From Bradyrhizobium sp. 195 (GTDB taxonomy: Bacteria > Pseudomonadota > Alphaproteobacteria > Rhizobiales > Xanthobacteraceae), in contig NZ_CP082161.1 in assembly GCF_023101665.1 (NCBI RefSeq), forward strand, positions 5,952,001 to 6,016,000: DNA of 64,000 bases, written 5' to 3'. This document shows positions 1-64,000 of the stretch, piece by piece (the first letter of the stretch is position 1; each line of letters opens with the position of its first letter). The notes below the pieces were generated by a model, which ran no database searches, was not told the DNA's origin, and saw only the letters and a program-made list of their open reading frames with translations. The translations under genes were made by a program, and so were the position numbers.

Positions 1-1
1 G

Positions 2-580
2 CGCGTCAAGCTGATCCGGCAGGCGAAGAACGGCGGCCCTGCGCTGGCGCGCCAGGCGTCGATCGACGCCGCGCAAGGCCGCTATCTCGCCTTCCTCGAC
101 AGCGATGATCTTTGGCTGCCCGAGAAGCTGGAGCGGCAGCTTGCCTTCACTCGGGAGAAGAAGGCCGCCCTCAGCTACACCGCCTTCCGCCGCATCAACG
201 AGACCAACACCGTTACCGGACGGCTGATCGAAGTGCCGGCCTCGCTCACCTATGGTCAGCTCCTGAAGAACACCGCGGTCGCGACGCTGACCGCGATGGT
301 TGATCGCGAGATCGCCGGCCCCATCGCGATGAAGAACGAGGGCTATGACGATTTCTGCCTGTGGCTCTCGATCCTCAAGCCCGGCCACACCGCATACGGC
401 CTCAACGAGGATCTTGCGCGTTACCGCGTCAGGGGCTCCTCGGTCTCCAGCCGCCCGATGCGCTCCGCCAAATGGGTCTGGCAGATCTACCGCAATGTCG
501 AGCACCTCCCCCTTATCGAATCAGCCTGGTGTTTTGCCCATTGGGGTGCGCGGGCCTGGCTGAAGCGACGGGAGTTCTAG
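2..580 (+). CDS. Family 2 glycosyltransferase, 5'-truncated by the window
   Basis: Only the last 192 residues are in the window; the frame is open from base 2. The DSDD motif at visible residues 33-36, preceded by the ARQASIDAAQGRYLAFL context, is the metal/nucleotide-sugar binding signature of GT-A fold family 2 enzymes. These transfer a sugar from a nucleotide donor onto a lipid-linked acceptor at the cytoplasmic face. The remaining part, ending with a Trp/Arg-rich tail (AHWGARAWLKRREF), matches the usual C-terminus of EpsE/WcaA-like glycosyltransferases. It stands at the head of the polysaccharide cluster and is followed after 116 bases by a membrane protein on the same strand. Donor and acceptor cannot be deduced. 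Confidence 0.85.
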   Translation, partial: RVKLIRQAKNGGPALARQASIDAAQGRYLAFLDSDDLWLPEKLERQLAFTREKKAALSYTAFRRINETNTVTGRLIEVPASLTYGQLLKNTAVATLTAMVDREIAGPIAMKNEGYDDFCLWLSILKPGHTAYGLNEDLARYRVRGSSVSSRPMRSAKWVWQIYRNVEHLPLIESAWCFAHWGARAWLKRREF

Positions 581-696
581 CGACGGTCGCCGCTCGCCGC
601 GCAAGCGCCACCAACGGCACGCTGCAACGGCCGGAAATGAACATTGCGACCTGGGTCGGTTGTCTCTAGTCTGACCCGGATCGGAGGGGGCTTTGC

Positions 697-2175
697 GTGT
701 ACAATCAAGGTGTTATTCCGCTGGCAGCGCGTCCCTACGCCGATCGCCGGGCCTGGATTGGCTGGACGCTGTGCAGCCTGTTTCCTGCAATTTTTCTGCT
801 GGTTCTGCTCGCGCTCACGTCACTTAGCGCCCCCGAACATGACGACTTCTGCTTCGCGGATCTGTACGCGCGTCATGGTTTCATCGACACCGTATCGCTC
901 TTCTATCACTCGCAATCGGGCCGGGTCCTGGCCCTGTGGCTGACCCAGGTTCCGCCCGCGATCTCCGCAGCGGCAGGTGTCAGCCTGCTGTCGGCCTATT
1001 CACTGACGATGGCTGTGAGCGCAGCACTGTTCCTGGCCGCCACGACGCTCGCCATGGCCCGTGCCTGGCCCCGCACCGGCGCTCTCCAATTGACTTTCCT
1101 CGCGCTTGCCTTCGCGAGCACCGTGGTCAGCGCGGCGCCGAGTGTTCGGGACCTGCTCTACTGGCTGTCGGCCGTGACCTGCTATGTCCCGCCCGCCTTG
1201 GTCACCGTGCTGATCCTCGGGGAGTGCATTCGGGCGCTTGATCGGCAAGCCGGCTTCTCCTGGACGCTCAGCCTTGCGATGGCGCTAGGCGGTTTCGTGG
1301 CTGCGCTGGGCAACGAATTTACCGGCGCCTGGCTCCTGCTGATCGTCTCGGCTTCGCTGGGCGCGCGCCATCTCTTTGGCCAGCAGCGGCAGATCGTGCA
1401 TCACACCCTGATCGCGGCTGCCATCGCGATCGGGTGGATCATCGTTGTCTCCGCCAGTGGCAACAGCACGCGCATGGAACAACTCCCGAACGGCGGGCAT
1501 GTGACATGGTCGGTGCTTCAAGCGCTTATCGATTCGCTCGCCGGTCTCGGTCGTTTCCTTCGAGAGCCCGCCATCGTCGCCTGGCTCGCCGCTGTCGGTC
1601 TCATCGCATTGATCGCGCCTGACCCGGCGCCCAAAGCGCCGCAAAAGAACAAGCTGCTGGCTCTCGGCACGATCGCGATCTGCCTGGCGTGCTGCTATTT
1701 CGAATATTTCGCTCATCGCTATGCGACGGGCATGCGGCTCGTCGAAAGGGCGCAGAACCAGGCATTGATCCTGCTGCTGTTCGGATCGACGCTGGGCGTC
1801 AAGCTGATCGTCGGCGCTTACCGCCCGCAACTGCGCGAACGGGTTGCGGCGGGAGCGTTTCGCGGCCTGCTCGGTCCCATCGGGATGCCTGCGGGCCTGA
1901 TGCTGCTCACGATCGCCTCGCTCTGCCTGAGCTCGACAGCATCTCAGCTGCGAGCGCAGTGGCAGGGCCTGTATCCGTATTGGCGGGAGAGCGCCGAACG
2001 GCATGCCCTCCTGACGACGAGCCGCGAGCCGGTTGTCGCGGTTCCCCGGCACAAATGGACGCCATCCCTGCTGATGACCGCCGATGTGACTGAGAACGCC
2101 GACCGGTTGCCGAATGACTGCGTCGCCAGATATTACCACAAGTCCGCCGTCTACGCTGCCGACACGCCGCGATGA
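697..2175 (+). CDS. Multi-pass membrane protein, GT-C/DUF6056-like
   Basis: A 492-residue hydrophobic protein with about ten or more predicted transmembrane stretches and a hydrophilic C-terminal tail. The start is a GTG at 697 with a strong ribosome site (GGAGGGGG, 683-690) directly upstream; no suitable ATG is nearby. After the first membrane helix, an EHDDFCFADLYARHG segment puts two acidic residues in the first extracytoplasmic loop, as in GT-C fold polyprenyl-phosphate-sugar glycosyltransferases and the uncharacterised DUF6056 group. The following gene is a GtrB-like polyprenyl-phosphate glycosyltransferase. The pair therefore looks like a GtrB/GtrC-type decoration system, in which this protein would transfer the lipid-carried sugar in the periplasm. 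The enzymatic role is inferred from fold-like features and context only. Confidence 0.65.
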   Translation: MYNQGVIPLAARPYADRRAWIGWTLCSLFPAIFLLVLLALTSLSAPEHDDFCFADLYARHGFIDTVSLFYHSQSGRVLALWLTQVPPAISAAAGVSLLSAYSLTMAVSAALFLAATTLAMARAWPRTGALQLTFLALAFASTVVSAAPSVRDLLYWLSAVTCYVPPALVTVLILGECIRALDRQAGFSWTLSLAMALGGFVAALGNEFTGAWLLLIVSASLGARHLFGQQRQIVHHTLIAAAIAIGWIIVVSASGNSTRMEQLPNGGHVTWSVLQALIDSLAGLGRFLREPAIVAWLAAVGLIALIAPDPAPKAPQKNKLLALGTIAICLACCYFEYFAHRYATGMRLVERAQNQALILLLFGSTLGVKLIVGAYRPQLRERVAAGAFRGLLGPIGMPAGLMLLTIASLCLSSTASQLRAQWQGLYPYWRESAERHALLTTSREPVVAVPRHKWTPSLLMTADVTENADRLPNDCVARYYHKSAVYAADTPR

Positions 2176-2203
2176 CCAATTGCCCAGCTCCAGAGATGCG
2201 AAC

Positions 2204-3166
2204 GTGAAAACAATCAGCGTCATCACGCCCTGCTACAATGAAGAGCTCAACGTTAGAGATTGCTATGAGGCGATCCGGAAGATCTTCGACGGCGAGCTCC
2301 GGGGCTATCGGCGCGAGCACATCTTCTGTGACAACGCCTCCGACGATCGCACCGTCGAGATCCTGCGCGAGATCGCTGCACAGGACCCTGCGGTGAAGAT
2401 CATCGTCAACGCACGCAACTTCGGCCCGCTGCGCAACACTTTCAACGGGGTGATGGCCTCGCGCGGCGACGCTGTGCTCCTGTTCATGCCGGCCGACTTG
2501 CAGGATCCGCCCGAATTGCTTCCCGAATTCGTCAAGCTGTGGGAGGCCGGCTACGAGATCGTCTACGGCATCCGCGCTGTGCGCGAGGAAGGGCGGCTGA
2601 TGCGCGGCATCCGCAATGCCTATTACCGCCTGCTGACCCGCTTCTCCGAGGTCAACGTGCCACCCGGCGTCGGCGACTTCCAGCTCGTCGACCGGCGCGT
2701 GGTCGAGGCCATGCGGCACGTCCGCGACACATATCCTTTCATGCGGATGATGACGTTCGAATGCGGCGGCCGCGCCGTCGGCGTCCCCTACACCTGGCGC
2801 CAGCGCAAGAAAGGACTCTCCAAGAACCGGGCCGGCGCGTTGATCGACCAGGGCCTCAACGGGCTGGTGTCCTTTACCACGGCGCCGGTCCGATTCGGTC
2901 TATTGGCGGGCTTCCTGATCTCGGCCCTGAGCATCGGCTACGCCATCGTCAATTTCGTGGTCGGCCTCGTCCTGTACCGGCAGCTTGCCGAGCCCGGCAT
3001 CATCACGCTGATCGTCGCCATGTTCTTCTTCGGCGGCGTGCAACTGTTCTTCATGGGCATGATCGGCGAGTACGTCCTCGCGATTTACGGACAGGTACGT
3101 GAGAAGCCCGTGGTGTTCGAGCGCGAACGCGTCAATTTCGATCCGTCACCGCCGTCCGGCACCTGA
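2204..3166 (+). CDS. GtrB/DPM1-like polyprenyl-phosphate glycosyltransferase
   Basis: A family 2 glycosyltransferase that would move a sugar (typically Glc or Man) from a nucleotide donor to undecaprenyl phosphate. The N-terminus has the VITPCYNEE nucleotide-binding strand (residues 6-14), then DNASDDRT, and the ADLQDPPE metal site (about residues 97-104) typical of the DPM1-like bacterial subgroup. Two transmembrane helices lie near the C-terminus (the AGFLISALSIGYAIV and LIVAMFFFGGVQLFFMG segments). I chose the GTG at 2204 because family members begin immediately before this strand. An ATG at 2114 is in frame but would overlap the upstream gene by 62 bases and add about 30 residues unlike the family. 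It pairs with the preceding membrane protein. Confidence 0.85.
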   Translation: MKTISVITPCYNEELNVRDCYEAIRKIFDGELRGYRREHIFCDNASDDRTVEILREIAAQDPAVKIIVNARNFGPLRNTFNGVMASRGDAVLLFMPADLQDPPELLPEFVKLWEAGYEIVYGIRAVREEGRLMRGIRNAYYRLLTRFSEVNVPPGVGDFQLVDRRVVEAMRHVRDTYPFMRMMTFECGGRAVGVPYTWRQRKKGLSKNRAGALIDQGLNGLVSFTTAPVRFGLLAGFLISALSIGYAIVNFVVGLVLYRQLAEPGIITLIVAMFFFGGVQLFFMGMIGEYVLAIYGQVREKPVVFERERVNFDPSPPSGT

Positions 3167-3179
3167 CGCGCAGGCGACG

Positions 3180-4103
3180 TCAGCCCTTCGCCAGCGACTG
3201 CTCGATCCGCGCGACGATCGCCTCGGCTGAAAGGCCGGCGGCATCGAGCAGCGCCTCGCGCGATCCCGCCTGCGAGGTCTTGCCGCCCTGCTCGGGAATG
3301 CCGATGCCCGTGATCGGCGGCCGGACTGCGTCGCCGGCAAACGCGCCCGCGACCAGACTGAACAAACCACCGCGCAGAATGTGCTCTTCCAGCGTCACGA
3401 TGAGCGAAGCGCCGCGCACGGCGTCTCGGATCGCGCCTTCGTCGAGGGGCTTCAGGCAGGAGACGCTGACTACACCGACGTCGCGGCCCCGCCCGGCAAG
3501 CTCCCCGGCTGCAGCAAGGGCGCGCGAGGCGATCGGCCCCGATGCGAGGATGACGACATCCCGTCCGACACGCAAAACCCTGGGTTTGCGCAGGTCAGTC
3601 ACGGCGGCGCCAAGATTCGGCTCCCCCTGGCGGCTGAGCCGCAAGTAGGACGGCTTGCCGCTCGTTGCGATCAGACGCGTCGCAGCCCGCACCTCCGAGG
3701 GATCGCAGGGCACGAACACCTCGATGCCCGGCAGCATCGACATGATCCCCGCATCCTCCAGCGCATGGTGGGTGTAGCCCTGGCTGCCATAGGCATAGCC
3801 GGCGCCCACCGCCACGACCTTGACGTCGGCGCCGTGGTAGCAGACGTCGTTGCGGAGTTGCTCGAGGCACCGCAATGTCGGGAAGTTTCCGATCGAGTAG
3901 ATGAAGACCGTCTTGCCCGACAGCGCGATGCCGGCGGCGATGCCCGCCATGTTCTGCTCGGCAACGCCGACATTGAGATAGCGATCGGGGAACTTGGCCG
4001 CAAACGGTTCCAGCACGGAGTAGCCGAGATCGCCGCAGAGCAGCCAGAGGTCGGGGTTCTCGCTCGCGGCCTGCGACAGGCTCTCGATGAACGTCGTCCT
4101 CAT
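3180..4103 (-). CDS. Transketolase C-terminal subunit (split transketolase)
   Basis: 307 residues covering the pyrimidine-binding and C-terminal domains of transketolase. The VGVAEQNMAGIAAG block (about residues 45-58) contains the glutamate that activates thiamine diphosphate. The C-terminal third is the transketolase_C fold (VGRDVVILASGP onward). It is encoded right after the N-terminal subunit with a 4-base ATGA overlap, so the two are almost certainly made together and form one heteromeric enzyme. Stand-alone split transketolases of this size are frequent in sugar and secondary-metabolite clusters, where they transfer a two-carbon ketol unit, rather than in the pentose phosphate pathway. 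In this cluster a role in making a branched or chain-extended sugar is plausible but unproven. Confidence 0.88.
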   Translation of the reverse strand: MRTTFIESLSQAASENPDLWLLCGDLGYSVLEPFAAKFPDRYLNVGVAEQNMAGIAAGIALSGKTVFIYSIGNFPTLRCLEQLRNDVCYHGADVKVVAVGAGYAYGSQGYTHHALEDAGIMSMLPGIEVFVPCDPSEVRAATRLIATSGKPSYLRLSRQGEPNLGAAVTDLRKPRVLRVGRDVVILASGPIASRALAAAGELAGRGRDVGVVSVSCLKPLDEGAIRDAVRGASLIVTLEEHILRGGLFSLVAGAFAGDAVRPPITGIGIPEQGGKTSQAGSREALLDAAGLSAEAIVARIEQSLAKG

Positions 4104-4918
4104 GCGCCAACCTCGGCCAATGCCTGCGCGAGGAGCTCATCCGAAGGCGAGCGGTAGTGCCATTCGAGCTTGTTCTCCATGAAGCTCACGCCCTTGCCCT
4201 TCATGGTGTGCGCGATCACGACGGTCGGCCGGCCCGATGCCGCCGGCACGCCGCCCAGCACATGTTCCAGCGCAGTGAGATCGTGGCCGTCGATCTCCTC
4301 GACCTGCCAGCCGAACGCCTTCCATTTCTCGGCAAACGGATCGAGGTTCAACACCTCGGCGACCGAGCCAAAACTCTGGATCTTGTTGAAGTCGACGATG
4401 ACGCAGAGATTGTCGAGCCTGTGATGGGGCGCGAACAGGATGCCCTCCCAGTTCGAGCCCTCGTCGCATTCGCCGTCGCTGAGCAGGCAGAACACGCGGC
4501 TGCCCGCACTCGCCGTTCGTGCGGCCAGCGCCATGCCGATTGCAATCGGCAGGCCATGGCCGAGCGAGCCCGTGGAGACCTCGACGCCGGGCACGGCATG
4601 GCTGACGTGTCCGGTGAAGATCGATCCGTCGCGACAATAGGTGTCGAGCTCTGCCGGGGAAAAGAAACCGCTTTCGGCGAGGGCGGCGTACATGATTGCC
4701 GTGGCGTGGCCCTTGCTGAGCACGAAGCGATCGCGGCCCGCTGCTTGCGGCTCGGCCGGATCGATGCGCAGGATCCGCGTATAGAGCACCGCCAGGATGT
4801 CCGCCATCGAGAGGCAGCCGCCGATATGCGAAGCCTTCGCGGCATGCACCATACGCAACGCGTGCGCACGAATGCGTCGTGCGAATTCTTTCGGCTCAGG
4901 AAGATTTGGTCGCGTCAT
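4100..4918 (-). CDS. Transketolase N-terminal subunit (split transketolase)
   Basis: 272 residues forming the thiamine-diphosphate (PP) domain. The characteristic GDG...N cofactor/metal motif is visible as SDGECDEGSNWE with the downstream DFNK asparagine (about residues 146-180). The conserved SHIGGCLSMADILAVLY and SLGHGLPIAIGMALA segments (substrate and cofactor pocket) lie before it. The start overlaps the end of the upstream epimerase gene (4896-5813) by 23 bases, and the stop overlaps the start of the C-terminal subunit by 4. Epimerase, N-subunit and C-subunit therefore form one tight operon. The partner CDP-sugar genes rfbF/rfbG lie upstream on the same strand but are separated by two genes on the other strand. 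Confidence 0.88.
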   Translation of the reverse strand: MTRPNLPEPKEFARRIRAHALRMVHAAKASHIGGCLSMADILAVLYTRILRIDPAEPQAAGRDRFVLSKGHATAIMYAALAESGFFSPAELDTYCRDGSIFTGHVSHAVPGVEVSTGSLGHGLPIAIGMALAARTASAGSRVFCLLSDGECDEGSNWEGILFAPHHRLDNLCVIVDFNKIQSFGSVAEVLNLDPFAEKWKAFGWQVEEIDGHDLTALEHVLGGVPAASGRPTVVIAHTMKGKGVSFMENKLEWHYRSPSDELLAQALAEVGA

Positions 4919-5813
4919 GCCAGTCTACCGTCTCGCGCAATCCCTCATCCAACGGCACGTCGGGCTTCCAGCCCAAGGCGAGCATGCGCGAAACGTCCGC
5001 AGCCAGGACCATAACCTGATCGGGCCGATACGCCAACTCGCCGAAGCCGAGAGCAGCGCCCGGGTCAACCAGATCGCGCAGCCGCGTCACCGTCTCGCGC
5101 AGCGGCGGTGCGTCCGCACTGCCGACATTGAAGATGCCGCTCGCCGCCTCATGCGTGATCGCCAGACGGAAAGCGCTGGCAGCGTCGCGCGCGTGCAGAA
5201 ATCCCCAGCGCTGCTCGCAGGCCGTCAGCGCCATGGGATGCCCGGAGCGCAGGTTCCGAATCATGCTCGGGATCAGCCAGTGATCGGCATCTTTCGGTCC
5301 GTAGGTCGAGAAGATCCGGAGCCACGCCGCACGCAGCCCGCGCTCCTCGCACAGGCGCGTCGCCATCGATCCCGCCGCGAGCTTGGCCATGCCGTACAAC
5401 GTCGTCGGCCGTGGCACGTCGTCCTCCCGGATCGCGCGATCATAGGGTCCGTACTCCGCCTGCGACCCGGCTCCGACGAAGATCCTGGCGCCGGCCTGGG
5501 CTGCAAGTTCGACGAGGCCCACGGTGTCGGCCACGTTGACGGCCTGAACCGGGCTGTTGCGATCGCTCCCTGCGACGCCGCGCCAGGCCATGTGCACGAC
5601 CGCCTCCGGCGCGAACGCCCCCAGTGCTGCGCGCAGCCCGTCCGGGTGCTCCAGGCTGCCCGGGATCACGTGCAGCCGGTCACGAAGCGGCCCGAGGCGC
5701 CAATAGGAACTTGCGGGCCGCAACAGCACGGCCACCTCGTGCCCCCGCGCCATGAGGTCCGCAACGAGATAGGAGCCCAGGAAACCGCTCGCACCGGTGG
5801 CAAAAATACGCAT
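4896..5813 (-). CDS. NAD-dependent epimerase/dehydratase (SDR)
   Basis: A 305-residue extended short-chain dehydrogenase. The Rossmann glycine motif is at the very N-terminus (GASGFLGSYL, residues 8-17). The catalytic Tyr-x3-Lys is YGMAKLAAG (about residues 140-148), and the substrate-specificity region follows with a FSTYGPKD motif. This family acts on nucleotide-bound hexoses (epimerase, reductase or dehydratase); members following CDP-glucose 4,6-dehydratase often reduce or epimerise the 4-keto sugar. It is the first gene of a three-gene operon with the split transketolase, so it probably acts on the transketolase substrate or product. No exact reaction can be read from the sequence. Confidence 0.82.
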   Translation of the reverse strand: MRIFATGASGFLGSYLVADLMARGHEVAVLLRPASSYWRLGPLRDRLHVIPGSLEHPDGLRAALGAFAPEAVVHMAWRGVAGSDRNSPVQAVNVADTVGLVELAAQAGARIFVGAGSQAEYGPYDRAIREDDVPRPTTLYGMAKLAAGSMATRLCEERGLRAAWLRIFSTYGPKDADHWLIPSMIRNLRSGHPMALTACEQRWGFLHARDAASAFRLAITHEAASGIFNVGSADAPPLRETVTRLRDLVDPGAALGFGELAYRPDQVMVLAADVSRMLALGWKPDVPLDEGLRETVDWHDATKSS

Positions 5814-5982
5814 AAACCCCCGGTAGATCAGCTACCCCGGGCCCGTCAATGTCCCGCTTCGGCAACTCCCCCCTGCCCGGCCCCCCTCCCGGCACGGCTG
5901 CAGGCCGATCCGAACTTGATTATCCGGCCGATGCGGCTAAACGGGGGGCCGGATCGAGGTTCGACGACGCAGGGGTAGACGC

Positions 5983-6936
5983 ATGAATGACTTCAGGCTG
6001 GCCATGGTTTCCGCGGGCTTCGAGCACGGCGGGAACGTCACCCATCGTCATTTCGACGGCCATCCCGACCTGCTCGTCTATCCCTTCGAGTCGCAGCTCG
6101 GAAACCGCAACTTCAACGACTTCCTGGCCTCGGTCGAGCGCGTCCAGTACCGCTATCCCGAATTCCCGGAAGGGCTGACGGCCATCGAACTCTACGAGCA
6201 GATGATCGACGAGGAACTGAAGACCTTCCTGCGCAAGCGCAACGGCTCCAAGTTCCGCGATGCCGATTGCGTGTTGGACGAAAAGAAGCGCGTCGCCGAA
6301 TTCGTCCGGCTGTGCGGCGAGGCGCCGATCCCGCGCCGCAAGGTGATCGAAGCCTTCTTCCGTTCGACTTTCACGGCCTGGGAGAACTATTACACCAAGC
6401 CGCGGCCGGACATGGTCCATGTCGGCTACTCCCCCGCCATCGGGATCGATGCCGATCGCATGGTGCGCGACTTTCCCAACATCCGCATCCTGCACATCGT
6501 ACGCAATCCATTCTCGGCCTACCGAGACACCAAGCGCCGCCCGTTCCCGCAGCCGCTGACCAAATACCTGATCACCTGGAACATCTATCACTCGACGGTC
6601 GAGATGTTTGCCAGGATGTACCCGGAGAACGTGCGCATCTTCCGTTACGAGGACCTCGTGGACGACAAGCGCAAGTTCATGACCGAGGCGGCCGGATTCA
6701 TCGGTGTGCCCTTCGCGGACAGCATGCTCTATCCGAGTTGGAACGGCGTCGAGATCAAGGACTCCATCGCGCCCTGGGGAACCGTGCTCAAGAGCACCAG
6801 GGATTACAACCAGGCCGTGATCCAGGAACTCTCGGACGAGGAGCGCAGGCAGATCGCGCAGGGCACCGCAGCCCTCGCCCGTCATTTCGGCTACGACCGA
6901 ATCGACTATCTGAGCCCGCTCTATCGTGCTGAGTAA
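5983..6936 (+). CDS. Sulfotransferase family protein
   Basis: 317 residues. The N-terminal block HGGNVTHRHFDGHPDLLVYP stands at the position of the PAPS 5'-phosphosulfate loop. The 3'-phosphate loop appears as the RILHIVRNPFSAYRDTKRR region (about residues 168-186), where Arg and Ser bind PAPS. The enzyme would move sulfate from PAPS to a hydroxyl, here most likely on a sugar of the surface polysaccharide. ATG at 5983 has AGGGG 8 bases upstream. Its end overlaps the next gene by 11 bases, so the two are translated as a pair. The acceptor is unknown; assignment of the first loop is less certain than the second because the usual Arg/Ser-rich P-loop is atypical. Confidence 0.75.
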   Translation: MNDFRLAMVSAGFEHGGNVTHRHFDGHPDLLVYPFESQLGNRNFNDFLASVERVQYRYPEFPEGLTAIELYEQMIDEELKTFLRKRNGSKFRDADCVLDEKKRVAEFVRLCGEAPIPRRKVIEAFFRSTFTAWENYYTKPRPDMVHVGYSPAIGIDADRMVRDFPNIRILHIVRNPFSAYRDTKRRPFPQPLTKYLITWNIYHSTVEMFARMYPENVRIFRYEDLVDDKRKFMTEAAGFIGVPFADSMLYPSWNGVEIKDSIAPWGTVLKSTRDYNQAVIQELSDEERRQIAQGTAALARHFGYDRIDYLSPLYRAE

Positions 6937-7816
6937 GATCGCGTTCTTCGAAACCGACGACCGCCCCGACATCGCTGCCGATCGCGCGCGCCTCCTGCCC
7001 GCGCTGCGTCAGCATCTGCAATCCTTCGGCCGCAGCGCCACCGTCGTGCCGGCGCCTGGCGGCACGCTCGGCGCCTGCTACGATGCGGATATCTCCGGCG
7101 AAAAGCGCTTTCTGAAGACGCATCTACCGGGCACGAGCGCGCGCGCCAGCCTCGCCAAGGAAGCCGACATCCTCGAGCAGCTCTACGGCAAGATGATCGT
7201 GCTCGACCGTTTCGAGATCCCGCTCGCGGATGGAACGGTGCGGCTCTGCCTCACGATGCCCGCGCTCACGCCGCTGGCCGGCCCGATGGAGCCCGCTGAT
7301 GCCGCTGCGATGGCAGACGCATGCAGTGAGCGGCTCAAGGACTGGCGGCCGGATGGGCTTGCCTCGTTCGAACACTATCTGGCTTCCGCCGCAGTGGCTC
7401 TGAAGACCCTTGCGAGCCGTGGTCTGCTGGAGCAGGCCACCGCGGCCGAAGTGCGCAGGCTGATCACGCTGCTCGGTGATCGTCGCGCGGATCTGCCCGA
7501 GGCGCTCTGTCATGGCGATTTCGGACCGAAGAACATCATGCTCCAGGGAGCCGCACCGCGCGTCATCGACTGGGAAGACGCATTCCGCGGCATCGCCGGC
7601 TACGACTACCTCTATTGGCTGACCTTCATGGAGAATCGGCCGTCCCTGCAAAGGGCCGCCTTCGGCCGAACCGGCCTATCGCCCAAGGTCGAGCGCGCCA
7701 TCCTCGTGCTCGTCGTCCTGCTCAAATCCTATCTGGCCGTCTTGTCGGGCGAGCACCTGAAGCACGCGCTGTCGGCAGAGGACCGCATCGCCGAGATCCT
7801 CGATCTACCGGGCTGA
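6926..7816 (+). CDS. APH-fold kinase (phosphotransferase family)
   Basis: 296 residues with an aminoglycoside/choline-kinase fold. The catalytic loop is CHGDFGPKNIML (HGD-x4-N, about residues 193-204), followed by the metal-binding VIDWEDAF. The N-lobe has an ATP-binding segment around GGTLGACYDAD. The start is a GTG at 6926 inside the end of the sulfotransferase gene. APH-fold enzymes phosphorylate small hydroxylated molecules such as sugars, choline and amino alcohols. In a polysaccharide cluster it probably activates a sugar or a polymer substituent rather than giving drug resistance. The gene ends at 7816, directly abutting the convergent rfbG stop at 7817. Confidence 0.78.
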   Translation: MLSKIAFFETDDRPDIAADRARLLPALRQHLQSFGRSATVVPAPGGTLGACYDADISGEKRFLKTHLPGTSARASLAKEADILEQLYGKMIVLDRFEIPLADGTVRLCLTMPALTPLAGPMEPADAAAMADACSERLKDWRPDGLASFEHYLASAAVALKTLASRGLLEQATAAEVRRLITLLGDRRADLPEALCHGDFGPKNIMLQGAAPRVIDWEDAFRGIAGYDYLYWLTFMENRPSLQRAAFGRTGLSPKVERAILVLVVLLKSYLAVLSGEHLKHALSAEDRIAEILDLPG

Positions 7817-8881
7817 TCAAGCCTGCACAGCGCCAGCAACCTGATCGAGCTGATCGAGCGAGAACCTGCGCAGGTCACGGCCCTCGCGCAGCGCCTTGTA
7901 CCACTCGACGGTCAGCCGTAGGCCCTGGGCCAGATCGAGCCGCGGCGTCCAGCCGAGTTCGCTCCGCGCCTTTGCGCAGTCGAGCCGGAGATAGGCGGCT
8001 TCGTGCGGATGTGGGCCGGCGTCTGCCGTCCACCGTGCGCCGTCGCCCCACAGCGCGATCAGGCGATCGACCACGGTCCCGACCGGCACCTCACTTGCGG
8101 TGTCTGGTCCGAAATTCCAGCCGCCGACGAAACTTTCATCGCTCGCCAATCGCTCGACCAGCGACAGATAGCCGAGCACCGGGTCGAGCGCGTGCTGCCA
8201 GGGCCGCACCGAATTGGGATTGCGGATGCGGAGCGCCTCGCCCGCCAGGAAGGCCTGCATCGCATCGGGCACCAAGCGGTCGCGCGCCCAGTCGCCGCCT
8301 CCGAACACGTTGCCGGCACGCGCGGTCGCAACGCGCGCCGCGCCGCTCGTGTTGAAGAAGCTGTGGCGGTAGGAATGCGTCACGAGCTCGGCGCAGGCCT
8401 TGCTGTTGCTGTAGGGATCGTCACCGCCGAGCCGGTCGCCCTCGCCGAAGGCGGCGCCCGTACCCTTGTTCTCGTAGCACTTGTCGCTGGTGACGTTCAG
8501 GATCACCTGCACCGAGCGCAGATGCCGTGCCGCCTCCAGCACATGCACCGTGCCCATCACGTTGGTCGCGAAGGTCTCGACCGGCTCTTCATAGGAGGGG
8601 CGAACCAGCGCTTGCGCCGCCATATGGATGACGATGTCGGGCTCGGCCTCCGCCATCGCGGCGCGCAAGGTTGGGAGATCGCGGATATCGGCCACGCGGT
8701 GCCTGATGTCGTCGGCGATGCGCGCCGTGACGAACAGCGCGGATGGGTGTGTCGGCGGCAGCGCATAGCCGTAGACGTCAGCCCCGAGACGGCGCAGCAG
8801 CAGCGAGGCCCACGCCCCCTTGAAGCCGGTGTGGCCCGTGAGAAAGACCTTCTTGCCGCGCCAGAATGCCGGATCCGTCAC
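7817..8881 (-). CDS. rfbG: CDP-glucose 4,6-dehydratase
   Basis: Converts CDP-D-glucose to CDP-4-keto-6-deoxy-D-glucose with NAD+. The Rossmann motif is GHTGFKG (residues 16-22), the form characteristic of RfbG rather than of RmlB. The NVTSDKCYENKG segment and the catalytic YSNSK (about residue 155) also fit. The start chosen is GTG at 8881: it overlaps the rfbF stop as GTGA, and GGAGGG lies 4 bases upstream. In-frame ATGs at 8893 and 8914 would put that ribosome site inside the gene. It follows rfbF on the same strand. No RfbH-type C3 dehydrase is in the window, so the 3-hydroxyl is probably retained and the product goes to another enzyme. Confidence 0.93.
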   Translation of the reverse strand: MTDPAFWRGKKVFLTGHTGFKGAWASLLLRRLGADVYGYALPPTHPSALFVTARIADDIRHRVADIRDLPTLRAAMAEAEPDIVIHMAAQALVRPSYEEPVETFATNVMGTVHVLEAARHLRSVQVILNVTSDKCYENKGTGAAFGEGDRLGGDDPYSNSKACAELVTHSYRHSFFNTSGAARVATARAGNVFGGGDWARDRLVPDAMQAFLAGEALRIRNPNSVRPWQHALDPVLGYLSLVERLASDESFVGGWNFGPDTASEVPVGTVVDRLIALWGDGARWTADAGPHPHEAAYLRLDCAKARSELGWTPRLDLAQGLRLTVEWYKALREGRDLRRFSLDQLDQVAGAVQA

Positions 8882-9648
8882 CAGACCCTCCATTTGGCGC
8901 GGTTGCTGGCCCACTCGCCCTCAAGGAAGTTGCGATCGCGTAGCGAGTCCATCGGGTGCCAGAAGCCGTGATGCACATAGGCGCGCAGATCGTCACCGCG
9001 CACCAATTGCTCCATCGGCTCGCGCTCCCAGATCGTGTTGTCGTCTGCGATCAGCTCGCCGACCGAAGGCGACAACAGAAAGAAACCGCCATTGATCCAG
9101 CCGCCGTCGTCATTGGGCTTTTCCTCAAAATTGACGACGCGGTCACCCTCGATCGCGATGGCGCCGAAGCGCTTGGCCGGCCGCACCACCGAAACGGTGG
9201 CGCGGCGCCCATGCGCCTTGTGGAAAGCGATCTCGGCGGCAAGATCGATGTCAGCGACACCGTCGCCATAGGTCAATGCGAAGAAGGGCTCGTCCGCGAC
9301 GTAGGGCAGCACCCGCTTCAGCCGGCCGCCGGTCTGGGTGTCCTCGCCGGTGTCAACCAGCGTCACCCGCCACGGCTCGGCGGTTTCGCGATGCACTTCC
9401 ATCCGGTTCTCGGCGATGTGGAAGGTCACGTCGGACATGTGCAGGAAGTAGTTCGCGAAATACTCCTTGATCATGAAGCCCTTGTAGCCAAGGCAGATCA
9501 CGAAATCATGGAAGCCGTAGTGGCTGTAGATCTTCATGATGTGCCACAGGATGGGCCGCCCACCGATCTCCACCATCGGCTTCGGTCGCGTGCTGGTCTC
9601 CTCCGCGATTCGCGTGCCGAGGCCTCCCGCAAGAATTACGACTTTCAT
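8878..9648 (-). CDS. rfbF: Glucose-1-phosphate cytidylyltransferase
   Basis: 256 residues. Makes CDP-glucose from CTP and glucose-1-phosphate, the entry step for CDP-deoxy sugars. The N-terminal nucleotide-binding loop is LAGGLGTRIAEETSTRPKPM (residues 6-25), with the G-G-x-G-T-R and P-K-P-M blocks. TYGDGVADID (about residue 126) carries the metal-binding aspartate, and the length matches the RfbF family. It is the first gene of the two-gene rfbF-rfbG unit and starts opposite uxs across a 219-base AT-richer gap. The gene order fits a supply line to the split-transketolase/epimerase operon located downstream on the same strand. Confidence 0.94.
   Translation of the reverse strand: MKVVILAGGLGTRIAEETSTRPKPMVEIGGRPILWHIMKIYSHYGFHDFVICLGYKGFMIKEYFANYFLHMSDVTFHIAENRMEVHRETAEPWRVTLVDTGEDTQTGGRLKRVLPYVADEPFFALTYGDGVADIDLAAEIAFHKAHGRRATVSVVRPAKRFGAIAIEGDRVVNFEEKPNDDGGWINGGFFLLSPSVGELIADDNTIWEREPMEQLVRGDDLRAYVHHGFWHPMDSLRDRNFLEGEWASNRAKWRVW
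8886..8891 (-). promoter_or_regulatory. Ribosome binding site setting the rfbG start
   Basis: On the minus strand GGAGGG sits 4 bases before the GTG at 8881, inside the end of rfbF. It decides between three in-frame starts and indicates translational coupling to rfbF through the GTGA overlap. Confidence 0.65.
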
Positions 9649-9757
9649 TCACCTGCTCCGAACGGGAGGCACGCTCCCCGCGTATTCCAGACGGCTTCTA
9701 TACGAAGTGGCGGGACCTGGAAAATCATCGGTCCTCAAGCAACTCCCAGAGATCAAT

Positions 9758-9773
9758 AGGTATTTAATTACCT
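9758..9773. promoter_or_regulatory. AT-rich palindrome in the rfbF/uxs divergent gap
   Basis: AGGTA-TTTAAT-TACCT is a 16-base inverted repeat in a locally AT-rich patch of an otherwise GC-rich region. It lies 110 bases before rfbF and 95 before uxs, so it could be an operator or part of divergent promoters. No clear -35/-10 pair was identified around it. Confidence 0.3.
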
Positions 9774-9867
9774 TTATGCAAAGCTATTGGCGTTTTCGCC
9801 CGTAGCCGATACCACTCTGCCCGCCGCAGCGGGACGAGACCGTCCCGAGACCCAGCTGGAACCGATC

Positions 9868-10830
<963 letters not shown>

Positions 10831-10869
10831 TCTGCTCGCAACTCCAGTCGTTCGCAGCGAGCTACGGCA

Positions 10870-12174
10870 ATGAGCGCACCGCCAGGCATCATCAGCGATT
10901 TGCGCGCCGGCCTGGACTCGAAATCCGCGCTGACGAAACTGGTGTTGCTGCACAGCGCCGTCACCTGCCTGTCACTGATCGAGGTCGCGACCTTCCAGCT
11001 CTCCATCGACTTCGACCCGAGACGCCTCTGGATCGCGGTCATCGTCGCGGCCGGCTTTTCCGTCGTCTCGCTGCTGTTCGCCTCCGCCCGCTTCAGCTTC
11101 GGCTATTTCGTCGGATTCTACTCCTACACGATGATCCTGGGCTTCCTGTGGATCGACGTCTTCTCCGACTACAATTACCCGCGATTGCTTGCAGGAGTTT
11201 CGGCGGCATTGGCGCTGCTGCTCTTCCTGATGCCCACCCTGTTCATCCGGGCGCCGCTGCGGCAATTCGTGACCCTGTCCAACGCCCGTTTCGAGCACCT
11301 GCTTACGCTCGTTCTGGCGGTCTCTATCGCCACCATCGCGGTGGCTTCGACCTACAATTTCCGTCTGGTCTCGGTCGCGCGCATTTACGACTTCCGCGAC
11401 ACCCTCGAATTTCCGGGAGCGCTGCGATATCTGATAGGATGGGTCTCCAGCACGCTGCTGCCGTTCGCCTTCGCCTGCTACTGGCTGCTCGGCCATCGCG
11501 TCCGCGCCGTCCTCGTCCTGGTCCTTCTATTGTTGTTCTATCCCGTCACGCTGACGAAGTTCGCGTTATTCACGCCGGCCTGGTTGATCGCGCTGGTCGT
11601 GCTGTCACGGTTTCTGGAGGCGAGAACATCGGTCATCGCATCGATTTTCGTCCCGATGCTGATCGGGCTACTCGTGATCTGGCTGACAGAGGCTAGCCTG
11701 AGGAGCATTCCCGGCAGATATTTCGACATCGTCAACATCCGGATGATGGCGACGGCATCGGGCGCTCTCGACCTGTACAACCATTTCTTTGCGAGCCACC
11801 CGCTGACCTGGTTCTGCCAGATCTCCGTGCTCAAGCCGCTGGTGTATTGTCCTTACGAGGAGCCGCTCGCGGTGGTGATGCAGAACACCTACGATTTCGG
11901 CAATTTGAACGCGTCGCTGTTTGCGACGGAAGGAATCGCGTCCGTCGGCCCCTGGCTGGCACCGCTGACCGCGCTCGCGGCAGGCCTCGTTCTGGCGCTC
12001 GGTAATCGCGCCTCCGCAGGCCTCTCGCCTCGCTTTGTCCTGATGTCATCAGGCGTGCTGCCGCACGTCCTGCTCAACGTGCCGCTCACCGTCGCCATGG
12101 TTACCCACGGCACCGCCATCCTGTTCCTGCTCTGGTACGTGATGCCCCGCAACGTGTTCGAAGAGAAGCCGTGA
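10870..12174 (+). CDS. Multi-pass membrane protein, candidate O-antigen polymerase
   Basis: 434 residues with about ten to twelve hydrophobic segments spread over the whole length and a larger, more polar loop around residues 270-350. This pattern is common in Wzy-type polysaccharide polymerases, which are hard to recognise by sequence. It sits between uxs and a CgeB-like glycosyltransferase, and the same cluster has a Wzx-like flippase and no other candidate polymerase. Its stop (12172-12174) lies 4 bases before the next start, implying co-translation. No family motif was recognised; the polymerase label rests on topology and location only. Confidence 0.5.
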   Translation: MSAPPGIISDLRAGLDSKSALTKLVLLHSAVTCLSLIEVATFQLSIDFDPRRLWIAVIVAAGFSVVSLLFASARFSFGYFVGFYSYTMILGFLWIDVFSDYNYPRLLAGVSAALALLLFLMPTLFIRAPLRQFVTLSNARFEHLLTLVLAVSIATIAVASTYNFRLVSVARIYDFRDTLEFPGALRYLIGWVSSTLLPFAFACYWLLGHRVRAVLVLVLLLLFYPVTLTKFALFTPAWLIALVVLSRFLEARTSVIASIFVPMLIGLLVIWLTEASLRSIPGRYFDIVNIRMMATASGALDLYNHFFASHPLTWFCQISVLKPLVYCPYEEPLAVVMQNTYDFGNLNASLFATEGIASVGPWLAPLTALAAGLVLALGNRASAGLSPRFVLMSSGVLPHVLLNVPLTVAMVTHGTAILFLLWYVMPRNVFEEKP

Positions 12175-12178
12175 CGCC

Positions 12179-13357
12179 GTGCGCATCCTGATCCTCAACG
12201 CCGACTATCCGCGCTTCCTGGCCTGGCTCTACCGGCGCAGACCCGGCCTCGAGAACGAACGTTACGCGGCGCAGATGGCGGCGCGGAACGCCAGCCTGTT
12301 CGGCGTTGCCGATTTCTATTCGCGCAATTTCGCCGGCCTCGGCCACGTCGCTGCCGACATCCATGTCAACAATCCCTGGATGCGGGCAGCCTGGGCGCGC
12401 GAGCACGGCCTTGCCGTCACCGAGCCGCCGCCACCCGGCGCCTCGGCCGCCCTCAATGCCATTCCCGGCTGGCTGCAACGCGCAGTCGCCCCCTTCAAGC
12501 CGGTGCTGCGACCGCTCGCGCGCAAGGTCGGCCTCAGCCCGCGGCTCGACGCGGAAGCAGAAAAAATCCTGCTGGAGCAGATCGAGGACTTCAAGCCGGA
12601 TCTCGTCCTCAACCAGGATCTATTCCACGTCGACACGCGCCTGGCGCGCAGGATCAAGCAGATCGGCCGGCCGATCCTGGTCGGCCAGATCGGCATTGCG
12701 CCCTCGCGCGGCGAGGACTGGTCGGTCTACGACCTCATGATCTCGCAGATGGCGGCGGTGGTGGACTTCTTCCGTGCCCACGGAGCGCGCGCGGAAGTCG
12801 TCCATCTCGCCTTCGAACCAGCTATCCTCGACGTCCTGCCTCCGTTTCCCCAGCAAGAATTCGACGTCACCTTCGTCGGTGCCGTATCGGCGGATCACCA
12901 GCTTCGTGTCGCGCAGCTCGAAGCGGTGGCACGGCGCTACGATCTCAAACTGTTCGGCAGCGGCTTGCACTCCCTTCCCGCCTCCTCGCCGCTGCACCGC
13001 TGCTACCAGGGCGAGGTGTGGGGCGTGGAGATGTACCAGGCACTTCGCGCCTCGCGCGTCACGCTCAATTCGCATATCGACATGGCCGGCCGTGAGGCTG
13101 GCAATGCCCGTCTGTTCGAAGCGACCGGCGTCGGCGCGTTCCTGCTCACCGACTTCAAGGACAATCTCCACAAATTGTTCGCTCCCGAGCGCGAGATCGT
13201 CGCGTGGCGCAGCGTCGAGGACTGTCTCGCGTTGATCGATCGGTATCTCGCCGACGATATGGCGCGCCGGTCCATTGCCAAGGCGGGACAGGCCAGGACG
13301 TTTGCCGCCCATACCTTCCAACGGCGTGTCGAAGAAATACTCGCTCACCTCGCCTGA
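12179..13357 (+). CDS. CgeB-like glycosyltransferase
   Basis: 392 residues starting with GTG at 12179. MRILILNADYPRFLAWLY is the N-terminal strand of a GT-B fold. The second half contains FDVTFVGAVSADHQLR, a LYGxG-like LFGSG and the VTLNSHIDMAGREAGNARLF stretch with the GxGxxLLTDF pattern (GVGAFLLTDFKDN). Together these match the CgeB/Glyco_trans_1_2 group (distant group 1 glycosyltransferases first seen in spore maturation protein CgeB). It would add a sugar during repeat-unit assembly. It is on the same strand as, and nearly contiguous with, the preceding membrane protein gene. Substrate unknown. Confidence 0.75.
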   Translation: MRILILNADYPRFLAWLYRRRPGLENERYAAQMAARNASLFGVADFYSRNFAGLGHVAADIHVNNPWMRAAWAREHGLAVTEPPPPGASAALNAIPGWLQRAVAPFKPVLRPLARKVGLSPRLDAEAEKILLEQIEDFKPDLVLNQDLFHVDTRLARRIKQIGRPILVGQIGIAPSRGEDWSVYDLMISQMAAVVDFFRAHGARAEVVHLAFEPAILDVLPPFPQQEFDVTFVGAVSADHQLRVAQLEAVARRYDLKLFGSGLHSLPASSPLHRCYQGEVWGVEMYQALRASRVTLNSHIDMAGREAGNARLFEATGVGAFLLTDFKDNLHKLFAPEREIVAWRSVEDCLALIDRYLADDMARRSIAKAGQARTFAAHTFQRRVEEILAHLA

Positions 13358-13481
13358 ATCTGCACCGGCAGGCGGAGCAATCGCCATGATCGTCCGCCCT
13401 TGACGGTCCCGGCCAAAATGGCCAAAGTGCGCGGCGAGGCAGCTATCTCACTCTAATCACAGCGGTTTTTTGAGGCTCACG

Positions 13482-13928
13482 ATGGAACACGTCGAACAAG
13501 TTCGATTCGGCGATCAGCTTTATGCGATCATCGTGCGGGCCTCGTTCCGCGAGCCGGGCATCCACTTCTTTTCGACGCCGGAGCTGTCCCAGCAGCTCGC
13601 CTTCATGAGTCATCCGCAAGGCAAGACCATCGAGCCTCATCGCCACAACAAGGTGACGCGCGAGGTGCACTACACTCAGGAGGTCCTCCTGATCCAGAAG
13701 GGCAAACTCCAGGTCGACTTCTACACGGTCGAGGAAACTTATCTCGAAAGCCGCGTGCTCTGTGCCGGCGACATCATCCTGTTGTGCAGCGGCGCCCACG
13801 GCTTCCACGTGCTCGAGCCGCTCGAGATGTTCGAGATCAAGCAAGGTCCCTATTCCGGCGAGAACGACAAGACCCGCTTTGCCGAGGCCTCCCCGTCCGA
13901 AATCCGGATCAAGGGGCCAAACCTGTGA
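13482..13928 (+). CDS. Cupin-fold protein of sugar-biosynthesis cluster
   Basis: 148 residues. ATG at 13482 has TGAGG 6 bases upstream; an in-frame TTG at 13470 is less likely. A cupin double-stranded beta-helix is visible: the EPHRHNKVTREVHYTQEVL segment has the His-x-His and Glu metal ligands, and GDIILLCSGAHGF is the second cupin motif. Small cupins next to DegT aminotransferases in LPS clusters are often keto-isomerases or sugar-acyl enzymes of the FdtA/WxcM type, but this one is not a clear match. The stop overlaps the aminotransferase start as GTGA. It may act on the same keto-sugar; its function is open. Confidence 0.65.
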   Translation: MEHVEQVRFGDQLYAIIVRASFREPGIHFFSTPELSQQLAFMSHPQGKTIEPHRHNKVTREVHYTQEVLLIQKGKLQVDFYTVEETYLESRVLCAGDIILLCSGAHGFHVLEPLEMFEIKQGPYSGENDKTRFAEASPSEIRIKGPNL

Positions 13929-15046
13929 CCGCACCGTTCATTCCGGTCAACACGCCGCTGCTCGACGGCAACGAAGCCGACTATCTCGCCGAATGCATCC
14001 GGACAGGATGGATCTCCTCGGAGGGCCCGTTCATCAAGCGCTTCGAGCAGGCGATGGCCGAGGCCGCCGGACGACGACACGGCATCGCCGTAACCAACGG
14101 CTCGGTCGCGCTCGACATCGCCGTCCATGCCCTTGGGCTCGATGAGGGGTCCGAAGTCATCATCCCGACCTTCACCATCATCAGTTGCGCGGCCGCGGTG
14201 CTGCGCGCGGGTCTCGTGCCCGTCGGGGTCGACTGTGATGCCGCGACCTGGAACATGACGGCCGAGGGCGTGGAAGCCGCGATCACGCCGCGCACGCGCG
14301 CGATCATGGTGGTCCACATCTACGGTCTGCCGGTCGACCTCGATCCGATCCTGGCGCTGGCCCGCAAGCACAATCTGAAAGTGATCGAGGACGCCGCCGA
14401 GATGCACGGCCAGACCTATCGCGGCGCGCCTTGCGGAAGCTTCGGCGATGTCTCGACCTTCAGCTTCTATCCGAACAAGCACGTCACGACCGGTGAGGGC
14501 GGCATGATCCTCACCGATGACGACACGCTCGCCGATCGGCTGCAGGGCCTGCGCAATCTATGCTTCCAGCCGCAGCAGCGCTTCGTCCACGAGGAACTCG
14601 GCTGGAACGCGCGCATGACCAACCTCCAGGCTGCACTTGGCGTCGCCCAGGTCGAGCGCCTATCGCGAACGGTCGAGATCAAGCGCCGGATCGGCCGGCT
14701 TTACGATGAACATCTCGCAGGCCTCAACCGCATCCGTCGCCCCGTCGCCCGCACCGGCTATGCCGACAACATCTACTGGGTCTACGGCATCGTGCTGAAC
14801 GACGACGTCCCGTTCGACGCCAAGGAAGCGATGCGGCGCCTCGGCGAAAAGGGCATCGGGACGCGGCCGTTCTTCTGGTGCATGCACGAGCAGCCGGTGT
14901 TGCGCCGAATGGGCCTGATGCGCGACGAAAGCCATCCAAATTCGGAATACATCGCTCGGCGCGGATTTTACCTGCCAAGCGGGCTTGCCCTGACCGACGA
15001 CGAGATCGCGCGCTCGGCCGAGGCGCTGAAGGAGATCCTGGCGTGA
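13925..15046 (+). CDS. DegT/DnrJ/EryC1 aminotransferase, perosamine-synthase-like
   Basis: 373 residues. PLP-dependent sugar aminotransferase. The internal-aldimine lysine is K185 in YPNKHVTTGEGG; VIEDAAEMHG (about 153-162) carries the PLP-pyridine aspartate, and TNGSVALDIA the phosphate-binding loop. The TGWISSEGPFIKRFE and HIYGLPVDLDPIL blocks resemble GDP-perosamine synthase (4-amination of a 4-keto-6-deoxy sugar) more than the 3-amino subgroup. The start is GTG at 13925, overlapping the cupin stop; the methyltransferase begins in the same GTGA way at the other end. The substrate could be CDP-4-keto-6-deoxyglucose made by rfbG or another nucleotide sugar from outside the window. Confidence 0.88.
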   Translation: MTAPFIPVNTPLLDGNEADYLAECIRTGWISSEGPFIKRFEQAMAEAAGRRHGIAVTNGSVALDIAVHALGLDEGSEVIIPTFTIISCAAAVLRAGLVPVGVDCDAATWNMTAEGVEAAITPRTRAIMVVHIYGLPVDLDPILALARKHNLKVIEDAAEMHGQTYRGAPCGSFGDVSTFSFYPNKHVTTGEGGMILTDDDTLADRLQGLRNLCFQPQQRFVHEELGWNARMTNLQAALGVAQVERLSRTVEIKRRIGRLYDEHLAGLNRIRRPVARTGYADNIYWVYGIVLNDDVPFDAKEAMRRLGEKGIGTRPFFWCMHEQPVLRRMGLMRDESHPNSEYIARRGFYLPSGLALTDDEIARSAEALKEILA

Positions 15047-15810
15047 CGGTGTTCGCCGACTACGCGCCCTGGTATGATCTTCTGTATCAGGACAAGGATT
15101 ACGCGGCCGAGATGGCGTTCGTCGAGGCTCGCCTGCGCGACCGCGGCGTTTCCTCGGGCAAGCTGCTCGATCTCGGCTGCGGCACCGGCCTGCATGCGCT
15201 CGCCTTCGCGCGCCATGGGTGGAACGTTGCCGGCATCGATCTCAGCGACGAGATGATCGCGCGCGCCAAGATGCGTGCCGCGCAAGCCGGGTTGTCGATC
15301 CCGTTTCGGCAGGGCAATGCCTGCGAGACAGGTCCCGAACGCGATTTCGATGCTGTGGTGTCGCTGTTCCACGTCGCAAGCTATCAGACCAGCCGCGACG
15401 CCCTGACGGCCATGTTCCGCACGGCCCATGCGGCACTGAAGCCGGACGGCGTCTTCTTCTTCGACTATTGGTACGGCGGCGCCGTGCTGGCGCAGGGCGT
15501 CGAGACGCGCGTCAAGGTGATCGAGCAGAAGCCGCTGCGCCTCACCCGCATTGCGCGATCCGATCATGACGAACAGACCGCGACCGTCACCGTGAACTAT
15601 ACGCTGTTCTGCGAGGAGATGGATCGCGCCACGATCCAGCGTGTCGATGAAGCGCACCACATGCGCTACTGGTTTCCGTTCGAGATCGATGCAGCGCTTG
15701 CGGCGACCGGCTTCCAGCCCGCCGCTCACGCCGCATGGCTGACAGAAGACGCACCGAACTCGAAGAGCTGGGCGGCCTATGCAGTCGCCGGGAAGAGTGT
15801 CACACCGTGA
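15043..15810 (+). CDS. SAM-dependent methyltransferase, DesVI/TylM1-like
   Basis: 255 residues. Class I methyltransferase with SAM motif LLDLGCGTG (41-49) and the acidic AGIDLSDEMI strand. The N-terminal ADYAPWYDLLYQDKDYAAE block (residues 5-23) closely resembles the start of DesVI/TylM1 aminosugar N,N-dimethyltransferases (ADVYDLFY...GKDYAAE). FFFDYWYGGAVL takes the place of their VVVDPWWFPE segment. With a sugar aminotransferase immediately before it, N-methylation of the amino sugar is the most economical reading. O-methylation or a different acceptor is possible. GTG start at 15043 overlaps the preceding stop as GTGA, with AAGGAG upstream. Confidence 0.8.
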   Translation: MTVFADYAPWYDLLYQDKDYAAEMAFVEARLRDRGVSSGKLLDLGCGTGLHALAFARHGWNVAGIDLSDEMIARAKMRAAQAGLSIPFRQGNACETGPERDFDAVVSLFHVASYQTSRDALTAMFRTAHAALKPDGVFFFDYWYGGAVLAQGVETRVKVIEQKPLRLTRIARSDHDEQTATVTVNYTLFCEEMDRATIQRVDEAHHMRYWFPFEIDAALAATGFQPAAHAAWLTEDAPNSKSWAAYAVAGKSVTP

Positions 15811-17015
15811 GACCGCTGCGCCTTGCCGTGATGCTGGAACAGGCGCTCGAGGTCGGCGGCGGCTTCCAGCAGCCGCTCAACGACCTGCTCTGGTTGCGCG
15901 ACTGGGCGGCCAAGTCGGGCAACGAGATCGTGGTGTACTCGCCCTACCCGAAGACCCTGGACATCCTGAAGGAGTTCGGCGTCGTAGCCCGCCTGCTCAA
16001 GTTCGGGCCGCTCGACCATGTCTTCCTGTTCCTGAAATATTGCGGACCATTCGATCTCGTCCAGATCGCGCTGAAGCTGAGATCGCCGTTCGAGCGGGCG
16101 CTGATCCGCGACGGCATCGACGTCGTGCACTTCACCTCGACCTCGAAGCGGCACCTGCTGCTCTACGAGCTGCCGTTCATCATCACGATCTTCGACGGCT
16201 GCCACCGCGATGCACCGGAGTTTCCGGAGGTCCGGACGTTCGGCGAATTCGAGCGCCGCGAGATCCTGTTCGGCCTTGCCAGCACCAAGGCGGCAGTCGT
16301 GATCGTCAACGCGCCGGAGTTGGTCGACGATCTCTGCCGCCGTTATGCCATGGAAAGGGAGCGCGCGGTCTGCATCCCGTTCTCGCCCTCCACCTATGTC
16401 AGCCAGTCCACGTCAGACGCCGCCGACGATGCGGCGGTGCTGGCAAGATACCGGCTCAAGCCCGGCTATCTGTTCTATCCGGCGCAATTCTGGCCGCACA
16501 AGAACCACATGACGCTGCTCGCCGCGCTCACAAGCTTGCGCGAGCGGGGCATCACCGAACGGCTGGTGCTGTGCGGCTCGGATCGCGGCGGCCGCGACAA
16601 GATCGATGCGGCGATCCGTGCCTACGGCCTGTCGGACCAGATCTCCATCATCGGCTTCGTCAAGTCCGCCGAACTGGGCGCGCTGTATCGCGGCGCCGCC
16701 GCGCTGGTGATGCCGAGCTATTTCGGCCCGACCAATCTTCCACCGTTGGAAGCCTGGGCGGTCGGCACGCCGGTGATCTATCCGGAGGCCTTCAAGGCCC
16801 AGGCCGGCGACGCCGCGATCCTGTTCGACTATGACGACCCGCGTTCACTCGCGGATGCGATCGTCAGCCTGCGAACCGAGGGCACGCGCGAACGGCTGCA
16901 AGCGGCCGGAGAGATCCGGCTCGCGCACTTTGCCGCGGAGACCAAGGCCGGCCACCAGCAATTCGCCCGCCATTTGGAACGGCTGAAGCACCGGCTGGCG
17001 TTGACCGCGCGCTGA
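15807..17015 (+). CDS. Group 1 glycosyltransferase (GT4)
   Basis: 402 residues, GT-B fold. The C-terminal donor domain has the FYPAQFWPHKNH strand, LVLCGSDRGG, SIIGFVKSAELGALYRGA and the EX7E-type region MPSYFGPTNLPPLEAWAVGTPVI with a conserved PPLEAW acidic motif; all are typical of family 4 glycosyltransferases. GTG start at 15807 overlaps the methyltransferase stop as GTGA, so this is the fourth gene of a translationally coupled cassette. It may be the transferase that adds the modified amino sugar made by the three genes before it. The gene ends 6 bases from the stop of the convergent flippase gene. Confidence 0.88.
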   Translation: MRPLRLAVMLEQALEVGGGFQQPLNDLLWLRDWAAKSGNEIVVYSPYPKTLDILKEFGVVARLLKFGPLDHVFLFLKYCGPFDLVQIALKLRSPFERALIRDGIDVVHFTSTSKRHLLLYELPFIITIFDGCHRDAPEFPEVRTFGEFERREILFGLASTKAAVVIVNAPELVDDLCRRYAMERERAVCIPFSPSTYVSQSTSDAADDAAVLARYRLKPGYLFYPAQFWPHKNHMTLLAALTSLRERGITERLVLCGSDRGGRDKIDAAIRAYGLSDQISIIGFVKSAELGALYRGAAALVMPSYFGPTNLPPLEAWAVGTPVIYPEAFKAQAGDAAILFDYDDPRSLADAIVSLRTEGTRERLQAAGEIRLAHFAAETKAGHQQFARHLERLKHRLALTAR

Positions 17016-17021
17016 ATTGCC

Positions 17022-18626
17022 CTAAGCCGGAATGCGCGCCCTCAGGCGCTCGCGCAGCGCCGCATTCAACAGCGGGCTTGCGAGCATGCTGACTACGGCC
17101 AGCCAGATCGCGCATTCCACGACGAAGTGCACGAGCCCGCTTCCCGGCACCAGCGCGGTGATCGCCTGCCCGATCAGCCAGCCCGACGCCACGATGCCGA
17201 CGCCCATGAACATCAGAAAGGCGACGTGCCTGAAGGGATGATGCAGGGTCTGGCGCATGACCAGCAGCGCGAGCAGTCCGAACTGAACGAGGATGTCGCT
17301 TGCGACCACGGCAAGCGCGGCCCCGAGCGGCCCCAGCCGCGGAATCAGAACGAAGGACAGCGCCAGGAAGACCACGAGCTGGAGGCCTTTGGTCCGGATC
17401 AGGAGATCGCCGCGATTGCTGTGATTGGCAAAGACCAGTGCCAGCAGCGATGGCGCGACGGCCGCCGAGCCGAGCAGCAGTGTCACCGTGAGCGGCGCGT
17501 CATAGGGAATGCTGCCATGGGTCCACAACGCGAAGAAATCCGGCCAAAACGGCAGCAGGCCGGCGACGGTCAGGCAGGCAAGGCCTGTCACGAACACCGA
17601 GCCATGGGCGTAGAGCCGGCGCAGCCGATCTTTGTCGCCGACCGCATGATCGTGGCCGAGCTCGGCGGCGAGCGGCAGCGTCACCTGGAGGCACAGGCCG
17701 CGCACCAGGCTCGCGATCACACGCGTCAAGCCCCATTGCGCCACCGCGACGCGGTTCGTGACCAATGCCGAGACGAGCAGCACCGGGACGTTGACGAGTG
17801 CGAGCTCGGTGATGTTGGCTACCGCAAAGGGCACTGCGCGGCCGAATTGTCCGACGCTCCAGCGCAGGGATGGCGACACGAACGGCGGCTTGCCGGCACG
17901 GCGCAGGAACGGAAACAGTCGCGGCGCGTCGAACGCAGCGAGCAGGATCGCGAACAGGACCTGCATCGACACGAAGGCAATCGCGACCGCAAGCAGGCTG
18001 CCGAACAATGCGAGCGCCGCGAGCTGGGCGATCTGTCCAAGCAGCAGCGCGGCGTTTTGCAGCCAGACCGTCCGGCCATAATGGCCTCGCACCCGATAGA
18101 GGCCGGAGACGAGGTTGGCGGGCACGGTCAGAAGCATGCCCAGAATCATCACCAGCATCGCAGCATCGAATGTTGGCGTGGCGTGAAAGCCGAGCACGGC
18201 CGATGGCGGCGCAAGAACCACCGCCGCGCACAAAAGCACACCCAGCACCGCCACGATGGCGAGATAGATCCGCAGCAGCGCCGAATAGAAATTCGCAGTG
18301 CGCCCGTCGCAATCGGCGCAAGCCTTGAACGCGAGAAAGCGGTTGATCGCGCGAAGCTGCAATCCGGCATCCGCCACGACGACGAGGCTTCCCGCCGCAT
18401 AGATCGCAAGCCAGGCCGCGAGCGTGTCGCCGGTCCAGACATGCAGGAAGGCGGGGATGAGCAGAAGCTGCTGAGACAGCCCCAGCGCCATCTGGACCAG
18501 GTTGGCGGACCAGCCCTGCAAGAGGCGGCGGGCGCGGCTGATGCCGCCAGGCCTGCTCGAACCGTCGGCCGGGCCGGGCGCGTCAATTTGCTCGTCGGTC
18601 AAGCCGCGTCCTTCCCGGTCAAGCAA
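17022..18626 (-). CDS. Polysaccharide flippase, Wzx-like (MOP superfamily)
   Basis: 534 residues with roughly 12-14 hydrophobic helices after a 40-residue hydrophilic N-terminus. The overall arrangement (ARRLLQGWSANLVQMALGLSQQLLLIPAFLHVW as the first helix pair, a long central loop, paired helices to the end) is that of the MOP/Wzx flippases that move undecaprenyl-linked oligosaccharide across the inner membrane. It is the only exporter-type protein in the cluster, and no ABC-type O-antigen exporter was found, which points to Wzx/Wzy-dependent assembly. Encoded opposite to the GT cassette and convergent with it. Possible in-frame internal starts after residue 1 cannot be excluded. Confidence 0.8.
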   Translation of the reverse strand: MLDREGRGLTDEQIDAPGPADGSSRPGGISRARRLLQGWSANLVQMALGLSQQLLLIPAFLHVWTGDTLAAWLAIYAAGSLVVVADAGLQLRAINRFLAFKACADCDGRTANFYSALLRIYLAIVAVLGVLLCAAVVLAPPSAVLGFHATPTFDAAMLVMILGMLLTVPANLVSGLYRVRGHYGRTVWLQNAALLLGQIAQLAALALFGSLLAVAIAFVSMQVLFAILLAAFDAPRLFPFLRRAGKPPFVSPSLRWSVGQFGRAVPFAVANITELALVNVPVLLVSALVTNRVAVAQWGLTRVIASLVRGLCLQVTLPLAAELGHDHAVGDKDRLRRLYAHGSVFVTGLACLTVAGLLPFWPDFFALWTHGSIPYDAPLTVTLLLGSAAVAPSLLALVFANHSNRGDLLIRTKGLQLVVFLALSFVLIPRLGPLGAALAVVASDILVQFGLLALLVMRQTLHHPFRHVAFLMFMGVGIVASGWLIGQAITALVPGSGLVHFVVECAIWLAVVSMLASPLLNAALRERLRARIPA

Positions 18627-18650
18627 GCGGCCCGGCGCGCCCGCCAGCGC

Positions 18651-19331
18651 TCAGAGTCCATCCGACTCGCCGTTCTTCGGCGTCGAACGCGGCACGAAGG
18701 GAGAGAGCGACGGATCGGCCGGGCCCGGCATCGTCAGCTTGCCGCCGACATCTGCGGGCGGGCTCGCGGCAACGGCTGCCTCAGGCCGCTGGAGCACCAG
18801 CACCTCGCTGCGCTCGCCCTGCTTGAAAGTCACCTCGCGCGGCTGCACCGACGTCAGCGACCAGCCCGCGAGCGATTCGCCCTGCCGCAGACGCACGACC
18901 TTCTGATCGGTGCGGTTGACGAGAATTGCGATCGCATCGCCCTCGCCTACCACGGCCCCGACCAGCAACAACGGCGGCGGCGCCTCGACCGGCTTGGGCG
19001 CCGGCGCGGGACTTTCCTCGACCGGCGAAGCGGCGACCGCGCGCGGCGGCGGCCGGCGCATGGCCGAGAAGATCGGGCGCTCCTGGGTCGCGGTCAGAGC
19101 CGAGAGCGGCACCGACCACAGCGGATTGCCGCGAGGAATGGGCTTGCCCGGCCCTTGCTGCGCGGGCCGCGCGATCGGTCGCATCGTTCCGACATCGACA
19201 CTTTCGGCAGGATTGCCCGCCGCATCGTCCGACAGGACATCCACGCGCGATGAGGTCGCCGCCATGGCTCCGGCAGCGCCCAGAACCGCGCAAAGCACGG
19301 CCAATCCTGTCGGCCTCAGCCAGCCGGACAT
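18651..19331 (-). CDS. GspC/GspN-like type II secretion protein
   Basis: 226 residues. An N-terminal membrane anchor or signal (LAVLCAVLGAAGAMA) is followed by a proline-rich linker, and then an HR-domain-like region (residues about 125-185: LLLVGAVVGEGDAIAIL, RTDQKVVRLRQGESLAGW, then VTFKQGERSEVLVL). That domain is the one in GspC/PilP that contacts the secretin. The NPLWSVPLSALTATQERPIFS segment resembles short alphaproteobacterial proteins annotated GspN/GspC. It lies beside the gsp operon but is cut off from gspM by an autotransporter gene on the other strand. It may be the inner-membrane link to GspD; there is no other GspC candidate in the locus. Confidence 0.65.
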   Translation of the reverse strand: MSGWLRPTGLAVLCAVLGAAGAMAATSSRVDVLSDDAAGNPAESVDVGTMRPIARPAQQGPGKPIPRGNPLWSVPLSALTATQERPIFSAMRRPPPRAVAASPVEESPAPAPKPVEAPPPLLLVGAVVGEGDAIAILVNRTDQKVVRLRQGESLAGWSLTSVQPREVTFKQGERSEVLVLQRPEAAVAASPPADVGGKLTMPGPADPSLSPFVPRSTPKNGESDGL

Positions 19332-19663
19332 CGATATTCCCCTGCGACCACGGGCCGCGCCACGCGACGGCGAGGCATTGGCGCCAAACTAGTTCCGATC
19401 CGTGGCGTCATCAACCCACACCGTCCCGCCACCCACCGAGCACGTACATTCCGTGCTGCACCCGTTGCAACGCATGAATATGTTGCCCGACAGCCACGAT
19501 GGCTGAAAATGCAAAGCGGAACAGGGAGGAAGCAGGCGTAAATGGATATCCGTTCATTGCAGGCCATTGCGGCGCCATGAGATCATGGCGTGGGCGCTGA
19601 GCGTCAGTGCGCGCCCCGGTTGCATGTTTGCGATGAATTTCTTTGCTGATTTGAGACGATCGG
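19332..19663. other. 332-base divergent gap between gspC-like and autotransporter genes
   Basis: Both neighbours start outward from this gap, so it must hold both promoters, but no convincing -35/-10 pair was found. A 17-base imperfect palindrome, AATGGATATCCGTTCATT-like at 19541-19558, is the only notable structure. No gene was recognised. Confidence 0.35.
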
Positions 19664-22600
19664 ATGGCTGGACCGACAATGGCAAGTGGGCGGATCGGAT
19701 ACGGGCTGCGATCGGTCGTACGCCACTCCCTGGCGACACTCCTCACCACCACGGCGCTGGGCATCGTCGCCGCGCATGCCGTGGACGGCACATGGACCGG
19801 TGGCTCCACCGACTGGACGGATCCCACCAACTGGTCATCCAACCCGAGCGTGCCCGACGAGACCGCGACCTTCACCAACACCGGAAGCACTGCGGTCGAC
19901 AACAACAACGGCGTCGTCAGCATCGGCACGATCCAGTTCGCGAACACCTCGCAGGCCTATACGTTCACGATCGGCAATCCGTTCATCGTCAACGCCACGG
20001 GCATCATCAACAGCGATACGGTCAATACCCAGAATTTCCAGGTCACCTCCGGCAACAACCTGGTGTTCCAGAACAGCAGCACCGCGAGCGGCGGCGCCGG
20101 CGCCGTGACCATCTCGAACGACGTCGGCGGCAACGTCAATTTCATCCAGAACAGCACGGCGGGCACAGCAAGCCTCCTCAACAGCGGCTTCATAACTTTC
20201 GAGGATTCCGCCTCTGCCGGCAGCGCCCAGATCACCAACAACGCCACCGGTCAGATCGATTTCTTCACCGACGCCTCGGCCGGCACGGCGACGATCAACA
20301 ACGGCGCAGGGGGAGTGCTGAACTTCCACAACAGCACCACCGCCGCCACCTCGACCATCATTAACGACGGAACGGTCAATTTCGACGGCTCAGCCTCCGC
20401 CGGCAGCGCCACCATCACCACCAACAACGGCGCAACGACGAACTTTAGCGGGTCGGCGACCGGCGGCAGCGCGCGCTTTATCACCAACGCAGGCGGCACC
20501 GTCGACATTTCGGGCCTGACCAGCGGCGGGATGACGTCGGGCTCGATCGAAGGCGCCGGTAATTACGTTCTGGGCGCCAACACGCTCACCACTGGCAGCC
20601 TCAACACCTCGACCCAGGTCGACGGCATCATCTCCGGCACCGGCAGCCTGACCAAGGTCGGCACGGGCACGCTGACGCTGGCCGGCACCAACGCCTACAC
20701 GGGCGCAACCACGATCTCGGCCGGAACGCTGGCCATTTCGGGCTTCGGCAGTATTTCGTCATCCAGCGTCGTCACGGTCGACGCGACCTTCGACATTTCG
20801 GCATCCTCGGTTCCGTTCAACGCCATCACGACGCTTGCCGGGAGCTCGAGCGGCGTCGTCAATCTGGGCGCCAACAATCTGGTCATTACCAACGGCTCGA
20901 CCGAGTTCTCGGGCGTGATCCAGGGCACAGGCGGGTTTGAGGTTTTCGGCGGAACGCAGACACTCTCGGGCGTGAACACCTACACCAATGTCACGCAGAT
21001 CGACGCGGGTGCAACCCTGGCGCTGAAGGGCAGCGGCTCGATTGCAAATTCGCTCTACGTCGCCTTCTCGGGCGCGGGCGCGACACTCGATATTTCCCAG
21101 ACCACGTCCGGGGTCTCGGTGACCCAGCTGTTCTCCTTCGGCACCAATGGCGTCGTCGCGCTGGGATCGAAGACGCTGACAATTGCCGCTGGCAGCGGCA
21201 CCGCCTTCGGCGGCGTGATCCAGGACGGCGGCATTGGTGGCGGCACCGCGGGCAATCTTGCGATCGCGAACGGAGGACTGCAGCAGCTCTACGGCACCAA
21301 CACCTATACCGGCACCACGACAATCGCGAGCGGCGGCGAGCTCGATCTCGTCAATTTCGGCGGCAGCGACGGCAGCATCGCGACCTCGAGCAACGTCATC
21401 GCCAACGGCGTCTTCGACATCACGGCCTTGAGCACCGGCACCACGATCAAGTCGCTCTCGGGCGCGGGCACCGTCAATCTCGGCGCCAACACGCTGACGA
21501 TCACGACCGGCAACGGCACATTCGCGGGCGTCATCGACGATGCCGGCTTGGGAGGCGGGCTGACGCTGACCGGTGGCGCACAGACGCTGACCGGTATCAA
21601 CACCTATACGGGCGCCACCGCCGTGAATGGCGGCACGCTGGTGGTGGACGGCTCTATCCTGAATAGCCCAGTCACGGTCAACGCGGGCGGCACGCTCGCC
21701 GGCAGCGGCACGATCGCGGGCGTCGCGGTCAATGGTGGCACGCTGGCGCCCGGCAGCACGGCGAGCCCGTTCGGCCCGATGAGCATCAGCGGATCGCTGA
21801 CCTTCACCGCTGCCTCGACCTATCTGGTGCAGGTCTCGTCGACCAATGCCAGCCTCACCCAGGTCACGGGCGCGACCGACCTCGGCGGCGCGACAGTGCG
21901 CGCGAACTTCACCTCGGGCACAGTCAAGAAGCAATACACGATCCTGACCGCGGCCGGCAGCCTGGTCGGTACCACGTTCAACCCGACCGTCGTCTCCAAC
22001 ATGCCGACGCTCAACGCGACGCTGAGCTACGACACCAGCACCGTGTTCCTCAACGTCAACGTCAACTTCACACCTGCGGGCGGCCTCACCGTCAACCAGC
22101 AGAACGTCGCGAACACACTGACCAATTTCTTCAACACCACTGGCGGCATCCCAGCCGCCTTTGCCGCGCTGACGCCGGCGGGACTGACCACCGCCTCGGG
22201 CGAGCTCGGCACCGGCATCATCCAGTCCGCAATCAATGCCGACGGCCAGTTCCTGAATCTGATGCTCGATCCGACCGTCGTCGGGCGGAGCGGCGGCTTC
22301 GCCAAGGCGGGCAGCGTCGCGCAGTTCGCCGATAGCAATGAGGCTGCCGCCTACGCCTCGATGCGTCCGGCCACCGCGCGCGAGCGCGAGGCTTATGCGA
22401 TGGCGACCAAGGCGCCGTTGCTCTCCTCGCAGCCGAGCAGCCGCTGGAGCGTCTGGGCGGCGGGCTATGGCGGTTCGGCGGAGGTCGGCGGCAATGCAGT
22501 GGTCGGCTCGCAGGACCTGACCGCGCGGGCCTGGGGCGGCGCAGCCGGTGCCGACTACAGGATCTCGGTGGACACGCTGGTCGGCTTTGCGCTCGGCGGC

Positions 22601-23281
22601 GGCGGGCTGAACTACTCGCTCGCCAATGCGATGGGCGCGGGCTCGGCCGACCTGTTCCAGGCCGGTGTCTATGGCCGGCACAATTTCGGGCCGGCCTACG
22701 TCTCGGCCGCGCTCGCCTATGGCTGGCACGACGTCACCACCAACCGCACCGTTGCTCTCGCCGGGGCCGACCAGCTCCAGGGCCGCTTCAAGGCCGACAC
22801 CTTCTCGGCCCGCTTCGAGGGCGGCTATCGCTTCACGACGCCGCTGATCGGCATCACGCCCTATGCGGCGGCGCAGGTGACGAATTTCAACCTGCCCAAC
22901 TACTCCGAAGTCAGCCTGAACGGCGGCGGCCTGTTCGCGCTGAACTACGCTTCGCAATCGTTGACCGATACCCGCTCCGAGCTTGGCCTGCGCACCGACA
23001 AGTCCTACCCCATGCAGAACGGCGTGCTGACGCTGCGCGGCCGCGCCGCCTGGGCGCACGACTACAATCCGGGCCGCGCCGTCACCGCGCTCTTCCAGAC
23101 CTTGCCCGGCACCAGCTTCGTCGTGAACGGCGCCAGGGTCGATGCCGACTCCGCGCTCGTGAGCGGCAGTGCCGAGATGAAATGGCTGAGCGGCTTTTCG
23201 ATCGCCGCCGTCTTCGACGGCGAGTTCTCCGGCAACGTCACCAGCTATTCCGGCAAAGGCGTGTTCAAGTACGCCTGGTGA
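19664..23281 (+). CDS. Type V autotransporter with PATR passenger
   Basis: 1205 residues. A signal sequence at about residues 14-40 (SVVRHSLATLLTTTALGIVAAHA) precedes a long passenger rich in Gly, Thr, Asn and Ser. It contains several autotransporter-associated beta-strand repeats of the GTGTLTLAGTNAYTGATTI form (near residues 330, 540 and 640). The last ~270 residues form the 12-strand beta-barrel translocator (from SRWSVWAAGYGG) and end with FKYAW, the terminal aromatic signature for BAM. It is likely a surface beta-helical adhesin. It lies between gspM and the gspC-like gene on the opposite strand. The ribosome site before ATG 19664 is weak; ATG 19679 is an alternative start. Confidence 0.9.
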   Translation: MAGPTMASGRIGYGLRSVVRHSLATLLTTTALGIVAAHAVDGTWTGGSTDWTDPTNWSSNPSVPDETATFTNTGSTAVDNNNGVVSIGTIQFANTSQAYTFTIGNPFIVNATGIINSDTVNTQNFQVTSGNNLVFQNSSTASGGAGAVTISNDVGGNVNFIQNSTAGTASLLNSGFITFEDSASAGSAQITNNATGQIDFFTDASAGTATINNGAGGVLNFHNSTTAATSTIINDGTVNFDGSASAGSATITTNNGATTNFSGSATGGSARFITNAGGTVDISGLTSGGMTSGSIEGAGNYVLGANTLTTGSLNTSTQVDGIISGTGSLTKVGTGTLTLAGTNAYTGATTISAGTLAISGFGSISSSSVVTVDATFDISASSVPFNAITTLAGSSSGVVNLGANNLVITNGSTEFSGVIQGTGGFEVFGGTQTLSGVNTYTNVTQIDAGATLALKGSGSIANSLYVAFSGAGATLDISQTTSGVSVTQLFSFGTNGVVALGSKTLTIAAGSGTAFGGVIQDGGIGGGTAGNLAIANGGLQQLYGTNTYTGTTTIASGGELDLVNFGGSDGSIATSSNVIANGVFDITALSTGTTIKSLSGAGTVNLGANTLTITTGNGTFAGVIDDAGLGGGLTLTGGAQTLTGINTYTGATAVNGGTLVVDGSILNSPVTVNAGGTLAGSGTIAGVAVNGGTLAPGSTASPFGPMSISGSLTFTAASTYLVQVSSTNASLTQVTGATDLGGATVRANFTSGTVKKQYTILTAAGSLVGTTFNPTVVSNMPTLNATLSYDTSTVFLNVNVNFTPAGGLTVNQQNVANTLTNFFNTTGGIPAAFAALTPAGLTTASGELGTGIIQSAINADGQFLNLMLDPTVVGRSGGFAKAGSVAQFADSNEAAAYASMRPATAREREAYAMATKAPLLSSQPSSRWSVWAAGYGGSAEVGGNAVVGSQDLTARAWGGAAGADYRISVDTLVGFALGGGGLNYSLANAMGAGSADLFQAGVYGRHNFGPAYVSAALAYGWHDVTTNRTVALAGADQLQGRFKADTFSARFEGGYRFTTPLIGITPYAAAQVTNFNLPNYSEVSLNGGGLFALNYASQSLTDTRSELGLRTDKSYPMQNGVLTLRGRAAWAHDYNPGRAVTALFQTLPGTSFVVNGARVDADSALVSGSAEMKWLSGFSIAAVFDGEFSGNVTSYSGKGVFKYAW

Positions 23282-23309
23282 GCCGGCGAGTCCGCCTGAT
23301 CTGGCCGAC

Positions 23310-23891
23310 CTACTTCCCCGCCTGCCACTGGCCCGAGACGCCCAGGATCACCCTGACGCGACCGGTGCCGGCATCGCCCAGCGCAGTGGTCTGCGGCACC
23401 TGGACGTCGAGCTGATCGACGAACAGGAACGGCATGCCGGCCTCGAGATCGTAGAGCAGCTTCTGGAGTGCCGGCTGTTCCAGGTCGCAGCTTACGACGA
23501 GGCCGACGAAGCCGTCCTTGGTCTGCGCGCCGGACACGTCGACTTGCGAGGACTGGACCTGGCCGCCGACATCGCTGACCGCCGCAGCAACCCGCTGCAG
23601 CAGATTGGCGCCGGCGACCGTCACGGTCGGCCCCTCCAGGAACGGCGTGCCGGGCCGCTCGGCCGACAAGGCCGCGGCATTCTTGGTGCCTCCCTTGCGG
23701 CCACGCAACTGGTCGAGCAGGTCGGAAGTCTGCGCCAGCGCCTGGCGATGGGCGACGATCTCGGCGATCGACAGGCCCGCCGTCAGCAGCAGCGCGCCGG
23801 CGACCGCCACGTAGAGCGTGACTGCGATCAGCGGCGAGCCTGCAAGCGCCCGCGCAACCGCATTGCCGCCGGTAACCTTGGCGCTGCTCAT
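23310..23891 (-). CDS. gspM: Type II secretion protein GspM
   Basis: 193 residues. One N-terminal transmembrane helix (VTLYVAVAGALLLTAGLSIAE, about 24-44), a short coiled-coil-like stretch, then a periplasmic ferredoxin-like domain ending VRVILGVSGQWQ. This matches the GspM 'b' subtype (T2SSM_b) rather than the longer enterobacterial form. It anchors GspL in the inner-membrane platform. Its ATG overlaps the gspL stop by 4 bases (ATGA), and it is the last gene of the contiguous gspE-to-gspM series. Confidence 0.82.
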   Translation of the reverse strand: MSSAKVTGGNAVARALAGSPLIAVTLYVAVAGALLLTAGLSIAEIVAHRQALAQTSDLLDQLRGRKGGTKNAAALSAERPGTPFLEGPTVTVAGANLLQRVAAAVSDVGGQVQSSQVDVSGAQTKDGFVGLVVSCDLEQPALQKLLYDLEAGMPFLFVDQLDVQVPQTTALGDAGTGRVRVILGVSGQWQAGK

Positions 23892-24925
23892 GGCACGTTC
23901 CTCGGTTCGATTTGCGCCTCGATATGGAAGCGCTCGCCGGGATCGGAGGAGCTGCGCGTGGTCGGGGCGTAGAACGTCGCGCGGTTGAAATGCCCGGACT
24001 GTTCGATCAGGGGGATCAGCGAGGGTGCATCGCGGGTGATGCCGCCGATCTGCAGCTTGTTGCCCGCCAGGTGCAGCTCGGTGACATAGGTGTGATCAGG
24101 CAACACCCGGCTCAGCGTTTCCAGCACGATCACGCTCGCCGCTGTCTCGTATTTGCGGCGTTCGAGCAACGCGAGCGGGGAGCGCTCGCCGCCATCGCTG
24201 CCGCGAAGCGCGGCGCGGCGCTGGGTGATCTGCCGTTCGAGCTCCTTCTCCTGCGCGCCGAGACCGTCGGCTAGATAGCTTGCCGCGACTGATCCGACCA
24301 CCGCGGCGACGGCGGCGAGGACCAGCACCGCCTGCAGCGCCCGGCTCAGCCGCGCCGGATCGACCGCGCCCCGCGATCTCTGCTCGAATACCTTGATGCG
24401 TCCGCCCGCGGTCGCCTCCGTCGCGATCGCGACCGCTGACGGATGGAACGGCGAGACGGCCTCGACATAGCTCATCGCCAGCTTGCGCGGCGCCGCGGCG
24501 ATCTCCGTGGTGATGCTGTCGCTGCCATGCGCCGCCGGGGCTCGACAACCGAACACCGCTTCGCTCGCGGTCCACGGCGTCAGCCGGTCGATCTGCGCCC
24601 GCACGATGCCGTCGAGGAAATCGGCCGCACGCGCCGGCAGCTCCAGCGGACGAAACAGGAAGCGCGACGGCCGCAGCACGATCTCGACGCGGCTGCCGCG
24701 GACGATCTGCGCGAGAGTGGCACTCGCAAACTTGCCATCCTCGAAGGCGATCTCCTTCGGGACGTTCTCCGACTTGGCCGCTTCCAGCGCGAACATGCCG
24801 GTCTCGCTTTCGACAAGCCGCACCACCCGCGGCGACACGGTCCGCTCCATGGCGCGAACGATCGTGCCGGCCACGGTGCCGGTCCAGGCATCGAGAATGG
24901 CGCGAAGGGAATCGAGCGAACTCAT
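23888..24925 (-). CDS. gspL: Type II secretion protein GspL
   Basis: 345 residues. The cytoplasmic half is a reduced actin-like domain (FALEAAKSENVPKEI, SRFLFRPLELPARA, DGIVRAQIDRLTPW). One transmembrane helix at about residues 218-240 (ALQAVLVLAAVAAVVGSVAA) follows, then a coiled coil and a PilN-like periplasmic domain. GspL recruits the GspE ATPase to the membrane. ATG at 24925 begins 1 base after the gspK stop. A longer in-frame start at 24991 would run into gspK and adds unrelated sequence. Confidence 0.85.
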   Translation of the reverse strand: MSSLDSLRAILDAWTGTVAGTIVRAMERTVSPRVVRLVESETGMFALEAAKSENVPKEIAFEDGKFASATLAQIVRGSRVEIVLRPSRFLFRPLELPARAADFLDGIVRAQIDRLTPWTASEAVFGCRAPAAHGSDSITTEIAAAPRKLAMSYVEAVSPFHPSAVAIATEATAGGRIKVFEQRSRGAVDPARLSRALQAVLVLAAVAAVVGSVAASYLADGLGAQEKELERQITQRRAALRGSDGGERSPLALLERRKYETAASVIVLETLSRVLPDHTYVTELHLAGNKLQIGGITRDAPSLIPLIEQSGHFNRATFYAPTTRSSSDPGERFHIEAQIEPRNVP

Positions 24926-24926
24926 C

Positions 24927-25841
24927 TCACAGAGGCTTTCCGGCGGAGCCATCGACGGCGTTATGCCACGACAATACACGATACGGCTCATCGCCGCTTT
25001 CGAGAAGCAGGATGACGATCTCGGCCGAACTCCGCCGATGCGACGGCAGCTCGACCGCGACCGTCAGCCGGTACGCCTTCGAACCCTCAATCGTCGCATT
25101 GGTGCTGCCGGCAAGTCCGACCAGCGCCCGGGAATCGACGTTGGGGTCAGTGCGGTCGCGCAGCACCTGTTGCAGGAGTCCGGGCGACATGCCTGGCAGG
25201 GCCGCCACCACCTGCGGCGCGGCGTCGATCACGTTCACCGTCCGCATGTTGCTGAACACCGTGACGAAGGGCAGCGCGCGCTCCACGACGGCGGCCGGAA
25301 TACCGCGCACCAGCCAGAGCTCGTCGCTATGGGGAAATGGGGCGTGGCGCGGCAGATAAGGCGCGCCGAGCGTGCGGTAGTAAGAATCCTCCGGATTGTC
25401 CTGGCCTGGCTCCGTCGACGAGCGCCAGGCGAGGATCCGATCGGCATAGACGGGTGCGTCCGTCGCGGAGACACCGAGCGCCGTCATCAGGCCCGACAGC
25501 AGCGGCTTCGGCGCCATGTTGAGATCGACGCGCGCAGCCTCCGAGCGGAACGTCACGCTCACCCGACCGGCGCCGACGCGAGCATTAAAGGTGCCGCTGG
25601 TCGGACGGCTCGCGTCGTTCTGCGCGGTCAGACGGTAGGCCGCCAGTTCGATCCCGGCGGTTACCAGCGCATCGGCCTGCAACCTGTCCGCATTGACGGC
25701 GACCGTGACCGCCGTGTTGGTGACATAGGTCAGGTAGATCAGCGCCAGCGCCGCCAACGCCGCCAGCATCCAGAGCACCGCGATGACGATGAAGCCGCGG
25801 CTGTCGCGAAGCCTCGCATGGTCGAGCCCTGCCCCGCTCAA
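24927..25841 (-). CDS. gspK: Type II secretion minor pseudopilin GspK
   Basis: 304 residues. The prepilin cleavage site is at the N-terminus, SRG|FIVIAVLWML. Residue 5 of the mature protein is Ala, not Glu, as expected for GspK, the pseudopilus tip. The large globular domain contains the SAM-like helices and the AAPQVVAALPGM segment. The start is TTG at 25841, overlapping the gspJ stop as TTGA, with GAGGAG 8 bases upstream. The in-frame extension further upstream lies entirely inside gspJ. GspK forms the tip complex with GspI and GspJ. Confidence 0.85.
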   Translation of the reverse strand: MSGAGLDHARLRDSRGFIVIAVLWMLAALAALALIYLTYVTNTAVTVAVNADRLQADALVTAGIELAAYRLTAQNDASRPTSGTFNARVGAGRVSVTFRSEAARVDLNMAPKPLLSGLMTALGVSATDAPVYADRILAWRSSTEPGQDNPEDSYYRTLGAPYLPRHAPFPHSDELWLVRGIPAAVVERALPFVTVFSNMRTVNVIDAAPQVVAALPGMSPGLLQQVLRDRTDPNVDSRALVGLAGSTNATIEGSKAYRLTVAVELPSHRRSSAEIVILLLESGDEPYRVLSWHNAVDGSAGKPL

Positions 25842-26572
25842 AGCTGCTGCTCCTCTTTCTCCGCCTGTTGCGGCCGGGTGCGCGCCGTGACGCAGGTCGC
25901 CGGATTCTTGGCCCGCGCGCATTCGGCCGGCGCCGTGATGCGCGGGACCACCGCGCCCGAGACCGCGAGCACCTGCCCGGACGCACTGTCGCGCACGGTG
26001 ATGCGGATGCGATCCGGCAGCTGCGGCTGCCCGCGCCAGACCGGCTGCCACTGACCGTCGGGCCCGGCATAGGCGAAGTTGACGCGGAAGGGCGCCCGGA
26101 TCAGCACGACCTGATCGACGAAGCGGATCTGCCCGTCGGTCGGCATCGGTTGGAACGGCGCGCGCTCGCGCACCAGCGCCAGCCCCTGCGCGTCAGCCTT
26201 TTCGATCAGGCGGACGAATTCGAGACCTGGACGCGTGCTTGGACCGAGCGCCGTGCGCAGGAAGGTCACCGACAATTCGGCGCCGTCGAACAGCGGCACC
26301 CTGGCGTCGCCGTTCACTGTCATTTGCTCCGCGACGGACAGGTCGGCGGCGATGCGGTCGAGCCCGGTCGCAAGACGCTCGGCCCGCTGCACGCGGGCAA
26401 TGCCGCGATTCCAGTTCGGCAGCCATTGCGCCGTCATGGTCGCCAGCGCCGCCAGGATCACGGTCATCAGCAGGGTTGCGAGCAGCACTTCGAGCAAAGT
26501 GAAGCCGGCTTCATCGGCCAGTGCGCGGCGCAGGCGCTTCATCGCCAAGCCCCTCAATGCCAGGCCCTTCAC
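25838..26572 (-). CDS. gspJ: Type II secretion minor pseudopilin GspJ
   Basis: 244 residues. The prepilin motif EAG|FTLLEVLLATLLM has Glu at position 5 of the mature protein. The globular part (VNGDARVPLFDG, PGLEFVRL, RIRITVRDSASGQ) fits GspJ. ATG 26572 overlaps the gspI stop by 4 bases; ATG 26542 (MKRLRRALADEAG) would give a more typical 15-residue leader and is a real alternative. The C-terminus has an unusually Glu/Gln-rich end (EKEEQQL). Confidence 0.85.
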   Translation of the reverse strand: MKGLALRGLAMKRLRRALADEAGFTLLEVLLATLLMTVILAALATMTAQWLPNWNRGIARVQRAERLATGLDRIAADLSVAEQMTVNGDARVPLFDGAELSVTFLRTALGPSTRPGLEFVRLIEKADAQGLALVRERAPFQPMPTDGQIRFVDQVVLIRAPFRVNFAYAGPDGQWQPVWRGQPQLPDRIRITVRDSASGQVLAVSGAVVPRITAPAECARAKNPATCVTARTRPQQAEKEEQQL

Positions 26573-26964
26573 TGCGACACCCTCGGCACCAGCTTCACCG
26601 TCGTGACCTGGATCGCGCTGCCGTCGGCGCGCTGCAGGCGCAGATTGACCGCCAACGGCACGAAGCGATCGCTGGCGGGATCACCGCCCGGCACGTTCAT
26701 CGGCGCAACGTCGACCCGCCAGCGGCTGCCGGCGAGTTCGCCGCTCCGCCGGCCGGGTTTCAGCAAAGAGCGCGCCGGCAGCTCCGCGAGCAGGGTCTCG
26801 GCCGTGCCCGCGAGTGCCAGACGCTGGTCGATCGCGCGCGTCCCCTTCACCGTCGTGGCGATCACCGAGCCGATCGTCCCGAGCACGACCGCGATGATCG
26901 CGAGCGCGACCAACGCCTCGATCAAGGTGAAGCCGGCGCTATCAGAGCAGCTTCTGCGGAACAA
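26569..26964 (-). CDS. gspI: Type II secretion minor pseudopilin GspI
   Basis: 131 residues, a normal length for GspI. Leader MFRRSCSDSAG is followed by FTLIEALVALAIIAVVLG with Glu5. It initiates tip assembly with GspJ and GspK. It overlaps gspH by 23 bases upstream and gspJ by 4 bases downstream. Confidence 0.87.
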   Translation of the reverse strand: MFRRSCSDSAGFTLIEALVALAIIAVVLGTIGSVIATTVKGTRAIDQRLALAGTAETLLAELPARSLLKPGRRSGELAGSRWRVDVAPMNVPGGDPASDRFVPLAVNLRLQRADGSAIQVTTVKLVPRVSQ

Positions 26965-27436
26965 TCTCGACGCCTCCGGTCAGCCAGTTGACGCGCACCT
27001 CATATCCCATGCCGGGCCGCGCCAAGGCGATCACCCCGCCGCACGACATGCCCGATGGAAAGAAATCGATCGACCGCCCCGCGGCCCGGTCGGCGCAGCG
27101 TGAGGCCAGCATCGCCTGCACCACCACGTCACCAGGCAAGCGGATGGTCCGCCCGGTGACGCCGGAACGGATCGCGCGCGCCTCCGCATCCACCTGGGTC
27201 GCCACCCTGGTTTGCCGGCGCAGCGCCGCGTTGCGATCGGCTTTCAGCAGCGCCGCGGTCTCGACCGCGTAGCTCTCCAACCTGGCCCGCGTCGTCGTGC
27301 GCGGGACAGCCGGCAGGATGATCGCCGCGAGCAGGCCGATGATCGCGAGCACGCACAGGATCTCGATCAGCGCAAAGCCGCGTGCCTCGCCGATGCCCTC
27401 AGCGCGCGCCGCTGACAATGTCGGCCGCCGTTCCAC
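26942..27436 (-). CDS. gspH: Type II secretion minor pseudopilin GspH
   Basis: 164 residues. The cleavage site is EARG|FALIEILCVLAIIGLLA with Glu5, followed by a small beta-rich domain (VDAEARAIRSGVTGRTIRL, RSIDFFPSGMSCGG) of the GspH type. The start is not certain. GTG at 27436 has AGGAAGG 5 bases upstream (27442-27448) and is preferred. TTG at 27418 is an alternative. Either way the gene overlaps the end of gspG by 20-38 bases. Confidence 0.82.
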   Translation of the reverse strand: MERRPTLSAARAEGIGEARGFALIEILCVLAIIGLLAAIILPAVPRTTTRARLESYAVETAALLKADRNAALRRQTRVATQVDAEARAIRSGVTGRTIRLPGDVVVQAMLASRCADRAAGRSIDFFPSGMSCGGVIALARPGMGYEVRVNWLTGGVEIVPQKLL

Positions 27437-27854
27437 TGCCGCCTTCCTGACCGTCCGATCCCAGCGAGATGATCTCAAAAGGCGCGCTCGCGCCCGGCGC
27501 ACGATAGACGTAGATGTGCCCCCAGGGATCGTTCGGCACCACGCCGCCACGCAAATAGGGTCCATTCCAGCCGGTCTGATTGGTGTTGCGGGTCAGCGCG
27601 GAGAGCCCTTCGTTCGATGTGGGATAACGGCCGAGATCGAGAAAGTAGAGATCGAGCGCGCTGGAAAAGCTCTCGATCTGGATCTTCGCCGCCTTCGCCT
27701 TGGACTCGCTGAGATAGTTCAGCACTCGCGGGCCGACCAGCGCCATGATCATCCCGATGATGGTGATGACGACCAGCATCTCGACGAGGGTGAAGCCCGC
27801 CTCCCCTCGGCCCGCGCGCTGCCGGCCGCGCCCTGCGCATCGATGTTTGGTCAC
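27399..27854 (-). CDS. gspG: Type II secretion major pseudopilin GspG
   Basis: 151 residues. The prepilin motif EAG|FTLVEMLVVITIIGMIM has Glu5. Conserved GspG features are GRYPTSNEGLSAL, the PNDPWGHIYVYRAPG loop and the calcium-binding SLGSDGQEGGSGTAADI region. The residue usually Asp before SLG is Glu here (PFEIISLG). As the major subunit it forms the pseudopilus that pushes substrate through GspD. It lies 39 bases after the gspF stop. Confidence 0.93.
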   Translation of the reverse strand: MTKHRCAGRGRQRAGRGEAGFTLVEMLVVITIIGMIMALVGPRVLNYLSESKAKAAKIQIESFSSALDLYFLDLGRYPTSNEGLSALTRNTNQTGWNGPYLRGGVVPNDPWGHIYVYRAPGASAPFEIISLGSDGQEGGSGTAADIVSGAR

Positions 27855-27893
27855 TTCAAGCCTCTCCCGTTACCTGCTCTTTATCTAGCCCAA

Positions 27894-29105
27894 CTAACCG
27901 ACAATTTGGCTCACCGACATCAGCGCCGTCATCACCGACGTGATCAGGCCGCCGACGACCAGCGAAATCGCGATGATTGCGGCCGGACCTGCGATGCCGA
28001 CCGCGCGGTCCAGCGTGCGCTGCAGCTTGGCCTCGTAGAATTCGGCGACGCGTCCCGACAGCATCGGCAATTGTCCGGTCTCGTCGCCGAGCCGGAGCAT
28101 GCGCACTGCCATCGCGGGCAGCGCCTCCGTCTCAGCCAATGCGTCGGACAACTTCGAGCCGTGGCGAACGCGGTCGGCGGCATCGCTCCAGACCGCGGCC
28201 GAGCCTGTCGTCGCCATCATGTCGACGAGGATGCGCAGCGTGATGGTGAGATTGACGCCGCTGCCGAGCAGCAGGCCGAGATTGCGGCAAAACAGCGCCG
28301 TCCGGTATGCGCTCATCACGTTGCGGATTGCCGGCAGCCGCGTGATCGCATTCGTGACGCCGCGGCGGACGCGCTCTTGCCGGAGCAAGAGCCACGCCAC
28401 TGCGATGATGGCCGCAAGGCCAGCCAGCACCGCATCCGAATTGCCGCGCAGGAACGTGGAGATGTTGAGAAAGACGCCGACGACCGGATCAATCTTGGCG
28501 CCGAAATCCTGCAACACGGATGCGAACTGCGGCAGCACGAAAGTGAGGAAGAACAGCAGCACGCAACCCGCCGCGCCCAGCACGAACAGCGGATAGCGGA
28601 TTGCATCCGACAGCCGCCGCCTCAGCGCCTCGCTGCGCGTGCGCTCGCCGGCCAGCACCTCCAGCACCTGGTCCAGCGATCCCGAGGCCTCACCGACCCG
28701 CACCAGCGCGACATACATCGGGGGGAACAGCCCTTCGTGCCGCGCCAGCGCCTCGGCAAAGCTCTCGCCCGCAACGACGCGCGAACGGATGTCCGCAACG
28801 ACAGGACGCAGCCGGCCGAAATCCGGGTCCGCCGCGAGCAGCTCCAATCCGTCATTGATGCGTGCGCCGGCGCGCAGCAGCAGCGCGAGGTCGCGGGTGA
28901 AGATGGTGACGTCTTCCGGCTTGGGCCTGTTGAAGAGGCTGAACACACGGCCCGCCGAGCCGCCCTCTTCCGGCGTGACGTTGTCGACCAGCACGAGACC
29001 GAGCCGTTCGATCCGTTGCGCGACGTCGCCCGGCGCAGGCGCGGCAATGGCGCCGGAGACCAGTTCGCCGTTGGCGTTGAGGGCGCGGTAGCGATAGTTC
29101 GGCAT
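27894..29105 (-). CDS. gspF: Type II secretion inner-membrane protein GspF
   Basis: 403 residues. Two T2SSF domains of about 120 residues each are separated by the first hydrophobic helix (FVLGAAGCVLLFFLTFVLPQF, near residue 175). Further helices are near residue 225 and at the C-terminus (IAISLVVGGLITSVMTALMSV). The N-terminus MPNYRYRALNANGELVSG is typical. GspF is the polytopic platform protein that couples GspE to pseudopilus growth. It is separated from gspE by 215 bases containing a palindromic repeat, the only large gap in the operon. Confidence 0.93.
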   Translation of the reverse strand: MPNYRYRALNANGELVSGAIAAPAPGDVAQRIERLGLVLVDNVTPEEGGSAGRVFSLFNRPKPEDVTIFTRDLALLLRAGARINDGLELLAADPDFGRLRPVVADIRSRVVAGESFAEALARHEGLFPPMYVALVRVGEASGSLDQVLEVLAGERTRSEALRRRLSDAIRYPLFVLGAAGCVLLFFLTFVLPQFASVLQDFGAKIDPVVGVFLNISTFLRGNSDAVLAGLAAIIAVAWLLLRQERVRRGVTNAITRLPAIRNVMSAYRTALFCRNLGLLLGSGVNLTITLRILVDMMATTGSAAVWSDAADRVRHGSKLSDALAETEALPAMAVRMLRLGDETGQLPMLSGRVAEFYEAKLQRTLDRAVGIAGPAAIIAISLVVGGLITSVMTALMSVSQIVG

Positions 29106-29158
29106 GCGTTAGCGCAGGATGAGCTTGGGGTGAATCAATTGGCCGCGGGGTCGGTGCA

Positions 29159-29281
29159 CCTCTCCCGCTTGCGGGAGAGGTCGGCGCATAGCGCCGGGTG
29201 AGGGTTTTCTCCTCTTGGGGGTTCTCGATTGCGGAGACACCCTCTCCCCAACCCTCCTCCGCAAGCGAGGGAGGGAGCACT
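29159..29281. repeat. Interspersed palindromic element between gspE and gspF
   Basis: CCTCTCCCGC-TT-GCGGGAGAGG (29159-29180) is a perfect 10-base-arm hairpin. It is followed by GCGCCGGGTGAGGG and a second, imperfect C-rich/G-rich hairpin (CCTCCTCCGC..GCGAGGGAGG, about 29257-29276). A related element lies at 45707-45890. It sits between two co-directional operon genes, so it would be transcribed and could affect termination or mRNA stability between gspE and gspF. Confidence 0.7.
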
Positions 29282-29320
29282 CCTCCCTCGTTGCAACGTT
29301 TGAACCTGATCTCATCATAT

Positions 29321-31015
29321 CTAGCGCACCGTCGTGACGCGGAAGACCTCGGGCACGGTGGTGAGCCCGGCCCGGCATTTGGCGACCGCATCCTCCAGCA
29401 TCGTGGTCATGCCGCCCCGCATCGCGGCGGCGTCGATCGAGTGGGAGTCGGTCTGCGGGCCGACCAGCGTGCGCACCTCGTCGGACATTTCGAGGATCTC
29501 GAACACGCCGTTGCGGCCGCGATAGCCGGTGCCGCCGCAGCGTTCGCAGCCACCGGCCTCGTGCACGACCTCGCCGCACTTGAAACCAATCACCGCGAAG
29601 CGCGGGTCCTCGGCGAGATCGGCCTCGGTCAGCGCATGCGGGACCTTGCAGCGGTCGCAGAGCACGCGCACCAGGCGCTGCGCGACCACCGCGCGCAGCG
29701 TGGACTTCAGCAGGAAGCCCTCGATACCGAGATCGATCAGGCGCGGCACGGCGGCCGCGGCCGTCTCGGTGTGCAGCGTCGTCAGGACGAGATGCCCGGT
29801 GAGTGCGGCGTGGATCGCGATATGGGCGGTCTCGGCGTCGCGGACCTCGCCGACCATGATCACGTCGGGGTCCTGGCGGACGAAGGCGCGCATGGCGGAG
29901 GCGAAGGTCAGCCCGATCGACGGCTTGACCTGGGACTGGTTGATGCCGGGAATCTCGTACTCAACGGGATCCTCGATGGTGAGGATCTTTCGCGTGGGCT
30001 CGTTCAGGATCGACAGCATGGTCGCGAGCGTCGTGGTCTTGCCGCTGCCGGTCGGTCCCGTGACCACGATCATGCCGTGCGGCATCGCGAGCAGCCGCGT
30101 CATCACGCTCTCGTCGCGCGCGGCGAGACCGAGCTTGCTCATTTCCAGGAGACCGCGGTCGCGCGGCAGCAGGCGGATGACGGCGCTCTCGCCGTGCTGC
30201 GTCGGCATGGTCGCGACGCGAACGTCGATCTCGCTGCGCCCGACCCGCACGCGCGCGGCGCCGTCCTGCGGCAGGCGCCGTTCAGCAATGTTGAGGCTGG
30301 CGAGAATCTTGATGCGCGAGATCAGCGCCTGCGGCGGAATGCCGTGCGGCGACGGCAGCGCACGCAACAGGCCGTCGACGCGCATGCGCACGACGAGTCC
30401 GGCACGGAACGGCTCGACGTGGATGTCGCTGGCACGCAGGTCCACCGCGCGCTCCAAGAGATCATTGAGCGCGCGCACCACCGGCGCGCCGCTGGCGAGA
30501 TCGCGCAGGCTCTCGATGTCGTCGTCGGACTGCTGGGCAACGCCCCTGCCGCTTCGATCCGCATTTGCATCGTCGGCATCGGCCCGTTGATCGAGGACCG
30601 TGGTGATGTCCTCGTATGAGGCCACGACGACATCGACCGGGGCTCCGAACACGATTTCGGCGGCACGAATGGCGGCCGTGTCGGAGGGGTCGGCGACAGC
30701 CAGCCGCAAGACGTCGTTCGACGGCGGGTCACTGAAAGGAAAGATGGTGGATTCACGCAGGAAACGGCGCGAGAAGCCGTCGAGGCGAGGCGTGGCGGCG
30801 AGCAGTTGCGGAAGACTCAGCCGCGGCAGGCCAAAATGATCGGAGACTTCATCTGCGAATTCGGCCGCGGAGAGATCGGTGGCCTCCCACAATTCACGCA
30901 ACGGGCGCATGAGCGCGGGGTTGGCCGATTTGTCGACATGGGCATGCGCCCGCGGCGGCAATGAGTATTTTTCCAGGAGGTGCTGCCGGAAGCTATCTGC
31001 GGAGCGGTCGCGCAT
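29321..31015 (-). CDS. gspE: Type II secretion ATPase GspE
   Basis: 564 residues. The N-terminal GspE-N domain binds GspL. The C-terminal motor has Walker A GPTGSGKTTTL, the Asp box (ILTIEDPVEYEIPG), Walker B QDPDVIMVGEVRDAETA and the His box region. The tetracysteine zinc loop is CDRC (about residue 460) with CERC about 38 residues later. It powers pseudopilus assembly. ATG at 31015 is preferred over a TTG at 31054 that lacks a ribosome site. First gene of the minus-strand gsp operon and divergent from gspD. Confidence 0.92.
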   Translation of the reverse strand: MRDRSADSFRQHLLEKYSLPPRAHAHVDKSANPALMRPLRELWEATDLSAAEFADEVSDHFGLPRLSLPQLLAATPRLDGFSRRFLRESTIFPFSDPPSNDVLRLAVADPSDTAAIRAAEIVFGAPVDVVVASYEDITTVLDQRADADDANADRSGRGVAQQSDDDIESLRDLASGAPVVRALNDLLERAVDLRASDIHVEPFRAGLVVRMRVDGLLRALPSPHGIPPQALISRIKILASLNIAERRLPQDGAARVRVGRSEIDVRVATMPTQHGESAVIRLLPRDRGLLEMSKLGLAARDESVMTRLLAMPHGMIVVTGPTGSGKTTTLATMLSILNEPTRKILTIEDPVEYEIPGINQSQVKPSIGLTFASAMRAFVRQDPDVIMVGEVRDAETAHIAIHAALTGHLVLTTLHTETAAAAVPRLIDLGIEGFLLKSTLRAVVAQRLVRVLCDRCKVPHALTEADLAEDPRFAVIGFKCGEVVHEAGGCERCGGTGYRGRNGVFEILEMSDEVRTLVGPQTDSHSIDAAAMRGGMTTMLEDAVAKCRAGLTTVPEVFRVTTVR

Positions 31016-31084
31016 CGCATTCACGGCGTTGACCTTGTGACCTGAAAGCAACAACTTCGGCGGGTGACGACAGGCCCTTAGCCC

Positions 31085-31112
31085 TTGACATATTTAGTAG
31101 CAAAAACATAAT
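31085..31112 (+). promoter_or_regulatory. Sigma70-type promoter of gspD
   Basis: TTGACA (31085-31090), a 16-base spacer, and CATAAT (31107-31112): a perfect -35 and a 5/6 match to the -10. The spacer and surroundings are A/T-rich compared with the region. Transcription would start near 31119, about 36 bases before the gspD ATG at 31155, which has AAGGGGGGA just upstream. It lies in the gspE/gspD divergent gap. Confidence 0.6.
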
Positions 31113-31154
31113 CGTGGCGCAAATTATTGCGCGTCCGAACCAAGGGGGGATCGG

Positions 31155-33539
31155 ATGCACTTTCCAGTCAATTCCAGCGTCGGCAGGGGTGTTTTGTTTA
31201 GGGTGGTCCAGCCGCTTTTGCGCCGTCGCTCAGCGTTGTCTGGAACGCTCCTCCTGTTGTCGTCCGCCTTCGTGCTCGGCGCCTGCATCGTGACCGCCGA
31301 CCAATCAATCGAAGCCGATCCAAAGGACCCGCGCGCCCAGGACATCGCCGACAAGGTCCGCTCCCTCGATCTTCAGCCGCGTCAACCTGCCGATGCTGGC
31401 GCAAGCGGCATTGCGCAGGCGCGATCGTCGAAGCCGGCGATCTATCTCAGCGATGGTGCAACCCCGCAGGGTGGCGCGCTGACCGAACGCGAGGATGCCG
31501 GCGGCAGCGGCTACGACCTCAATTTCGAGAACGCGCCGGTTGCCACCGTCGCAAAGGTCGTCCTTGGCGACGTGCTCAACGTCGGCTACACGATCGACCC
31601 GCGCGTGCAGGGAACCGTGACGCTGGCGTCGGTGCGGCCGGTGCCCAAGGCGGATGCGGTCTACGTGCTGGAGAACGCGCTACGCATGTCCGGTGTCGCG
31701 CTGGTCCGTGACCGCGCCGGCTATCGCCTGCTGCCGGCGCCGGAAGCCGGCCCGGGCGGCATCGACCGCTCGCTGAACGCCGCCGCCGGCCAAGGCATCA
31801 CCGTGGTGCCGCTGCGCTACGTCTCGGCCCAGAACATCTTCAAGCTGCTCGATGCCTTCGGCGTGAAGGCCCAGACCATGCGTCCCGACAGCGCCCGCAA
31901 CACTTTGATCGTCAGCGGCAGCGGCACCGACCGGGCGACCGCGGTCGACACCATTCTCTCCTTCGACGCCGACTGGATGCGCGGGCAATCGGTGGGCATC
32001 TTCCCGGTGCGGAATTCCACGCCCGAGCCGCTCATCTCCGAGATCGAAAAGATCATGGATTCGGGCGAAGGCGGCATGGGACAGAACGTGGTGAAATTCC
32101 AGCCGATCGGGCGCCTCAATTCAATTCTGGTCGTCAGCCAGAAGCCGGAATATCTCAAGCGCGCGCAGACCTGGATCGCGCGGCTCGACCGCTCCGACAC
32201 GGACGGGGTGAACCTGAAATCCTATCCGCTGCGCTACGGCAACTCCAAGGCGGTGGTGGCGCTGCTGAACGAGATCCTGTTCAGCCAGAGCGCGACCAGC
32301 ACCTCCTCGCTCGACAATTCGGCGGGCCAGATCTCCCCCGGCGCGGGCATCGCGACGTCCTCGTCCGGGACCAATCCGATCGCCTCGCTCAGCGCACTTC
32401 CGACCGCAGCCGCAGGTGCCGCAACCCCGGTCACCGGCGCTCCCGGCTCGTCGCTGGCCGCCCGCCCCGCCCCTGCGGCGGCCGGCGTGCCCGGCCAGGA
32501 CAACGGCTCCGGCTCGCTGCTCGGCACCGGCGCAAAGCCCGCCAACAATGCGATCCTTCAAAACGTACGGATCACGGCCGACGTCACCAATAACGCGGTG
32601 CTGGTCTACGCCAACGCGGAATCGCAGCGCGTCGTCGAGCAGACGATCCGGCAAATCGACCGGCCGCAGCGCCAGATCGCGATCGAGGCGACGATCGCCG
32701 AAGTCACGCTGAACGACGCCTTGAACTACGGTGTCCAGTTCTTCATCGCCAGCAAGCAAGGCTCGGTCTCCAACGTCATTAACGGCGTCAGCAACAGCGC
32801 TTCGGTCGGCAGCAACATCGAGCAGCAGACCAGCGCGGTCAACGCCGCCGCCGGCGCGCTGCTCGGCCGCGCCCTGCCCGGCTTCAACTTTCTGATCGGC
32901 GCGGAAAATTCCCCGCGCGTGGTGCTCGATGCGCTCCACAACGTCACCACCGTCAAGGTGCTGTCCAACCCGTCGCTGGTGGTGCTGGACAACCAGCCGG
33001 CGACCTTGCAGGTCGGCGACCAGGTGCCGTTCTCGACCGGCACCGCGACCGTGCTGACCGCCAACAACACCGTCGTCAACACCATCGACTACAAGAACAC
33101 CGGCATCATCCTGCGCGTGCTCCCGCGCGCCAACGCCAACGGCAACGTCGTGCTCGACATCGAGCAGGAGATCTCGAGCGTGGCCGCCGGCAGCACCGGC
33201 TCGCTGACGCCGACGATCTCGCAGCGCCGGGTCAAGAGCTCGATCGCGGTGACCAGCGGCCAGACCGTGCTGCTCGCCGGCTTGATCAGCGAGACCGAGA
33301 ACAGACAACGGCAGGGCATTCCGATTCTCGATTCCATTCCTGGCGTGGGCGATGCGTTCTCGCACCAGGGCAATACGCGCGCCCGCACCGAGCTGATCCT
33401 GTTCATCCGCCCGACCGTGATCAAGGACGGCGTCGATGCGCATGTCATCGCGGAGGAAATGCGCAGCAAGATGAACAGCCGCCTCGTCGGCACCAGCAAT
33501 CCCGTCATCTCCGTGAACCCGCCCAAGGCGGCGCGCTAA
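31155..33539 (+). CDS. gspD: Type II secretion secretin GspD (lipoprotein)
   Basis: 794 residues. The signal sequence ends in the lipobox FVLGAC (about residue 40), so the mature protein is probably a lipoprotein. That could let it reach the outer membrane without a separate pilotin. The N0 domain begins near YDLNFENAPVATVAKVVLG, followed by N1-N3 KH-like repeats interrupted by a ~100-residue Ala/Gly/Pro/Ser-rich insert (about residues 385-460). The secretin domain has VPFSTGTATV, TGIILRVLPR and SGQTVLLAGLISETE, with the closing ELILFIRPTVI. It forms the outer-membrane pore. Transcribed divergently from gspE and followed 4 bases later by the prepilin peptidase. Confidence 0.94.
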   Translation: MHFPVNSSVGRGVLFRVVQPLLRRRSALSGTLLLLSSAFVLGACIVTADQSIEADPKDPRAQDIADKVRSLDLQPRQPADAGASGIAQARSSKPAIYLSDGATPQGGALTEREDAGGSGYDLNFENAPVATVAKVVLGDVLNVGYTIDPRVQGTVTLASVRPVPKADAVYVLENALRMSGVALVRDRAGYRLLPAPEAGPGGIDRSLNAAAGQGITVVPLRYVSAQNIFKLLDAFGVKAQTMRPDSARNTLIVSGSGTDRATAVDTILSFDADWMRGQSVGIFPVRNSTPEPLISEIEKIMDSGEGGMGQNVVKFQPIGRLNSILVVSQKPEYLKRAQTWIARLDRSDTDGVNLKSYPLRYGNSKAVVALLNEILFSQSATSTSSLDNSAGQISPGAGIATSSSGTNPIASLSALPTAAAGAATPVTGAPGSSLAARPAPAAAGVPGQDNGSGSLLGTGAKPANNAILQNVRITADVTNNAVLVYANAESQRVVEQTIRQIDRPQRQIAIEATIAEVTLNDALNYGVQFFIASKQGSVSNVINGVSNSASVGSNIEQQTSAVNAAAGALLGRALPGFNFLIGAENSPRVVLDALHNVTTVKVLSNPSLVVLDNQPATLQVGDQVPFSTGTATVLTANNTVVNTIDYKNTGIILRVLPRANANGNVVLDIEQEISSVAAGSTGSLTPTISQRRVKSSIAVTSGQTVLLAGLISETENRQRQGIPILDSIPGVGDAFSHQGNTRARTELILFIRPTVIKDGVDAHVIAEEMRSKMNSRLVGTSNPVISVNPPKAAR

Positions 33540-33543
33540 GGGC

Positions 33544-34134
33544 GTGACGGATCAGGCGGCGAATGTCGGGACGGGCGCTCCGCTCGCCATCGCCCTGCTG
33601 CTCGGCGTGTTCGCAAGCCTCCTCACCGCTCCGGGCGCCGAAGGCCTCTACGGCGCGTTCCTGGCCGCCCTGATGCTTGCGATCGCGGCGAACGATGCCC
33701 GCCACTACCGCATTCCGAACGAGCTGACCGGCGCCGCCTTCGCGCTCGCGCTGCTCCGCGCCGGCGCGTTCGTGCCCGACATCGGCGCCGAGGCGCTGCT
33801 CTGGCCGCTGATCCGTGCCGCGGCCTCGGGCCTTCCGCTGCTGCTGCTGATGGTGCTCTACCGCCGCTGGCGCGGCCGGGACGGGCTCGGGCTCGGCGAC
33901 GTCAAGCTCGCCGCGGTCTGCGGCGCCTGGCTCGATCTTGCGACCGTGATCGCGGTGATCGAGCTTGCGGCACTGCTCGCGATCGGCGCCTATGTCGTCA
34001 ATGCTGCTCTACAACGGAAGCCGCTGCGCGCCACGGCCTTCCTGCCGTTCGGGCTGTTCCTGGCACCGGCGATCTGGATCGGCTGGCTGGGAGAGACCTG
34101 GTACACGAACTGGCTCGGCGGCTGGCCGGGCTGA
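33544..34134 (+). CDS. A24-type prepilin peptidase
   Basis: 196 residues, multi-pass. The two catalytic aspartates are visible: one in the NDARHYRIPN loop (about residue 53) and the second in the GXGD motif GLGLGDVKL (about residues 116-124). The N-terminal zinc-cysteine methyltransferase domain of full-length PilD/GspO is absent, so it resembles the short TadV/CpaA form. It would cleave the leaders of GspG-K. GTG start 33544 is 4 bases after the gspD stop, which places it in the gspD transcript. Confidence 0.88.
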   Translation: MTDQAANVGTGAPLAIALLLGVFASLLTAPGAEGLYGAFLAALMLAIAANDARHYRIPNELTGAAFALALLRAGAFVPDIGAEALLWPLIRAAASGLPLLLLMVLYRRWRGRDGLGLGDVKLAAVCGAWLDLATVIAVIELAALLAIGAYVVNAALQRKPLRATAFLPFGLFLAPAIWIGWLGETWYTNWLGGWPG

Positions 34135-34380
34135 AGCCTGGGATCAGGACCATCGTCGTTCCGCGGCCGGCCCGCCCACACAAACGCGAAAACAACCCCA
34201 TGCACGGGAGACGGGGACAGGTTTTTCAACGACTTACCAATCGGCGTGCTTTGCGGATCCTGCGAAGCGATTTGACGCGTCGGACAAAACGCCGGGGGAT
34301 GCCTCACGGCGATGGTGCGCTACACCGCCCCTCCCGAAAATCACGCAAGGCAACCGAGCTGACAGACCAAGGCGCGGCGG
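34135..34380. other. 246-base convergent gap with a recurring-type motif
   Basis: Lies between the prepilin peptidase and Sel1 genes, which converge here. It contains CACAAACGCGAAAACAACCCCATGCACGGG-type sequence (about 34179-34208, only partly quoted), which I recall as recurring in Bradyrhizobium intergenic DNA. No gene supported; short antisense frames look like chance. Confidence 0.3.
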
Positions 34381-34938
34381 TCAGTGCTCGCGGCTCGGCG
34401 CCCATTCCAGCGCCCGCAGGCGGGCCTGGGCAATCTCGCCGCGCGTCATCTTGGTAGTGACGGCATCGCGGATCCGGGCCCGCGCCTCGCGCGCAAGAGG
34501 CGGCGCTGCCGCCGTGGACAGATTGAGCCATTTGGAGGCTTCGACGATGTCCTGCGGCACGCCCTGGCCGCGGTCGTAGAGCAGGCCCAGCGAATACTGG
34601 CCGCGGCTGTCGCCCTGCTCTGCCGCCCGCCGGTACCACATCGCGGCTTCCGTGTAGTTCTGCGGCACGCCGCGACCGGTCTCGAACAGGAAACCAAGAT
34701 AGGACTGTGCAGCCGCATTGCCCCGCTCGGCGAGCGGAATGAAGATGCGGGACGCCGTCAAATAGTCCTGCCGATGGAAAGCGGAGACGCCCTGACGGAG
34801 CGATTGGGCGTGGGCCGGAACTGCCAAGACGAGCGTCAGCAGAATGGCGGCACAGCCCCATCCCGCCCGTCGCGAAAAACGGTGCGCTTGCGGCGCCGCA
34901 CGGCAAAGTCCCGGATTCTGGCTGTCGAGCGTCTCCAT
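34381..34938 (-). CDS. Sel1-repeat exported protein
   Basis: 185 residues from ATG 34938. A signal peptide (CAAILLTLVLAVPAHAQS, cleavage after AHA) precedes three Sel1-like repeats: LAERGNAAAQSYLGFLFETG, AAEQGDSRGQYSLGLLYDRG, and a third starting with EASKWLNLSTAAAPP. Sel1 repeats are TPR-like helical pairs for protein interaction, here in the periplasm. Longer frames reach 35034, but that start would lie inside a terminator hairpin (35022-35046), so a start at 34938 or 34959 is preferred. No partner protein is evident. Confidence 0.75.
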   Translation of the reverse strand: METLDSQNPGLCRAAPQAHRFSRRAGWGCAAILLTLVLAVPAHAQSLRQGVSAFHRQDYLTASRIFIPLAERGNAAAQSYLGFLFETGRGVPQNYTEAAMWYRRAAEQGDSRGQYSLGLLYDRGQGVPQDIVEASKWLNLSTAAAPPLAREARARIRDAVTTKMTRGEIAQARLRALEWAPSREH

Positions 34939-35014
34939 GCCACCCCGCGCTCCCTGCATATGCGCGGCCAGACTAGTCTGCAGGCATCCAGAAATCCATA
35001 GTGGTGCCAGGCAC

Positions 35015-35046
35015 AAAAAAAGCTCCGGGCGCATCGCGCCCGGAGC
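35015..35046 (-). terminator. Rho-independent terminator after the beta-helix genes
   Basis: On the minus strand, an 11-base perfect stem (GCTCCGGGCGC / GCGCCCGGAGC, loop of 3) is followed by seven U residues. It lies 19 bases after the stop of the 35065-35913 gene. Confidence 0.85.
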
Positions 35047-35064
35047 TCGTTCGATTGATCGTGC

Positions 35065-35913
35065 CTAGTGATACCCGCCAGCGGTAGCCGGCGTCGTGTC
35101 CGGAGCATTGCCGTTAATCTGGTTGTCCAGATAGGACAGCACGTTGCCGGTCGTGGCTGCGCCGAGATTGTTGACGATCACGGAGCGGCCGATCCGCACC
35201 CCAGCAGCGCCGCTGAGGGCGAGGCCCGTGCTCAAGTTCTCCGAGATGTTGCTGTTGTTGACCTGGACGTTGGACGATCCCAGCACGTTCACGCCGACGA
35301 AGTTGTTGTGAATGGCCGTATTGTTGATCAGGACCCGGGAGCTGCCGCCGTTCGTGTTGATACTGATCCCGGCGCCAGCGGCAGCGGCGCCGTTATGGGA
35401 GATCACGCTGTCGCGGATCATCAGCATCGAGTTGAAGTTCGACGGATTCGAGAAAATGCCGGTTCCCGACGCGCCGTTGAAGTCCCTGATGAAGCAATGC
35501 TCGATGACTACCGAGGCCGCTTGGAGGATGTTGACGCCCTTGACGCCGGTGCCGGCCCCCTCGATGTCGAGGCCGCGCAGCACGATGTGATCGGTCGCCG
35601 CGGCGTTGACGTTGATGCCGTTGGTGCCCGACGCGAGGATGCTGCCGACGACGCCTTCGCAATAAATCGTCATCGCCTTGGTGATGGTCACCGTGCCGAA
35701 GCCCGCGGAATCCAGGCAGTTGATCTCGCCGCCCGCGGCCGTCTTCGAGATCGCACCGGCGAAGGTCTTGCACGGAGCGGTGCGACTGCACGGATTGACG
35801 TCATCGCCGACGCCGGACACCCACGTTCTGGTCGCCTGGGCATGAGCCGGCTGCGACACGGCGAATGGCAAGAGGAATCCCGCTACAAGAGCCCATAGAG
35901 CAATACGACGCAT
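35065..35913 (-). CDS. Secreted right-handed beta-helix protein, copy B
   Basis: 282 residues. A signal peptide (LWALVAGFLLPFAVSQPAHAQA) is followed by a pectate-lyase-like parallel beta-helix: repeated short strands such as GLDIEGAGTGVKGVNIL, VVIEHCFIRDF, LMIRDSVISHN and VQVNNSNISENL. The entry segment WVSGVGDDVNPCSRTAPCKTF, with paired cysteines, is shared by a family of uncharacterised exported beta-helix proteins. No catalytic residues of a polysaccharide lyase were recognised. It is a tandem paralogue of 35977-36825, of identical length and very similar throughout. It is followed by a strong terminator. Confidence 0.82.
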   Translation of the reverse strand: MRRIALWALVAGFLLPFAVSQPAHAQATRTWVSGVGDDVNPCSRTAPCKTFAGAISKTAAGGEINCLDSAGFGTVTITKAMTIYCEGVVGSILASGTNGINVNAAATDHIVLRGLDIEGAGTGVKGVNILQAASVVIEHCFIRDFNGASGTGIFSNPSNFNSMLMIRDSVISHNGAAAAGAGISINTNGGSSRVLINNTAIHNNFVGVNVLGSSNVQVNNSNISENLSTGLALSGAAGVRIGRSVIVNNLGAATTGNVLSYLDNQINGNAPDTTPATAGGYH

Positions 35914-35976
35914 GTTGAACCTCCAAAATTGAATGGAAAATTTGGCGTTGTTGCCAGATTGGAAACTTCCGAGGAC

Positions 35977-36825
35977 TTAGTGATACCCACCAGCGGTGGC
36001 CGGCGTCGTGTCCGGGGCGTTGCCGTTGATCTGGTTGTCCAGATACGACAGCACGTTCCCGGAGGTCGCCGCCCCCAGATTGTTGACGATCACCGAGCGG
36101 CCGATCCGTACCGCTGCGCCGCCGGTAAGCGCGAGGCCCGTACCGATATTCTCCGAGATGTTGGAATTGTTGACCTGGACGTTGGCCGATCCCTGCACGC
36201 TCACGCCGACGAAGTTCTTGTGGACGGCCGTGTTGTTGATCAGGCTCCGCGAACTGCCGCCGTTCGTATTGATGCTGATCCCGGCGCCGTCGGCCGCGGT
36301 GCCGTTGTGCGAGATCACGCTGTCGCGGATCATGAGCATCGAGTTGAAGTTTGACGGATTGACGAAGACGCCGACGCCGCCCGCGCTGTTGAAGTTCCTG
36401 ATGAAGCAATGCTCGATGACCACCGAGGCTGCCTGGAGGACGTTGACACCTTTGATGCCGGTTCCGGCCCCGTCGATATCGAGGCCGCGCAGCACGATGT
36501 GATCGGTCGCGGCTGCGTTGACGATGACGCCAGAGCTCCCCGCTGCGAGGATGCCGCCGACGACGCCTTCGCAATAGATCGAGATCGCCTTGGTGATGGT
36601 CACGACGCCGAAACCGCCGGAATCGAGACAATTGATCTCGCCGCCCGCGGCTGTCTTCGAGATCGCGCCGGGAAAGGTCTTGCATGGGGCGGTGCGACTG
36701 CACGGATTGGCATCATCGCCCACGCCGGACACCCACGTCCTGGTGGCCTGAGCATGCGCCGGTTGCGATGCGATCAGCGGTACGAAAAATCCTACAGCCA
36801 GAGCCAAGAGTGCAATTCGACGCAT
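35977..36825 (-). CDS. Secreted right-handed beta-helix protein, copy A
   Basis: 282 residues, the upstream member of the tandem pair. Signal peptide LALAVGFFVPLIASQPAHAQA, then the same CSRTAPCKTF entry motif and beta-helix coils ending in NAPDTTPATAGGYH exactly as in copy B. Differences are scattered and conservative, which suggests a duplication kept under selection. Only 63 bases separate the two copies and no terminator lies between them, so they may be one transcript. The function is not known; surface or matrix carbohydrate binding is possible. Confidence 0.82.
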   Translation of the reverse strand: MRRIALLALAVGFFVPLIASQPAHAQATRTWVSGVGDDANPCSRTAPCKTFPGAISKTAAGGEINCLDSGGFGVVTITKAISIYCEGVVGGILAAGSSGVIVNAAATDHIVLRGLDIDGAGTGIKGVNVLQAASVVIEHCFIRNFNSAGGVGVFVNPSNFNSMLMIRDSVISHNGTAADGAGISINTNGGSSRSLINNTAVHKNFVGVSVQGSANVQVNNSNISENIGTGLALTGGAAVRIGRSVIVNNLGAATSGNVLSYLDNQINGNAPDTTPATAGGYH

Positions 36826-37326
36826 TTCTCTTCCTCCCGAAATTGAGCTGAGATCCCCAGCTTGTTGCCATGCACAAATCTTCGCTGCCGCAGCCCGCAG
36901 CCCGCAGCCCGCGCGGCCCTACGGCATCATTCTTCATATTTCGCTGAAACTTCCCCCGCCGCTTTCGGCGCTCGCACTACGGCCTTCGTGTTGAAATGAT
37001 TGGGTACGCAACGCTACTGGGGAAAATGGAAGCAGACTTCTTGGCACCTCGGATCACGCAACTGTTGCGCGATGAACCGCGGGCTTTCTAGTGGTCGCGC
37101 CGGATCATTCAAGGTTCAACTCGACGTGTCTATTTTGTGAGGACTCTTACGTCAAGAACGTGTCCACGACGCCACGAACCTCGTCCATGGCGACCGCCGG
37201 TGACAGCCAGGGCCGAGCCTCGATCGCAAACACGTCGTGCATGTCGCACGATGGCTAGGTTACCGGCCAGCCATGACAGGAATGATTCCCCTGCTGCGTC
37301 GATTCGACGCGACGAGACCCACACCG
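36826..37326. other. 501-base intergenic region upstream of the beta-helix pair
   Basis: Holds the promoter region of the minus-strand beta-helix genes and the 3' flank of the metalloprotease gene. A heptamer CCGCAGC is repeated three times in tandem at 36888-36908. No terminator and no convincing -35/-10 pair were identified. A 97-residue minus-strand frame (37130-37423) overlaps the protease end and lacks any recognisable domain. Confidence 0.4.
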
Positions 37327-40300
37327 TCAGCTGAGCAGGAAGCCGGGCCCGTGCAGGTTGTGAAGAAAATCGGCCACGATGTCGAACGCAGCTGTGTCGT
37401 GGCTTCCCGTCAGTTGAGTCCACTGCTCCGGCGTGGTCTGCACATTGGCTGGCGCGGGCATGGCGTCCGGTAGCTCGGACAAAGTCGTCAATGAGGTCCC
37501 GCCTTCGGTGAAGTTGAACGCAAAGCCATCGCCGGAGGTCCCGGGCCCCGCCGTGGCGGGCGGCGCCGCGCCGATGGTGCCGTCGCCATTGAAGTCTTGA
37601 TGGAGCGTCGGCTCGAGCGCTTTCAGAGACGCATCAGTCCCCAGCACTTCGGGAGCCGCGGCAAGGGTGGTCTGGAAGTTGCCGGTGCTGTCCGTGCTCC
37701 AGACAGAATAGTGCGCGTTCGCGGAGTTCTTCCAGACGACGTCATAACCACCGCCCGACACCTGCTCGGCGGCAATGACCGACCACGTGCCGAAATTCGC
37801 CGCGATCACCGTAGCCCCGGCATATTTCAGCGCGGGGCCGGTGCCGGTCGAGATGTCGGCCAGGTAATAGGTGCTACCTGACAGGATCGTTTTAGTCGAG
37901 CCGAACGACTCGATCGTGGCGCCGCTGATGGCGACGCCGATCGTGCCGTCGCCGTTGAGATCCTGATGGAGCGTCGGCTCCAGTGCCTGCAGGGACGCAT
38001 CAGTCCCCAGCACTTCGGGAGCCGCGGCAAGCGTGGTCTGGAAGTTGCCGGTGCTATCCGTGCTCCAGACGGAATAGTGCGCGTTCGCCGAATTCTTCCA
38101 GACGACGTCATAACCGCCGCCCGACACCTGCTCGGCGGCAATGACCGACCACGTGCCGAAATTCGCTGCGATCACCGTAGCCCCGGCATATTTCAGGGCG
38201 GGGCCGGTGCCGGTCGAAATGTCGGCCAGGTAATAGGTGCTCCCTGACAGGACCGTTTTGGTCGAGCCCAACGCCTCGATCGTGACGCCGCTGACGACGG
38301 GGGCGACGGGGACCCCGGTCGTGCCGTCGCCGTTGAGATCCTGATGGAGCGTCGGCTCCAGTGCCTGCAGGGACGCATCAGTCCCCAGCACTTCGGGAGC
38401 CGCGGCAAGCGTGGTCTGGAAGTTGCCGGTGCTGTCAGTACTCCAGACGGAATAGTGCGCGTTCGCCGAATTCTTCCAGACGACGTCATAACCACCGCCC
38501 GTCACCTGCTCGGCGGCAATGACCGACCACGTGCCGAAATTCGCCGCGATCACCGTAGCGCCGGCATATTTCAGGGTGGGTCCGGTGCCGGTCGAGATGT
38601 CGGCCAGGTAATAGGTGCTCCCTGACAGGACCGTTTTGGTCGAGCCCAACGCCTCGATCGTGACACCGCTGATGACGGGGACCCCGATCGTGCCGTCGCC
38701 GTTGATATCTTGATGGAGCGTCGGCTCCAGTGCCTGCAGGGACGCATCGGTCCCCAGCACTTCGCCGGCGGCGGCAAGCGTGGTCTGGAAGTTGCCGGTG
38801 CTGTCAGTACTCCAGACGGAATAGTGCGCGTTCGCCGAATTCTTCCAGACGACGTCATAACCACCGCCCGTCACCTGCTCGGCGGCAATGACCGACCACG
38901 TGCCGAAATTCGCCGCGATCACCGTAGCGCCGGCATATTTCAGGGTGGGTCCGGTGCCGGTCGAGATGTCGGCCAGGTAATAGGTGCTCCCTGACAGGAC
39001 CGTTTTGGTCGAGCCCAACGCCTCGATCGTGACACCGCTGATGACGGGGACCCCGATCGTGCCGTCGCCGTTGATATCTTGATGGAGCGTCGGCTCCAGT
39101 GCCTGCAGGGACGCATCGGTCCCCAGCACTTCGCCGGCGGCGGCAAGCGTGGTCTGGAAGTTGCCGGTGCTGTCCGTGCTCCAGACGGAATAGTGCGCGT
39201 TCGCCGAATTCTTCCAGACGACGTCGTAACCGCCGCCCGACACCTGCTCGGCGGCAACGACCGACCACGTGCCGTAGTCGGGCGCGTTGACGACAGAGCC
39301 GCCAAATTTCAGGGTCGGCCCGGTGCCGGTCGAGATGTTGTTCAGGTAATAGTTGCTGCCGGATAGCACCGCACTCGTCGAGCCGAACGCCTCGATCACG
39401 ATCGTCAGGCTGGAGCTTGCGATGGTGCCATCGGCGAATTTGAAGGACTCGATACTCGTGGCGGTATCGGTGCCGTCAGGGGAACCACTGCGCAGGTCGA
39501 CCAGGGTGAAGGTTTGCGTCGTGGCATTGTAGGAAATCGTGTAGTTGGCCCGGCTGCCCGAGTACACCGCGGTATCGCTGCCGGTGCCGCCGAGGATGGT
39601 GTCGTTGCCGCCGCCGCCGGTGATCGTATCGTTGCCCGAGCCGCCGTTCAGCGTGTTGGCGATGGCGTTGCCGATGATGGTGTCGTTGCCGGACCCGCCG
39701 GTGGCGTTGTCGATGTAGGAGCGAGCGTCGCCGTTATAGAGATAGGCGTTGTAGACGTTGCCCGACGCGTAATGGCCGTCGCCGAGATAGGCCAGCTGCA
39801 CGGAGGAGAACACCGACGAGGCGCCGGGATTGAGGTTGATGCTCAAGTTCGTCGTGTAGTTCGAGAGGTCGTAGGTATCGACGCCGCCGCCGTCCCAGAC
39901 GGTCTCGTAGATGCGGTTGGCCGAGCCGCCGGCGCCGCCGCCCGGCGCGAGCTGCCCGACGCCGTTGATGAACTCCTGTCCGGTGGTCGGATTCCAGGTG
40001 TAGACGGTGCCGCTGCTCTGGGTCGTGTAGTCCGCGCCGTACATCGTCTGGAGCGCGAGGATATCGTTGGCCATGTAGGTCTGCGAATATCCGTACGCCT
40101 CGTTGGTGTAGCCGGACGTGGTCGAACCACCGACATAGCTGCGATAGCTCATGACGGTGTATTCGCTGTCGTCATGCGCGCTCGGCACCGCGACGTTGGC
40201 GGGGCCGCCGGCCTCCTGGCTGTGTTTGAGGCCGAGGGCGTGGCCGAGCTCGTGCAGCGCGGTGGTGAAGTAATAATTGCCGAGCTTGGCCAGAGAGAAA

Positions 40301-40671
40301 TTGTATTGGGTGCCGAACCAGGCGTCGCCGCCGGATGCATAATTGCCGGGATAGTAGGCGTAGGCGGTCGGATTGGCCGCCGGCGACTGCGCGATCATGA
40401 TGTCGGCGCCGTTGGTACCCGCATACTGGATATCGGCGTTGGTGTAACTGAGGATCAGCCCGATCGCGTAATTGATCGCTGCCTGGATCTGCGTGGGCAC
40501 CGAGGCAAAGCCCGACTTGGTCGGCTCGCTGCTGCCGCCGTAATACGGATTGGAGTAATCGCTGGCTGCGTCGGGAAAGCTATAGGTGATCGCGCCAGAC
40601 CATTTGTAGCCCGATAGCAGGCCGTCGATCTCGGCGTTGTTGGTGGCACTGACATTAACAGCGGTAGCCAA
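37327..40671 (-). CDS. Serralysin-type metalloprotease with Trp-rich tandem repeats
   Basis: 1114 residues. The zinc site HELGHALGLKH (140-150) and Met-turn VMSY (about 173-176) define an M10 metzincin protease; the third histidine and spacing are canonical. RTX-like calcium nonapeptides follow (GGSGNDTI, NGGSGNDTITGGGGNDTI, about residues 330-350), then five tandem units of about 123 residues. Each has WSVIAAEQ, GYDVVWKN and YSVWSTDS cores and ends in an EF-hand-like DINGDGTIG; they resemble the tryptophan-rich W_rich_C domain. No signal peptide is present, so type I secretion is expected, but no transporter is nearby. Ends in a short unrelated tail. Confidence 0.88.
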   Translation of the reverse strand: MATAVNVSATNNAEIDGLLSGYKWSGAITYSFPDAASDYSNPYYGGSSEPTKSGFASVPTQIQAAINYAIGLILSYTNADIQYAGTNGADIMIAQSPAANPTAYAYYPGNYASGGDAWFGTQYNFSLAKLGNYYFTTALHELGHALGLKHSQEAGGPANVAVPSAHDDSEYTVMSYRSYVGGSTTSGYTNEAYGYSQTYMANDILALQTMYGADYTTQSSGTVYTWNPTTGQEFINGVGQLAPGGGAGGSANRIYETVWDGGGVDTYDLSNYTTNLSINLNPGASSVFSSVQLAYLGDGHYASGNVYNAYLYNGDARSYIDNATGGSGNDTIIGNAIANTLNGGSGNDTITGGGGNDTILGGTGSDTAVYSGSRANYTISYNATTQTFTLVDLRSGSPDGTDTATSIESFKFADGTIASSSLTIVIEAFGSTSAVLSGSNYYLNNISTGTGPTLKFGGSVVNAPDYGTWSVVAAEQVSGGGYDVVWKNSANAHYSVWSTDSTGNFQTTLAAAGEVLGTDASLQALEPTLHQDINGDGTIGVPVISGVTIEALGSTKTVLSGSTYYLADISTGTGPTLKYAGATVIAANFGTWSVIAAEQVTGGGYDVVWKNSANAHYSVWSTDSTGNFQTTLAAAGEVLGTDASLQALEPTLHQDINGDGTIGVPVISGVTIEALGSTKTVLSGSTYYLADISTGTGPTLKYAGATVIAANFGTWSVIAAEQVTGGGYDVVWKNSANAHYSVWSTDSTGNFQTTLAAAPEVLGTDASLQALEPTLHQDLNGDGTTGVPVAPVVSGVTIEALGSTKTVLSGSTYYLADISTGTGPALKYAGATVIAANFGTWSVIAAEQVSGGGYDVVWKNSANAHYSVWSTDSTGNFQTTLAAAPEVLGTDASLQALEPTLHQDLNGDGTIGVAISGATIESFGSTKTILSGSTYYLADISTGTGPALKYAGATVIAANFGTWSVIAAEQVSGGGYDVVWKNSANAHYSVWSTDSTGNFQTTLAAAPEVLGTDASLKALEPTLHQDFNGDGTIGAAPPATAGPGTSGDGFAFNFTEGGTSLTTLSELPDAMPAPANVQTTPEQWTQLTGSHDTAAFDIVADFLHNLHGPGFLLS
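37560..39400 (-). repeat. Five tandem ~369-bp repeats in the metalloprotease gene
   Basis: Unit boundaries recur at 37897, 38263, 38641, 39010 and 39379 (spacings 366, 378, 369, 369). The block 38431-38799 is repeated at 38800-39168 with no difference seen by eye, so at least one duplication is very recent. Outer units differ by scattered substitutions. Confidence 0.9.
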
Positions 40672-40873
40672 TGGACTCTCCAGAGCAACGCATCGCGTGC
40701 GATTCGGGACAGAAGCACATGATTCTAGCTTGAGAGTTAAACGTTTGGTTTAAATTGCGTCGCGAAGTCTCCGCCCCTTCCATAAGACCGTGTTAGCCAT
40801 CAAGTTCCGTAGTCATACGGGTCCGTACAAGAGCTCTGTTCCCGCGGCGGCACCTGTGACTTGCAGGGGTTTC

Positions 40874-41176
40874 ATGAAGCGAAGCTTACTCCTTGCCGGC
40901 CTGTTTGGCACCCTGACCGCGCTCGCCGGACGGGATCATCAACCCTTCGGAGGACTGCCCGTCATGGTGGAGAAGGCCAATGCGGACGAGAACGGCAAGG
41001 CGGGACGCGCGCCCTCCATGCCGATGGCCCGAGATCCCGCCGTTGCCGTGGCAGAGGAATACGAAGCCGCTCGCCGGAAAGGAACGCGGGAGGCCTTCGA
41101 GCTCTTCATCGCACGTCACGGCGATGACCCCCTCGCCGAACAGGCGCGCGCGGAGTTGAAGCGCCTCTCGCGCTGA
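40874..41176 (+). CDS. Small exported protein of unknown function
   Basis: 100 residues from ATG 40874, preceded by GCAGGGG. A hydrophobic N-terminus (LLLAGLFGTLTALAG) looks like a signal peptide. The C-terminal half AVAEEYEAARRKGTREAFELFIARHGDDPLAEQARAEL (quoted in part) is a helical motif of the EYxxARxxGTxxAxxxFxxxHP type, which also appears at the ends of caspase-like proteins in this bacterial group. An in-frame start at 40790 adds sequence with no hydrophobic leader logic. Sits alone between the protease and the CoA-transferase. Confidence 0.6.
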   Translation: MKRSLLLAGLFGTLTALAGRDHQPFGGLPVMVEKANADENGKAGRAPSMPMARDPAVAVAEEYEAARRKGTREAFELFIARHGDDPLAEQARAELKRLSR

Positions 41177-41294
41177 TCTCAGGGACCGCATCAGGCATGG
41201 CATTTCGGCAGGCTGCATCGGCGCCGGGCCGGGCTTGTCGCATGATCTTTCGGCACTATGGTAGGCCCGCAATCTGTCCCGGAGCAATTCAAAG

Positions 41295-42488
41295 ATGCCT
41301 TTTCCGCATGCCTCGGAAGCCCTGTCGCGCTTCACCGTGCTCGATCTGACCCGCGTCCGCTCCGGGCCCACCTGCGTGCGGCAACTGGCGGACTGGGGCG
41401 CGAATGTCGTCAAGATCGATGCGCTGACCGAGGACGCCGGCGGCGAGCAGCCGGGCGGCCCGCGCCGAGGTTCCGATTTCCAGAATTTGCATCGCAACAA
41501 GCGGGCCATGACGCTGAACCTGAAGGACGAACGCGGGCTCGCCGTGTTCAAGCGCCTCGCTGCCAAGGCCGACGTCGTGGTCGAGAATTTCCGGCCCGAC
41601 GTGAAGAAGAAGCTCGGCATCGACTACGAGAGTCTCGCCAAGATCAATCCACGTATCGTCTACGGCAGCATCTCCGGCTTCGGCCAGGACGGGCCCTATC
41701 ACAAGCGGCCCGGCTTCGATCAGATCGCGCAAGGCATGGGCGGGCTGATGTCGATCACCGGGGCACCGGGCGAAGGCCCGATGCGGGTCGGCATTCCCGT
41801 CGCCGATCTGACGGCCGGCCTGTTCTGCGCCATGGGCATCCTCACCGCGCTGCTCGAGCGCGAGGTCTCGGGCAAGGGCCAGTGGGTGCAGACCTCGCTG
41901 CTGCAGGCCCAGATCTTCATGCTCGACTTCCAGGCCGCGCGCTGGCTGATGGAGCAGGAGGTCGCCAAGCAGGCCGGCAACAACCATCCGACCAGCATCC
42001 CGACCGGCGTGTTCAAGACCTCGGACGGCTACATCAACATCGCCACGACGGGCGGGCGGATCTGGGAGCGCTGCGCCCAGGCGATTGGCGCACCGGAGCT
42101 CTATGCCCATCCCGACTATGCGACGGCCCCTTCCCGCTCCAAGAACCGCGACGCGCTCAACGCCGAAATCGAGAAGCGCACGGTGACGAAGTCGACCGAA
42201 ACCTGGGTCCGCGAGCTCAACGAGGCCGGCGTGCCCTGCGGACCGATCTACGCCATCGACCAGATGTTCGAGGACGCCCAAGTCAAGCATCTTGGCATCG
42301 CGCAGGACGTGCCGAACGACGAGGGCCGCCATATCCGCCTGGTCGGCCAACCCGTGACGCTGTCACGCACGCCGAGCAGGATGGTGGCGCGGCCGCCGGA
42401 ATTCGGCGAGCAGACCGACGAGGTGCTGAAGGAGTTCGGCCTCACTGCGGAGGAGATCAGCAAGCTGCGGGACGCGAAGGTGGTGTGA
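41295..42488 (+). CDS. CaiB/BaiF family CoA-transferase
   Basis: 397 residues. Class III CoA-transferase moving CoA between acyl groups through a mixed anhydride on aspartate. Family motifs: LDLTRVRSGPTCVRQLADWGA at the N-terminus, VVVENFRPDVKKKLG (about 95-110), GFGQDGPYHKRPGFDQIAQGMGG and the SITGAPGEGPMRVG region. Position and length match CaiB/formyl-CoA transferase-like enzymes. The acid substrate is unknown. It is followed by a bidirectional terminator shared with the convergent porin gene. Confidence 0.9.
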   Translation: MPFPHASEALSRFTVLDLTRVRSGPTCVRQLADWGANVVKIDALTEDAGGEQPGGPRRGSDFQNLHRNKRAMTLNLKDERGLAVFKRLAAKADVVVENFRPDVKKKLGIDYESLAKINPRIVYGSISGFGQDGPYHKRPGFDQIAQGMGGLMSITGAPGEGPMRVGIPVADLTAGLFCAMGILTALLEREVSGKGQWVQTSLLQAQIFMLDFQAARWLMEQEVAKQAGNNHPTSIPTGVFKTSDGYINIATTGGRIWERCAQAIGAPELYAHPDYATAPSRSKNRDALNAEIEKRTVTKSTETWVRELNEAGVPCGPIYAIDQMFEDAQVKHLGIAQDVPNDEGRHIRLVGQPVTLSRTPSRMVARPPEFGEQTDEVLKEFGLTAEEISKLRDAKVV

Positions 42489-42513
42489 ACGTCGCTTGCA
42501 CCGTCTCCAACGA

Positions 42514-42540
42514 CAAAGCCCGGCGTGAGGCCGGGCTTTG
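42514..42540. terminator. Bidirectional terminator between CoA-transferase and porin genes
   Basis: CAAAGCCCGGC / GCCGGGCTTTG, an 11-base perfect stem with a 5-base loop, lies between two convergent stops (42488 and 42567). U-runs are short on both sides. Confidence 0.65.
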
Positions 42541-42566
42541 CTTCTTGTTGGACGCCTCTGTTGATC

Positions 42567-43448
42567 TCAGTATCTGGCGACGATCGGGCCACCAAACTGA
42601 TAGTTGATGCCGGCGCGCAGGATGTGATCGGTAAAGCGCGACGAGACGTTGGCACTGATGGGAAGAGCCGGCGACAAGGTGAACGGGCCGGACGAGAAAC
42701 GTCCAAGATCCATGTAGAGATATTCGAGCTTGGCGCTCCAGTTCTGGGTGATCTTGCCCTCGACGCCGACGCCGGCGGTCCAGCCGACGCGCGTGGTTGA
42801 GTTGGAGCCGACCGATGCAATCGGAGCGCCAAAGGGCGCAAGGGCGCTGAAGCCGGTCATCGTGCCTGTGGTCTTGATTTCGCCAAACGCCAGACCGCCG
42901 GTACCGTAGAACAGCACCTTCGGGGTCGCCAGGATACCGACGCGGCCCCTGACCGTGCCGAACCACTGGAGCTTCTGGTCGATCGTCAACGTCGTGCCAG
43001 CCAGACCGCCGGGCGGCAAGAAGGTCAGGCCGGGAAGACAGGGTCCGGCGACCGGCGCGACGGCAGTACCGACGCAGCTGAAGCCGGCGCTGCCCTTCTC
43101 GCCCGACCACTGGAGGTCGCCCTCGATGCCGTAGACCCAGTTGGCATTTTGCCAATTGTAGCCGGCTTGGCCGCCCGCGATACCGCCGTTCATGTCGAAC
43201 GCCGCATTGGTGATGGAGCCGGCCGGAGGCGCGATCGGTGCGCCGGTCGGCGTGTTAAAATAGGATACGTCGGTGCGCGAACGGCCCCAGCTGTAGCCAC
43301 CATTGGCGCCGACGTAGAAGCCGGTCCAGCTCCAGACTGGATCGGCGATAGGCGCCTTCACATAGGGGCGCGCCGCGAGATCAGCAGCCAGAGCACCCGT
43401 CGCGAACAGCGACATCGCCGCCGCCATTCCAATCACGATCCGCTTCAT
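42567..43448 (-). CDS. Outer-membrane beta-barrel porin-like protein
   Basis: 293 residues. Signal peptide MKRIVIGMAAAMSLFATGALAAD, then WTGFYVGANGGYSWG, the standard opening of the Omp25/Omp31-type 8-stranded barrels (OMP_b-brl). Alternating strands include VYGIEGDLQWSG and GGLAFGEIKT, and the protein ends with INYQFGGPIVARY, the aromatic C-terminus expected for BAM. ATG 43448 has GGAGGGGG upstream. The frame stays open far upstream (to 45536), but that extension lies across tctA in another frame and is not coding. Confidence 0.88.
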   Translation of the reverse strand: MKRIVIGMAAAMSLFATGALAADLAARPYVKAPIADPVWSWTGFYVGANGGYSWGRSRTDVSYFNTPTGAPIAPPAGSITNAAFDMNGGIAGGQAGYNWQNANWVYGIEGDLQWSGEKGSAGFSCVGTAVAPVAGPCLPGLTFLPPGGLAGTTLTIDQKLQWFGTVRGRVGILATPKVLFYGTGGLAFGEIKTTGTMTGFSALAPFGAPIASVGSNSTTRVGWTAGVGVEGKITQNWSAKLEYLYMDLGRFSSGPFTLSPALPISANVSSRFTDHILRAGINYQFGGPIVARY

Positions 43449-43600
43449 GGAGAACCCCCTCCGCACAATTTTGTGATCGGAACATACGCCACCGCCTCCC
43501 CAAAGGCTGTGCCATGCCGGCAACATCCAGAAACAATCGCGGCGTGTGGCGCTCCGGACCACAACGACACGGCGTCGATTATGTAATTGAATCAGAAAGA

Positions 43601-45124
43601 TTATATTTGTTGCGATGGCGCCCTGGTCCGCTGCGTCCATCCGACGCGGGAGAGCATGCGGTCGATCACCGGCCAGAACAGCAGCACGATCGCCAGGGTC
43701 GTGATCGAGCCGACCAGGCCGTTCGACCAGAACACCTTGAGGTCGCCGCCGGAGCCGATCATCGACAGACGAAAAGCATCCTCGGCACGGTTGCCAAGCA
43801 CCAGGGCCAGCGTGAATGGCGCCAGCGGAATGCCGATCTTCTTGAAGACGTAGCCGACGATGCCGAAGCCGAGCATCAGCCAGATGTCGAACATCGCGTT
43901 CTGGATCGCATAGGCCCCGATCGCGCAGGACACTACGATCATCGGCGCCACCGCGGCGAACGGCACGCGCAGGATCGAGGCGAAGATCGGCACCGTCGTC
44001 AGCACCAGCACGAGGCCGACGACGTTGCCGAGATACATCGAGGCGATCAGGCCCCAGACGAAGTCCTTGTGCTCGACGAACAGCAGCGGGCCCGGATTGA
44101 GCCCCCACACCATCAGGCCGCCGAGCAGGATCGCCGCGGTGCCCGAACCGGGAATGCCGAGCGCCAGCATCGGCAGCAGCGCCGAGGTGCCGGAGGCATG
44201 TGCCGCCGTCTCCGGCGCGAACACGCCCTCGATGCGCCCCTTGCCGAAACTTTCGGGATCCTTGGCGAAACGCTTGGCAAGGTTGTAGCCCATGAAGGAG
44301 GCCGCGATCGCGCCGCCCGGGGTGATGCCGAGCCAGCAGCCGATGAAGGAGGAGCGCAGCAGCGTCACCCAGTATTTCGGCAGGTCCTTCCAGACGCCGA
44401 GCACGACGCGGAGCGAAATGCTCGCCGCATGTCCGCGCAGCGCCAGCCGCTCCTCCATGGTCAGCAGGATCTCGCTGATGCCGAACAGGCCGATGACGGC
44501 GACCAGGAAGTTGATGCCGCGGAGCAGCTCCGGCGAGCCGAAGGTCATGCGCAGATTGCCCGACACGGTATCCATGCCGATGCCGGCCAGCAGCAACCCC
44601 AGCGACATCGAGATGACCGTCTTGTGCTTGGCCTCGCGCCCCAATCCGACGAAGGAGCAGAAGGTGAGCAGATAAACCGCGAAGAACTCGGGCGGGCCGA
44701 ACTTCAACGCAAAGGACGAGATCATCGGCGCAAGGAACGTGATCAGGAGCACCGCGACCAGCGAGCCGATGAAGGAGGATGTGAACGCCGCGGTCAGCGC
44801 CTCCGCCGCCCTGCCCTGCTGCGCCATCGGATAGCCGTCGAATGTGGTCGCGACCGACCAGGCCTCGCCAGGGATGTTGAACAGGATCGAGGTGATGGCA
44901 CCGCCGAACAGCGCACCCCAATAGATGCAGGACAGCATCACGATGGCCGAGGTCGGATCCATCGTGAAGGTGAGCGGCAACAGGATCGCAACGCCGTTGG
45001 GGCCGCCGAGACCCGGCAGCACGCCGACGAAGATGCCGAGCACCAGCCCGACCATCATCAGCACGACCGTCTTCCACGTCAGCAGAACGACAAAACCGTG
45101 AAGCAGGAGACCGAAAGCTTCCAT
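43601..45124 (-). CDS. tctA: Tripartite tricarboxylate transporter large permease TctA
   Basis: 507 residues with 11-12 hydrophobic helices. Signature sequences are PGLGGPNGVAILLPLTF (residues about 37-53), the PGEAWSVATTFDGYPMA loop (about 85-101), and TPGGAIAASFMGYN and GIPGSGTAAILLGGLM in the second half, giving the internal repeat of the TctA family. It imports a carboxylate with the periplasmic binding protein, driven by ion gradient. Immediately follows tctB. Confidence 0.94.
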   Translation of the reverse strand: MEAFGLLLHGFVVLLTWKTVVLMMVGLVLGIFVGVLPGLGGPNGVAILLPLTFTMDPTSAIVMLSCIYWGALFGGAITSILFNIPGEAWSVATTFDGYPMAQQGRAAEALTAAFTSSFIGSLVAVLLITFLAPMISSFALKFGPPEFFAVYLLTFCSFVGLGREAKHKTVISMSLGLLLAGIGMDTVSGNLRMTFGSPELLRGINFLVAVIGLFGISEILLTMEERLALRGHAASISLRVVLGVWKDLPKYWVTLLRSSFIGCWLGITPGGAIAASFMGYNLAKRFAKDPESFGKGRIEGVFAPETAAHASGTSALLPMLALGIPGSGTAAILLGGLMVWGLNPGPLLFVEHKDFVWGLIASMYLGNVVGLVLVLTTVPIFASILRVPFAAVAPMIVVSCAIGAYAIQNAMFDIWLMLGFGIVGYVFKKIGIPLAPFTLALVLGNRAEDAFRLSMIGSGGDLKVFWSNGLVGSITTLAIVLLFWPVIDRMLSRVGWTQRTRAPSQQI

Positions 45125-45136
45125 CGCAAATTCCGC

Positions 45137-45679
45137 CTAGCGACCGAAGGCCGCTTCGAGCGGCCCTTTCGGCATGATGACGTCGAAGGCGATGTCGAAG
45201 GTGACGAACATGATCGCCGTGAACAGGAAGGCGGTGAGCAGCGACTTCCACATCGCGATCTTGCCGACGAAGCGCATGAAGCCCGAGATCAGGAGGAAGC
45301 TCGCGACATAGAGGCCGAGGAACTGCATCACCAGGCAGAACAGCAGCGTCGGCACAAATACCGCCAGCACGCGGCGGGCCTGCGCGCGCGTGACGAAGGT
45401 TCCGGACGCGGTACGACGCCCAAGCAGGGCCACGATCAGGCCGTAGAGGCTGCCGCCGCCGAGGATGACCGAGAGATAGAATGGGAAATAACCGGGTTCG
45501 GGCCCGGTCGAATCCCAGGACGCGCCGGTGCGCCAATTGTCGTAGCCGAGCGTCACGGCCAGCGCGAGCAACAGGAGACAGACGACGATCTCGATCGTGC
45601 CGGAGGAGACGACGGAGGGCGAGTCGTCTTCAGGCGCGGTCGGATCGTCGACGACGATTTCTAGATCGGTTTGGGACAT
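45137..45679 (-). CDS. tctB: Tripartite tricarboxylate transporter small permease TctB
   Basis: 180 residues from ATG 45679. Four hydrophobic helices (EIVVCLLLLALAVTLG, YFPFYLSVILGGGSLYGLIVALLG, VFVPTLLFCLVMQFLGLY, LLTAFLFTAIMFVTF) and the GPGYFP-like GPEPGYFPFY motif are typical of TctB. A longer frame to 45820 would enter the repeat between tctB and tctC. It is 12 bases upstream of tctA. Confidence 0.88.
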   Translation of the reverse strand: MSQTDLEIVVDDPTAPEDDSPSVVSSGTIEIVVCLLLLALAVTLGYDNWRTGASWDSTGPEPGYFPFYLSVILGGGSLYGLIVALLGRRTASGTFVTRAQARRVLAVFVPTLLFCLVMQFLGLYVASFLLISGFMRFVGKIAMWKSLLTAFLFTAIMFVTFDIAFDVIMPKGPLEAAFGR

Positions 45680-45706
45680 GAGCTCTGGTGCACAGCTGGG
45701 AATTAT

Positions 45707-45890
45707 CAACCTCTCCCCGTTCTTGCGGGAAGAGGTTGAGGCCGCATCCGCGGCCGTTTTTGGAACGCCGAAGCCGAAGCTTCGGCGATGACGAAGCGCC
45801 GGGTGAGGGGCTCTCTCCACGGGCTCGACTCGCGCAGAGAGCCCCTCACCCCAACCCTCTTCCGGTAAGAACGGGGCGAGGGAGAAGAGG
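45707..45890. repeat. Interspersed palindromic element between tctB and tctC
   Basis: Starts with CCTCTCCCCGTTCTTGCGGG, contains AGCCGAAGCTTCGGC (45772-45786), GCGCCGGGTGAGGGGC, and ends with ACCCTCTTCCGGTAAGAACG. The first and last segments are complementary, so the whole unit can fold back on itself. It shares GCGCCGGGTGAGGG and CCCCAACCCTC with the element at 29159-29281, again between co-directional operon genes. Confidence 0.7.
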
Positions 45891-45897
45891 CAGACGG

Positions 45898-46887
45898 CTA
45901 CTTCGCGACGAATCCGGCTTCCGTCATCAGCGACTTGTTCTGCGCATCATCCTCCTCGAGGAACTGCACCATGTCCTTGCCGGTGAGGAAGATCGGCTTC
46001 AGCGCCTGCTTCTCCATGTACTCCTTGTACTCCGCGGTCTGCGTCACCTTGTGGAAGAGATCGACATAGAACGCCTGCTGCTCGGCCGTGACCTTGCCGG
46101 GCAGGAACATCGCGCGCAGCATCAGATATTGCACGTCGACCCCCTCCTCCTTGCAGGTCGGGATGTCGGCCCAGGACTGCGTCTCCGTCACCTTGCTGGT
46201 GTAGGCGATGCGCTCCTTGTCGAACACGCAGAGCGGACGCACCTGGCCCGCGCGCCAGACTTCGAGATTTTCGGAGGGGTTGTTGACGTTGGCTTCGGTG
46301 TGGTTGCCGACCAGCTGGGTCGCGGCCTCGCCGCCGGACTTGTAGGGCAGATAGGAGAACTTCGCGCCGGTCTTCTGCTCGAGGAAGACGGTCAGCACGT
46401 GATCCTCGCGCTTGGAGCCGGTGCCGCCCATCTTGAACGGCGCGCTCGCGGCCTTCGCGGCCGCGACGAACTCCTTCACCGTCTTGGGGCCGGCGCTGTT
46501 GTCCCAGAGCACGAACTGGTCGAGCGCGACCACCGAAACCGGGGTCAGCTCACGCCAGTTGAACGGGATCTTCGCCGACAGCGGCAGCATGTAGATCAGC
46601 GAATAGGCGATCAGCACCTTGTTCGGATCGCCCTCGCTGGACTTCATGTACATCAGCGCTTCCGCACCCGAGGCGCCGCCCTTGAGCGAGACGACGATCG
46701 GCTGCTTCATCAGATTGTTCTTCTGGATCGCGGCCTGCATCATCCGCGCCATCTGGTCTGACGCGCCGCCCGCGCCCGCCGCCACCACGATCTCGACCGG
46801 CTTTGCCGGCTCCCAGCCCGCAACAGCCGGCGTGCCGCAAAGCGCGGCCGCCGCGAGCGCCATTGCGGCCTTCATTCCATGTCCCAC
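45898..46887 (-). CDS. tctC: Bug-family periplasmic receptor of TctABC system
   Basis: 329 residues. Signal peptide (AAMALAAAALCGTPAVAG), then the Bug-fold opening WEPAKPVEIVVAAGAGGASDQMAR, the pattern that forms the carboxylate-binding loop. The ligand (citrate or another organic acid) is not predictable. ATG 46875 is an alternative start four codons in. The order tctC-tctB-tctA on the minus strand makes a full transporter. The receptor gene is separated from tctB by a palindromic element, which may set different expression levels. Confidence 0.9.
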   Translation of the reverse strand: MGHGMKAAMALAAAALCGTPAVAGWEPAKPVEIVVAAGAGGASDQMARMMQAAIQKNNLMKQPIVVSLKGGASGAEALMYMKSSEGDPNKVLIAYSLIYMLPLSAKIPFNWRELTPVSVVALDQFVLWDNSAGPKTVKEFVAAAKAASAPFKMGGTGSKREDHVLTVFLEQKTGAKFSYLPYKSGGEAATQLVGNHTEANVNNPSENLEVWRAGQVRPLCVFDKERIAYTSKVTETQSWADIPTCKEEGVDVQYLMLRAMFLPGKVTAEQQAFYVDLFHKVTQTAEYKEYMEKQALKPIFLTGKDMVQFLEEDDAQNKSLMTEAGFVAK

Positions 46888-47022
46888 GTGCGTCTTCCCT
46901 ATGTTCTTGTTTGGATTGGAAATTCGGAGATGAATTCGACGCCATTGTGCTGGCGAATCCAGCCGAGTTCAAGCCGTCCGACGTCATCCCCGTTATGACT
47001 TTGGAATTAGATGACGCGACGC

Positions 47023-47052
47023 AAAAAAAAGCGGGCTCCTTGCGGAGCCCGC
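47023..47052 (-). terminator. Rho-independent terminator of the VCBS adhesin gene
   Basis: Minus strand: GCGGGCTCC-GCAA-GGAGCCCGC, a 9-base stem followed by eight U residues, 31 bases after the stop at 47083. Confidence 0.88.
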
Positions 47053-47082
47053 GCCTTAGGCTTCGAACGCGGGTGCTGCAGC

Positions 47083-50000
47083 CTACACGACCAATATGTC
47101 GTGCTGGTTCAGCAGCACGCCGCTCTGGACGCTGACCACGGCCACTGCCGCGCCTTGCGTTCCGTCGGCGCTGTAATAGAGCGTCTGGTTGGCGGTGTCG
47201 AAATGGAACTGGGAGAATCCCGAGAACATATCATCACCGGAGGTTTCGAACGTCACGTCCATCCCAGCCGTCAACCCGCCGCCGAAACCGCTCGCGGAGA
47301 CCGCGATGTGGTCCTGCTCGGTGGTGTTGTTGAAATCGCCGATTGTGCCCGGACCGGACGGCTGGAGGAAGGCGAAGGTGTCGTTGCCAGCGCCGCCGGT
47401 CATGGCATTGCCGCTCGCGGCCGCGATCAGGACGTCGCTGCCGCCGCCCCCGCTCATCGTCTCGGTCCCGTTGACGGCGATCAGGATGTCATCACCGCCG
47501 GTGCCGGTCAGCGCGCTCGCGCCGGCCGCGTTGTTGATGATTGTTGCCGTTGCCGCATTGGACGAGGTCGTCGTGCCGTCGGAGGTCGTGTAGCTGAACG
47601 AGCCGCCGAGCGTCGCGTCATCGCCGAAGAAGACGTTGCTGAAGTTGACGGCACCGCCGCCGGAACTTGCCGTGATGCTGCCGAGCGACAGCTGGTCGAT
47701 CGCGTCGGGGTCGGTGTCGTTCAAGGCCAGGGCCCAACTGGGGATCTCGACCGTCGCGTTGGCGCCGACATCGGTGATGACGGTCTCGCCGACCGCGGTC
47801 GGCGCGTCGTTGGTGCCGATGATGGTGACGGTAACGTCCTGCGTGGTCGAGCCGCCATTGTTGTCGGCGATCGTCACCAGATAGTCCTGGGTCAGGGTCT
47901 GGCCCTGCGCCAGGAACTGGATGTCGGCGTTGTCGACCGTGAAATGCCAGGCGAGCGATCCGGCGCCGCCGGCCTCGCTGACCGGATCGAGCGAGAAGGT
48001 GCCGACATAATCGCTGCCGTTCGGGACGAAGCTCGCGCTGTGCGTATCACCAGGGTCGACGTCGGAAAACGACAGCGAGCCCGCCGTGGATTCGGTGGCG
48101 GGTCCGGTCGCCGGGCTGACGTTGACGGAATCGAGGATCATTCCGGTGCCGTCGGTTTCATAGGAAAACTGCAGCAGCGTCGACGACAGCGTGGCGTCAC
48201 CGATGAGGTCGAAGGCATAGTGGTTGAGGCCGGCCGGCACGTTGCCGAGCGCCAGGATCGTCACGCCGTCCCACGACACCGTGAACGGCGCATTGACGCT
48301 CTCGGCATCGCCGAAGACGTCGAAGCTGACGAAATAATGCTGGCCCGGTGTGGTCGCGATGTTCTGCGACAGCGTTTCCGGAACGCTCGTCGGCAACAGC
48401 TCGACCGAATAGTGGCCGAAGCTGCCCCCGAGCTCGAGCTGCGCGACGTGAATGTGGCCGCCGCCGCTCACCGTCCAATTGGCGAGATTGCCGGTCTCGA
48501 AATCACCATTGAGGATCACCGGCGGGCCGGCATCCTCGGTGACCGCGCCACTGAGATTGGCCGCCGTGACCTGCGGATTGTCGTTCGCGCCGGCGATATC
48601 GAAAGTGATCGTGGTCGAGGCCTGGTGGCCCTGTCCGTCATCGACCGTGAAGGTGAACTGGTCGGTGACATTGTCGCCGGCAAGCAGCGCGTCGACCGAC
48701 GCATCCGCGACATAGCCGTAGGAGCCGTCGGCGTTGAGCACCAGCGTTCCATGCGCGCCGGCGACGGAATTGCCGACATTGGCGGCGCTGCCGTTGACCT
48801 CCGTAATGGTCCGCGGCGTGCTCTGGTCGACCGGCTGGGTGACGTCGAAGATGGCGCCGGTCGCGATTGCCGTGCCCGCATCCGGGCCCGCCGTATCGGA
48901 TGCCGCGATCGTCAGCGGCGTCAGGACCAGCGGATCGGCCGCACCGTCGATGGTGACGGTGACGGTCTGGATCGAGTTGGTGAAGCCGTCCCAGACGTTG
49001 ACGTCGTATTGCACCGTCAGCGTCTCGCCGACGCTGAGGAAGTCGAGATCGGCATCGGGGATGCTGAAGGTCCAGTCGATGCTGGCGGTTCCGCTACCCG
49101 TGGAATCATGCAGCACCGTCGAGAGTGCCGACTGCAGATCCACCAGCGTCTGCGCCGGAGCGGCAAAACTATTGGCCGACCACACCGCCGAATTCAGCCC
49201 CACGCTGACCGAATGCACATCGGACAGATCGACGTCGTTGAAGCTCAGCGTCCCCGTCGGCACCGGACTCGTGGTGTCCGGCGACTGCGATCCGGTCACG
49301 CCCGGCTGCTCGGAGAGTGAAGCGGATTGCGGTCCGCTCGTCATCACCGGCGCGTCATTGGCGCCGGTGATGACGACCGAGACGGTCTGCGTCGAACTGG
49401 TCGAGCCGTCCGCGACCTTGATGTTGTAGTTCACCGTCAGCGTCTCGTTGAATGCGAGATAGTCGAGATCCTTGTCGGGAATGGCAAAATTCCAGTCGAT
49501 GCTGCCGCTGCCGGAGCCGGTGGAATCGTGCAGCACCGTGGTCAGCGCCGCGGCGAGATCGGCCTGTGTCGCCGCGGGCGGCGTCGGCCCCGAGCTGGAG
49601 TCCAGCGTCACGGTCACGGTGTGCGTATCGCCAGTGTCCTGGTCGGTGAAGGCAAGCGAGCCGGCCGGACTCGTCGGCGTCGTGTCGAGTGCGGATGAGC
49701 CCGTCGTGGCGTCCTGCTCGGCGACGGTGGATGATTCCGGGCCGCTCGTGATCGCCACGGGTTGGTTGACGCCGAGGATGGTGATGGTGACGTCCTGGGT
49801 CGTGGAGCCGCCGTGACCGTCATCGACCGCGACGTGATAGACGAGCTTGAGCGTCTCGCCGCCGTTGAGGAAATTGGCCGAGGAGTTGGGAAGCGCGAAA
49901 CTCCAGTCGACCTCCCCGATCAGATGGCCGGTCGAATCCTGCAGCGCGGTGCCGAACGCGGCCAGCAATTGCGCATTCGTCAGGGGTATCGAACCGCCGC

Positions 50001-50991
50001 CCGAACGGGTCGCGGTGACCGTCGTCGAGACGGTATGCGCATCGGCGAGATCAATGTCGGTGAAGAGCAGGTTGTCGCTGGCATGGAGGTTGCCGGAAGA
50101 ATCCAGATTTTGATTCTCGACGAGAGCAGCGGACTCCGGGCACGACAGGAATATCGGCTTGTCGTTGGTGCCGACCACGGTCACCGTGACAGTCTGCGTC
50201 GAGATCCCGCCGGCATGGTCGTCGAGCTGCACCGTGTAGGTGATGTCGAGATGCTGGCCCGCCGCAAGATAGTCGAAGGCGAGATCGGGCGCGGAGAAGG
50301 TGGTGTTGATGGCGCCGGTCGAGGAGCCGGACGTCTTGACGACGTTGTCGACGTGATAGAACGACATCAGCTCGGCAGTGCCGAACAGGCCCGGCAACAG
50401 GCCTGCGGTGGCACCGGAGGCGGATACGCCTGTAACCGTCGCGGTGTGCCCGGTGTTGGCGAGGTCATCATCGGTGAAGTTGAGCGCGACATGAACGGTG
50501 TCGGGCGTGAGCGACAGCGTCTGGTTGGCCTGCTCGGTGACGGTCGCCGCCGTGGTCATGTTCATCACCGGCTTGTCGTCGGTGCCGGTGACCGTGATCT
50601 TGACGGTCTGGATCGCGAAGCCGCCGTGGTTGTCGAAGACCTTGACGTCATAGATCAGGACCAGCGTCTGGTTCTTGGCAAGGAAATCGAAATCCTGGTC
50701 CTGGTCGCTGAAACTCCATTTGAGCTGGCCCGAGCCGTTTGAATCGCTCAGGATTTGCGATTGCATCGCCGTCTGAAAATGCGCAAGCGAGGCCGCCGGA
50801 ACGGTCGTTCCGCCTGACACCACCGCGGAATGCAGCGTCGCCGACGTCGTGTGGCTGTCGGTCCTGTCGCTGTCCCTGAAGCTCATCGTTCCCGACAGCG
50901 TATGCAGCGTTGTTGAATCGTTGAGGTTGACAAATTCGGTGAAGCTGCCCGTCGCGGAAGACGAGGTGAAAACCGGCGTGTGGTTGGTCAT
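47083..50991 (-). CDS. Large VCBS/RTX repeat adhesin-like protein
   Basis: 1302 residues from ATG 50991 (MTNHTPVFTSSS); 14 more upstream codons are possible. Six or more VCBS-type Ig-like units recur with LSFxDxDxxDTHxV, a DSTGxxxGxxDWxFxxPDxxxDFL core and the QTVTVTIxGxND ending. Between them is a distinct ~150-residue module (NGDFETGNLANWTVSGGGH onward) like a carbohydrate-binding or DUF642-type jelly roll. The C-terminus has RTX-like glycine repeats (GTGGDDILI, GGAGNDTFAF) and no signal peptide, pointing to type I secretion. Probably a calcium-stabilised surface or matrix adhesin. Transporter genes are not in the window. Confidence 0.85.
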   Translation of the reverse strand: MTNHTPVFTSSSATGSFTEFVNLNDSTTLHTLSGTMSFRDSDRTDSHTTSATLHSAVVSGGTTVPAASLAHFQTAMQSQILSDSNGSGQLKWSFSDQDQDFDFLAKNQTLVLIYDVKVFDNHGGFAIQTVKITVTGTDDKPVMNMTTAATVTEQANQTLSLTPDTVHVALNFTDDDLANTGHTATVTGVSASGATAGLLPGLFGTAELMSFYHVDNVVKTSGSSTGAINTTFSAPDLAFDYLAAGQHLDITYTVQLDDHAGGISTQTVTVTVVGTNDKPIFLSCPESAALVENQNLDSSGNLHASDNLLFTDIDLADAHTVSTTVTATRSGGGSIPLTNAQLLAAFGTALQDSTGHLIGEVDWSFALPNSSANFLNGGETLKLVYHVAVDDGHGGSTTQDVTITILGVNQPVAITSGPESSTVAEQDATTGSSALDTTPTSPAGSLAFTDQDTGDTHTVTVTLDSSSGPTPPAATQADLAAALTTVLHDSTGSGSGSIDWNFAIPDKDLDYLAFNETLTVNYNIKVADGSTSSTQTVSVVITGANDAPVMTSGPQSASLSEQPGVTGSQSPDTTSPVPTGTLSFNDVDLSDVHSVSVGLNSAVWSANSFAAPAQTLVDLQSALSTVLHDSTGSGTASIDWTFSIPDADLDFLSVGETLTVQYDVNVWDGFTNSIQTVTVTIDGAADPLVLTPLTIAASDTAGPDAGTAIATGAIFDVTQPVDQSTPRTITEVNGSAANVGNSVAGAHGTLVLNADGSYGYVADASVDALLAGDNVTDQFTFTVDDGQGHQASTTITFDIAGANDNPQVTAANLSGAVTEDAGPPVILNGDFETGNLANWTVSGGGHIHVAQLELGGSFGHYSVELLPTSVPETLSQNIATTPGQHYFVSFDVFGDAESVNAPFTVSWDGVTILALGNVPAGLNHYAFDLIGDATLSSTLLQFSYETDGTGMILDSVNVSPATGPATESTAGSLSFSDVDPGDTHSASFVPNGSDYVGTFSLDPVSEAGGAGSLAWHFTVDNADIQFLAQGQTLTQDYLVTIADNNGGSTTQDVTVTIIGTNDAPTAVGETVITDVGANATVEIPSWALALNDTDPDAIDQLSLGSITASSGGGAVNFSNVFFGDDATLGGSFSYTTSDGTTTSSNAATATIINNAAGASALTGTGGDDILIAVNGTETMSGGGGSDVLIAAASGNAMTGGAGNDTFAFLQPSGPGTIGDFNNTTEQDHIAVSASGFGGGLTAGMDVTFETSGDDMFSGFSQFHFDTANQTLYYSADGTQGAAVAVVSVQSGVLLNQHDILVV

Positions 50992-51574
50992 GAAAAAATC
51001 CCTGCCTGCGTTGTCATGAAATCGCCGCCGCACGAGAGCGCGGCGACGTGACTAATCGGTCTGAAAAATCAGACTGGACTCAACGAACTTGCATCAAAGC
51101 TTTGGCTTAGGGTCTTGATCTGGGAGCTTGATCTAGGAGCTTGGCTTGTTCGCGAGGCCGTACCTGGCGTGGGATGGTCAGCAGCAATGAAATTCTGGCG
51201 CGGCTCGCGTCGTCGAAATTACGTCGCTATGTCTTCAGTTCGATGACATCAGGTTGCAGCACGGTCGGTCAGAACGCTTCACACAATTCACGTCGCTCAA
51301 TTCGATCACACTTAAATCACTTGCTGGCCGGTCTGTCGGCACGAAGAATACGAGAAGGCATCATGCAACCTCCGCGATCTTATGCCTGAGCTCGCCGCGT
51401 CGTCAACGTGGACGTGTCACCGCAGGCGCACACAATTGCAGTTCCGGACGGCGGAACCGTTTGAAAAATTGTGACAATTGTGATTTGCGCGGGATTGTCG
51501 CCGGCTGATCGTTCAGCCATCGCGTCTGCCCGTCGCGTCGCATCGAGCGTGGCGCAACCGGCGAAGGACGCGGG
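50992..51574. other. 583-base leader/intergenic region upstream of the adhesin
   Basis: Between the enoyl-CoA hydratase stop and the adhesin start, both on minus. It is less GC-rich than the flanks. A 13-base tandem repeat, CTTGATCTGGGAG / CTTGATCTAGGAG, lies at 51114-51139. A long region before a large secreted protein would suit complex regulation. No promoter or gene could be assigned; the 82- and 84-residue plus-strand frames have no recognisable features. Confidence 0.4.
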
Positions 51575-52372
51575 CTATTTGCCCTTCCAGTTCGGCGTGC
51601 GCTTGTTGAGGAAGGCGTCCATGCCCTCGCGGAAATCTTCGCTCATATAGGCCTTCAGGATCAGGTCCTCGCCTTCCTCGCGCGACAGCGTGCGGCGGAT
51701 GCGGCGCACCGCTTCCTTGGTCGCCTCCAGCGTCAGCGGCGCATGGCTAGCGACGAGCTTGGCGGTCTCGTCGGCGCGGCGCTGCAGCGTCTCGACATCA
51801 GGGACGACCTCGTTGAGCAGGCCGAGCGACAGCGCTTCCTGCGCCTCGACGAGGCGCGCCTTGAAGATCATATCCTTGGTGCGGGCGGGTCCGACCAGCG
51901 CGACGACGCGGCTGATGTTCGACATCGACAGGCAGTTGCCGAGCGTACGCGCGATCGGAAAGCCCATCCGCGTCGTCTCGGTGCCGATGCGGAGGTCGCA
52001 GCAGGCTGCAATGCCGGCGCCGCCGCCGGTGCAGGCGCCGGCGATGGCGGCGATCACGGGTACGCGGCATTGCTCGAGCGTGCCGAGCACGCGGTCGATC
52101 CGGGCCTCGTAGTCGAGCGCGTCCTGCGCGGACTTGAACGCACGGAACTGGGAAATGTCGGTGCCGGAGGCGAACGCCTTGTCGCCGGCCCCGGTCAGGA
52201 TCAGCGCCTTGATCGAGCGATCGGCGTTGATCTCCAGACAGATCTCCGCCATGCGGTCATACATGGCGAAGGTCATTGCGTTACGCGCCTGCGGGCGGTT
52301 GAAGGTGATCCGCGCGATGCCGTCCTGGACGGAGTAGAGCAGGTCTTCGTTAGCGGTCGTCGGTGCGTTCAT
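51575..52372 (-). CDS. Enoyl-CoA hydratase/isomerase family protein
   Basis: 265 residues, crotonase fold. The N-terminal ARITFNRPQARNAMTFAMY, the CoA-pocket segment LILTGAGDKAFASGTDISQF and the oxyanion-hole loop GACTGGGAGIAACCDLRIG are intact. The position of the first catalytic glutamate of classical hydratases is not Glu, so the reaction (hydratase, isomerase, hydrolase) is open. C-terminal FLNKRTPNWKGK is typical of the family. It is preceded by a serine-glyoxylate-type aminotransferase gene on the same strand, 43 bases away, perhaps in one transcript. Confidence 0.88.
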   Translation of the reverse strand: MNAPTTANEDLLYSVQDGIARITFNRPQARNAMTFAMYDRMAEICLEINADRSIKALILTGAGDKAFASGTDISQFRAFKSAQDALDYEARIDRVLGTLEQCRVPVIAAIAGACTGGGAGIAACCDLRIGTETTRMGFPIARTLGNCLSMSNISRVVALVGPARTKDMIFKARLVEAQEALSLGLLNEVVPDVETLQRRADETAKLVASHAPLTLEATKEAVRRIRRTLSREEGEDLILKAYMSEDFREGMDAFLNKRTPNWKGK

Positions 52373-52415
52373 CGCGCGCTCTCTTCTTCTCTCGGTCAGT
52401 CCAGGCTAGCTGGCT

Positions 52416-53615
52416 CTAGGCCACCTGAGCTTTGGTCATCGGCACCGCATCGCGCCCCTTCAGGACGTCCATGGCCGCCAAGACGCCGCCGCTCCGGTGC
52501 GGAATTTTTGCCAGATCCAGACCCATCTCGACGCCGGCGAGCGTGCCCATCAGCATCAGATCGTTGAAATGGCCGATATGGCCGATGCGGAACACCTTGC
52601 CCTTGACCTTGTTCAGGCCGGTGCCGAGCGACATGTCGAAGGCCTCCAGCACCACCTTGCGGAAGGCGTCGGCGTCATGGCCATCCGGCACGCGCACGCC
52701 GGTCAGCGCCGGCGAGTGCGCGGCGGGATCGGCGCACTGCGTCTCCAGGCCCCAGACCTTGACCGCGGCGCGCGTCGCCGCGCTGTGGCGCTTGTGGCGG
52801 GTCCAGACGTTCTCCAGCCCCTCCTCTTCCAGCATCTTCACCGCTTCGCGCAGGCCGTAGAGCAGGTTGGTCGCGGGCGTATAGGGGAAGGTGCCGAGCT
52901 TGTTGAAGTTGATCACCTCCTGCCAGTCCCAGTAGGAGCGCATGCCCGGATTGGCTTTCGCCACGGCCAGCGCCTTGTCCGAGACGGCGTTGAAGCCGAG
53001 GCCGGGCGGCAGCATCAGGCCCTTCTGCGAGCCGGCGACCGAGACGTCGATGCCCCAGGCGTCGTGCTCATATTCCATCGAGCCGAGGCCGGAGATGGTA
53101 TCGACCATCAGCAGCGCCGGATGCTTGACGCGGTCGAGCAGCTTGCGCACCTCCAGCGGCGGCGTCACGCAGCCGGTCGAGGTCTCGTTGTGGACGACGC
53201 AGACCGCCTTGATCGCGTGCTGCTTGTCGGCGACCAGGCGCTTCTCGATCTCGGCGAGGTCGGCGCCGTGGCGCCAGTCGCTCGGAATGAAGTCGACGTC
53301 GAGCTTGAACTTGTCGGCGATGCCGCGCCACAGCACGGCGAACTGGCCGGTCTCGCACATCAGGAGCTTGTCGCCGGGCGAGAACACGTTGACCATCGCC
53401 GCTTCCCAGGCGCCGGTGCCGGACGAGGGGAAGATGATCACCGGCTGCTTGGTGCGGAACACCCGCTGCATCGCGGCAAGGACGGCAAAACCGAGCTCGG
53501 CGAACTCCGGACCGCGATGGTCCAGGGTCGGCATGTCCATCGCCCGCAGCACCCGGTCGGGCACGTTGGTCGGTCCTGGAATCTGTAGGAAATGCCTTCC
53601 AGTGTGCACGGTCAT
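52416..53615 (-). CDS. Serine-glyoxylate-type aminotransferase (class V)
   Basis: 399 residues from ATG 53615 (GGAAGGA upstream). Class V PLP enzyme. N-terminal HFLQIPGPTNVPDRVLRAM and FPSSGTGAWEAAMVNVFSPGD are typical of serine-glyoxylate and alanine-glyoxylate aminotransferases. The PLP lysine is in AGSQKGLMLPPG (about residue 200), with LMVDTISGLGSM carrying the ring-binding aspartate. It would convert glyoxylate to glycine with serine as donor. It is divergent from a glycolate-oxidase-like fusion gene, forming a coherent C2 (glycolate/glyoxylate) module. Confidence 0.9.
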   Translation of the reverse strand: MTVHTGRHFLQIPGPTNVPDRVLRAMDMPTLDHRGPEFAELGFAVLAAMQRVFRTKQPVIIFPSSGTGAWEAAMVNVFSPGDKLLMCETGQFAVLWRGIADKFKLDVDFIPSDWRHGADLAEIEKRLVADKQHAIKAVCVVHNETSTGCVTPPLEVRKLLDRVKHPALLMVDTISGLGSMEYEHDAWGIDVSVAGSQKGLMLPPGLGFNAVSDKALAVAKANPGMRSYWDWQEVINFNKLGTFPYTPATNLLYGLREAVKMLEEEGLENVWTRHKRHSAATRAAVKVWGLETQCADPAAHSPALTGVRVPDGHDADAFRKVVLEAFDMSLGTGLNKVKGKVFRIGHIGHFNDLMLMGTLAGVEMGLDLAKIPHRSGGVLAAMDVLKGRDAVPMTKAQVA

Positions 53616-53820
53616 CGGCGTCCTTCCCGGTCTTTGAGGCTGTCTTGGCTCGAGCGTCCGTGGGCCCGCATTGGGGACTCCGGCGAGCCGCTCGCATATC
53701 ACTATTCGCCGGGCTTGTCCCTCGCCCGACGGGGTCCGTCAATGCACAAGAAGCAGGGCTCGCTTGCCAAGGGCCGTGACGGTAGGCAAGACGGTGCCGG
53801 CGAACAGGCGAGAGCGGACC

Positions 53821-56800
53821 ATGGCGGCGGAAGTGGCTGGAAAATCACCGGAATCGGTCCAAACGGACCGTCTGGCGGCACGTCTGGCCCGGGAAATCAC
53901 CGGCGACGTCCTGTTCGACCCCTTCAGCCGCGGCCGCTACGCCACCGACGCCTCGTTCTACCAGATCGTGCCATCAGGCGTGGTGGTCCCGAAGACCATG
54001 GACGAGGCCCTGCGGGCGCTGGCGATTGCCCGCGACGAGGGGCTGAAGGTGACCCCGCGCGGCGGCGGCACTTCGCAATGCGGCCAGACCGTCAATGACG
54101 GGCTGGTGGTCGATCTCTCCAAGCACCTGAACCGGATCCTGTCGCTCGACGTCGAGGGCCGGACCTGCGTGGTCGAGCCCGGCATCGTGCTCGACGATCT
54201 CAACCGGCAGCTCAAAAAGCACGGCCTGTGGTTTCCGGTCGACGTCTCCACGGCGTCGCGCGCCACCATCGGCGGCATGGCCGGCAACAATTCCTGCGGC
54301 GGCCGCTCCCTTCGCTACGGCACCATGCGCGACAACACGCTGTCGATGGAGGCGGCGCTGGCCGACGGCACGCTGAGCCGCTTCGGCGAGGTCTCGCGCG
54401 ATCTCTCTGATCTCGACGCGAACGAGAGCGTGCGTCCACTGTTCCGCGACATGCTCGATCTCGGAGCCCGTGAGGCCGAGGAGATCGCGGCGCGCTTTCC
54501 AAAAGTGCAGCGCCGCGTTGGCGGCTACAATCTCGATGCTCTGGTGCCGCGCAATGCGCGCAACAACATGGCGCATTTGCTCGTGGGCTCGGAAGGCACC
54601 CTCGCCTTCACCACCAAGGTCGAGCTGAAGCTGTGGCCGGTGATCCGCAACAAGGCGCTGGGCGTCTGCCATTTCGGCAGCTTCTACGAGGCGATGGATG
54701 CGGCACAGCATCTGGTCAAGCTGAAGCCGATCGCGGTCGAGCTGGTCGACCGCACCATGCTCGCGCTCGGCCGCGATATCGCGATGTTCAGGCCCATCAT
54801 CTCCGCCGCCATCAAGGGCGATCCGGATGCCGTGCTGGTGGTCGAGTTCGCCGAAGAAGACCAGGCGGATAACCTCGTGCGCCTCAAGCAGCTCGGCGAG
54901 CTGATGGGCGATCTCGGTTTCGGCTGGAACAACGACACGCGCAAATGGGGCGGCGTGGTCGAGATCACGGAGCCGGCGCTGCAGAGCGGCATCGCCGATT
55001 TCCGCGCCGCCGGCCTCAACGTCATGATGTCGATGAAGCAGGAGGGCAAGCCGGTCTCCTTCGTCGAGGACTGCGCGGTGCCGCTGCCGCATCTCGCCGC
55101 CTACACCGCGCGGCTGAACGAGGTCTTCGCCAGGCACGGCACCAGCGGCACCATGTACGCCCACGCCTCCGAGGGCTGCCTGCACGTGCGCCCCGTGCTG
55201 AATTTGAAGCTGGAGAAGGACATCAAGGCGATGCGCGCCATCGCCGAAGAGGCGTTTGCGCTGGTGCGCGAGTACAAGGGCTCGCATTCCGGCGAGCATG
55301 GCGACGGCCTGGTGCGCTCGGAATTCCACGAGACGATGTTCGGCGAGCGTCTCGTCGCAGACTTCAGGGAGGTGAAGCAGCGTTTCGACCCGGACGGCGT
55401 ACTCAATCCCGGCAAGATCGTCGATGCGCCCAGGATGGACGACCGCTCGCTGTTCCGCTTCAAGCCCGACTATCGCGTCGGCGAGCTCAAGACCAAGCTC
55501 GACTGGTCGGCCTGGCCGGGCGCCGGCGGCGGCTTCCAGGGCGCGGTCGAGATGTGCAACAACAACGGCGCCTGCCGCAAGCTCGAGGGCGGCGTGATGT
55601 GCCCGTCCTACCGCGCCACCCGCAACGAGAAGGACGTCACGCGGGGCCGGGCCAACACCTTGCGGCTCGCGATCTCCGGCCAGCTCGGCCCTGATGCACT
55701 CTCGTCCGACGAGATGATGGACACGCTGAAACTCTGCGTATCCTGCAAGGCCTGCCGCCATGAGTGCCCGACCGGCGTCGACATGGCCAAGATGAAGATC
55801 GAGGTGCTCGCCGCGCGCGCCGCCTCTCACGGCCTGACGTTGCGCGATCGTCTCGTCGGCTATCTCCCGCGTTATGCCGGCCTCGCCTCGCGCTTGGCGC
55901 CGCTGGCGAATTTGCGGAACGGCAGCCCGTTGTTGCGAAAACTGTTTGAGCGCTTTGCCGGCATCAGCGCGCGCCGGGCGCTCCCCGCCTTCCGCAGCGA
56001 CGTGTTTGCGCCGCCGGCGGAAGCGGTTGGACCCGAGACCGGCCGCGAGGTCGTGCTGTTCGCCGACACCTTCAACCGCATCTATGAGCGCGAGAACCTC
56101 GACGCCGCGCTGCGCGTGCTCGTGGCCGGCGGCTATCGGGTACATCTGCCCAAGCCATTGGCCGGCAGCCGCCCGCTCTGCTGCGGCCGCACCTTCCTCT
56201 CCGCCGGCCTCGTCGACGAAGCCAAGGCCGAGCTCGACCGGCTGGTCGCGGCCTTCGCGCCTTTCGCCGCGCGCGGCGTGCCGATCGTCGGCCTCGAGCC
56301 GAGCTGCCTGTTGACGCTGCGCGACGAGCTCGCTTCGCTGCGCAAGGACAACGACGCCAAGGCGGTCGGCGCGCACGCGCTGACCTTCGAGGAATTTCTG
56401 GTGCGCGAGGCCGAGGCAGGGAGGCTGCAATTGCCGCTCGGCGCCGTCGCCGAGAAGGCCATGGTGCACGGCCATTGCCATCAAAAATCCTTCGGCGCCT
56501 TCAAGCCGGTCGAGCAGGCGCTGCGCCTCGTCCCCGGCCTGAAGGTCGAGACCATCGAGTCGAGCTGCTGCGGCATGGCCGGCGCGTTCGGCTATGGCGC
56601 GGACACCTATGATGCCTCGATCGAGATGGCGGAGCTGTCGCTGCTGCCGGCCGTGCGGCGCGCCGATCAGGCTGCGCTCATCGTCGCCGACGGCACCTCC
56701 TGCCGCCACCAGATTCACGACGGCGCGCAGCGCGAGGCGCTCCACGTCGCGCGCGTGCTGGCGATGAGCCTCGACCGCGCCGGAAACAATTCCACCTCAA

Positions 56801-56829
56801 CCGCTGCAAAGGAAACCAGCCATGGCTGA
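53821..56829 (+). CDS. FAD-linked oxidase fused to Fe-S/CCG protein (GlcD-GlcF type)
   Basis: 1002 residues from ATG 53821. The N-terminal PCMH/FAD domain (VTPRGGGTSQCGQTVNDGLVV; GNNSCGGRSLRYG) is followed by the FAD-oxidase C domain with SGEHGDGLVRSEF (about 490). Next come a cysteine pair region (MCNNNGACRKLEGGVMCPS) and a 4Fe-4S motif, CVSCKACRHECP (about residue 640). The end has CCG motifs (RPLCCGRT near 785; ESSCCGMAGAFGY near 915). It thus joins what are GlcD and GlcF in E. coli. Substrate: glycolate or a D-2-hydroxy acid such as D-lactate; electrons go to the quinone pool. Confidence 0.9.
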   Translation: MAAEVAGKSPESVQTDRLAARLAREITGDVLFDPFSRGRYATDASFYQIVPSGVVVPKTMDEALRALAIARDEGLKVTPRGGGTSQCGQTVNDGLVVDLSKHLNRILSLDVEGRTCVVEPGIVLDDLNRQLKKHGLWFPVDVSTASRATIGGMAGNNSCGGRSLRYGTMRDNTLSMEAALADGTLSRFGEVSRDLSDLDANESVRPLFRDMLDLGAREAEEIAARFPKVQRRVGGYNLDALVPRNARNNMAHLLVGSEGTLAFTTKVELKLWPVIRNKALGVCHFGSFYEAMDAAQHLVKLKPIAVELVDRTMLALGRDIAMFRPIISAAIKGDPDAVLVVEFAEEDQADNLVRLKQLGELMGDLGFGWNNDTRKWGGVVEITEPALQSGIADFRAAGLNVMMSMKQEGKPVSFVEDCAVPLPHLAAYTARLNEVFARHGTSGTMYAHASEGCLHVRPVLNLKLEKDIKAMRAIAEEAFALVREYKGSHSGEHGDGLVRSEFHETMFGERLVADFREVKQRFDPDGVLNPGKIVDAPRMDDRSLFRFKPDYRVGELKTKLDWSAWPGAGGGFQGAVEMCNNNGACRKLEGGVMCPSYRATRNEKDVTRGRANTLRLAISGQLGPDALSSDEMMDTLKLCVSCKACRHECPTGVDMAKMKIEVLAARAASHGLTLRDRLVGYLPRYAGLASRLAPLANLRNGSPLLRKLFERFAGISARRALPAFRSDVFAPPAEAVGPETGREVVLFADTFNRIYERENLDAALRVLVAGGYRVHLPKPLAGSRPLCCGRTFLSAGLVDEAKAELDRLVAAFAPFAARGVPIVGLEPSCLLTLRDELASLRKDNDAKAVGAHALTFEEFLVREAEAGRLQLPLGAVAEKAMVHGHCHQKSFGAFKPVEQALRLVPGLKVETIESSCCGMAGAFGYGADTYDASIEMAELSLLPAVRRADQAALIVADGTSCRHQIHDGAQREALHVARVLAMSLDRAGNNSTSTAAKETSHG

Positions 56830-57250
56830 CCTCACCCTCGACACCGCCCGCAAGATTCTCGACGCCGCCTTCGCGAAGGCCGACGAGCTCAAGCTCAAGC
56901 CGCTGGTCGTCACCATCCTCGACGCCCGCGGCGTGCTCAAGCTCGCGGCCGCGCAGGACGGCACCAGCCTGATGCGCGGCGAGATCGCGCACGGCAAGGC
57001 CTATGGCGCGCTCGCCATGGGCATGGGCTCGCGCGCCCTGTTCCAGCGCGCCCAGGAGCAGGCCTATTTCATCGATGCCGTGAACACCTTGGCCAAGGGC
57101 GCGCTGGTGCCGGTCCCCGGCGGCGTGCTGATCATGGACGACGCGACGCTGCTCGGCGCCGTCGGCGTCTCCGGCGACACCTCCGACAATGACGAAGCCT
57201 GCGCCCTCGCGGGCATCCAGGCTGCGGGACTGAAGGCGAATGCGGGATAA
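56822..57250 (+). CDS. GlcG/HbpS heme-binding family protein
   Basis: 142 residues, DUF336/HbpS-like fold: TLDTARKILDAAFAKADEL, VTILDARGVLKLAAAQDGT, the KAYGALAMGMGSRAL segment, and PVPGGVLIMDDATLLGAVGVSGDTSDNDE ending. Family members are encoded with glycolate oxidase genes (glcG) or bind heme. It overlaps the preceding FAD/FeS fusion gene by 8 bases, so it is co-translated with it; a role in assembly or sensing of that enzyme is reasonable but not shown. Confidence 0.85.
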   Translation: MADLTLDTARKILDAAFAKADELKLKPLVVTILDARGVLKLAAAQDGTSLMRGEIAHGKAYGALAMGMGSRALFQRAQEQAYFIDAVNTLAKGALVPVPGGVLIMDDATLLGAVGVSGDTSDNDEACALAGIQAAGLKANAG

Positions 57251-57260
57251 GCTGCCGTAG

Positions 57261-57310
57261 GGTGGGTTAGCCAGAGACCGCGCAGAGCGCGGTCCCAGGC
57301 GTAACCCACC
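57261..57310. repeat. REP-like hairpin after the glcG-like gene
   Basis: GGTGGGTTA (57261-57269) pairs with TAACCCACC (57302-57310), and inside it GACCGCGC pairs with GCGCGGTC around AGA. It starts 11 bases after the stop codon and may protect or end the upstream mRNA. A diverged copy of the outer arms lies at about 57333-57370. Confidence 0.75.
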
Positions 57311-57793
57311 TCTTCTGCCTCCGCGGACACGGAAGTGGTGGATTACGCTGACGCTAACCCACTCTACGCCACCTACAAGCTCTTGCGCCACCCGACGGGC
57401 AAAACACCCAATCCCTCGGTCAACCGACACCCGCAAAAATATTCGCCTTTACAGAATTTCCGATTTACCGCATCGTGCCGCCATCCTGATCCACGAAAAG
57501 GGGCGGTCGTACGTCGTCACGAGCCGCGGATCAGGCTGCGGTGGACGCGAGCGGCGTCGATGCGGAATCTGGCGTGCAGGGCGGAAGATCCCGTGAGCGC
57601 GACCGGCCGCACACGACGGACGGCGCCGAATGCGTACGACGAAAGCGCGTGGTCCTGGCCGTCGTTGCTACGGTCAAGCTTTTGCGAAAGGCGCTCGCTC
57701 CGACCGGAGCGGCGTCCGTGAATTTCGCGGAGGTGACGGAGGCAAGAAGGACAATCGTCTCCGGGGAGAGCGCGTATAAGCCGTAAAGCCACT

Positions 57794-57907
57794 GCGCAGG
57801 GAAGGCCGGATGTTGCGGCTGCCCTGTATCGCTCCTGTGCCTTGCGTGTGCATCATTCTTGCACGGGAGTCTTGCGGGTGCCAGCCGGCACCCGGCCTTC
57901 CCTGCGC
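57794..57907. repeat. Palindromic unit with 16-base arms and nested hairpin
   Basis: GCGCAGGGAAGGCCGG (57794-57809) and its exact complement (57892-57907) flank a 114-base unit. Within it GGGTGCC-AGCC-GGCACCC (57876-57893) partly overlaps the right arm, so two alternative foldings exist. Confidence 0.75.
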
Positions 57908-58019
57908 CCTTCTCTCCGAGAGGGCGTGAAGCAAAGAGCAAAGCTCGGGCGCGATTACGCCGCGAGACCGCGAAGGCGTGTCTGCTGTTTGAAATCGAAA
58001 CTGTGTCGATCGAGCTCAT

Positions 58020-58162
58020 TCTCGTGTCCCGGACGCGCTGCAATGCGGAGCGTTGCTGCGCAGAGCCGGGACCCAGAAAGTCACACGGAACAAGCGTCGA
58101 GATGGGCCCCGGCTCTGCAGTGCATCGCCGAAGAGGCGCTGCACTGCGTCCGGGACACGAGA
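58020..58162. repeat. 143-base element with 17-base perfect terminal inverted repeats
   Basis: TCTCGTGTCCCGGACGC (58020-58036) is the exact complement of 58146-58162. The complementarity continues imperfectly inward (GCAGAGCCGGGACCCA against GCAGAGCCGGGGCCCA), so nearly the whole unit is one fold-back. It has no coding capacity and resembles a MITE or large REP-type element. It ends 10 bases from the stop of the 58172-58954 gene. Confidence 0.8.
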
Positions 58163-58171
58163 GCGCCCCCT

Positions 58172-58954
58172 CTACCTTCCCGTCCAGACCGGCTTCCTCT
58201 TCTCGCTGAACGCTTTCAGGCCTTCCTTGGCGTCCTCGGTCATCGCCAGCAGCGCGATCTGGCTTTCGGTGTAGGCGATGCTCTCGTCGAACGACATCGA
58301 GGCGATGGCGCGCATGGCATATTTGCCGCGGCGGATCGCGGTCGGCGACTTGTCGACGATGCGGCCGATCAGCCAGTCGACCTTGGCATCGAGCTCGGCG
58401 GTGGGCACCACGTAGTTGAGCAAGCCCGCGCTCAGCGCCACCTTGGCATCGAACGGCTCGCCTGTGAGCGCCCATTCGTTGACGAGGCGCGGCGGCGCGA
58501 TGCTCTGCAACAGGCTCAGCACCTGCATCGGGAACACGCCGACCTTCACCTCCGGCAGGCCGAAGATGACGTGATCGGCCGCGACCGCCATGTCGGTCAT
58601 GCACAAAAGGCCCATGCCGCCGGCCATGCAGACGCCCCCGACCCGCGCAATCGCCGGTTTGGTGGCGTTCTGTGACAAACGTAACAGATCGGCATAGTCG
58701 ACATTTGGTTTGGAATGATCCATCGCGAAAGCCGCGCCGGAATTCTGCAAGTCGGCGCCCGCGCAGAACGCCTTGTCGCCCGCGCCCGTCAGCACAATGA
58801 CGCGGACGTCCTTGTCGTCATGCGCGTCGCGATAGCCTTTGGTGATGCCGGCGATGACCTCGCCGTTCAGCGCGTTGCGTTTCTCCGGCCGGTTGATGGT
58901 GATCCAGAACGCCTGCCCGCGCTTCTCAGTGATGACTGCCGTGGTGTCGGTCAT
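58172..58954 (-). CDS. Enoyl-CoA hydratase/isomerase family protein
   Basis: 260 residues, crotonase fold. FWITINRPEKRNALNGEV, the LTGAGDKAFCAGADL CoA-binding segment and the VGGVCMAGGMGLLCMTDMAVA oxyanion-hole loop are present, and the C-terminus FSEKRKPVWTGR is typical. At the catalytic position after FGLPEVKVGVFP a glutamate (PEVK) is kept, compatible with hydratase activity. Stands alone, between the repeat-rich region and a divergent caspase-like gene; the pathway is not evident. It is only moderately similar to the crotonase at 51575-52372, so the two are not a recent duplication. Confidence 0.88.
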   Translation of the reverse strand: MTDTTAVITEKRGQAFWITINRPEKRNALNGEVIAGITKGYRDAHDDKDVRVIVLTGAGDKAFCAGADLQNSGAAFAMDHSKPNVDYADLLRLSQNATKPAIARVGGVCMAGGMGLLCMTDMAVAADHVIFGLPEVKVGVFPMQVLSLLQSIAPPRLVNEWALTGEPFDAKVALSAGLLNYVVPTAELDAKVDWLIGRIVDKSPTAIRRGKYAMRAIASMSFDESIAYTESQIALLAMTEDAKEGLKAFSEKRKPVWTGR

Positions 58955-59073
58955 GGTAGGCTCGCTTCCTTGTGTTCCGTTTTGCAGCCATTTGCGGCAG
59001 GACCGGCGGCGCGCGCAAGGGCAATCTGCAACGCCGTGTCACCATAGCGTGTGGGCGCAAATTCGCTTGGCGA

Positions 59074-59101
59074 TTGAATTAACGGCGACGGCCGCTATCC
59101 T
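59074..59101 (+). promoter_or_regulatory. Possible promoter of the caspase-like gene
   Basis: TTGAAT (59074-59079), 16-base spacer, TATCCT (59096-59101): a 4/6 and 4/6 match to sigma70 boxes, ending 21 bases before the ATG at 59123. Spacing to the start is short, so confidence is low. Confidence 0.3.
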
Positions 59102-59122
59102 GACTGGAGATTTTGATCACCG

Positions 59123-60514
59123 ATGAGCCATTTCATGCGCACCGCGACGATTTTGTTGCTGGCAGGCTTGCTCGTGCTGAGCGCAGGACCCGCAAGCCGC
59201 GCGGCTGACGCCGCCAAGCTCGCGCTGGTGATCGGCAACGCAAGATACCCCGACAACGAATTCGTGCTGAACGAGGTCGCCAACGATGCTCAGGACGTCG
59301 CTGAAGAATTGAAGCGCGACGGCTTCGTCGTCGATCGGCAGAGCAATCTCACGGCCGACGCCATGCGGCAGGTGCTGGATCGCTTTTATGCCCGCATCGA
59401 ACGCGGCGCGGTGGCGCTGATCTTCTTCGACGGCTTCGCCATCCAGTCCAACCGGCAGACCTACCTGCTTCCGGTCGACGCGCAGATCTGGACCGAGCCG
59501 GACGTGGCGCGCGACGGCTTCAGCCTCGACATCATCCTCGCCGAGATGAACACGCGCGGCGCCGCGATCAAGATCGCGCTGATCGACGCCTCGCGCCGCA
59601 ACCCGTTCGAGCGGCGCTTCCGCCGCTATTCGGCGGGCCTTGCACCGGCGATCGCACCGAGCAATTCGCTCGTGCTCTACTCCGCCGCGCTCGGCGCGGT
59701 TGCGGCGAGCGGGAAGACCGAGCACAGCCTGTTCGTGGCCGAGTTGCTCCGCGAGATGCGCGCGCCGAACATCAGCGCCGAGCAGGCCCTGACCAACACC
59801 AAGAACGGCGTTGTCGCCGCCACCAAGCGGGAGCAGGTGCCGTGGCTGTCATCCTCGCTGACCACGGAATTTTCGTTCGCAGGTTCGGTGGCGCAGCCGG
59901 CCGACAACAAGGCCGGCGACCCGACGAAGCCAGAGCCTCAGAAACCCGAGCCTCAGAAGCCTGTCTGCGACGCGCCGCAGGCGGAGCCGCCCCCGAGCGC
60001 CGGCGATCTCGCCAGGGATCCGCTCATCGCCGATCTCAGCCGCAAGATCGCAGCGAACGCCAATGACGTCGCCTCGCGCTACAAGCGCGGCCAGGTCTAT
60101 GCGATCAAGCGCGCCTATACGCTCGCCATGCAGGATTTCGACCTCGTGATCCGCAGGGATCCCAGGGATGGCGAGGCGCTCAACAACCGCTGCTGGACGC
60201 GCGCTGCCACCGGCGATCTGCAGGGCGCGCTCGCCGACTGCAATCTGGCGCTCCAGATCGATCCCGGATTGAGCGATGCGCTCGACAGCCGCGGGCTCGT
60301 CAACCTCAAGCTCGGCCGGACCGCCGAGGCGATCAAGGACTACAACGACGCGATCCAGCGCAACCCGCGCTCGTCATCTTCGCTGTTCGGCCGCGGCATC
60401 GCCAGGCGCAAGAGCGGCGGCGACGGCGCCACTGATATCGCGCAGGCGAAGTCGATGAATCCTGACATCGCGAAGGAGTTCGCTGGCTACGGCGTCACGG
60501 AATGCGTGCCCTGA
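59123..60514 (+). CDS. Caspase-like (C14) pseudo-protease with TPR domain
   Basis: 463 residues. A signal peptide (ATILLLAGLLVLSAGPASRAA) precedes a p20-like caspase fold (KLALVIGNARYPDN, residues 32-45). The catalytic histidine position in the usual F-x-G-H-G motif reads FFDGFAIQ (101-108), with Phe for His. The catalytic cysteine in LDAC reads LIDASRRNPF (153-162), with Ser for Cys. It is therefore probably not a protease. After a Pro/Lys/Glu linker (KPEPQKPEPQKP) come TPR repeats (about 305-440) for protein binding. Periplasmic scaffold is a reasonable role. Its end overlaps the convergent molybdoenzyme gene by 28 bases. Confidence 0.82.
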   Translation: MSHFMRTATILLLAGLLVLSAGPASRAADAAKLALVIGNARYPDNEFVLNEVANDAQDVAEELKRDGFVVDRQSNLTADAMRQVLDRFYARIERGAVALIFFDGFAIQSNRQTYLLPVDAQIWTEPDVARDGFSLDIILAEMNTRGAAIKIALIDASRRNPFERRFRRYSAGLAPAIAPSNSLVLYSAALGAVAASGKTEHSLFVAELLREMRAPNISAEQALTNTKNGVVAATKREQVPWLSSSLTTEFSFAGSVAQPADNKAGDPTKPEPQKPEPQKPVCDAPQAEPPPSAGDLARDPLIADLSRKIAANANDVASRYKRGQVYAIKRAYTLAMQDFDLVIRRDPRDGEALNNRCWTRAATGDLQGALADCNLALQIDPGLSDALDSRGLVNLKLGRTAEAIKDYNDAIQRNPRSSSSLFGRGIARRKSGGDGATDIAQAKSMNPDIAKEFAGYGVTECVP

Positions 60515-62601
60515 GCCGCAGAGGCCTTCCTGATCCAGACCTTGTTGTCATGGAAGGCGGCCCCGCCGATCGGCGCGACGGCTTCGGCGCCCGTCAGCAT
60601 GTTGATGCCGCGTCCGCCGATATGGTTCTTGTTGGGATGAACGGACTCCGCGATCAGGACGCCGCGCCGCACGCCGTCGAACAGCGTCGCCACCAGCGTG
60701 GTCTCGCCGCGGGTATTGCCGAGCGTCACCGCATCGCCGTCTGCGATGTCGAGCGCGGCTGCATCCTGGGGATGGATCATCACGCTCGCCTTGCCCTCGC
60801 GCGCCTGCGAGGACGGCGTCTCGTTGAAGGTGGTGTTGAGGAAGCTGCGCGAAGGGCTGGTCGCAAGCCGGAACGGATGGGCCTGGTCGGAGTGCTCGAT
60901 CACCGCCCAGTGGTCCGGCAGATCAGGCATCTTGTCGACATCGCCCATCGTCACGCCGAACGGCGGATGCGCCCAGTCCGCCCTAAAATGGAATTTCCCG
61001 TCGGCATGGGCAAAGCCATCGAGAAAATGCGAGGTGCGGAAGTCCGGCTGCAGGTCGCGCCAGATATCGGCTTCGAGGCCGGCGATATCGCCGTGGTTGC
61101 TGAGCTTCAGCGTCGCGTCGATCAATTCGCGCGGCGTCATCTCGAAACCGGGATGCTTGGCGCCAAGCCGCGGCGCCAGCCCCTGCAGGACCTCGTGGTT
61201 GGAGCGGCATTCGCCGGGCGGGTCGATCAGCTTCGGCCCGACCGAGATGTGCTGGTGGCCACCGCCGTAATAGAGATCGTCATGCTCCATGAACATGGTC
61301 GCCGGCAGCACGATATCGGCCATCTGCGCCGTCTCGGTCATGAACTGCTCGTGCACCGCGACGAACAGATCCTCGCGCGCAAAGCCCTGCCGGACCAGCG
61401 CCTGCTCCGGCGCCACGGTCATCGGGTTGGTGTTCTGGATCAGCATCGCCTTGACCGGCCCCTTGCCGCGCAGCGCTTCGGCATCCCCGGTGAGGATGCG
61501 GCCGATCTTCGACTGGTCCAGTGCGCGGACGCTCTGGTCGATGGCGTCGTGGCCCTCGATGATGGATTCGTTGAAATGCCACAGCGCGTAATTGTTGAAG
61601 AAGGCGCCGCCGCCTTCATACTGCCAGGCGCCGGTCACCGCAGGAATGCAGGTCGCGGCATGCATCTGCGTCGCGCCGTTGCGCGAGCGGGTGAAGCCGT
61701 AGCCGAGCCGGAAGAAGGTCCGTTTGGTCTCGCCGACCGCCTTGGCAAAGGCTTCGATCTCCGCCACCGGCACGCCGCAAATCGCAGAGGCCCATTCCGG
61801 CGTGCGCGCCTTCAGATGCGCCTCGAGCTCGGCCGGGCAATCGGTGTATTTGTCCATGTAGGCGCGGTCGGCATAGCCGTCGCGAAACAGGACGTGCATG
61901 ACACCACACGCGAACGCGCCGTCGGTACCGGGCCGCAGGATGATCTTGATGTCAGCCTGCTTCATGGTCTCGTTGTCGTAGATGTCGACCGCGGCGATCT
62001 TCGCGCCGCGCTCCTTGCGGGCGCGGGAGGCGTGCGTCATCACGTTGACCTGGGTGTTGACGGGGTTGGTGCCCCAGATCACGACGAGGTCGGAGAGCGC
62101 CATCTCGCGCGGATCGACGCCGGCGATCTTGCCGGTGCCGATGGCATAGCCGATGCGGGCGACATTGGCGCAGATGGTCTGATAGAAGCGGGAATATTTT
62201 TTCACATGCGTGAGGCGATTAAGGCCGTCGCGCATCACCAGCCCCATCGTGCCGGCATAGTAATAGGGCCAGATCGATTCCGCGCCGAACTCGCGCTCGG
62301 CCGCATTGAAGCGATGCCCGATCTCGTCCAGCGCCTCGTCCCAGGAGATCCGCGCGAATTGCCCCGAGCCCTTCGGCCCAATGCGGCGCATCGGAAACAT
62401 CACCCGCTCGGGATGATGGATGCGCTCGGCATAGCGGGCGACCTTGGCGCAGACGACTCCGGCCGTATAGGTCTGCTGCTTCGAACCACGGACACGACCG
62501 ATGCTGCGGCCTTCGACCACCTCGACATCGAGGGCGCAGGCCGAGGGGCAATCATGCGGGCAGGTCGAATGGCGGATTTCGATCTTGGCGTGCTGGTTCA
62601 T
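60487..62601 (-). CDS. Molybdopterin oxidoreductase family protein
   Basis: 704 residues from ATG 62601. The N-terminal 4Fe-4S site is STCPHDCPSAC with a fourth cysteine in GVVCAKVARY about 30 residues later. Molybdopterin-binding domains follow (ISWDEALDEIGHRF; SDLVVIWGTNPVNTQ; FRLGYGFTRSRNG), and the C-terminal dinucleotide-binding barrel (VMIHPQDAAALDIADGDAVTLGN) is complete. It belongs to the DMSO-reductase superfamily; no signal peptide is seen, so it is probably cytoplasmic. Substrate unknown. No partner subunit is adjacent; the neighbouring plus-strand Bug receptor and XDH-type genes are divergent. Confidence 0.9.
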   Translation of the reverse strand: MNQHAKIEIRHSTCPHDCPSACALDVEVVEGRSIGRVRGSKQQTYTAGVVCAKVARYAERIHHPERVMFPMRRIGPKGSGQFARISWDEALDEIGHRFNAAEREFGAESIWPYYYAGTMGLVMRDGLNRLTHVKKYSRFYQTICANVARIGYAIGTGKIAGVDPREMALSDLVVIWGTNPVNTQVNVMTHASRARKERGAKIAAVDIYDNETMKQADIKIILRPGTDGAFACGVMHVLFRDGYADRAYMDKYTDCPAELEAHLKARTPEWASAICGVPVAEIEAFAKAVGETKRTFFRLGYGFTRSRNGATQMHAATCIPAVTGAWQYEGGGAFFNNYALWHFNESIIEGHDAIDQSVRALDQSKIGRILTGDAEALRGKGPVKAMLIQNTNPMTVAPEQALVRQGFAREDLFVAVHEQFMTETAQMADIVLPATMFMEHDDLYYGGGHQHISVGPKLIDPPGECRSNHEVLQGLAPRLGAKHPGFEMTPRELIDATLKLSNHGDIAGLEADIWRDLQPDFRTSHFLDGFAHADGKFHFRADWAHPPFGVTMGDVDKMPDLPDHWAVIEHSDQAHPFRLATSPSRSFLNTTFNETPSSQAREGKASVMIHPQDAAALDIADGDAVTLGNTRGETTLVATLFDGVRRGVLIAESVHPNKNHIGGRGINMLTGAEAVAPIGGAAFHDNKVWIRKASAAQGTHSVTP

Positions 62602-62833
62602 GGCCAAATTCGTAACACCAAAATACCTGTCAGCCGAGGGCATTTATCCGGCAATGCCCATGCGATTTGCTCAGATCACGTGCGCTGCGGGTTCCTGCCG
62701 CGACTGCGAAGACGGCGCTCCACGCCGAAAACCGCGCGATATTCCCGGCGTGATCGGCCTGGTCAGCGGTCGACAGTCCGCATTCCCTGCCGTTACAGTG
62801 CCGGCCAACAAGAACGATATCAGGGAGGTGGGC

Positions 62834-63808
62834 ATGAAGGCCCGAGGATTCATGCTGGTGGTCGCCGCCGGCCTGCTTGCCGCAGTCTCCGCCGCCCCCT
62901 CATTCGCCCAGGATTATCCCAACCGCGCGGTCCGCATCGTCGTGCCCTTCGGCGCCGGCGGACCGGCCGATGTCGCAGCGCGGCTGATCGGCAATGTGCT
63001 CCAGGAGAGCTTTGGCCAGCCCTTCGTGGTCGAGAACCGCACCGGCGCCGGCGGGGTCATCGGCACCGTGGAAGCTGCGAAGTCGCCGGCCGACGGCTAC
63101 ACGCTGCTGATGATGTCCAACACCCAGACCGCGAATGAATCGCTGCTGACTCCGGACAAGCGCAAATACGAGCTGATGCGGGACCTCGCGCCGATCGCTC
63201 CGGTGAACTTTTCCGATCTCGTCATCGTGGTGAACCCGCAGGTGCCGGCGAAGACTCTTGCCGAGTTCATCGCTCTCGCCAAAGCGCAACCGGGCAAGCT
63301 GAACTATGCCTCTTCGGGTCAGGGCACGCCGTACCACATGGCCGGCGAGCTGTTCAAAGCCATGGCCGGCGTCGATGTCGTGCACGTTCCCTATCGCAAC
63401 AGCGGCGAGGCGCGCAGCGGCGTGATCGGCGGACAGGTGCAGATGATGATCGACGCGGTGCCGGCGATGGCGCCGAACATCGCCGAGAACCAGGTCCGCG
63501 CGCTCGCGACCACCGGCAAGCAACGCTCAGCCGTGCTGCCGAACGTGCCGACCGCGATCGAGGCGGGCGTAGCAGGCTATGAGGCGACGATCTGGCTCGG
63601 CCTGATGGCCCCCGCGGGAACGCCGAAGCCTGTGATCGACAAGCTCAATGCGGCCGTCAACGCAATGGTGAAGCGGCCCGACATCGTCAAGCTCTGGACG
63701 GAACAGGGTGCCGTGCCCATGTCGATGACCACGGAGGAATTCGACAAATTCCTGCGCGGCGATATCGAGAAATGGGCCGACGTCGTCAAGAAGTTCGACA
63801 AATCCTGA
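62834..63808 (+). CDS. Bug-family periplasmic receptor (orphan)
   Basis: 324 residues from ATG 62834 (AGGGAGGTGGGC upstream). Signal peptide (LVVAAGLLAAVSAAPSFAQD), then DYPNRAVRIVVPFGAGGPADVAAR, the Bug/TctC loop, and the ASSGQGTPYHMAGELFKAMAG and HVPYRNSGEA ligand segments. No tctA/tctB genes accompany it, so it either shares a transporter or works as a sensor. It is followed after 15 bases by the start of a molybdenum hydroxylase small subunit, which suggests that it brings in the substrate of that enzyme. Confidence 0.9.
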   Translation: MKARGFMLVVAAGLLAAVSAAPSFAQDYPNRAVRIVVPFGAGGPADVAARLIGNVLQESFGQPFVVENRTGAGGVIGTVEAAKSPADGYTLLMMSNTQTANESLLTPDKRKYELMRDLAPIAPVNFSDLVIVVNPQVPAKTLAEFIALAKAQPGKLNYASSGQGTPYHMAGELFKAMAGVDVVHVPYRNSGEARSGVIGGQVQMMIDAVPAMAPNIAENQVRALATTGKQRSAVLPNVPTAIEAGVAGYEATIWLGLMAPAGTPKPVIDKLNAAVNAMVKRPDIVKLWTEQGAVPMSMTTEEFDKFLRGDIEKWADVVKKFDKS

Positions 63809-63823
63809 GGCCGCAGAGCGCGC

Positions 63824-64000
63824 ATGGCCACCATTCAATTCCAGCTCAACGGTACGGCGACGGTCGTGGATACCGATCTGGACCAGCCGCTGCTCGACGT
63901 GCTGCGCGGCCGGCTCGGCATGACCAGTGCGCATTTCGGCTGCGGCGCCGGGGAGTGCGGGGCCTGTCACGTTATGGTCGGCGACCGCGCGATAACCTCC
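63824..64000 (+). CDS. [2Fe-2S] subunit of xanthine dehydrogenase family, 3'-truncated
   Basis: First 59 residues only. MATIQFQLNG then DLDQPLLDVLRGRLGM is the plant-ferredoxin-like N-domain of small subunits such as IorA or CoxS. CGAGECGAC (residues about 41-49) carries three cysteines of the first [2Fe-2S] cluster, and the following HVMVGDRAITS fits the family. The helical second cluster domain would be beyond the window. Large molybdenum-containing subunit genes are expected downstream. Confidence 0.88.
   Translation, partial: MATIQFQLNGTATVVDTDLDQPLLDVLRGRLGMTSAHFGCGAGECGACHVMVGDRAITS

Follow-up and report, generated by a model that had tools for sequence, protein, structure and literature searches.

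A split transketolase with an altered acceptor pocket among CDP-glucose genes of Bradyrhizobium sp. 195: a candidate route to a C-branched CDP-sugar

Genomic Organisation of the Cassette

The window, by which we mean the whole 64,000-nucleotide stretch of the Bradyrhizobium sp. 195 genome that was analysed, carries a set of sugar-nucleotide genes at positions 3180–9648 (Table 1). An earlier note had placed rfbF, rfbG, an epimerase and a two-subunit transketolase here, and all five genes were found on the same (minus) strand, with profile matches above cut-off for RfbF, RfbG and the two transketolase halves. The note had overlooked, however, the genes for a sulfotransferase and an APH-family kinase, which lie on the plus strand between RfbG and the SDR and interrupt the five minus-strand genes. 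In other phyla these two genes, inverted in the window, run co-linear with the cassette, and on that ground we regard them as part of the gene set.

Table 1. Genes of the cassette and their positions in the window.
Product	Positions	Strand	Supporting match
RfbF, glucose-1-phosphate cytidylyltransferase	8878–9648	minus	TIGR02623, 427 bits (cut-off 300)
RfbG, CDP-glucose 4,6-dehydratase	7817–8914	minus	TIGR02622, 446 bits (cut-off 278)
APH-family (PF01636) phosphotransferase/kinase, partner of the sulfotransferase gene	6926–7816	plus	
Sulfotransferase-fold protein (Sulfotransfer_3)	5983–6936	plus	Pfam match and sulfotransferase fold
SDR of the extended type, a Rossmann-fold sugar-nucleotide enzyme; candidate branch reductase or epimerase	4896–5813	minus	
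TKN, split transketolase N-terminal half, ThDP-binding domain	4100–4918	minus	PF00456, E 1.5e-44
TKC, split transketolase C-terminal half, Pyr and C-terminal domains	3180–4103	minus	PF02779 and PF02780

The two transketolase reading frames share 4 bases. Taken as the longest open frames, RfbF and RfbG overlap by 37 bases and the SDR and TKN by 23, although a codon-usage gene caller favoured later starts for RfbG and TKN. No promoters were predicted in the region 2000–10900, the four terminators predicted there are no excess over shuffled sequence, and an RNA family search returned no Rfam matches. The G+C content is 61–69% across the first 24 kb of the window.

The claim that RfbH is absent was upheld: of 11 matches to the RfbH model in the whole genome, none passed the cut-off of 423 bits and the best reached 156.5, and an RfbH route to a CDP-3,6-dideoxyhexose was rejected. 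A DegT protein at 13784–15046 was considered as RfbH and rejected (202.9 bits against 423); its best fit is to LegC-type aminotransferases, at 305 of 420 bits and so under the cut-off.

All three transketolase domain models (PF00456, PF02779 and PF02780) score above cut-off in the window transketolase. Against PRK05899.2-5, each half matches its own part of the model (291 and 162 bits), the cut-off of 488 being set for a single chain. Judged by homology and by the conserved ThDP and donor residues, TKN and TKC together probably form one ThDP transketolase. The genome contains eight matches to the transketolase Pyr domain, a full-length transketolase among them.

The Transketolase Active Site

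Relatives were collected by a genome scan with two peptide patterns, from which the best 80 of 572 loci, in named genomes, were kept, and the active site was compared in an alignment of 84 rows using the numbering of TktA from E. coli. Residues H26, H66, H100, D155, E160, N185, H261, E411 and H473, which we take to be the ThDP, Mg and donor residues, are strongly conserved: E160, N185, H261, E411 and H473 in 84/84 rows, D155 in 83, and H26, H66 and H100 in 81, the remaining rows having gaps. The first seven are all retained in the window TKN, and E411 and H473 are also present in the window transketolase. S385 and R520, which likewise lie near the substrate, are retained as well, and this counts against the pathway proposed below.

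The acceptor pocket of the window TKC is altered, with H461 changed to G, L466 to Y and D469 to Q. Across the alignment, G replaces H461 and Y replaces L466 in all 84 rows, I replaces F434 in 83, and D469 is kept in none; one of the scan patterns spans D469, which biases the share of Q there; neither pattern covers H461 or L466. Both H461 and D469 are intact in TktA, in the full-length transketolase of the host and in the split transketolase of Carboxydothermus. The host enzyme is misplaced at F434, F437 and Y440 in the first alignment and aligned at F434 in the second, and the two give conflicting results for Y440 of TktA. In alignment A2, match range and not a gene caller set the rows for L019 and L030, and some rows of A3 begin at the longest open frame.

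H461 has been linked to the phosphate of the natural substrates (PMC3657141), and changes at S385, D469 and R520 shift TktA toward non-phosphorylated acceptors (PMC5073344). The position of H100 is occupied by Phe in DXP synthases (PMC7661550), so its retention here would favour a hydroxyketone over pyruvate as the donor. The loss of H461 and D469, with the ThDP and donor residues retained, points to an enzyme with transketolase chemistry that is not a pentose-phosphate transketolase. It is very improbable, then, that the cassette holds an ordinary pentose-phosphate transketolase supplying precursors within the sugar cluster, even if the closest solved relatives are the split transketolase chains of Carboxydothermus (6yaj, 6yak): the phosphate-binding H461 is replaced in every aligned relative, the genome already has a full-length enzyme, and the window type is patchily present (27 of 242 Bradyrhizobium genomes).

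The G and Y at H461 and L466 are also seen in heptose-linked split transketolases (L017, L124, L147 and L148), which have no RfbF or RfbG in the stretches compared, and the pair would thus mark an altered acceptor and not a CDP-keto sugar specifically. D469 is lost outside sugar clusters as well, in the transketolases of L145 and L146.

Linkage to CDP-Glucose Genes

All 27 genus genomes that carry the window-type transketolase have RfbG 4.6–6.7 kb away (start to start); of the 215 genomes lacking this transketolase, 55 have RfbG at any position (Fisher p 7e-15, uncorrected for relatedness). The 18 closest relatives in the best 80 of 572 scan loci have RfbF (18/18), the SDR (18/18) and RfbG (17/18). 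In this set, partner genes were called by tblastn at identity cut-offs of our own choosing, with many loci on short contigs. Among the 62 distant relatives in the same best 80 of 572, RfbF was present in 26, RfbF plus a dehydratase in 24, the SDR in 23, RfbH in 17 (13 of these also with RfbF), a C-methyltransferase in 5 and a sulfotransferase in 6. Since no RfbF was found in the stretches compared for 36 of these 62 (19 of the 38 with at least 15 kb), and 27 showed none of the partner genes sought, the transketolase family is not bound to CDP-glucose. In turn, 4 of 12 RfbG-only regions (L133, L135, L137 and L140) contain RfbF and RfbG 88–95% identical to those of the window but neither the transketolase nor the SDR, the sulfotransferase or the kinase, suggesting that their product has other uses.

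RfbH and C-methyltransferases act on 4-keto sugars. At one locus (L050), an RfbH of 733 bits (cut-off 423) is placed between RfbG and the SDR, and the acceptor available to the transketolase there would be the 3,6-dideoxy-4-keto sugar used by YerE (PMC12247030).

These data also bear on whether the transketolase makes a separate sugar, such as a ketose or a chain-extended aldose, while RfbF, RfbG and the SDR make an ordinary CDP-6-deoxyhexose and the two share only a cluster. The same-pocket enzymes of the nucleotide-heptose-type clusters, and the RfbF/RfbG pairs found apart from a transketolase, speak for such an arrangement. We nonetheless consider it unlikely, given the unbroken linkage to RfbG within the genus and the loci where RfbF and a dehydratase accompany distant relatives. 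In the tree, moreover, a branch with support of 99/95, which carries a long-branch warning, divides the window and the 80 scan loci (81 rows; best 80 of 572) from the heptose-linked transketolases.

Proposed Pathway

The proposal of the earlier note that the transketolase acts on a CDP-keto sugar gains from the genus-wide linkage to RfbG, the cassettes of other phyla with RfbH or C-methyltransferases and the altered acceptor pocket, and we continue to infer it from sequence. It is well supported by the gene assignments that RfbF would make CDP-glucose and that RfbG would convert it to CDP-4-keto-6-deoxyglucose. We further think it probable that the cassette is a route to a C-branched CDP-sugar, in which a CDP-6-deoxysugar would receive a two-carbon ketol unit from the transketolase at its 4-keto group. 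Hydroxypyruvate or a ketose phosphate would donate the unit, and its attachment at the C-4 carbonyl would give a tertiary alcohol that bears a glycoloyl branch. The SDR may then reduce the ketone of this branch, yielding a 1,2-dihydroxyethyl group, or may epimerise the sugar, and the sulfotransferase and APH-family kinase might, at a guess, decorate the sugar or its polymer. Such a route would end in a branched octose, activated by CDP and destined for the surface polysaccharide whose genes surround the cassette.

The predicted structure of the SDR (pLDDT 92.0) resembles numerous epimerases and dehydratases with closely similar Z scores and does not separate a reductase from an epimerase. The name epimerase in the earlier note stands for the sugar-nucleotide SDR fold alone, a reductase being equally likely. 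The SDR could also precede the transketolase, as a 3- or 5-epimerase of the 4-keto sugar whose epimerised product the transketolase then uses, an order that we find rather unlikely. In the YerE pathway, the YerE step comes first and a reductase then acts on the branch, and this analogy argues weakly against an SDR-first order; so does the lack of an SDR at ≥38% identity (i.e., at least 38%) from three RfbH-type transketolase loci (L048, L071 and L078).

Bradyrhizose

The suggestion of a link to bradyrhizose fails for the window cassette, which was rejected as the bradyrhizose pathway: its genes differ from the gdh cluster and photosynthetic bradyrhizobia of the ORS278/BTAi1 type are without it. 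It has, however, some merit in another form, as a different split transketolase is present in the gdh/O-antigen-like cluster of those strains. Among the 242 genus genomes, the window-type transketolase occurs in none of the 15 that have this bradyrhizose-type enzyme, which was not found in the window's genome at E 1e-75. The bradyrhizose type was found in 14 genomes at 81–100% identity and in one at 43%, and it extends beyond photosynthetic strains, with a reaction-centre gene in 8 of the 15; 16 of 24 reaction-centre genomes are without it. Reaction-centre genes are present in 6 of the 27 genomes with the window-type transketolase.

At L124 and five syntenic loci, 11 co-linear genes are found in 6/6, and the split transketolase comes directly after a 4,6-dehydratase-like gene, the SDR product of which scores 197 bits to TIGR01181, under the cut-off of 365. 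The best Wzy_C match lies 19–42 kb from the cluster in seven of eight genomes; in the remaining one, a fragmented draft, it falls on a separate contig. The L124-type transketolase is 51% identical to that of the window in the N half and 37% in the C half. The bradyrhizose operon has been described as an 11-gene gdh cluster, roughly 40 kb away from rfaL, in which gdh resembles 4,6-dehydratase genes (PMC4743980, Busset et al. 2016), where the bradyrhizose genes and route are called unknown. Compared by description rather than by locus tags, the L124-type loci agree with the gdh cluster in gene number, dehydratase-like gene and, judged by the Wzy_C match, rfaL distance, and the L124-type cluster of photosynthetic bradyrhizobia is very likely the bradyrhizose gene cluster.

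Tentatively, one widespread family of acceptor-remodelled split transketolases might build C-branched or higher-carbon surface sugars in both settings: a 4-C-branched CDP-octose in the window and, in photosynthetic bradyrhizobia, the addition of two carbons onto a 4-keto heptose, followed by aldol closure between the branch and C-7 into the inositol ring of bradyrhizose. The carbons would come to seven from the heptose-type genes, two from the transketolase and perhaps one from the methyltransferase of the cluster.

Comparison with Known Systems

In the open-access literature, we found no paper joining a transketolase with CDP-glucose genes or bradyrhizose, which is weak evidence that none exists. 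According to section 9 of PMC12247030, transketolase carboligation onto a ketone is without experimental report, being proposed solely for streptomycete antibiotics and unproven in vitro. The present work gives the idea of a ketone-acting transketolase a sequence signature and a cassette that is conserved in many phyla, and the split transketolase in the gdh-like cluster makes bradyrhizose biosynthesis testable. If the proposal is true, these enzymes would be natural biocatalysts for tertiary alcohols with hydroxylated branches.

The closest pathway is that of YerE and yersiniose A in Yersinia pseudotuberculosis, a ThDP-dependent branching of CDP-3,6-dideoxy-4-keto-glucose, which shares with the window the CDP-glucose start, the 4-keto-deoxy acceptor, an O-antigen-type setting and a ThDP enzyme with a proposed tertiary alcohol at C-4. 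YerE, however, is a decarboxylase-type enzyme using pyruvate, whereas that of the window is a split transketolase; the window's genome is also without RfbH, and its branch is predicted to be hydroxylated and of two carbons. Hydroxyacetyl transfer onto a keto sugar is likewise proposed for the miharamycin/amipurimycin-type split transketolases, of which there are 13 putative sequences, all streptomycete and none characterised in vitro according to PMC12247030. Window-type transketolases differ from these in lying in surface-polysaccharide-type clusters, in many phyla and with CDP-glucose genes.

The split transketolase of Carboxydothermus hydrogenoformans resembles that of the window in its two chains and identical ThDP and donor residues, and differs in its intact H461 and D469 and in not being described from a sugar-nucleotide cluster. 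The gdh cluster of photosynthetic Bradyrhizobium (PMC4743980) has, as found here, a split transketolase with the same pocket after a 4,6-dehydratase-like gene; in place of RfbF and RfbG, it has HldE-like, GmhA-like and HAD-like genes.

Genomic Setting of the Cassette

The window covers bases 5952001-6016000 of an 8.3 Mb contig, in a genome of 9.14 Mb and three contigs, and its TKC (the C-terminal half of the split transketolase, TK; TKN is the N-terminal half) shares 96% identity with a protein from Bradyrhizobium diazoefficiens, placing the host in Bradyrhizobium. The gene set seen in the earlier note, comprising RfbF, RfbG, an SDR (named there as an epimerase), and both TK halves, stands, and we have added to it a sulfotransferase and an APH-family kinase, which might conceivably decorate the sugar or its polymer. 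The two overlapping genes that adjoin the cassette may form a putative transfer pair for the new sugar, and the genes just before the window suggest a polysaccharide containing nonulosonic acid.

Coordinates of the features described in the text
Feature	Location	Strand	Content
Cassette	window 3180-9648	minus	RfbF, RfbG, SDR, TKN, TKC
Sulfotransferase	window 5983-6936	plus
APH-family kinase	window 6926-7816	plus
Adjoining pair	window 697-3166	plus	family-2 glycosyltransferase gene overlapped by DUF6056 protein gene
Beta-helix proteins	window 35065-36732	minus	two adjacent right-handed beta-helix proteins, 251 residues each; tandem duplication by appearance
Large protein	window 37327-40671	minus	1114 residues; matrixin and serralysin-type domains, five tryptophan-rich W_rich_C stretches
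Genes just before window	L018:791-9644		reading as legionaminic-acid-type pathway
Eleven-gene cluster	L124:4056-14069		photosynthetic-type TK
Related cluster, same genome	L017:6000-17993		split TK
Other split TKs	L145:2634-8209; L146:2668-8397		lacking glycine-tyrosine signature
Further cluster types	L147:940-8201; L148:205-7275		split TK beside heptose-type genes

Linkage of the Cassette Genes

Across 242 Bradyrhizobium genomes, a TKC orthologue (E 1e-80 or better) was present in 27, and RfbG exceeded its model cut-off in 82. TKC and RfbG shared a contig in all 27 TKC-bearing genomes, with start-to-start distances of 4,619-6,648 bases (<4,900 in 26 of the 27). Given that a further 55 genomes carry RfbG without the window-type TK, the TK accompanies RfbF/RfbG and not vice versa. 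Twelve of these 55 RfbG-only loci were examined. Four (L133, L135, L137, and L140) encode RfbF and RfbG 93-95% and 88-91% identical to those of the window, with no TK, cassette-type SDR, sulfotransferase, or kinase in the 17 kb examined, and so offer natural comparison strains for LPS sugar analysis. The other eight have a 364-421-residue protein near RfbF/RfbG that reads as C-methyltransferase-like, although for six of these proteins the tblastn matches reach just 22-26% identity.

When aligned TKC homologues were used to scan named genomes, at least 572 relatives were returned, and all counts in this paragraph refer to the best 80 of these. The 18 closest all carry RfbF, SDR, and sulfotransferase, along with RfbG (17 of 18) and a kinase of the window's type (16) or a related type (2). 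The 62 distant relatives belong to the Acidobacteriota, Planctomycetota, Armatimonadota, Cyanobacteriota, Myxococcota, and others. RfbF was found in 26 of these 62 (and in 19 of the 38 whose contigs span 15 kb or more), joined by a dehydratase in 24, either RfbG (15) or a second type (9; one such protein reaches 211 bits, below the RfbG cut-off of 278). SDR occurred in 23, RfbH in 17 (13 also with RfbF), sulfotransferase in six, and C-methyltransferase in five (four also with RfbF), while none of the partner genes sought was seen in 27. Short contigs are common among the 62.

The cassette exists in three versions, with RfbH, with C-methyltransferase, or with sulfotransferase and kinase. As the last two genes are co-linear with the SDR and TK in seven loci (L033, L035, L049, L056, L059, L066, and L086), we have counted the inverted pair of the window in the set. 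In an 89-row tree of TKC, well-supported branches force a minimum of four changes for sulfotransferase, four for RfbH, and two for C-methyltransferase. Because the versions switch on this tree, the added enzyme looks exchangeable and the TK the constant part.

Transketolase Active Site

TKN and TKC were each aligned with E. coli TktA (whose numbering is used), the full-length TK of the host, and the Carboxydothermus split TK (6yaj, 6yak), giving 84 rows: the window, L017, two photosynthetic-type TKs, and the 18 close and 62 distant relatives (best 80 of at least 572). The ThDP, metal, and donor residues E160, N185, H261, E411, and H473 are kept in all 84, D155 in 83, and H26, H66, and H100 in 81, the remainder being gaps; the H100 position is phenylalanine in DXP synthases, according to a passage of PMC7661550. 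H461, which part of PMC3657141 associates with substrate phosphate, is glycine in 84/84 rows, L466 is tyrosine in 84/84, and F434 is isoleucine in 83 and leucine in one. Aspartate occurs at D469 in none of the 84 rows, whereas the three references keep both H461 and D469. Changes at S385, D469, and R520 of TktA are described in part of PMC5073344 as shifting the acceptor from phosphorylated to non-phosphorylated to aromatic aldehydes; however, the window TK keeps S385 and R520 (the latter lysine in 48 rows and arginine in 36), which counts against a simple acceptor story. PMC7661550 also points out that a linker of ~70 residues is missing from split TKs, and that its absence could make space for larger acceptors.

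Two other split TKs of the genus (L145 and L146) have leucine at H461, also lack D469, and neighbor genes reading as TRAP-type transport and SDR; these are probably catabolic. As they lack D469 yet do not carry the glycine-tyrosine signature, glycine and tyrosine are the useful marks. The signature recurs in the TKs of L017, L147, and L148.

Split-Transketolase Clusters and Bradyrhizose

Reaction-centre genes are present in 24 of the 242 genomes, and a wider TKC search of these 24 found a split TK in eight (37-38% identity to that of the window). Eleven co-linear genes surround this photosynthetic-type TK in six of six loci examined (L124 and, at 88-100% identity to its genes, the syntenic L125-L129): HldE-like, nucleotidyltransferase, SDR, GmhA-like isomerase, 4,6-dehydratase-like SDR, TKN, TKC, zinc-type dehydrogenase, HAD-like protein (read from sequence, unmatched in Pfam), APH-family kinase, and methyltransferase. 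The dehydratase-like gene, a gdh candidate, lies directly upstream of TKN, and the best Wzy_C (rfaL-type) match is 19-42 kb from the TK in seven of the eight genomes, the eighth being a draft with the two on separate contigs. Based on gene content and Wzy_C distance, this is very likely the published gdh/O-antigen cluster (PMC4743980), the main text of which does not contain the word "transketolase". Seven of 15 carriers of the photosynthetic-type TK have no reaction-centre genes; therefore, it does not mark photosynthetic strains alone.

The photosynthetic-type TK is absent from the window's genome at E 1e-75. At 5355-5374 kb, this genome has a related cluster (L017) matching nine of the eleven genes (HldE 27%, SDR1 45%, SIS 39%, dehydratase-like 26%, TKN 47%, TKC 42%, HAD 39%, kinase 36%, and methyltransferase 57% identity), with two additional apparent DegT-like aminotransferases, and the type recurs in further bradyrhizobia (L142-L144). 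The heptose-type neighbors in L147 and L148 read as isomerase, nucleotidyltransferase, and GHMP-like or HldE-like kinase.

According to a review (PMC9912281), bradyrhizose is a bicyclic sugar of ten carbons, with ring closure of the C-1 aldehyde onto the hydroxyl of C-4, C-5, or C-9. A closure at C-9 would give a pyranose only if C-9 and C-4 are bonded, in which case C-4 (bearing OH, C-3, C-5, and C-9) is a tertiary alcohol, as ThDP addition to a 4-ketone yields. From that wording, we infer a route in which heptose-type genes would provide a 4-keto heptose as the seven-carbon start, the TK would supply C-9 and C-8, and C-8 would close on C-7, so that C-4 to C-9 make up a ring of six carbons. 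The methyltransferase might provide the tenth carbon.

Proposed Mechanism and Comparison with Known Systems

The earlier note had the TK adding two carbons to a CDP-keto sugar, which we consider the best explanation and probably correct; the genes, linkage, and residues are seen directly, and the acceptor, donor, SDR/TK order, and product are inferred from them. A 2025 review lists 13 split TKs predicted to act on ketones, all streptomycete and none characterized in vitro (PMC12247030, section 9), and our searches of the open-access literature showed nothing on a CDP-glucose/TK cassette or on a TK in the bradyrhizose cluster. Both the transketolase-on-ketone step and bradyrhizose biosynthesis become directly testable. 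The simplest reading of the cassette would be a YerE-like order, in which a 4-keto CDP-6-deoxysugar is formed first, a two-carbon unit is added by the TK to its ketone, and the branch is then reduced. In RfbH-type cassettes, the TK would encounter the very substrate class of YerE, the ThDP enzyme of the yersiniose A pathway, given in that review's account as CDP-3,6-dideoxy-4-keto-glucose. The cassette would be like YerE in logic and unlike it in enzyme, with a TK in its place.
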